Of a stretch of 20,526 bases of DNA, positions 1-20,526 are shown one piece after another. The position numbers were made by a program, and so were the translations under genes. The notes below the pieces were generated by a model. It saw only the letters and a program-made list of their open reading frames with translations, was not told the DNA's origin and did no database searches. Numbering within the stretch: the first letter of the stretch is position 1; each line of letters begins with the position of its first letter. The stretch is from a virus. Location of the stretch: IMG/VR virus record IMGVR_UViG_3300044733_002940, positions 1 to 20,526 of that record; one strand, 5' to 3'.

Positions 1-1
1 T

Positions 2-55
2 GGCCTCATCAGTACCCGCATCACGGGTAGACCTGCCCGATGGCAGGTTTCGGCC
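2..55 (-). ncRNA. Type II hammerhead ribozyme (self-cleaving RNA)
   Basis: Read on the minus strand, all parts of a hammerhead occur in type II order, with stem II open. These are GGCC (55-52, stem II 3' strand), GAA (51-49, core G12-A14), stem III ACCTGCC (48-42) with loop ATCG and GGCAGGT (37-31), C (30, position 17, the cleavage nucleotide), stem I TACCCG (29-24) with loop TGATG and CGGGTA (18-13), the core CTGATGA (12-6), and GGCC (5-2, stem II 5' strand). Stem III is 7 perfect pairs including A15.1-U16.1, stem I is 6 perfect pairs and stem II is 4 pairs. Every invariant position of the family is matched. Known chemistry predicts cleavage between minus-strand positions 30 and 29, leaving a 2',3'-cyclic phosphate and a 5'-hydroxyl. 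All visible genes lie on the other strand, so the RNA is antisense or belongs to the 5' leader of a leftward transcript beyond the window edge. Stem II may extend past base 1, so any loop I-loop II contact cannot be judged. Confidence 0.85.
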
Positions 56-56
56 T

Positions 57-217
57 TGCCGGAATCAGCACCGGCACCCTATTTCCGACTTGGGGAGTAT
101 GTGTTCCCCCAGCGCAGTAGGTTTCTGCGCGGCTCCGTGGCCGTGAATCGCAACCCGCCCGCAGCAATGGCCACGGAGCCGGATTGAATCACGGGGTGTT
201 ACATCATGCACCTCCGT
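57..217. other. Ladder of consecutive unrelated hairpins
   Basis: Directly beside the ribozyme lie five further inverted repeats with almost no spacer. They are TGCCGG/CCGGCA (57-76, 8-nt loop), GGGGA/TCCCC (92-109), GCGCAG/CTGCGC (112-130, 7-nt loop), a 12-bp pair (131-180, listed separately), and ACGG-GGTG/CACC-T-CCGT (191-217, one bulged T). The arms share no sequence with each other, which argues against a simple tandem repeat and for a folded RNA or single-stranded DNA element read from either strand. None has a T-run typical of an intrinsic terminator. No open reading frame with a credible start crosses it. Function is unknown. Confidence 0.6.
131..180. repeat. Perfect 12-bp inverted repeat with 26-nt loop
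   Basis: GGCTCCGTGGCC at 131-142 is exactly matched by its reverse complement at 169-180. The 26-nt loop (143-168) contains an ACCCGCCCGC stretch. This is the longest perfect pairing in the left non-coding region and abuts the preceding hairpin (112-130) with no spacer. It could be the closing stem of a structured RNA or a protein-binding palindrome. Confidence 0.75.
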
Positions 218-431
218 TTGTTGCGGCTGCTACTGCACTCGCTTCCAAGCAGGCGACACTGTTATGTGCCATGGCCTCGGCTCGGGACTTACAATTCGCC
301 CTACGCTGTGCCACCGCCGACCTGCTCGGAAGCGAACCCAGTCGCTGCCCGCATGCGCAGGAAGTAAACCGTTTACTCCCGGCACACGGGCCGCACGCGG
401 GCCGCAAGATGATATAGGCCGCACGCAGGAA

Positions 432-453
432 AAAATCTTTCGCAAAATCTTTC
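432..453. repeat. 10-bp tandem direct repeat AAAATCTTTC
   Basis: AAAATCTTTC occurs at 432-441 and again at 444-453, separated by GC. The pair sits exactly in the centre of the larger imperfect inverted repeat 404-480. It is noticeably A/T-rich compared with the surroundings, so it is a candidate for a protein-binding iteron or an easily melted element. Confidence 0.6.
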
Positions 454-495
454 CCGCATGCGGGCCGCATATCATCGGCCAGCGTACGACCACCA

Positions 496-576
496 CTGCC
501 CGTAGTATATAACTACAGGCAGCGGGCGAGAACGTATCATTCTCGCCGCGTGAAGCGTATCATATACGCCACACGC
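496..576. repeat. Three back-to-back hairpins with shared CGTATCAT motif
   Basis: Hairpin A (496-522) pairs CTGCC and GTAGT with ACTAC and GGCAG around an ATATA loop, with one C-A mismatch. Hairpin B (525-547) has the perfect 8-bp stem GGCGAGAA/TTCTCGCC with a 7-nt loop. Hairpin C (548-576) pairs GCGTG and GCGTAT with ATACGC and CACGC around a CAT loop. CGTATCAT lies in B (533-540) and C (556-563), 23 bp apart, close to two helical turns, as expected for paired operator sites. There is essentially no spacer between the hairpins. Confidence 0.65.
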
Positions 577-587
577 GTTACGCTGTC

Positions 588-656
588 ATATAGGCCGATG
601 CCAGAAAAAATAATCCGCGAGCGTGCAGAATTATTTGTTGACCATGCGGCCTATAT
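588..656. repeat. Nested inverted repeat (cruciform-like)
   Basis: The outer arms ATATAGGCCG (588-597) and CGGCCTATAT (647-656) are a perfect 10-bp inverted repeat. Nested inside are AAATAAT (608-614) and ATTATTT (630-636), a perfect 7-bp pair around a 15-nt GC-rich loop. The right arm overlaps the predicted promoter spacer for the gene at 719, so extrusion or protein binding here could control that gene. Confidence 0.65.
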
Positions 657-666
657 ACGATACTGT
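638..666 (+). promoter_or_regulatory. Candidate promoter for the gene at 719
   Basis: TTGACC (638-643) matches five of six bases of the bacterial -35 consensus. It is followed after 17 bp by a weak -10, TACTGT (661-666). Transcription would begin near 673, and a small hairpin, GGGGA/TCCCC (678-691), would then lie in the leader ahead of the ribosome binding site at 704-710. The -10 match is poor, so this is tentative. Confidence 0.35.
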
Positions 667-718
667 ACATGGCATGCGGGGAGCGTTCCCCGGGATTCGA
701 TGTAAAGGAGATAAGGCC

Positions 719-1249
719 ATGTTGAACGTGCAAGGTATGGTATGCCGATTCCCCCGTGAGGCTTACATCCCGGGCGACCTCCCGGCGGAGTATCATGGGG
801 AAGTACGGGAATACTTCCTGCGTGCGGCCCGTAGGTCGATCATGCCGGAAGCCCGCACGGCCCGCGAGCGTGCGGGCTTGGAGGAGCGATGCCAAGAAGC
901 GGCCAGCACGGCCTACATGTTCTGGCTTGAGAACCGCACGCCCAGAATCCCCCGGGGGGCGCACGCTTCCGCCCTGTGCGGCGTGCGCCGCTTTATGGAA
1001 CGGAGTAACTGGCAAGGCCGCACCGGGCAGCGGCGAGCGGCAAGGCGTGCGATTACCGGCGAGCGGATCGCCATGCGGGAGCGGATGCGGCAACGGCACA
1101 ACCCTACGCCCGAATCCGTTGCAATGGCCGTGGAACGGATCGCCCGGACGCCCAAGCATGCAGGCAAGGCGTACAGAATCGCCCGGGCAATCGGGCTTCC
1201 GGGGGTGCGGGATTTGGTGCGGGAGGCGTGCGGGTTTGGGGTGGAGTAG
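719..1249 (+). CDS. Hypothetical basic protein, isolated gene
   Basis: This 176-residue protein is of unrecognised function. The ATG at 719 is chosen because AAAGGAG at 704-710 sits 8 nt upstream. An upstream in-frame start at 623 lacks a site and would read through the nested inverted repeat. The product is rich in Arg and Ala and looks mostly helical. A strongly basic middle (about residues 100-135) and a C-terminal half with HNPTPESVAM and GLPGVRDLVREA might bind nucleic acid, but no family motif is seen. The gene stands alone between two structured non-coding regions, so it may be a separately regulated early or control gene. The coding strand contains an 11-bp perfect hairpin (849-879) and many GCGTGCGGG-like strings, like the adjacent non-coding DNA. 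Overlapping frames on both strands lack ribosome binding sites. Confidence 0.7.
   Translation: MLNVQGMVCRFPREAYIPGDLPAEYHGEVREYFLRAARRSIMPEARTARERAGLEERCQEAASTAYMFWLENRTPRIPRGAHASALCGVRRFMERSNWQGRTGQRRAARRAITGERIAMRERMRQRHNPTPESVAMAVERIARTPKHAGKAYRIARAIGLPGVRDLVREACGFGVE
849..879. repeat. Perfect 11-bp inverted repeat inside the coding region
   Basis: AAGCCCGCACG (849-859) and CGTGCGGGCTT (869-879) pair perfectly around a 9-nt loop within the gene at 719-1249. The encoded residues (about 44-54, EARTARERAGL) form an ordinary helix, so the pairing is not forced by an obvious protein motif. It may be an mRNA hairpin or part of the same palindrome-rich architecture found upstream. Confidence 0.6.
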
Positions 1250-1258
1250 CCGATGCAT

Positions 1259-1297
1259 GCCAACCCGGGCCGGGGATTGAAACCGGCCCCGGTTGGC
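1259..1297 (+). terminator. Strong GC-rich hairpin after the gene at 719, terminator-like
   Basis: Ten bases past the stop codon, a 15-bp stem with one mismatch runs from 1259 to 1297. The left arm is GCCAACCCGGGCCGG, the right arm CCGGCCCCGGTTGGC, and the loop is 9 nt. No T-run follows, so it is not a classical intrinsic terminator. It could be a 3'-end stabiliser, a factor-assisted terminator or a weak terminator. Confidence 0.5.
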
Positions 1298-1374
1298 AAC
1301 CTTACGAAAACGAAAGCCGATAGGGTAGACTGACAGCAACGGCGAAAGCCTTGCCAGTGCTAGACTTAGGGAAA

Positions 1375-1420
1375 GGGGCTTGGAGGGTTAGCCTTGCCGA
1401 AAGGTAGCCCCCCAAGCCCC
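1375..1420 (+). other. Stable multi-tier stem-loop
   Basis: GGGGCTTGG (1375-1383) pairs perfectly with CCAAGCCCC (1412-1420). Inside, after a bulged A, GGG pairs with the C-run, and CCTT/AAGG closes a 5-nt loop, giving a long, nearly continuous hairpin. AGCCTTGCC occurs both just before the hairpin (1348-1356) and inside it (1390-1398). No T-run follows. It may be a leader or attenuator structure for the downstream operon. Confidence 0.55.
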
Positions 1421-1602
1421 CCCAGTCGCCGCGCAGGATCATGTCAATTCCCCTCCTGACTTTTTTCACCCCCGTGGCCCCCACATGTTTCCCCCGGTCA
1501 TTCCCGCCTCCACCCGCCCGCCGCTCCACTTTCCCACCGCGTGTCGCCAGAGCCTCTGGTGTGCGTTTTAACGCCCGCTAGCCTCCCGTGACGCCTGTGG
1601 AC

Positions 1603-1612
1603 ACTTGTCTAC
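1603..1612 (+). promoter_or_regulatory. Decamer ACTTGTCTAC shared with the 12.5-kb promoter region
   Basis: The same ten bases occur at 12526-12535, where they overlap a -10-like TAAACT. In both places they precede the ribosome binding site of the next gene (15-20 nt). Here no good -35 is visible at the matching distance. It may mark a transcription start for the adhesin operon. Confidence 0.35.
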
Positions 1613-1638
1613 TAGGATCGGGCGTCTGGAGGCTTCCT

Positions 1639-4098
1639 ATGCCGTGTGCGTGCTGCTGTTCTGAGTGCAACTCCCCGGAGCCCGACTGTTGCGGCGGTGA
1701 GTATCCCCGCCTGGTGGGCGTGTGCTGCGAGGGCGTCTGGCGCGTCGGTGGCGGGGTGTGCTGCAACGGCACCTGGCGGACGGGCTCTGGCACTTGTTGC
1801 GGCGGTGTCTGGCAGACTGGCTCTGGGGTCTGCTGTGCGGGCGTCTGGCAGACTGGTACGGGTGGGTGCTGCGGTGGCGTGTGGTACTCCGGGGAAGGCT
1901 ACTGCTGTAACGGCACCTGGCATTCCGACGCTGACCCAGACGCTCCATGCCCAGAAGGCTGGACGTTCCACCGCTGGGGCGACAGCCTTGAGTGCTGTGG
2001 CTGCGTCCCTCCAGAGTTCTTTGACCCGGAGCTGAACGGTGGCCGGGAGACAACCGAGGATGTCCTGGCCGCGCTGTGTTGTCCCCAATGTGGATCGGTG
2101 ACGCTTCAGAATGAGTACGGCGAATGCCCTGGTCAGTGCTGCGACGGTGACGGCGGATGCACGGACACCGTGTACTCCAACTGCACAGGCGAGGGCTACA
2201 CCTGGAACACCGCCTGCTGTTCATTGGGCTGTCCGGTGGCGTGCTGCGGCGAGGACTCCGCGGGAAACGTGGGCTGCGGTATCACCTACTCCACCCTGTG
2301 TCTTGGGTACACGGCGGAAACCTGCGAGACGGGCTGTCTCGGGGAGTGCTGCGTTGACGGTGTTTCCCAGGGGCAGACTACCCAGGCCGACTGCTTTGCG
2401 GCCGGCGGGCTGTGGGGCGGACTGGGTAGTACCGAATGCCCCGGAGAAGGCGATTGCCGGTCGCCATTCTCGGAGAACTGCTGCGAGACAAAGCAGTCTT
2501 CTGGGGCCGGGCTGATCTTCATTCAGCCCTACAACAAACGCACCCCTGCCTTCCAGGGCACTGTCCGTGCCACTGTGACAGGGACCACCGACTCGCCCAT
2601 CCGCGTGCATGGCGTGCCCGTGGGACAACCCGGCAAGCGATGCCCGTTTACGGTCACCTTCCCGCTGTGCCGGGACCGCTTTGAGATCGAACCGATTCCG
2701 TGCGGCTCCACGTTCCACCGCGTGGATGTGACTGTCTGCTGGGAGGAAGTGGAGACAACCACCGAGGCGCTGAACTTCTCGGCCTGCAACGGCCTGAACT
2801 GGAGCCTCAGTGACTGCGACAAGGACTGTGCGACTACGCTGGTCTACACCGGGTCTGGGGCGACTACGACCGCCAACCTGACGCTGTTCTGGGACGCGAC
2901 CATCCAGGCAGATGGATCTGGTCCCCTGGTCCTGACAAGCACCATCACGCAATCCGGCACCTGCGACCGGACGCTGACGCTGTCCGGCTCCAGCACGCAC
3001 CTCAACGAAATCCGACGAATCAGCGACCCCGCTGGCAGCAACGTTTGCAACGTTGTCAAAGAAGGCATCGGATTGTGGAGAATGAACGCCACCAGCAAGG
3101 ATTTCAACGGCACACTGACCGTCAAGGGCGGCACCATGCAGGTGGCCAATGCCGCGGCGGTCGGAAGTCCGGTTGCCATCGGGGACACGGCTGTGGGTGC
3201 GAGCGGGATCGCGGCGTTACTTTTGGAGCAAAGCGTCAATACGACTGCAAGTTTTGATGTGGGGGCCTCGGGCGGCACGCAGGCGGTGCTGATCGGCGGT
3301 GCCAACACTTCCGGTACGGCGACGTTCTCCGGGGGCGTTCTCCGCATGCGCCGCGGCGTGACTCTGGTGGCTGCCACGGGCGGTACGGTCGAATTTTCAA
3401 ACTTCTGGGCCGGCGATACAAATCTCTCGCCAGCAAACCAAAATGTGACAATTGGCGCGATAGGCTACGCAGGCACAGCGCAAATCTTTTACCCTGGCGG
3501 GCTGTACACATCCGGAGAAGTCCGTATTGCGTTTGGCAGCGCCGTTAGCGGGTTTAGTACGGTCATCTCCGCCAGCGGCGGCCTGACGCTCCAGAGCAAT
3601 ACATCGCTAAGGGTCACAAAAACCAGCGATGGCATTGACCCGTCCACGCCCGTGACGGCGTTTAATTCGACGCTAACCGTCTGGTATGACACGGGAGATC
3701 CACCGTCCTCGCAGTCGCTGGACGAACTGCGCGTCCTGGGGACGCTGACCTTGGACGGCAACGGCTCCCTGACCGTGGAAGATTTGTCCGGGTCCGGCGG
3801 CATCGACAATGAATCGGGAACGCTGACGATCAACCAAAACAGCATGACCGGCAGTCTGTCGATCACGGGCGGGACGGTGATTGCCAATGAACCGATCAGC
3901 AACCCCGGCGGCCTGGCGGTGTCGGCAACATTTACAAGCGGTTCGCTGACGGTGGCGTTCTCAGGCAACCCAGCAACAGGCGCCGAATACGTACTGCTGG
4001 ATGGCCCGACAGTCAACACCTACGCCTCGGTGACGCTGACCGGAACTACCGCCACCGGAACTTACGATTCGGCCACCTCCACGCTGACAATCGACTGA
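1639..4098 (+). CDS. Cysteine-repeat adhesin / tail-fibre-like protein
   Basis: This 819-residue protein starts at the ATG after TGGAGG (1627-1632, 6-nt spacing). Residues 3-282 contain about 47 cysteines. Residues 28-99 are six exact-length 12-residue repeats of the form x-CC-x-G-[VT]-W-x5. Further CC and CxxC motifs continue to NCCETK near 282. Residues about 290-400 form a region with few repeats. From about residue 480 to the end the chain is Gly/Ser/Thr-rich with short beta repeats such as GTLTVKGGTMQVANA and LSITGGTVIANEP, the pattern of a right-handed beta-solenoid as in autotransporter passengers and phage fibres. There is no signal peptide or membrane segment. I infer a virion fibre or host-surface adhesin, with the Cys-rich head stabilised by disulfides or metal. 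It heads a coupled gene run, with the next ATG one base past its stop. Function is inferred from architecture only. Confidence 0.8.
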   Translation: MPCACCCSECNSPEPDCCGGEYPRLVGVCCEGVWRVGGGVCCNGTWRTGSGTCCGGVWQTGSGVCCAGVWQTGTGGCCGGVWYSGEGYCCNGTWHSDADPDAPCPEGWTFHRWGDSLECCGCVPPEFFDPELNGGRETTEDVLAALCCPQCGSVTLQNEYGECPGQCCDGDGGCTDTVYSNCTGEGYTWNTACCSLGCPVACCGEDSAGNVGCGITYSTLCLGYTAETCETGCLGECCVDGVSQGQTTQADCFAAGGLWGGLGSTECPGEGDCRSPFSENCCETKQSSGAGLIFIQPYNKRTPAFQGTVRATVTGTTDSPIRVHGVPVGQPGKRCPFTVTFPLCRDRFEIEPIPCGSTFHRVDVTVCWEEVETTTEALNFSACNGLNWSLSDCDKDCATTLVYTGSGATTTANLTLFWDATIQADGSGPLVLTSTITQSGTCDRTLTLSGSSTHLNEIRRISDPAGSNVCNVVKEGIGLWRMNATSKDFNGTLTVKGGTMQVANAAAVGSPVAIGDTAVGASGIAALLLEQSVNTTASFDVGASGGTQAVLIGGANTSGTATFSGGVLRMRRGVTLVAATGGTVEFSNFWAGDTNLSPANQNVTIGAIGYAGTAQIFYPGGLYTSGEVRIAFGSAVSGFSTVISASGGLTLQSNTSLRVTKTSDGIDPSTPVTAFNSTLTVWYDTGDPPSSQSLDELRVLGTLTLDGNGSLTVEDLSGSGGIDNESGTLTINQNSMTGSLSITGGTVIANEPISNPGGLAVSATFTSGSLTVAFSGNPATGAEYVLLDGPTVNTYASVTLTGTTATGTYDSATSTLTID
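1720..1935 (+). repeat. Six tandem 36-bp repeats encoding CC-G-W units
   Basis: Six in-frame 36-bp units encode VCCEGVWRVGGG, VCCNGTWRTGSG, TCCGGVWQTGSG, VCCAGVWQTGTG, GCCGGVWYSGEG and YCCNGTWHSDAD. The two cysteines, the glycine at position 5 and the tryptophan at position 7 are invariant. DNA identity between units is only partial, so the array is old enough to have diverged while keeping its length and key residues. Confidence 0.9.
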
Positions 4099-4099
4099 T

Positions 4100-4468
4100 A
4101 TGGCCTGCATTGAAAAATATTACGACGAGCAAGGGGATTTGCAGGAGCGGCCGTGCGATGGCCAGCCGACCCCTGCTTCTCCCGTCATGCCTATCGCCAG
4201 GGAGGACGCCCCATCGTTCCTGACCAAGGTGAAGAACTTTGCCGTCGCATCGGCCAAGCATGTGGCTGCGGGGATGCCCATGGCCTCCGACGCCGAGATC
4301 CTACGGCGGCATGACATCTGCCAGGGGTGCGAGTTCTTCAAGGACAACTCCTGCCAGAAATGCGGGTGTCCGGTCAGCCGCACCAAGAAGTACATCTCCA
4401 AGCTCTCATGGGCGGACCAGGAATGCCCCGTGGGGAAGTGGGGCAAGGAAACGCAATCGGCGTCTTGA
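4100..4468 (+). CDS. Small zinc-ribbon phage protein (DUF6171-like)
   Basis: This 122-residue protein starts one base after the adhesin stop and is therefore probably translated by coupling. The C-terminal third carries CQGCEFF, then CQKCGCPV, then QECPVGKW (residues about 75-115). This CxxC...CxxCGCP...CPxGKW arrangement matches my memory of small phage and bacterial zinc-binding proteins annotated as DUF6171. Four to six cysteines would hold one or two zinc ions. The N-terminal half is low-complexity and Pro-rich. Its role is unknown, possibly virion assembly or nucleic-acid contact. Confidence 0.75.
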   Translation: MACIEKYYDEQGDLQERPCDGQPTPASPVMPIAREDAPSFLTKVKNFAVASAKHVAAGMPMASDAEILRRHDICQGCEFFKDNSCQKCGCPVSRTKKYISKLSWADQECPVGKWGKETQSAS

Positions 4469-4491
4469 AGGCACTTGTCGATAGGGGGCCT

Positions 4492-4974
4492 ATGCGAGAC
4501 GCAATCTTCAATCCGGACGATGAGGAAGAAGGCAATCCCTTCCTCGCACCCGAGGATCCCAACGCCCTCCAGGGATTCGGTCGCCCTCCCCAGCGGCCAC
4601 CACGGCGTCCGGGTGGCAGGCAGTCAGTTCAGCCAACAGTCATAGGATCAGGAATCATGTACGAAGACGGCTCGGATTTCGTCCGCGGTGGGTACAACAT
4701 GGCCGCCGCCCACAACGCCCAGCTCGGCAGCCACCTGGCTGGCATGGCCAATCAGGTGCAAGGCGCCCTCTCCGACGAGAACGACTCCCGCGTAGCCCAG
4801 ATGCGGGAAATGCGCCGCATGGAGCATGAGAAGGAACTGGAGCGCATTCGCCAGGATGCCCTGCTCAAGCGGCTCCAGATGCAGCAGGAGATTGAAGAGC
4901 GCCGCCAGCGAGCGTCCAGGGAGTCCGAGGACCGTGCCAACGGCGTCTTCTACAGCTCTCGCTGGGAGAAGTGA
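4492..4974 (+). CDS. Hypothetical protein with C-terminal coiled coil
   Basis: This 160-residue protein is of unknown function. The ATG at 4492 follows a weak AGGGGG. A TTG at 4465 overlapping the previous stop is an alternative start, adding 9 residues. An acidic, Pro-rich start (residues 1-45) is followed by RGGYNMAAAHNAQLGSHLAG. A long charged helix (about residues 100-150, rich in Arg, Glu, Met and Gln, with MREMRRMEHEKELERIRQDA) should form a coiled coil. The end, GVFYSSRWEK, is conserved-looking. A structural or assembly role is suggested by position only. Confidence 0.7.
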   Translation: MRDAIFNPDDEEEGNPFLAPEDPNALQGFGRPPQRPPRRPGGRQSVQPTVIGSGIMYEDGSDFVRGGYNMAAAHNAQLGSHLAGMANQVQGALSDENDSRVAQMREMRRMEHEKELERIRQDALLKRLQMQQEIEERRQRASRESEDRANGVFYSSRWEK

Positions 4975-5027
4975 GCGATCCGTGCGTGAACCCGTTCTGG
5001 TTTTTGTGGGACTATGAAGAAGACTGA
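4971..5027 (+). CDS. Possible 18-residue microprotein
   Basis: A GTG overlapping the upstream stop codon (GTGA) opens a short frame encoding MSDPCVNPFWFLWDYEED. It ends in a TGA that overlaps the ATG of the next gene (TGATG). Coupling at both ends and an aromatic-rich, non-random composition suggest a real tiny gene that fills what would otherwise be a 52-base gap in a tightly packed cluster. GGGAG lies only 2-3 nt before the GTG, so initiation would rely on coupling. Chance cannot be excluded at this length. Confidence 0.4.
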   Translation: MSDPCVNPFWFLWDYEED

Positions 5028-5296
5028 TGGACGCTGAAGGCGACAAGATCCGCAGGCTGAAGTCCGACGCATGGACTCGCAAGGAAGGCCAAGATCCTGA
5101 CGGTGGCCTGAATGCCCGCGGTCGGGCGGCCTACAACCGCGAGCATGGCGCCAATCTCAAGCCGCCGCAGCCACAAGGCGGCCCCAGGCGAGACTCGTTT
5201 TGTGCCAGGAGCGCCGGTCAGATGAAGATGTGGCCAGAGGCTGCCGCCGATCCGGAAAGCCGGCTACGAAAGGCAAGGCGCGCATGGAACTGCTGA
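5027..5296 (+). CDS. Conserved small phage protein (DUF6321-like)
   Basis: This 89-residue basic protein contains KSDAWTRKEGQDPDGGLNAR, then GRAAYNREHGANLKPPQP, SFCARSAGQM and a C-terminal DPESRLRKARRAWNC. This string of motifs is characteristic of a small phage family that I recall as DUF6321, usually found among virion or DNA-packaging genes. The biochemical role is unknown. The high Arg/Lys content and conserved Cys and Trp residues would suit DNA contact or compaction. It begins in a TGATG junction with the preceding short frame, and the next gene starts directly after its stop. Confidence 0.8.
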   Translation: MDAEGDKIRRLKSDAWTRKEGQDPDGGLNARGRAAYNREHGANLKPPQPQGGPRRDSFCARSAGQMKMWPEAAADPESRLRKARRAWNC

Positions 5297-6775
5297 ATGG
5301 CCAAACCTGACGATGCCGGCCGCGTTATCGCCGGCCTCCTGACCTACAACCCAGGCCCCGGGATCTACTCCCGCCTGGAGCGTGCCATCCAGGCCATGCC
5401 CGAGAACGTCCGCACGCAGGAACTCCCTGGCCTGCTGAAACGCTACAAGGACGGCGTTCCCGGGTGGGAACTAAAGGCCGTGGACCTGGATTCCGTGATC
5501 GGCCAACGCCCGGCCGTATCTCGGGAAGAGCTGCTCCAGGCCGTCAAAGAACGCAGCCCGGTGTACACGCACAAGGAAGTTGTGCTAGGCGGGAATCCGG
5601 CGGCAATAGAAACGCCGCCCGTGTATGAATCTCCGGAAGTTTTCAGCTTTAATCCGACTATAGATCCGGTTCATTCGGACGCACCGTCGCCTATCGGTTC
5701 TGGTGTGTCGCACGGCAGGCCACGGTTTGAAAACTACGGCCAGGGAGGAGAGAAGTATTCAGAACTGCTTTTAATCGACCCGTCGAACCCAGCGCGGGAC
5801 TTGCCGCGGCCCCACCACTTTGATCCAGAATACCCAGGCAACCCACTGGACGTTGCGAGTAAAGAAACCAGGCGGGCTGCTGCCGCAGGAACTGTTGGGC
5901 ACGCTCGCTTTGACACTCATGGCGATGCGCTGCGAATCAACGAAATACAGTCTGACATCAACAACTACAACATTAAGTCCCAGAAGGAAAGAGCGCCGCG
6001 GCAGGGCCGCACAGAATCGGACGCAGACTACCAAGATGCGCTGCGTGCAGCCGGATGGCGATTCAATCTTGGGGATGATGGAGAAATTGCTGGCGAGCCT
6101 TTCCGGCGACAGCTTCCGTTCGCAATTGAAGACACATGGAGCGACCTGCTGATCAAACGGCTTGCCTTAGAGGCTGCCAGGCAGGGGCATCGCGCCATAG
6201 AGGTCGTAAGCCCAAGGGCGGCGGCGATATCTGGCGGCGACATGGATCATCTTCAGCACCTGTACGGCAAGGTAGTGCCCGGCGCGCTGGAGCGACTAGG
6301 CAGGAAGATGGGCGGGCTGACCGATGACACGCCGACCGCTCCCAGCCAGTCGGACTACCGCAATCAGGTCCGCACGGAAGTTGCCGAGATAGCAGCGGAC
6401 GCAAGGATGCGACTCCCGCCAGATGTGCATCCGCACTACAGACAGCTTGCGCGGGCGATCTCCGACAACCTGTTCCCAGAAACAATCATGGAAGAGGCGG
6501 AGCAGCTCGCCCGTTCCTTGGAGGAATCGGGACGCCCATCCGCCAACCTGATGCCGGGACTCATGCGGCTTGCGGAGCGTGACGCCGCGGCGATGAATGC
6601 GTGGGAGAACGTGCGTGAGCTGGAGCCTATTGGCACCTCGCAATCCGCACCACCCGGCCGTCGCTACATCATGTCCGACGAAATGCGCCGCCGTCTCATT
6701 GAAGGTGGCGTAGGCGCGGCCGTAGCCACTGGCATCATGTCCCAAGACGATCTCATCAACAGGCTCAACCAGTAA
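5297..6775 (+). CDS. Polyvalent-type phage protein (LPD-like motifs)
   Basis: This 492-residue protein starts immediately after the previous stop. Its middle carries GTVGHARFD, then RINEIQSD, then PFAIEDTWSDLLIKRLALEA and ARQGHRAIEVVSPR, then HLYGKVVPGALERLGRKMGG (residues about 198-340). The ordered motifs H-x-RF-D, xxEIQSD, TW-x-L-x-x-KR and Y-x-x-x-x-P are seen in large polyvalent phage and mobile-element proteins, which are often delivered with the DNA. No catalytic centre is certain. The end has a short hydrophobic stretch, GVGAAVATGIM. The DNA from roughly 5580 to 6250 is visibly less GC-rich than the flanks, suggesting that the central domain was exchanged. It may be an injected virion protein. 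Confidence 0.6.
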   Translation: MAKPDDAGRVIAGLLTYNPGPGIYSRLERAIQAMPENVRTQELPGLLKRYKDGVPGWELKAVDLDSVIGQRPAVSREELLQAVKERSPVYTHKEVVLGGNPAAIETPPVYESPEVFSFNPTIDPVHSDAPSPIGSGVSHGRPRFENYGQGGEKYSELLLIDPSNPARDLPRPHHFDPEYPGNPLDVASKETRRAAAAGTVGHARFDTHGDALRINEIQSDINNYNIKSQKERAPRQGRTESDADYQDALRAAGWRFNLGDDGEIAGEPFRRQLPFAIEDTWSDLLIKRLALEAARQGHRAIEVVSPRAAAISGGDMDHLQHLYGKVVPGALERLGRKMGGLTDDTPTAPSQSDYRNQVRTEVAEIAADARMRLPPDVHPHYRQLARAISDNLFPETIMEEAEQLARSLEESGRPSANLMPGLMRLAERDAAAMNAWENVRELEPIGTSQSAPPGRRYIMSDEMRRRLIEGGVGAAVATGIMSQDDLINRLNQ

Positions 6776-7674
6776 TGGCCGACATCTACGACCGCATCCA
6801 GCAGGCAATGGACGAAACGGCGCAGATGCCGCGTCAGCCCTACCCTTCCATGTTGAGCGTGGTGGCCAACCACCCCGGGGTCTTGGGCCATCAGATCCTC
6901 ACCGATGAGGAGTACCAGCAGAAGCTCAAGTACGCCGCCCTGATGGAGCGGTTGCAGAAGATCCAGGAAGAGGACGCTCCGGGGTTTAACCAGGCGGTGA
7001 TCTACCGTGAGCCCACCGTCAGCAGCATGACGGGCGAAGGCTACATGCGGGATGTGGTCGGCAGAGAGCTGAAGTTTGATGACATCGACCGCTCGCCCTA
7101 CCGGGAGCGTGGCATGCTTTCTCCAGGGATGCCGCTCCGCAACGCCTTTGATGTGGTGCAGGCCCCGTTCTCTGTGGCAGCGAACACCGCTCGGGCCGCC
7201 TGGGACTTGGATAAGGCGGCCGAGAACGCTCCGCACGTAGCCAACAAAGCGACGGGCGGTCTTTGGAATGCCGTCCAGGGCAAGGATCCCAATGAGGCGT
7301 GGGCCGCGGAGCGTGATCTGGTCGGAAAGATTCCGTTCAACCATACGCTCATGTTTCAGACAAAGGGCAACCCAGGCGCCGCCCTGCCGCAACTTCCGGA
7401 CAAAGGCATTGTCGAAGGCCCGCAAGTGCTGAAGGAAGACTTCGACTTTCCGGACAACTGGAAGACCGACATGGCTGGCTATGCGCTAGAGGCCGCCGCA
7501 GACCCCGTCACCGGAGCCACGGCCGCAATCCGCCATCTCTCCAAGGGACTGAGAGCCGCAGCGCCAGCGGCCCGCGCAGCCCATGCACTGCGAGCGGGCG
7601 GTCTATTCGGCCAAGAGATGGCCATGCCTGCAACATGGGTTGGCATCGGTGAGGCGAGCCGCAGGCTGGAGTAG
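6775..7674 (+). CDS. Hypothetical virion-associated protein
   Basis: This 299-residue protein has an ATG that overlaps the preceding stop (TAATG), implying translational coupling with the polyvalent-type gene. An N-terminal charged helical part (residues 1-70) is followed by a middle with YMRDVVGRELKFDD and SPYRERGMLSPG. A C-terminal Ala-rich part contains MAGYALEAAADPVTGATAAI and ends in a weakly hydrophobic helix. The A-DP-TG style resembles parts of internal virion proteins of podovirus-like phages, but no family is securely recognised. It lies just before the EndoVII insertion and the capsid block. Confidence 0.6.
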   Translation: MADIYDRIQQAMDETAQMPRQPYPSMLSVVANHPGVLGHQILTDEEYQQKLKYAALMERLQKIQEEDAPGFNQAVIYREPTVSSMTGEGYMRDVVGRELKFDDIDRSPYRERGMLSPGMPLRNAFDVVQAPFSVAANTARAAWDLDKAAENAPHVANKATGGLWNAVQGKDPNEAWAAERDLVGKIPFNHTLMFQTKGNPGAALPQLPDKGIVEGPQVLKEDFDFPDNWKTDMAGYALEAAADPVTGATAAIRHLSKGLRAAAPAARAAHALRAGGLFGQEMAMPATWVGIGEASRRLE

Positions 7675-7678
7675 GTAG

Positions 7679-7689
7679 GGCATTAGTCC
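7679..7689 (+). repeat. Direct repeat GGCATTAGTCC, left copy
   Basis: This 11-bp sequence recurs exactly at 8299-8309, on the other side of most of the EndoVII gene, and its first 10 bases recur at 16696-16705 before the portal gene. About 17 nt further on is TAGGAGATGCC followed by TGTCTGA. That closely matches the portal leader TAGGAGACGCC-ATGTCTGA, as though this is a displaced translation-start leader that lost the A of its ATG. Confidence 0.7.
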
Positions 7690-7691
7690 TG

Positions 7692-7705
7692 TGAACAAGT
7701 GTTCA
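7692..7705. promoter_or_regulatory. Palindrome TGAACA-AG-TGTTCA over the EndoVII start
   Basis: A perfect 6-bp inverted repeat with a 2-bp centre covers the candidate GTG start (7699-7701). It is absent from the otherwise similar portal leader. It could be an operator for a dimeric repressor limiting the endonuclease, or a hairpin masking initiation. Confidence 0.4.
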
Positions 7706-8352
7706 TAGGAGATGCCTGTCTGATCGTTGAATCCTCCAAGGCGTGCGGTCGCTGCGGCGAGTCGAAGCCGCTGTCGGCCTTCTACGGAAACGCCAGCGGA
7801 CGCTTGGGACTGCACTCATCATGCAAGACCTGCATGAATGCCAGCAAGGCAGCCAGCAAGCAACGCTTCCGATCTGCCGGACAAGCGCGCAGTCCGGCGG
7901 CCAAGAAGTGCGTCATGTGCGGCCTTACGCATCGGGCAAGTGCGTTCTACGCGCACGCCACTTCTGGCGATGGATTGCGCACCTACTGCAAGGACTGCGA
8001 CAGGGTTGTGCGGCGGGCCAACAAATACGGCCTGTCGCGTGATAGGGTGGCCGAGATGCTTCAGCAGTCGCGGTGCGAGGCTTGCAAGAAACCGCTTGAG
8101 AAGAGTTCGCACAAGTTCATTGACCATCGCCACGCTGACGGCGCCGTACGCGGAGTCCTCTGCGAGCCCTGCAATACGACGCTCGGCAAGTGTCTAGAAA
8201 ACAAGGCTGTTTTGCTTGGGCTTGTGGCGTACTTGGATCGCACTAAGTCGGTGGACTATCGGTTTCAGCCTTACCTGGAACAAAACCCGTCTGGTGAAGG
8301 CATTAGTCCGTTAGGCCACCACCCCCCAGCGAGCCAAAGCGACAATGTCTGA
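7699..8352 (+). CDS. Recombination endonuclease VII-like protein (putative homing endonuclease)
   Basis: Two zinc-ribbon modules come first: C16/C19 with C42/C45 (ACGRCGESKPLSAFY) and C71/C74 with C97/C100. The endonuclease VII domain follows: GLSRDRVAEML, CEAC (126-129), IDHRH (141-145), VRGVLCEPCN (150-159), LGKCLENKAVLLGLVAYLD. C126, C129, C155 and C158 bind structural zinc, and the DH and N residues form the beta-beta-alpha-metal active site, which cuts branched or specific DNA. The length of 217 assumes the GTG at 7699, which lacks a ribosome binding site. AGGAG (7707-7711) is better placed for a rare CTG start at 7720. The stop lies within the ATGTCTGA that starts the next gene. Flanking 11-bp repeats and the disrupted leader imply a mobile, free-standing endonuclease rather than a core phage resolvase. 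Confidence 0.85.
   Translation: MFIGDACLIVESSKACGRCGESKPLSAFYGNASGRLGLHSSCKTCMNASKAASKQRFRSAGQARSPAAKKCVMCGLTHRASAFYAHATSGDGLRTYCKDCDRVVRRANKYGLSRDRVAEMLQQSRCEACKKPLEKSSHKFIDHRHADGAVRGVLCEPCNTTLGKCLENKAVLLGLVAYLDRTKSVDYRFQPYLEQNPSGEGISPLGHHPPASQSDNV
8299..8309 (+). repeat. Direct repeat GGCATTAGTCC, right copy
   Basis: This is an exact copy of 7679-7689, lying inside the last codons of the EndoVII gene. About 35 nt further on comes the ATGTCTGA start of the scaffold gene. Together with the left copy it brackets 620 bp holding nearly all of the endonuclease gene, as expected for a duplication at an insertion junction. Confidence 0.7.
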
Positions 8353-9382
8353 AGAACTCTCGCCCGAAACAGTTTCCGAAGCGCCTGTATCTGACGGCCA
8401 GGTGGCCGCGCAGGCCCCAGCAGCAGCGCCTTCCGATAGCAACGCCTCAAGCGGCTTCGATAGTCCGTTCTCGGCGTTCCGCCATTTGCCAGAGTTCTCG
8501 GGCGCCGATGATCTGGCTATCGCCCAAGACCTGTACCGCTCGCGGCAGGGCTACCTGGAGAGTCAGCGGATCCTCAGTCAGTACCAGAACCTCATTCCGC
8601 AGGCGAATGAGTATCTGCGAAACAAGTCCGAATACGAGAAGTGGCAGGCAGCGCAACTCGCTGCCGCGCAGCCGCAGCCGGAGCCAAAGAAGAAGTTCTG
8701 GGATCCGCCTTCGGTTGAGGAAACCTACAAGTCCTACATCATCCGCGATCCGCAGACGGGCAAGGAGGTCATTGACCCCAACGCCCCGTACGAAGCCCAG
8801 CAGGCTCTGCGGAAGTACCAGGACTACACGGCGAACTTCGCTCGCAAGTTCGTCACGGATCCCGAGAACACGCTGAAGCCGTTCATCGAAGACGTTGCCA
8901 TGCAGAAGGCCAAGGAGCTGGTCGAACAGCACCTCGGCCAGTACCAGGCGCAGAACTATGTCCAGGATCTGGAACGCCAGAACGCGGATTGGCTCTACGA
9001 CGAGGCGGGCAACATCTCGCGGGAAGGCCAGGCGATTCAGGCGTATATCCAGCAGGCTTCGGAGTTTGGAATCAATTCTCCGGAAGCTCGTTGGAAGTTT
9101 GCGACAGGCATGCTCCAGCGTGATCTCCTGAACGTCCGCTATCAGCAGATGCAGCAGGCTCCCGTGCCGCAGCCGATGCCGCCGCAGATGCCGCAGGGCT
9201 ATGCCGAGCCGGCTGCCCCGCCCTCGGACCCCGTGGCGGAGAGCAACATGCAGTTCCTTCGGGAACGTGCGACCCGAACCCCCAACCGTAGTGCTGGAAC
9301 CACTGAGCCGCGGGCACCTCGCCAGCGGATGTCTTTTGAAGAGAGGCTTCGCGGCCAACTCGTTAACGATGGAGTGATCTGA
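8345..9382 (+). CDS. Capsid assembly scaffolding protein
   Basis: This 345-residue protein lies directly upstream of the major capsid gene and overlaps it by one base (TGATG). It is acidic and low-complexity at the N-terminus (Ala/Pro/Ser/Glu-rich), and helical and Gln/Glu/Lys-rich in the middle (about residues 60-270). It ends in a basic tail with PRQRMSFEERLRGQLVND. This composition and position are typical of podovirus scaffolds, whose basic C-terminal helix binds the inner face of the capsid protein. There is no sequence-specific signature, so the call rests on context and composition. It has no strong ribosome binding site of its own. A good TAGGAG lies 5' of the EndoVII gene instead, suggesting that its leader was displaced. 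Confidence 0.75.
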   Translation: MSEELSPETVSEAPVSDGQVAAQAPAAAPSDSNASSGFDSPFSAFRHLPEFSGADDLAIAQDLYRSRQGYLESQRILSQYQNLIPQANEYLRNKSEYEKWQAAQLAAAQPQPEPKKKFWDPPSVEETYKSYIIRDPQTGKEVIDPNAPYEAQQALRKYQDYTANFARKFVTDPENTLKPFIEDVAMQKAKELVEQHLGQYQAQNYVQDLERQNADWLYDEAGNISREGQAIQAYIQQASEFGINSPEARWKFATGMLQRDLLNVRYQQMQQAPVPQPMPPQMPQGYAEPAAPPSDPVAESNMQFLRERATRTPNRSAGTTEPRAPRQRMSFEERLRGQLVNDGVI

Positions 9383-10494
9383 TGAGCAGTTCGACCGACT
9401 GGGCTCGTTCCATTGCAACGACGATTGTCAATCATCTCCGTGAGGAAGAGATTGCGTCGTTGCGGAAGTTTAAGTTCTTCGCTGCCCTTGAGGGTGCGGG
9501 CCGTATCCGCACCAACATGAGTGGCCGTGGCTTCGACTGGGAAATCCAGTACCGGAACCACAATCCCTCTGGGAATAATGGTGAGACTCCTCGCAGCTTC
9601 GCCCGCGAGAATCTCTGGAAGAAATTAGAGTTGGAGTATCGGGGGGCCCAGGTCACCGATGCCATCTACAAGAAGGAAATGCTGGAGAACCGCTCGGCTC
9701 AAGCTCTTGTGAACGTGGCCGGGAAAATGGCGAGCCGTCTGCTCACTTCGATGGAGCAGTACCTGGCCAGGGAGTGGGTGCAGGACGGTTATGCGGCCGG
9801 CAATGAGCTGCGGTTCCACGGCATCGAATCGTTCATGGGCGCGACCCAGACGATTGACGCCACTCTGGCTGGTGCCACGGCCCGCTCGGCCAACACGGCT
9901 GACCCGTTCTACTACCCGAACGACACCTACGCCGGTCTTTCGACCGTCCTCGGTGCGTACGGCGGCTCGGCGGACGGCGTGTCGATGTGGCCGAACGGCG
10001 ATGTCGATCCGGAATTCGACTTCTTCAGCCCGGTGATTGTGAACGCGGACAGTTCGTACTTCGGGGCTTCGACCTGGAAGGACAACTGCTCCAAGGCCCT
10101 GCGTGAGGCGATCCATCAGACCCGCCGGAACGACACCAAGGAAGACCAGATCGACATGGTTCTCCTGGACCGGCGGCTGTACATCGACTTCCTCAACACG
10201 CTGGACGCCAAGGAGCGTGTCATCGTCAGCCGGACCAACGGTCTGCGGAGCTACGGCTTCACGGATGTGTTTGAGTTCGACGGCGTGGAGGTCGGGAGCG
10301 AGGTGAGTGTTCCTGCCAACACCGGCTACGGTCTGGCGACGGGCAACATCGAACTCCTCTGCATGGAAGGTCAGTTGATGACCTCTGAGGGTCCGTTCTA
10401 CGACGAGATCACGCAGCAGTACCGCTACGTGGTGTCCACGCTCGGCAACCTCAAGTTCAAGAGCCCGCGTAACTTCTTCAAGCTCGTTGTCTGA
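9382..10494 (+). CDS. Major capsid protein (HK97-fold)
   Basis: This 370-residue protein has GGAGTG 5 nt before the ATG. It begins with a short helical arm and the motif KFKFFAALEGAGRIRTN. A P-domain-like segment (RSAQALVNVAGKMASRLLTSME) comes next, then an A-domain with DMVLLDRRLYIDFLN and KERVIVSR. The C-terminus is GLATGNIELLCMEGQLMTSEG with a beta-rich end, NLKFKSPRNFFKLVV. Length, position after scaffold and overall pattern fit HK97-fold capsid proteins of podovirus-like phages. No protease gene or cleavable delta domain is evident, so assembly probably uses the separate scaffold. It would be the most abundant virion protein. Confidence 0.85.
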   Translation: MSSSTDWARSIATTIVNHLREEEIASLRKFKFFAALEGAGRIRTNMSGRGFDWEIQYRNHNPSGNNGETPRSFARENLWKKLELEYRGAQVTDAIYKKEMLENRSAQALVNVAGKMASRLLTSMEQYLAREWVQDGYAAGNELRFHGIESFMGATQTIDATLAGATARSANTADPFYYPNDTYAGLSTVLGAYGGSADGVSMWPNGDVDPEFDFFSPVIVNADSSYFGASTWKDNCSKALREAIHQTRRNDTKEDQIDMVLLDRRLYIDFLNTLDAKERVIVSRTNGLRSYGFTDVFEFDGVEVGSEVSVPANTGYGLATGNIELLCMEGQLMTSEGPFYDEITQQYRYVVSTLGNLKFKSPRNFFKLVV

Positions 10495-10514
10495 AACCAA
10501 GGAGATAGTGAAAC

Positions 10515-11105
10515 ATGAGTCTGTTGATTGATCCGCCGTTCGCCCTTGGTCAGACGCTGGGCGTCAGCTCCACCGCTGACGGCCAGAACTGGGTTGGGGT
10601 ATTGAAGCAGTTTCCTGACGTTGATCCGAACACCGGCCGCGTGCGGTCGAATCGGGTGAAGACCTGCGTGGCGGTGCGAAATGCGGCCAGTGTCGCTCTC
10701 GCTCCGAAGCGTCTGGTGCGGTTTGCGGTCGGCACTGCCGGCCCCTCGGTCTTCTCGGCTGTTGACGGCTATGTCAACGTGGCGAACGAGGAGCGGGTGG
10801 GCGTTGTGGACGAACACCTCCCGGCCGGCGGCGTGGCTGTGAACGATGTGTTCTGGGTGACGGTGTCGGGTCCGACTGAGGTCGCTGTGGCGCTCTCGGG
10901 CACGGATGTGGCGGTTGGTAACCGGCTGTCGGCCATCACGGCCGCTGCCAGCACCAGCTCCACCGCCGGCCGCGTGACGCCGTCGCCGCTGTCGGCTTCG
11001 ACCGCTGGTGCCAACGACAACGGCATCGGCGTGCTGGGCCGTGCGTGCAGTGCAGGTGCGACCACCGGGACGAACGTCCTGGCGATCCTCCAGACCCGGT
11101 ATTGA
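10515..11105 (+). CDS. Putative capsid decoration / head protein
   Basis: This 196-residue protein has AAGGAG (10499-10504) 10 nt before the ATG. The protein is Val/Ala/Gly/Thr-rich, with predicted beta strands such as VGVVDEHLPAGGVAV and VFWVTVSGPTEVAV, and a flexible STSSTAGRVTPSPLSAST segment. Small beta-rich proteins encoded right after the major capsid protein are commonly head decoration proteins that stabilise expanded capsids. This one resembles DUF2190-type decoration proteins in style, without a decisive motif. It is followed by a good intrinsic terminator, so it is the last gene of the capsid transcript. Confidence 0.65.
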   Translation: MSLLIDPPFALGQTLGVSSTADGQNWVGVLKQFPDVDPNTGRVRSNRVKTCVAVRNAASVALAPKRLVRFAVGTAGPSVFSAVDGYVNVANEERVGVVDEHLPAGGVAVNDVFWVTVSGPTEVAVALSGTDVAVGNRLSAITAAASTSSTAGRVTPSPLSASTAGANDNGIGVLGRACSAGATTGTNVLAILQTRY

Positions 11106-11131
11106 ACATGCCCTGTTTGGGGCTAGGGGGG

Positions 11132-11166
11132 AGCCTCTGATCTGGGCAACCGGGTCAGAGGCTTTT
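11132..11166 (+). terminator. Rho-independent terminator after the capsid block
   Basis: AGCCTCTGA (11132-11140) and TCAGAGGCT (11155-11163) form a perfect 9-bp stem with a 14-nt loop, followed directly by a short T-run. It lies 27 nt after the decoration-protein stop and before the 48-residue gene, giving the expected end for abundant capsid mRNA. Confidence 0.85.
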
Positions 11167-11180
11167 CCACTTTCTAGAAA

Positions 11181-11327
11181 ATGAACGATCCGGCGATTCA
11201 AAACCTGGACTACCTGCGCCAGCTCATCGCAGAGGTGCGTGGAGAGAATCCGTACCTGGACATGCTTCGGCTACGGATGATGCAAGACACCGGCATGGGC
11301 GTTGATCAAATAGTGGAGGAGAGCTGA
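11181..11327 (+). CDS. Small hypothetical protein, 48 residues
   Basis: This frame runs from ATG 11181 to TGA 11327, beginning MNDPAIQNLDYLRQLIAEVR and ending GVDQIVEES. Its stop overlaps the ATG of the next gene (TGATG), which supports it being translated. The product is acidic and likely two helices. No strong ribosome binding site is visible; the sequence before it is TTCTAGAAA. It probably acts with the following Gln/Pro-rich protein. The function is unknown. Confidence 0.65.
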   Translation: MNDPAIQNLDYLRQLIAEVRGENPYLDMLRLRMMQDTGMGVDQIVEES

Positions 11328-12499
11328 TGCTTTGGCAGAAGTCGCCGCAATATCAAGGCATGCCCCATGATCAGTACATGCAAACTGACGAGGGCAAGCG
11401 TTCGCAGCAGGCGTTTTCAAACTGGGGCAACTGGAACCGGACTGGCATGTCTGGAGGTTCCGCCCCGCAGTCGCAGAAGCCCTCCTGGCAGAAGCAGGAT
11501 GGCTCATTCGATTACATGGGCTGGATGAATAGCCCTGGTCGATACTCGCCCGACGCCCAGCAGGCATGGCAGCAGGCCGGATCGCCAAAGTCATTCCGGC
11601 CCGGCCAGGCCCAACCCATCCAGCCGCAGTCGCAGGGCACGCCTTATGGCCAGCAGCCGCCGTTCACGCAGTCCATGTATACGCCGTTCGGGCAGATGAA
11701 CCCGAATCAGTATTACCAGCAGCGGGATGCGTTCATCCAGACGGCCAACGACCAGATGGGCCAGTACATGGCCAACGGTGGCGTGTACCAGGGCCAGGGG
11801 GCACCGCCGCCAACGTGGGGCCAGCAGCCGCAGTTCAACCCCATGCAGATGTGGGGCCAGGCCGGCGACATGGTTCAGCAGGGATGGCAGAACCCGTACG
11901 CCCAGCAGCCGTACGGCCAGCCGTACGGTGGCGGCGGATACATGGGTCAGCCGCCAGCCGCCCCGCCGGCTCCTCCGCAGCAGAAGCCGCCCCCGGACCT
12001 TCTGCAACAGTACAAATCCCTCGTCATGCAGCCGACTTCGGGGCGATCTAATTACGGGCAGGGGTACGAGGCTGCGTTCAACAAGCTCATGCCAGAGGCC
12101 CAGAAGTCTGGCATGTACACCGACCAGCAGCTCCAGGCATTGCGTGACGAGCATGCCAAGTGGATGGCCCATGAGCGCAAGACTGCTCCCGGGCAGCAGC
12201 AGTCGATTGCCGACCACAACAAGATGATGTCCAACATGGACGCTTGGTCGCTGAGCCAGAAGCGAGCGATAGACGCCGCCAACCCAAAGCTGCCTCAACG
12301 CAAGACTGCCCCCGACACGCTGGCGAGGGTCAGCGCCGCCAACCAGGCCGCCAGTGGCCAGCCCACTGATCAGGCCGACCAGCTTCAGAAGTCGCGAGCC
12401 GCGCATATGGCGGCGATTAATTCGCCGGCCAACAAGCAGTGGCTGGCCTCCATGTCCCCGGCCAACCGCCGCATCTACTCAATGATGCAGCAGATATAG
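11327..12499 (+). CDS. Gln/Pro/Tyr/Gly-rich low-complexity protein
   Basis: This 390-residue protein is coupled to the 48-residue gene by TGATG. Residues about 60-240 are dominated by Gln, Pro, Gly, Tyr and Met, with strings such as NPYAQQPYGQPYGGGGYMGQ and APPAPPQQKPPPDLLQQ, like prion-like or elastomeric sequences. The C-terminal third (about 240-390) is more ordered and helical, with YEAAFNKLMPEAQKSGMYTD and LQALRDEHAKWMAHE. There is no signal peptide and no enzyme motif. It is possibly a virion or head-tail component with a flexible arm. No family is recognised, and a glycosyltransferase gene follows. Confidence 0.65.
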   Translation: MLWQKSPQYQGMPHDQYMQTDEGKRSQQAFSNWGNWNRTGMSGGSAPQSQKPSWQKQDGSFDYMGWMNSPGRYSPDAQQAWQQAGSPKSFRPGQAQPIQPQSQGTPYGQQPPFTQSMYTPFGQMNPNQYYQQRDAFIQTANDQMGQYMANGGVYQGQGAPPPTWGQQPQFNPMQMWGQAGDMVQQGWQNPYAQQPYGQPYGGGGYMGQPPAAPPAPPQQKPPPDLLQQYKSLVMQPTSGRSNYGQGYEAAFNKLMPEAQKSGMYTDQQLQALRDEHAKWMAHERKTAPGQQQSIADHNKMMSNMDAWSLSQKRAIDAANPKLPQRKTAPDTLARVSAANQAASGQPTDQADQLQKSRAAHMAAINSPANKQWLASMSPANRRIYSMMQQI

Positions 12500-12535
12500 T
12501 TGCATCCGGCGGCGCACTAGTGTAAACTTGTCTAC
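12500..12535 (+). promoter_or_regulatory. Candidate sigma-70-like promoter for the glycosyltransferase
   Basis: TTGCAT (12500-12505) and TAAACT (12523-12528) are spaced by exactly 17 bp, in one of the few intergenic gaps of the structural cluster. The -10 is immediately followed by TGTCTAC. ACTTGTCTAC (12526-12535) is repeated at 1603-1612 before the adhesin gene. A GAGGTG ribosome binding site follows at 12545-12550. Confidence 0.5.
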
Positions 12536-12554
12536 CTATCCCCCGAGGTGACAT

Positions 12555-13427
12555 ATGCAGCAAAAGTTCAACGTCGGCATCGTTACTTTCTCTTACGGTG
12601 GCAACGGCGGCATCTCCTCCGAAGTCCCTGACATTCGGGAGTGGATGATCCCCGTAGTCCTTGACCTCTCCAAGGATGACCGCGTGGGCAGCATCCGCGT
12701 CTGGAACCTGTCAGACACGCCCATCACCATGACCCGCAACCGGGCTGTCATTCAGGCTCGGGAGTACGGCGTGGACGTTCTGGTGATGGTGGACAGCGAC
12801 ATGAAGCCGGACATGCTCGCCGGCCATCCTGGCTCCCAGCCGTTCTTCAAGAGCAGCCTGGACTTTCTTATCAACCACTACCACAAGGGGCCGTGCTGCA
12901 TCGGTGCCCCATACTGCGGTCCCCCGCCGCAGGAGTGCGTGTATGTCTTCCGGTGGAACAACTGGGCTTCAGACAACCCGAACCCCGACTACCAACTGGA
13001 AATGTACGACCGCCACACGGCCGTGAAGATGGCCGGCATCCAGGAGTGCGCCGCGCTGCCGACCGGGCTGATCATGTACGACATGCGATGCTTCGACCTT
13101 ACGGAACCCAAGAGCGAAGCCGACAAGCCGTGGTTTTTTTACGAGTGGAAGGACAAGTATTGCGCTGAGAAGGCTTCCACTGAAGATGTGACAATGACCC
13201 GCGACCTGTCCATGGTCGGCTCCCAGAAGCTGGGATACAGCCCCGTGTACTGCAACTGGGACGCCTGGGCCGGTCATTGGAAGCCGAAGTGTGTGGGCAA
13301 GCCGCAGGTGCTGGCGGCGAAGGACATCAGCAGCAAGATGAAGGCATGCTGGGAGGCGAACGTCGATCCAGGCGTGAAGCTGGTAGACATCTCGCCGCCG
13401 GCCTGGCTGAAGAGTGTCAACGTATAA
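12555..13427 (+). CDS. Glycosyltransferase, GT-A fold (family 2-like)
   Basis: This 290-residue protein starts with NVGIVTFSYGG, the usual first beta strand of a GT-A domain. It contains MTRNRAVIQAREYGVDVLVMVDSD ending in the metal-binding DSD at residues 80-82. A later acidic region with EDVTMTRDLS and the motif WAGHWKPKC complete a GT-A-like catalytic domain. Such phage enzymes move a sugar from a nucleotide sugar, either to phage DNA or protein or to host surface polysaccharide; the target cannot be told. The presence of several cysteines (CCIGAPYC) is unusual and echoes the Cys-rich adhesin. GAGGTG and its own promoter suggest separate expression. The last 14 nt overlap the next gene. Confidence 0.8.
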   Translation: MQQKFNVGIVTFSYGGNGGISSEVPDIREWMIPVVLDLSKDDRVGSIRVWNLSDTPITMTRNRAVIQAREYGVDVLVMVDSDMKPDMLAGHPGSQPFFKSSLDFLINHYHKGPCCIGAPYCGPPPQECVYVFRWNNWASDNPNPDYQLEMYDRHTAVKMAGIQECAALPTGLIMYDMRCFDLTEPKSEADKPWFFYEWKDKYCAEKASTEDVTMTRDLSMVGSQKLGYSPVYCNWDAWAGHWKPKCVGKPQVLAAKDISSKMKACWEANVDPGVKLVDISPPAWLKSVNV

Positions 13428-14037
13428 GACTTGCATTCAGTGCGGGACATCGTATCCCGCCACCACCGAGAACTTTCACAAGTCCAAGGATGGGCTGCAC
13501 GCGCGGTGCCGTCGCTGCCGGAACGACAAGCTCAAGGGTGAGCGCAAGCAGGTCCGCAACAAGCGGCTGGCCAGGATTGAGAAGTCGGCCATCGACTCTT
13601 TCGTCAAAGCCTCCCGGCTTGGCGGTGCGAACATCCCGCACTCGTCGGAGCTCCTTGAGATCCTCATGGACTACTTCGGCGGCGTCCGTGGGTTCGCAAA
13701 CGCATTCCTGAAACAATTTTACGAAGCCCCAGTCGGCGGTGCCTTCCGCACAAAGATGCTTGACACCGTCGTTCGCTTAGTTGTGGGAAACACGGCTATG
13801 GGAGGTGCCAAGAAGCCATTGGAGTTAATGACCGAAGAGGAACTGGAAGCCGAGCTGCGACGGCAAGTCCTTGAGGCGGCCATGAGCATGCAGCATGTCA
13901 ATGTGGTGGAGAGCGTGCCGGGCCTTCCCGCGCCTCAGATCCCCGCCCCCGAGCAGCAAACTGTGGTTTATGTAGACCGCGCGACCCAAACGGCGCCTGA
14001 GGATTCGGTCGGTGGAGGAGCAAACCGGGAGCCATGA
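13414..14037 (+). CDS. Zinc-ribbon fused to terminase small subunit-like domain
   Basis: This 207-residue protein starts at a GTG overlapping the glycosyltransferase end by 14 nt, without a clear ribosome binding site. Residues 5-36 are a zinc ribbon with C7/C10 and C32/C35 (TCIQCGTSY, LHARCRRC). It resembles the N-terminal ribbon of the EndoVII protein in this window, including the spacing and the following basic stretch. The rest (about 55-155: SSELLEILMDYFGGVRGFAN, GAFRTKMLDTVVRLV, LELMTEEELEAELRRQ) has the helical style and position of phage terminase small subunits, which bind packaging sites on DNA and recruit the large subunit. TerS identity is inferred from the genes that follow. The fusion may reflect capture of an endonuclease's DNA-binding module. 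Confidence 0.6.
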   Translation: MSTYKTCIQCGTSYPATTENFHKSKDGLHARCRRCRNDKLKGERKQVRNKRLARIEKSAIDSFVKASRLGGANIPHSSELLEILMDYFGGVRGFANAFLKQFYEAPVGGAFRTKMLDTVVRLVVGNTAMGGAKKPLELMTEEELEAELRRQVLEAAMSMQHVNVVESVPGLPAPQIPAPEQQTVVYVDRATQTAPEDSVGGGANREP

Positions 14038-14513
14038 GGAAGTCTGTTAAGGAGAGGCTGGTCAGTAAGTCCGTAGTCGCAGACAGCGGTTGCTGGGAAT
14101 GGCAGGGCGGGCGATTCAATACAGGCTATGGGGCAATAAGTGACAAGGGTCGCACTCGCTATGCGCACCGCGTGTCATACGCCGAATTTAATGGGGAGAT
14201 TTCGGACGGCATGCTTGTCTGCCATCGCTGCGACAACCCGATATGCGTGAATCCAAAACACCTGTTCTTGGGGACTCCTGCCGACAACATGGCCGACAAG
14301 GCCGCTAAAGGGCGGTCCATGCGTGGAGCGCGGAGCAGCACGGTCAAGCTAACTGAGCCAGAGGTGCGGTGCATTAAGGCTTTCCTGCGGCGGAATCCTC
14401 CAGTGCGGGGCAGTCACGGCGGGCCATGCACTTTCCTGGCGAGGTGGTTCGGGGTGTCGCAAACAGCCATTTCCTTGATCCATGCCGGCCGAAACTGGGC
14501 GTGGCTGGTCTAA
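14034..14513 (+). CDS. HNH endonuclease, homing-type (HNH_3-like)
   Basis: This 159-residue protein's ATG overlaps the preceding stop by 4 nt (ATGA). CWEWQG (20-25), GYGAI, AHRVSYAEFNGEI (44-56) and CHRCDNPICVNPKHLFLGT (63-81) with H64, N73 and H76 form the beta-beta-alpha-metal nuclease. NMADKAAKGR follows. The C-terminal LTEPEVRCIKAF and LARWFGVSQTAISLIHAGRN form a helix-turn-helix that would provide DNA specificity. This layout is typical of free-standing phage homing endonucleases. It interrupts the TerS-like/TerL pair, as such genes often do. An alternative role is packaging-associated nicking, which HNH proteins perform in some HK97-like phages next to TerL. The NUMOD-like end favours homing. 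Confidence 0.85.
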   Translation: MRKSVKERLVSKSVVADSGCWEWQGGRFNTGYGAISDKGRTRYAHRVSYAEFNGEISDGMLVCHRCDNPICVNPKHLFLGTPADNMADKAAKGRSMRGARSSTVKLTEPEVRCIKAFLRRNPPVRGSHGGPCTFLARWFGVSQTAISLIHAGRNWAWLV

Positions 14514-14528
14514 AAGTTGAGGTGATTG

Positions 14529-14729
14529 ATGGACAGAGTGTGCCGAACTTGCCGCTGGTCGGAGGTCATACCACAGACGGACTTGCTGCGATGCCATCGC
14601 ATGCCCCCGGTGGTGAGCTTCCCGGCGGTAGCGCGGAATGACTATTGCGGCGAATGGTCTTCGCCAACGATCCAGCAGATGAACGAGCGTGCGAAAACAC
14701 CCGAAGATCCCACCGCCTCCGAAGGCTGA
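14529..14729 (+). CDS. Small zinc-ribbon protein
   Basis: This 66-residue protein starts at ATG 14529 with GAGGTG at 14517-14522. It contains VCRTCRWSE, LLRCHRMPPVVSF and NDYCGEW, a C-x2-C...C...C zinc ribbon of a kind frequent in small phage proteins of unknown role. The C-terminal IQQMNERAKTPEDP is polar. Its 3' end overlaps the terminase start by 41 nt in a different frame, so the two are probably translated together. Confidence 0.7.
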   Translation: MDRVCRTCRWSEVIPQTDLLRCHRMPPVVSFPAVARNDYCGEWSSPTIQQMNERAKTPEDPTASEG

Positions 14730-16377
14730 CGGGCCGATAGGCGGGCTCACGCAGCACGCCCTGACGCAGATGAAGGACGTTCAGGCCGCTCTCACAGAGC
14801 GCCGTCTGGAGGCCCTGCGGCTTTGGGTTCCGATGCCGAAACAGGAATCTTTCCATGCCTGCCGAGCGAGCGAGCGTCTGGTCATCGGCGGCAACCGTAG
14901 CGGCAAAAGTGCATGCACGTTCATTGAAGATGCGCGCGCGGCGACAGGCCAGGATCCGCACGCCAAGTACCCAAAAGAAAACGGGAACTTGGTAATCATC
15001 GGCAAGAACTGGCAGCACATCGGCATGGTGGTCTATCCCATGCTTTTCAAAGCCGGGGCGTTTCGGATTATCCGTGATGAAGTGACCGGAGCCTGGCGTG
15101 CCTTCAATCCGGCGAGCGATGGTCACCGCAAGGACGAGTCCAAGCCAGCTCCCCCATTGATCCCGCCACGGATGATCAAAGACATGGCGTGGACGCAGAA
15201 GAACGCAGGCTATCTCAATAAGGCGGACCTGACCAACGGCTGGACGATCTACTGCTTCTCTTCCGAGGGCGAGCCGCCGCAGGGCTTCCAGGCAGACCTC
15301 GTCCATATCGATGAGGACATCAACAACGAGCGGTGGGTGGGCGAAATGCAGGCCCGCCTCTCGGATCGCAAAGGCCGCTTTGTGTGGTCGGCCATGCCGT
15401 GGTCCAAGAATGATGCCTTGCTTGGCCTGTGCGAGCGGGCCGACCGCGCCGAGGAAGATGGTGTCCAAGACCCGATCATCCGGAAGTTCGTCCTGCGCTT
15501 TTTGGACAACGACCACATCGACCAGGAAGAGAAGAAGAAGAACCTGGAGCGGTGGGCGGCCCTCGGCCAGGACGAACTGAAGATGCGAGCCGAGGGTGAG
15601 TTCACCACCGGCTCCACGCTGATGTACCCGACGTTCAATGCGTCGGTCCACATGATGGGCCGCTCGGAACTTCCTGACGGTCAGATCCCGGCGGACTGGA
15701 CGCGGTACGTGGCGATTGACCCCGGCCATGCCGTCATGGCTACGCTGTTCGCTGCGGTCCCGCCGGATGAGAAGTTCATCCTCTTCTATGACGAACTGTA
15801 CATCCGCAACTGCAATGCCCTGATCTGGGGCGAGCAGTTCTTTGCCAAGGCTCAGAACCAGTACATCTACGCCGCCATCATGGACATGCACGGCGGTGCC
15901 CTCCGGGACTTGGGCTCGGGCCGCCTGCCCCATGAGATGTACTCCGAGGAGCTGAAGAAACGGAACCTCCGCTTCGCCCTCACGGCCCACCAGTTCCTCC
16001 CGGGATCCGATGACATCCCGGCCCGCACGGCCATGGTGCGGCAGTACATGCACATCCGCGGTGACGGGACCACCAAGTTCAAAATCCTGGAAGGTGGCTG
16101 CCCGAACCTCGTTCGGGAGCTGAAGCGGTATCGCAAGAAGACCACCACCGTCAACGGCCAGGTCTACGTGACCGACGAGCCGCAGACGCGGGGCGAGGTT
16201 CACGCCTGCCAGACCGCGGAGTACCTCTGCGCCTACGAACCCAAGTACCACCGGCCGCCGACGCAGGTTGGCCCAGAGCCGTGGTGGGTGAAGTGGCATG
16301 CCAATCGTCTGATGAGACAACGGAAGTCCGAAGACCCGTGTATTTTCCTAGCCCCCAGTGGGAGTATTAAGCGATGA
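14689..16377 (+). CDS. terL: Terminase large subunit (packaging ATPase/nuclease)
   Basis: This 562-residue protein has a Walker A, GGNRSGKS (67-74), a Walker B, DLVHIDED (203-210) with the catalytic acidic residue, and a coupling-motif-like FVWSAMPWS (231-239). The RNase H-like nuclease domain starts with YVAIDPG (340-346, metal ligand D344) and continues with IMDMHGGA (D399) and further acidic residues. The enzyme pumps DNA into the procapsid through the portal and cuts the concatemer. The GTG at 14689 is chosen because it keeps the full N-terminal region. It has no strong ribosome binding site and overlaps the zinc-ribbon gene by 41 nt. An ATG at 14770 would shorten it by 27 residues. The stop overlaps the next ATG by 4 nt. 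Confidence 0.95.
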   Translation: MRKHPKIPPPPKADGPIGGLTQHALTQMKDVQAALTERRLEALRLWVPMPKQESFHACRASERLVIGGNRSGKSACTFIEDARAATGQDPHAKYPKENGNLVIIGKNWQHIGMVVYPMLFKAGAFRIIRDEVTGAWRAFNPASDGHRKDESKPAPPLIPPRMIKDMAWTQKNAGYLNKADLTNGWTIYCFSSEGEPPQGFQADLVHIDEDINNERWVGEMQARLSDRKGRFVWSAMPWSKNDALLGLCERADRAEEDGVQDPIIRKFVLRFLDNDHIDQEEKKKNLERWAALGQDELKMRAEGEFTTGSTLMYPTFNASVHMMGRSELPDGQIPADWTRYVAIDPGHAVMATLFAAVPPDEKFILFYDELYIRNCNALIWGEQFFAKAQNQYIYAAIMDMHGGALRDLGSGRLPHEMYSEELKKRNLRFALTAHQFLPGSDDIPARTAMVRQYMHIRGDGTTKFKILEGGCPNLVRELKRYRKKTTTVNGQVYVTDEPQTRGEVHACQTAEYLCAYEPKYHRPPTQVGPEPWWVKWHANRLMRQRKSEDPCIFLAPSGSIKR

Positions 16378-16694
16378 GTTACGAGATGCCGAAGGCGGAA
16401 GTTGGTGAGATCGTCCTGTTCCAGACCCATGAAGGCGCCCCGCATGTGCCAGCCATCGTCTGCAAGGCGGCGTCCAGGACGGTGACCCTGTACGCCATGT
16501 CTGGGGAGGCTGGGGTGAGCATCAAGCCCTCGGTCCACCATGTCACGGACGAAGGGGTGAATGAGTTCCCGGAGTGGAAGAAGTACGGCTTCTGGGAGCA
16601 TCGCCCCAAGGATCCCCGGATTTCCCTGCTTTCCGAGCGGCTGGCCCTGCTGGAGAAGAAGCTGGAGGCCCTGGAGCCCAAAAAGGCCAAGTGA
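16374..16694 (+). CDS. Small hypothetical protein with C-terminal coiled coil
   Basis: This 106-residue protein's ATG overlaps the terL stop (ATGA). The N-terminal part is a likely beta barrel with VGEIVLFQTHEG, PAIVCKAASRTVTLYAM and SVHHVTDEG. EWKKYGFWEH follows, and the end is a coiled coil, ISLLSERLALLEKKLEALEP, that should oligomerise. It lies between terL and portal in a strictly ordered cluster, so a role at the packaging vertex or in head completion is possible. No named family is recognised with certainty. Confidence 0.7.
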   Translation: MSYEMPKAEVGEIVLFQTHEGAPHVPAIVCKAASRTVTLYAMSGEAGVSIKPSVHHVTDEGVNEFPEWKKYGFWEHRPKDPRISLLSERLALLEKKLEALEPKKAK

Positions 16695-16695
16695 G

Positions 16696-16705
16696 GGCAT
16701 TAGTC
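16696..16705 (+). repeat. GGCATTAGTC element before the portal gene
   Basis: The third copy of the decamer found on both sides of the EndoVII gene lies immediately after the upstream stop codon and is followed by TAGGAGACGCC and ATGTCTGA. Preserved spacing to a ribosome binding site here suggests that this is the intact form of a shared leader. Confidence 0.6.
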
Positions 16706-16718
16706 AGTAGGAGACGCC

Positions 16719-18713
16719 ATGTCTGACGAAAACCCTCTGCGCCCGATAGCCAAGCGCTGGCTGGAGTGCATCAAGCAGGGAGAGAAGCACAAGAAGGTCT
16801 TTTCGGACGATGCCAAGGAGGCCATGGGCTTCTACTCGTCCGACCCGAACGCCATGTGGGCCAACGAGCATGCGCGTGGCGAGCGGGGCTACAACAAGGG
16901 CATTGACCCGCCGCCGTTCCGGATGGTGGTGAACCGTGTTTTTGAGGCCGTCACGCTCTTCGGCTCGGTCATCCACCACCGGAACCCCCAGCGGACTGTG
17001 ACGGCCAAGGAGTACCCGGTCATCGGGCCGGCGCTCCTGGGCGTGCAGCCGCAGCCTCCCGTGCCGCAGATGGGCCCTGATGGCCAGCCGATCATCGGCC
17101 CAGACGGCCAGCCGGTGATGATGCCTGACCCGATGATGATGGCCTACCAGCAGGCCGTTGAGCAGCAGGGCATGCTGTATGAGCGGCGCAAGCTCATCGC
17201 CAGGCTGCTGGAAGACTACCTGAACTACACGCCCAATGAACTGGATCTCAAGCGGCACACCCGCAAGGTGGTCGATGAGGCGTTCATCAAGGGCGCGGGC
17301 GTGTGGTGGCATGAGCTGTACCAGCCGCCCGGCTCGGCAGTCAGGTTCGCCGGATCCTTCTACGATTCCATCGACAACCTTGTCTGGGATCCGGATGCTG
17401 ATGAGTTTGAGGATATCCGCTGGGTTGCCCGTAAGCGGATCCAGCCCATCGATGAGGTGTCCGCCAAGTTCGGCTTGTCCCGAGAGGACATGAAGGGGCA
17501 CATCGAATCCTACTCTTCCCGCGCCGACCAGGGCGACCGCGGCTACGAACACAAGAAGCGTACGGGCAAGACCAACGACCTCATCTGCTACTGGGAGATT
17601 TACTCCAAGACCGGCTTTGGGGATCGACTGAAGGACGCCGAGAAGGACTTGCGCGGCAAGTTCGATGCTCTTGGCCCCAACTGCTACATCGTTGTGGCCG
17701 AAGGCGTGGACTTTCCGCTCAACGCTCCGCCGGCCATGTTGCAGGAAGAGGTGGACGAGTCTGGTGTCCCGCAGTCCATGTTCATGTCATGCCAGTGGCC
17801 GATCCCGTTCTGGGCCGAGCCGAACGGCTGGCCGTTCACGCTTCTGGATTGGCACCGCCAGCCCGGATACTCCTGGCCGATCAGTCTGATCAAACCTGGC
17901 ATCGGAGAGCTTCGCTTCATCAACTGGGCGATGTCCTTCCTAGCGACCAGGATCGCCACTTCCTCCCAGACGCTCATCGGTGTGGCGAAGGCCGCGGACC
18001 CAGATATCAAATCGAAGATCCTTGAGAAGAGCGAAGGCGGCTTCAACATCGTAGAAATCTCCGAGGCCGTGGGACGCTCGGTGAACGATGTGATCTCGGT
18101 CTTCCAGATGCCTGGTGTCACCCAGGACATGTTCAACATCATCCAGGCCGTTACGGAGATGTTCGACCGCCGCGTCGGGTTGACCGAGCTCATTTACGGT
18201 ATGACCAGATCAGCCTTCAGGAGTGCAGCAGAAGCTGCCGTGAAGAGCGAGCAGATTTCGGTCAGGCCCGACGATTACGCCAATACGTTGGAGGACCGTC
18301 TGTCGGAAGTCGCCCGCAAAGAGGCCCTCATGGCCCGCTGGCTGATCTACCCGCAGGATGTCGAACCGCTCCTCGGCCCTTTGGCGGCGCAAGCCTGGGG
18401 CATGCACGTTCAGAACGAAGCCCCCGACAACATCGTCAGGGAATATTCGTACCGCGTGGAGGCCGGCTCGGCACGCAAGCCGAACATCGCCACCAAGACA
18501 GAGAACCTGAACACCTTCATGCAGATCATCGCCCCCGTCTCCCAGGGGCTGATGCAGTCCGGCAGGCCGGAAATCTTCAACGCCATGCTCACCACCTGGG
18601 GCAAGGTCAACCAGATGGACGTTGCGGAGTTCCTTGTCCCGCCGCCGCCTCCCCCGCCCCCAGGCCCGCCTCCAGGCCCAGAAGCACCTCCCGAAGCCCC
18701 TCCAGCCCAATAG
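16719..18713 (+). CDS. Portal protein
   Basis: This 664-residue protein has TAGGAG about 7 nt before the ATG. The N-terminus (LRPIAKRWLECIKQGEKHKK) and FRMVVNRVFEAVTLFGSVIHHRNP are typical of large podovirus-type portals. WWHELYQPPGS, DNLVWDPDADEFEDIRWVAR and RFINWAMSFLATRIATSSQT follow, and ELIYGMTRSAFRSAAEA looks like the stem or clip helix region. The portal forms the dodecameric ring at one vertex through which DNA enters and the tail attaches. Odd features are an insertion with GPDGQPIIGPDGQPVMMPD near residue 120 and an extreme C-terminal proline tail (about 25 residues, mostly Pro, Gly, Glu, Ala). The gene follows terL closely, as is usual, but lies downstream of the capsid block. Confidence 0.9.
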   Translation: MSDENPLRPIAKRWLECIKQGEKHKKVFSDDAKEAMGFYSSDPNAMWANEHARGERGYNKGIDPPPFRMVVNRVFEAVTLFGSVIHHRNPQRTVTAKEYPVIGPALLGVQPQPPVPQMGPDGQPIIGPDGQPVMMPDPMMMAYQQAVEQQGMLYERRKLIARLLEDYLNYTPNELDLKRHTRKVVDEAFIKGAGVWWHELYQPPGSAVRFAGSFYDSIDNLVWDPDADEFEDIRWVARKRIQPIDEVSAKFGLSREDMKGHIESYSSRADQGDRGYEHKKRTGKTNDLICYWEIYSKTGFGDRLKDAEKDLRGKFDALGPNCYIVVAEGVDFPLNAPPAMLQEEVDESGVPQSMFMSCQWPIPFWAEPNGWPFTLLDWHRQPGYSWPISLIKPGIGELRFINWAMSFLATRIATSSQTLIGVAKAADPDIKSKILEKSEGGFNIVEISEAVGRSVNDVISVFQMPGVTQDMFNIIQAVTEMFDRRVGLTELIYGMTRSAFRSAAEAAVKSEQISVRPDDYANTLEDRLSEVARKEALMARWLIYPQDVEPLLGPLAAQAWGMHVQNEAPDNIVREYSYRVEAGSARKPNIATKTENLNTFMQIIAPVSQGLMQSGRPEIFNAMLTTWGKVNQMDVAEFLVPPPPPPPPGPPPGPEAPPEAPPAQ

Positions 18714-18719
18714 TCCTAT

Positions 18720-19250
18720 ATGATCCCCAAATCCATTCTTGACCGCGGCCGAGAGGCTGTCGCTACCTACGAAGCCGCCCTGCCCTACGGCGAACGCTGG
18801 GCGGAGATGTGCGCCCTCCAATGCCCTCCCGGCACCAAGGGCACGGAGAGGGCTTTCCTGGAAGGCCGGCAGAACAACGAGCAGTTCGACAGCCTGCCCA
18901 AGCGCCAGGCCAAGTACATGATCCGTGAGGCCAAGCAGGCCGGGATCAATCCCTCTGGCAAGTATTACTGCGCTGGCATTGCCGACAAGCGTGGCTGGCG
19001 TGATCCGGCCGCCTGGGTCAGCAGCAACGACGATGTGCTGAAGGTGGCCAAGGCCCGTCGCATGGCAGTCTCAGGCAGCGTGAACTACGACCCCGGCCCT
19101 GCCCCTCCGCAGCGCACCGTCTTGGCGGAGTCGATCATTCAGGACGCCGTCCGCAAAGAGAAGCGAACGAACCCCTCGGCCAAGACGAGCGAGCTGCGGG
19201 CCAAGGTCATTGAGAAGCATGCATACCGAGCGAAAGGACGAGGAGTATGA
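18720..19250 (+). CDS. Conserved hypothetical phage protein
   Basis: This 176-residue protein starts 6 nt after the portal stop, in TATATG, without a visible ribosome binding site. Ordered motifs LQCPPGTKGTERAFLEGR, then QAKYMIREAKQAGI, then GKYYCAGIADKRG, DPAAWV and DDVLKVAKARRM suggest a conserved phage family that I recall in podovirus-like genomes but cannot name. The C-terminal 50 residues are basic and helical, ending LRAKVIEKHAYRAKGRG. A head-tail or DNA-associated role is possible. The stop overlaps the next ATG. Confidence 0.7.
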   Translation: MIPKSILDRGREAVATYEAALPYGERWAEMCALQCPPGTKGTERAFLEGRQNNEQFDSLPKRQAKYMIREAKQAGINPSGKYYCAGIADKRGWRDPAAWVSSNDDVLKVAKARRMAVSGSVNYDPGPAPPQRTVLAESIIQDAVRKEKRTNPSAKTSELRAKVIEKHAYRAKGRGV

Positions 19251-19576
19251 ACGAGATTGCCAGGCACTTTAGCCCCGGGTCCGTGATCACGGCCAACAGT
19301 TCGGCCGCGACCACCTCGGGTCAGTTCCCGTTCGGCCGGTTCGGCGGGGCGTGCGTGATGATTGCCAACACCAACGGCGCCACGCAGATCAACTGGTTCG
19401 GGACCGTCGATCCTGGCGTGACTCCGCAGCGGATCTACGCAGATGGCTCGGCCCTGTCTACGGCGTTGACGGTCGGCATCCATCCCGTTCCGGACGCCTG
19501 CTTCGCCGTCAATCATGTGGTGCCAGTGGTTGTGGGTGCGACAACCTGCGCCATGACCGTGATGGCCAAGGGGTAG
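19247..19576 (+). CDS. Small beta-rich structural-type protein
   Basis: This 109-residue protein's ATG overlaps the upstream stop (ATGA), with CGAGGAG just before it. The product is rich in Ala, Val, Thr and Gly with alternating strands: GSVITANSSAATTSGQ, GGACVMIANTNGATQINWFG, HVVPVVVGATTCAMTVMAKG. It looks like a compact beta sandwich such as a small virion decoration or tail protein. No family is recognised. It lies between the portal-linked gene and a LamG-like adhesin, supporting a virion role. Confidence 0.65.
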   Translation: MNEIARHFSPGSVITANSSAATTSGQFPFGRFGGACVMIANTNGATQINWFGTVDPGVTPQRIYADGSALSTALTVGIHPVPDACFAVNHVVPVVVGATTCAMTVMAKG

Positions 19577-19580
19577 TCGC

Positions 19581-20432
19581 ATGCCGATGAATCCGAGACT
19601 GCTGCGGCCGAAGGCTAGCGGTCAGGCAAATACGTCTTTTTTGCCAAGCAGCATTTCTGGAATGCTTGTCTGGTTCGATGCTGACGACGCCACGACCATA
19701 GCTCAAAACAGCGACGGAACAGGCGCCGCAGGTAATGACGATCCTGTAGGGTATTGGGGCGACAAGAGCGGAAACGGCGTTCACGCCACGCAGTCAGTCA
19801 ACCTAAACCGCCCCGCCGCTAAATCGGCTTTGTGGAACGGAAAGCGTGCGATTCTGTTTGATGGTGCCGATGATTTCCTAGAGACGGCCGTGGCTATTGA
19901 CGCTGCCAGCACGCGCGACCTTACCCTTTGCATTGTTGCTGATGTGTCCGCAGGAAACGGAAACTTTTTTACGCTAAAGCGAGACAATGGAGACGACTAT
20001 ATCACTGGACTTGCCATTGACTACGGGCTCGCAAACTCAACTGCCATGCAGTTGACGTTTGGGCGCGGTGCCGGAAGCACACTCGGTGATTATGCCGACC
20101 GGTATTTTTCTTTTACTGGCGCATCTGCAAGGTTCGTAATTGTTTGGGAGTTGTCTGGCAGCGATGGAACTCTGTCCGTTTCAATCAACGGCACCGACCT
20201 TACGCAGGACATTACGGCCGGGAGTGGAAATTTGCCGACCGGAGATTTTTTGCTAACCGGCAGCGGATTGCACCGGGCATTCATTGGGGCGCGAGGCTGG
20301 GCGGCAGATAACACTGCGACGCGCTGGCACGGCGGACATATAGCGGAGATCGTTGTTTACGATTCAATTCTCTCGCCAAACAACCTTTCGGCACTTACGT
20401 CGCACATGATTGGCAAGTGGGGAATAGAATGA
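19581..20432 (+). CDS. LamG / concanavalin-like adhesin, tail-fibre candidate
   Basis: This 283-residue protein starts 4 nt after the previous stop. The motifs MLVWFDADD, GYWGDKSGNGVHATQ, RAILFDGADDFLETAVAI, DGTLSVSINGTDL and HIAEIVVYDSILSPNN are hallmarks of a LamG/concanavalin A-like jelly roll, which binds carbohydrates or cell-surface ligands. In a phage this is most likely a receptor-binding or fibre protein. The ending, LSALTSHMIGKWGI, is the common terminal helix of such domains. The DNA is noticeably more A/T-rich than the capsid and portal genes, which suggests that this host-recognition gene was acquired or exchanged recently. Confidence 0.75.
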   Translation: MPMNPRLLRPKASGQANTSFLPSSISGMLVWFDADDATTIAQNSDGTGAAGNDDPVGYWGDKSGNGVHATQSVNLNRPAAKSALWNGKRAILFDGADDFLETAVAIDAASTRDLTLCIVADVSAGNGNFFTLKRDNGDDYITGLAIDYGLANSTAMQLTFGRGAGSTLGDYADRYFSFTGASARFVIVWELSGSDGTLSVSINGTDLTQDITAGSGNLPTGDFLLTGSGLHRAFIGARGWAADNTATRWHGGHIAEIVVYDSILSPNNLSALTSHMIGKWGIE

Positions 20433-20526
20433 GATATTTTCGCACGGCATCTGACGCCGTCTATGAAGGCGTGAGGCGTGAACTAGACAATGCGTGGGGG
20501 CTCCCGTCCAACGGCCAAGAGACTTG
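20429..20526 (+). CDS. Partial gene, hypothetical phage protein (N-terminal 32 residues)
   Basis: An ATG overlapping the LamG gene stop (ATGA) opens a frame that runs off the window end. It encodes MRYFRTASDAVYEGVRRELD followed by NAWGLPSNGQET. The pattern of an R/Y-rich helix followed by AWGLP resembles small phage proteins found beside tail-fibre genes. No function can be given from the fragment. Confidence 0.65.
   Translation, partial: MRYFRTASDAVYEGVRRELDNAWGLPSNGQET

Follow-up and report, generated by a model that had tools for sequence, protein, structure and literature searches.

The window, by which we mean the whole analyzed stretch of 20,526 nucleotides of viral DNA, carries a rightward series of structural genes that includes the major capsid gene (9382-10494), the portal gene (16719-18713) and several HNH endonuclease genes. 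The first ORF of this rightward operon (719-1249, plus strand) encodes 176 aa, lies divergent to the leftward operon described below and has no PHROG match in the scan of the ORF list. Among the virion genes, an 836-aa ORF (1588-4098) begins with a long cysteine-rich repeat (CCxGxW... units) and also has no PHROG match. Two or three homing-type endonuclease genes (endonuclease VII/HNH; 7699-8352, 13414-14037 and 14034-14513) are placed among the structural genes, near capsid and terminase. The window contains no tRNA, and named phage relatives were found neither by DNA nor by capsid protein.

The left edge of the window is occupied by a type II hammerhead ribozyme motif that spans 2-55 on the minus strand and is identified by its RF02276 score, a lineage covariance model and covariation. 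Read 5' to 3' on that strand, it starts with GGCC (55-52), GAA (51-49) and ACCTGCC (48-42), passes through an ATCG loop (41-38) into GGCAGGT (37-31) and C17 (30), and continues with TACCCG (29-24), a TGATG loop (23-19), CGGGTA (18-13), CTGATGA (12-6) and GGCC (5-2). Stem II (52-55 paired with 2-5, GGCC with GGCC) has 4 bp and is open; stem III (42-48 paired with 31-37, 7 bp) and stem I (24-29 paired with 13-18, 6 bp) are closed. One core strand is GAAA (48-51, minus; G12 A13 A14 and A15.1), which is invariant in 10 orthologues, and the other is CTGATGA (6-12, minus; C3 to A9), in which sequence and orthologue alignment identify N7 as the T at position 8. The invariant hammerhead core CUGANGA, GAA, A15.1-U16.1 and H17 is completely present in type II order between bases 55 and 2. 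The hammerhead motif itself defines where cleavage takes place, namely after C17, which sets the predicted site between base 30 and base 29 of the minus strand.

The initial annotation had recognized here a complete type II hammerhead with all invariant nucleotides in order, and had proposed a covariance search as a check. In this search, RF02276 (Hammerhead_II) reaches 34.5 bits in the window (E 3.5e-5, for 700 bases against 4227 Rfam families). This is below the gathering score of 37 bits because the contig ends at base 1, and a default Rfam scan of the window, to which that cut-off applies, lists no match. The near-identical genome G002/L183 (IMG/VR 3300042860_002301, 57,870 bases) is 100% identical to window 1-4452 and runs on past base 1; with its full flank the same element scores 39.0 bits (E 4.5e-8), which is above the cut-off and agrees with the sequence-based assignment. 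A lineage covariance model built from the orthologues (R1) gives 74.4 bits for the window ribozyme, and when the ribozyme is folded without constraints together with its true continuation, the MFE structure is that of a hammerhead. A strict descriptor found no match in 400 dinucleotide-preserving shuffles of the window, and a loose descriptor found two.

A capsid-based search found 80 related loci, and a descriptor scan detected the ribozyme, again on the minus strand, in several of these. In an alignment of 10 orthologues (A1), all 158 paired cells are standard pairs, and 7 pairs in stems I and III are altered on both sides, which amounts to 18 double-changed cells in total and no broken pair. 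Covariation in these two stems, which had been named at the outset as a test of the motif, is therefore found in the relatives. Shuffles contain on average 5.3 double-changed cells, and none of 500 was as high as 18; when the partners were slid by 1-3 columns as a control, pairing was only 19-41%. Stem II is silent on covariation because it is invariant across the orthologues. The core is invariant or nearly so in the 10 orthologues, with L078 having CTGAAGA, a change at the free N7. The lineage model detects one element per ribozyme-bearing genome, always at the same place, and no further hammerheads elsewhere in 1.37 Mb of related DNA. Paired hammerheads flanking a unit, as in a retrozyme-like layout that yields RNA circles, are absent, the element being single copy in the lineage loci searched. 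An inactive sequence that resembles a hammerhead by chance or by decay, for which the sub-threshold score in the window could be cited, is extremely improbable in view of the unbroken covariation in ten relatives, the full-flank score and the strict descriptor result in shuffles. Judged from these data, bases 55-2 of the minus strand are a complete, genuine type II hammerhead, for which self-cleavage is predicted.

Beyond base 1, L183 reads ...CTGATGA GGCC ACTAACCTCGGGAGGTGTC ATG CCGAAAGGT..., that is, a Shine-Dalgarno (SD) sequence and the start of a 115-aa ORF, and the continuation into this ORF reads ...CTGATGAGGCCACTAACCTCGGGAGGTGTCATG... Counted from stem II, the first start codon follows at 19 nt, which is 18 nt past base 1, and it is read from the strand that also carries the ribozyme. 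This order recurs in relatives, in which SD and ATG come 16-18 nt behind stem II wherever the coded ATG can be clearly recognized. The 115-aa ORF opens a leftward operon of small genes, among them those for a DUF7249 protein, a DNA methyltransferase and a GHKL ATPase, and this gene content suggests that the operon is early-type. The view that the element lies opposite all phage genes is correct inside the window, but not beyond base 1, where a gene starts on the same strand 18 nt further on. As the element is located on the sense strand, before the first gene of the divergent operon, it is not antisense in any functional sense. The proposed processing of an antisense RNA against the late operon, to which the position of all rightward genes on the other strand could lend itself, is very improbable: a sense gene begins just 19 nt downstream of the element, the element sits at the boundary and not within the late genes, and similar elements elsewhere are found on the coding strand. 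Indeed, for 117 of 120 non-redundant viral elements among the matches listed in the scan described below, a start codon on the element's own strand comes no more than 90 nt behind stem II, the median distance being 28 nt. The other role that the initial annotation had considered, processing of the 5' leader of a leftward transcript, fits the anatomy, as L183 and the relatives show the ribozyme directly before SD and ATG of the first leftward gene.

The leftward transcript unit has a conserved leader element, GCATGCGGGCAG (345-356, minus), which immediately precedes either a cassette or the first leftward gene in 25 of the 26 motif matches listed. This element is adjoined by the inverted repeat AGTAAACCGTTTACT (363-377), a GTAAACG(T/G)TTTAC-like sequence that is kept in relatives and that is possibly an operator. 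A sigma-70 scan for promoters found no leftward site and one rightward site at chance level. Between leader element and ribozyme, the window contains a cassette of about 290 nt (56-344, minus) that corresponds to a strongly structured leader RNA without convincing ORF; the fold of 55-365 (minus) has -152.6 kcal/mol (z = -5.5 versus shuffles). This cassette is species-specific. Among the related loci compared, only the near-identical genome also has it, named phages gave no match to it, and the sole other match to its hairpin pattern, L267, is an unrelated context, so that no other relatives of the cassette were found. It includes a putative minimal start-stop ORF, ATGATGTAA (199-207, minus), behind a good SD (GGAGG). 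Relatives have an ORF of 37-53 codons there.

Considering this cassette, the chief task of the ribozyme could be 3'-end formation on a small structured leader RNA (56-344, minus), with the downstream mRNA being incidental. Such a role agrees with a leader that folds far better than its shuffles, that lacks a convincing ORF and that is sharply ended by the ribozyme, and also L004, L032 and L038 have a mostly non-coding cassette with a 67-nt core in common. However, the structured leader is limited to one species, the same place is taken by a tiny coding ORF in L015, L023, L096, L100, L245 and L078, and the constant feature is the ribozyme adjoining the downstream SD, not the upstream RNA, so we regard this role as unlikely. 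The 67-nt sequence of L004 (2078-2144), L038 (358-423) and L032 (2287-2353), in each case on the minus strand, contains an SD, a TTG and a short frame (LGAIRSP), and these sites ahead of the ribozyme are the only ones where it was found.

The first leftward gene varies among the relatives and is of four kinds, A to D, every one of which except B has been seen both with and without the ribozyme. In ribozyme-less relatives, the conserved leader (...GTAAACGTATTACTTCCTGCGCATGCGGGCAG) is directly followed by SD and ATG; in ribozyme-bearing relatives, a cassette of 88-301 nt and the ribozyme are found between leader and SD. The six ORF cassettes mentioned before have 37-53 codons, and their stop codon overlaps stem II, abuts it or precedes it by 2 nt (TAGGCC-GAAA), with an overlap on the first G of stem II in L015, L023, L078 and L100. 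L078 and L080 share a downstream protein that is 98.5% identical and nearly identical DNA in that region. Relative to L080, the insert of L078 consists only of a 53-aa ORF and the ribozyme, with the direct repeat CCAATGGAGGTACGATG at both ends, and from this alignment the two are a clean occupied/empty insertion pair. On a capsid tree of 33 relatives, ribozyme presence or absence changes 7 times, at least 6 of these on well-supported branches, a count that may be too high if the capsid and early regions have recombined with each other. The ribozyme is missing from about two thirds of the relatives compared and is therefore dispensable. Furthermore, L008 and L077 contain a tiny inserted ORF without recognizable hammerhead, and L056 contains an insert (perhaps an ORF) without hammerhead, so that ORF and ribozyme can part. 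In L077 (3380-3500, minus), the tiny ORF cassette at the same site is followed by two hairpins before the next ribosome binding site (RBS); these have no Rfam match, no other Rfam ribozyme was found in the insert, and the hairpins are possibly another processing element.

An explanation of why the element is there would be that it acts mainly as an insulator in a mobile ORF-ribozyme cassette, where a gene that inserts at the operon's head brings its own cutter and the old first gene keeps its own transcript. The repeat-flanked insert of the L078/L080 pair speaks for this, as do the at least six changes on the capsid tree and the differing ORFs and RNAs upstream of near-identical ribozymes. As the inserts of L008, L077 and perhaps L056 do without a hammerhead, the cutter is not required, and the possible inflation of the change count also weighs against the insulator. 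We find this explanation nearly as likely to be right as wrong; it is compatible with the mRNA cutting that we favor.

We think that the ribozyme in the 5' region of the leftward early-type operon probably cuts the mRNA into separate hairpin-ended transcripts. This proposal builds on what can be read from the sequences, namely the motif and its covariation, the strand on which it lies, its position ahead of SD and ATG, and the pairs with and without insert. RNA polymerase would start to the right of the leader element and transcribe leftward through the short cassette, which is a structured RNA in the window phage and a tiny ORF in most relatives, and then through the ribozyme. Self-cleavage after C17 (window base 30) would then produce two pieces. 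The upstream one would carry the stem III hairpin and a 2',3'-cyclic phosphate at its 3' end, and the downstream mRNA would open with a 5'-hydroxyl followed by the stem I hairpin, about 40 nt ahead of the first gene's start codon. In the type II topology, stem III stays with the upstream 3' end and stem I with the downstream 5' end, so both new ends are hairpins, and the expected result is a cassette RNA and an operon mRNA as two RNAs with protected hairpin ends. The promoter position, the cleavage itself and its timing in vivo, and the effect of the hairpin ends on stability are what we infer here. As the upstream RNA in the window is not a clear gene, it is uncertain what gets separated from what. 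An unmasking of the SD by cleavage, which was hinted at by an unconstrained fold, has been rejected: when the hammerhead is enforced, the SD openness changes from 0.48 to 0.47 in L183, and from 0.574 before to 0.568 after the cut in 119 other elements.

A scan of IMG/VR with a degenerate pattern for GGCC-stem type II hammerheads gave at least 120 stretches, and when prokaryote genomes totalling 257 billion bases were searched with a somewhat stricter pattern, only 33 stretches matched; as the two patterns differ, this is only a hint of a viral enrichment. In the 120 elements among the matches listed, a clear SD is present in 79, the corresponding shares being 21% for random positions and 7.5% for the opposite strand. 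An ORF stop precedes 105 of these 120 listed elements, and its median position is at the edge of stem II, at a distance of about zero. The common architecture, as read from these predicted elements, is stop codon - ribozyme - RBS - start codon. An extreme case is G008/L090 (IMG/VR 3300038412_000035), where 11 type II hammerheads are found on one strand within about 5 kb. The distance from an ORF stop to the following stem II is 0-9 nt for most of these ribozymes and 0-3 nt for several, and a start codon comes soon after. In this operon a cut is predicted between nearly every gene pair. In the isolate Singulisphaera sp. GP187 (L271), a prophage-like region (7117-12211, minus) contains six good type II hammerheads, on the strand opposite to a capsid homologue with 34-37% identity to the window's, and a Pirellulaceae MAG contains on one 55-kb contig a 90% identical capsid together with an orthologous ribozyme, which points to planctomycete hosts. 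In the GGCC-stem set, 5-nt UNNNG loops prevail as loop I. Complementarity of at least 4 pairs between loop I and the 3' tail occurs in 30 of the 120 elements among the matches listed, compared to a mean of 34 with swapped tails.

Clustered prophage hammerheads have been proposed to cut transcripts into gene-length mRNAs, and three hammerhead clusters cleaved during in vitro transcription, while 4 of 18 tested consensus hammerheads were inactive in vitro (Perreault et al. 2011, PMC3088659). Like the RF02276 consensus (Perreault et al. 2011, PMC3088659), the window element has the core, the stem order, closed stems I and III, an open stem II and, with full flank, a score above the gathering cut-off. 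In contrast to this consensus, the published pseudoknot between loop I and 3' tail, which is common but not universal, finds no clear support in the GGCC-stem set, and the 4-bp stem II of this set is often fused to the stop codon of the preceding gene. With the clusters of Clostridium scindens, Azorhizobium and Agrobacterium ardA (PMC3088659, Fig. 3), the window element shares its position between phage genes or before a start on the coding strand, as well as the proposed processing into gene-length mRNAs. Unlike these clusters, the window's lineage has only a single ribozyme in each genome that carries it, where it heads an early-type operon, and this lineage offers matched ribozyme-less relatives and an occupied/empty pair. 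The hammerhead of the haloviruses HF1 and HF2 (HHphage) is located 13 nt before the start of the helicase gene, the first gene of an early transcript, and a mapped 5' end is at most 3 nt from the cleavage site (PMC3088659). In HHphage as in the window, the ribozyme is separated by only a few nt from the start of a gene that opens an early polycistronic transcript, with a 5' end mapped in HHphage only, but HHphage is a core variant, whereas the window ribozyme has the consensus core and belongs to a bacterial-type phage. The theta (HDV-like) ribozymes of gut phages (PMC10879173) are also self-cleaving phage ribozymes thought to trim co-transcribed RNA, with cleavage in the window being predicted, but they have a different fold and are tRNA-linked.

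The reason why phages and bacteria keep hammerheads has been unclear since 2011. A role in mRNA segmentation was already proposed by Perreault et al. 2011; the added interest here lies in the unusually clean natural controls. Near-identical phages differ in whether the ribozyme is present at a single site upstream of the same gene, which makes its role directly testable, and the L078-type insert, which is solely a tiny ORF and the ribozyme, adds to these controls. Moreover, arrays in cultured hosts such as Singulisphaera sp. GP187 make the processing model testable in the laboratory.

A further feature was observed in a subset of other viruses, but not in the window's lineage. Of 182 elements, 45 have a tail with XTCAG within 8 nt after stem II, and in 44 of these 45, X is the Watson-Crick partner of the core N7 (C-G 29, T-A 14, A-T 1); a permutation control gave a mean of 23 matches and a maximum of 35 in 10,000. 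For the 120 elements among the matches listed, the exact partner was observed in 40 tails, compared to 0.9 of 120 with shuffled tails. Two within-family switches were found, L092 versus L154 and L185 versus L195. The corresponding competitor hairpin, CUGAN-(GAGGCC)-N'UCAG, is seen in L154, L185, L092, L195, L147, L113 and others. It uses the CUGAN core strand and part of stem II, and is therefore incompatible with the active hammerhead fold. Its effect may be to trap the product once the cut has been made, or to keep the ribozyme inactive. A limited literature search found no earlier description of it. The prediction that A or G at N7 goes along with TTCAG or CTCAG tails failed in a dedicated scan, with 1 of 32 R7 elements; R7 elements mostly have no partner tail, and the hairpin is therefore a feature of the pyrimidine-N7 subset and not general. 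A second register, N7-GAGG with YCUCN', could be formed by the window tail as UGAGG/CCUCG, but N7 does not covary there and this register is not supported.

Combining these observations, we tentatively suggest, while leaning toward doubt, that phage type II hammerheads are modular ORF-ribozyme units, made of a stop codon fused to stem II, a cutter and the RBS of the next gene, which plug into operons and segment them. A subset of these would possess the N7-covarying competitor hairpin, which would either refold the 3' product and so render the cut irreversible, or turn the ribozyme off, and the window element would be of the modular kind without covarying competitor. If this is true, the competitor hairpin explains the letter at N7, a position at which the hammerhead consensus takes any base.
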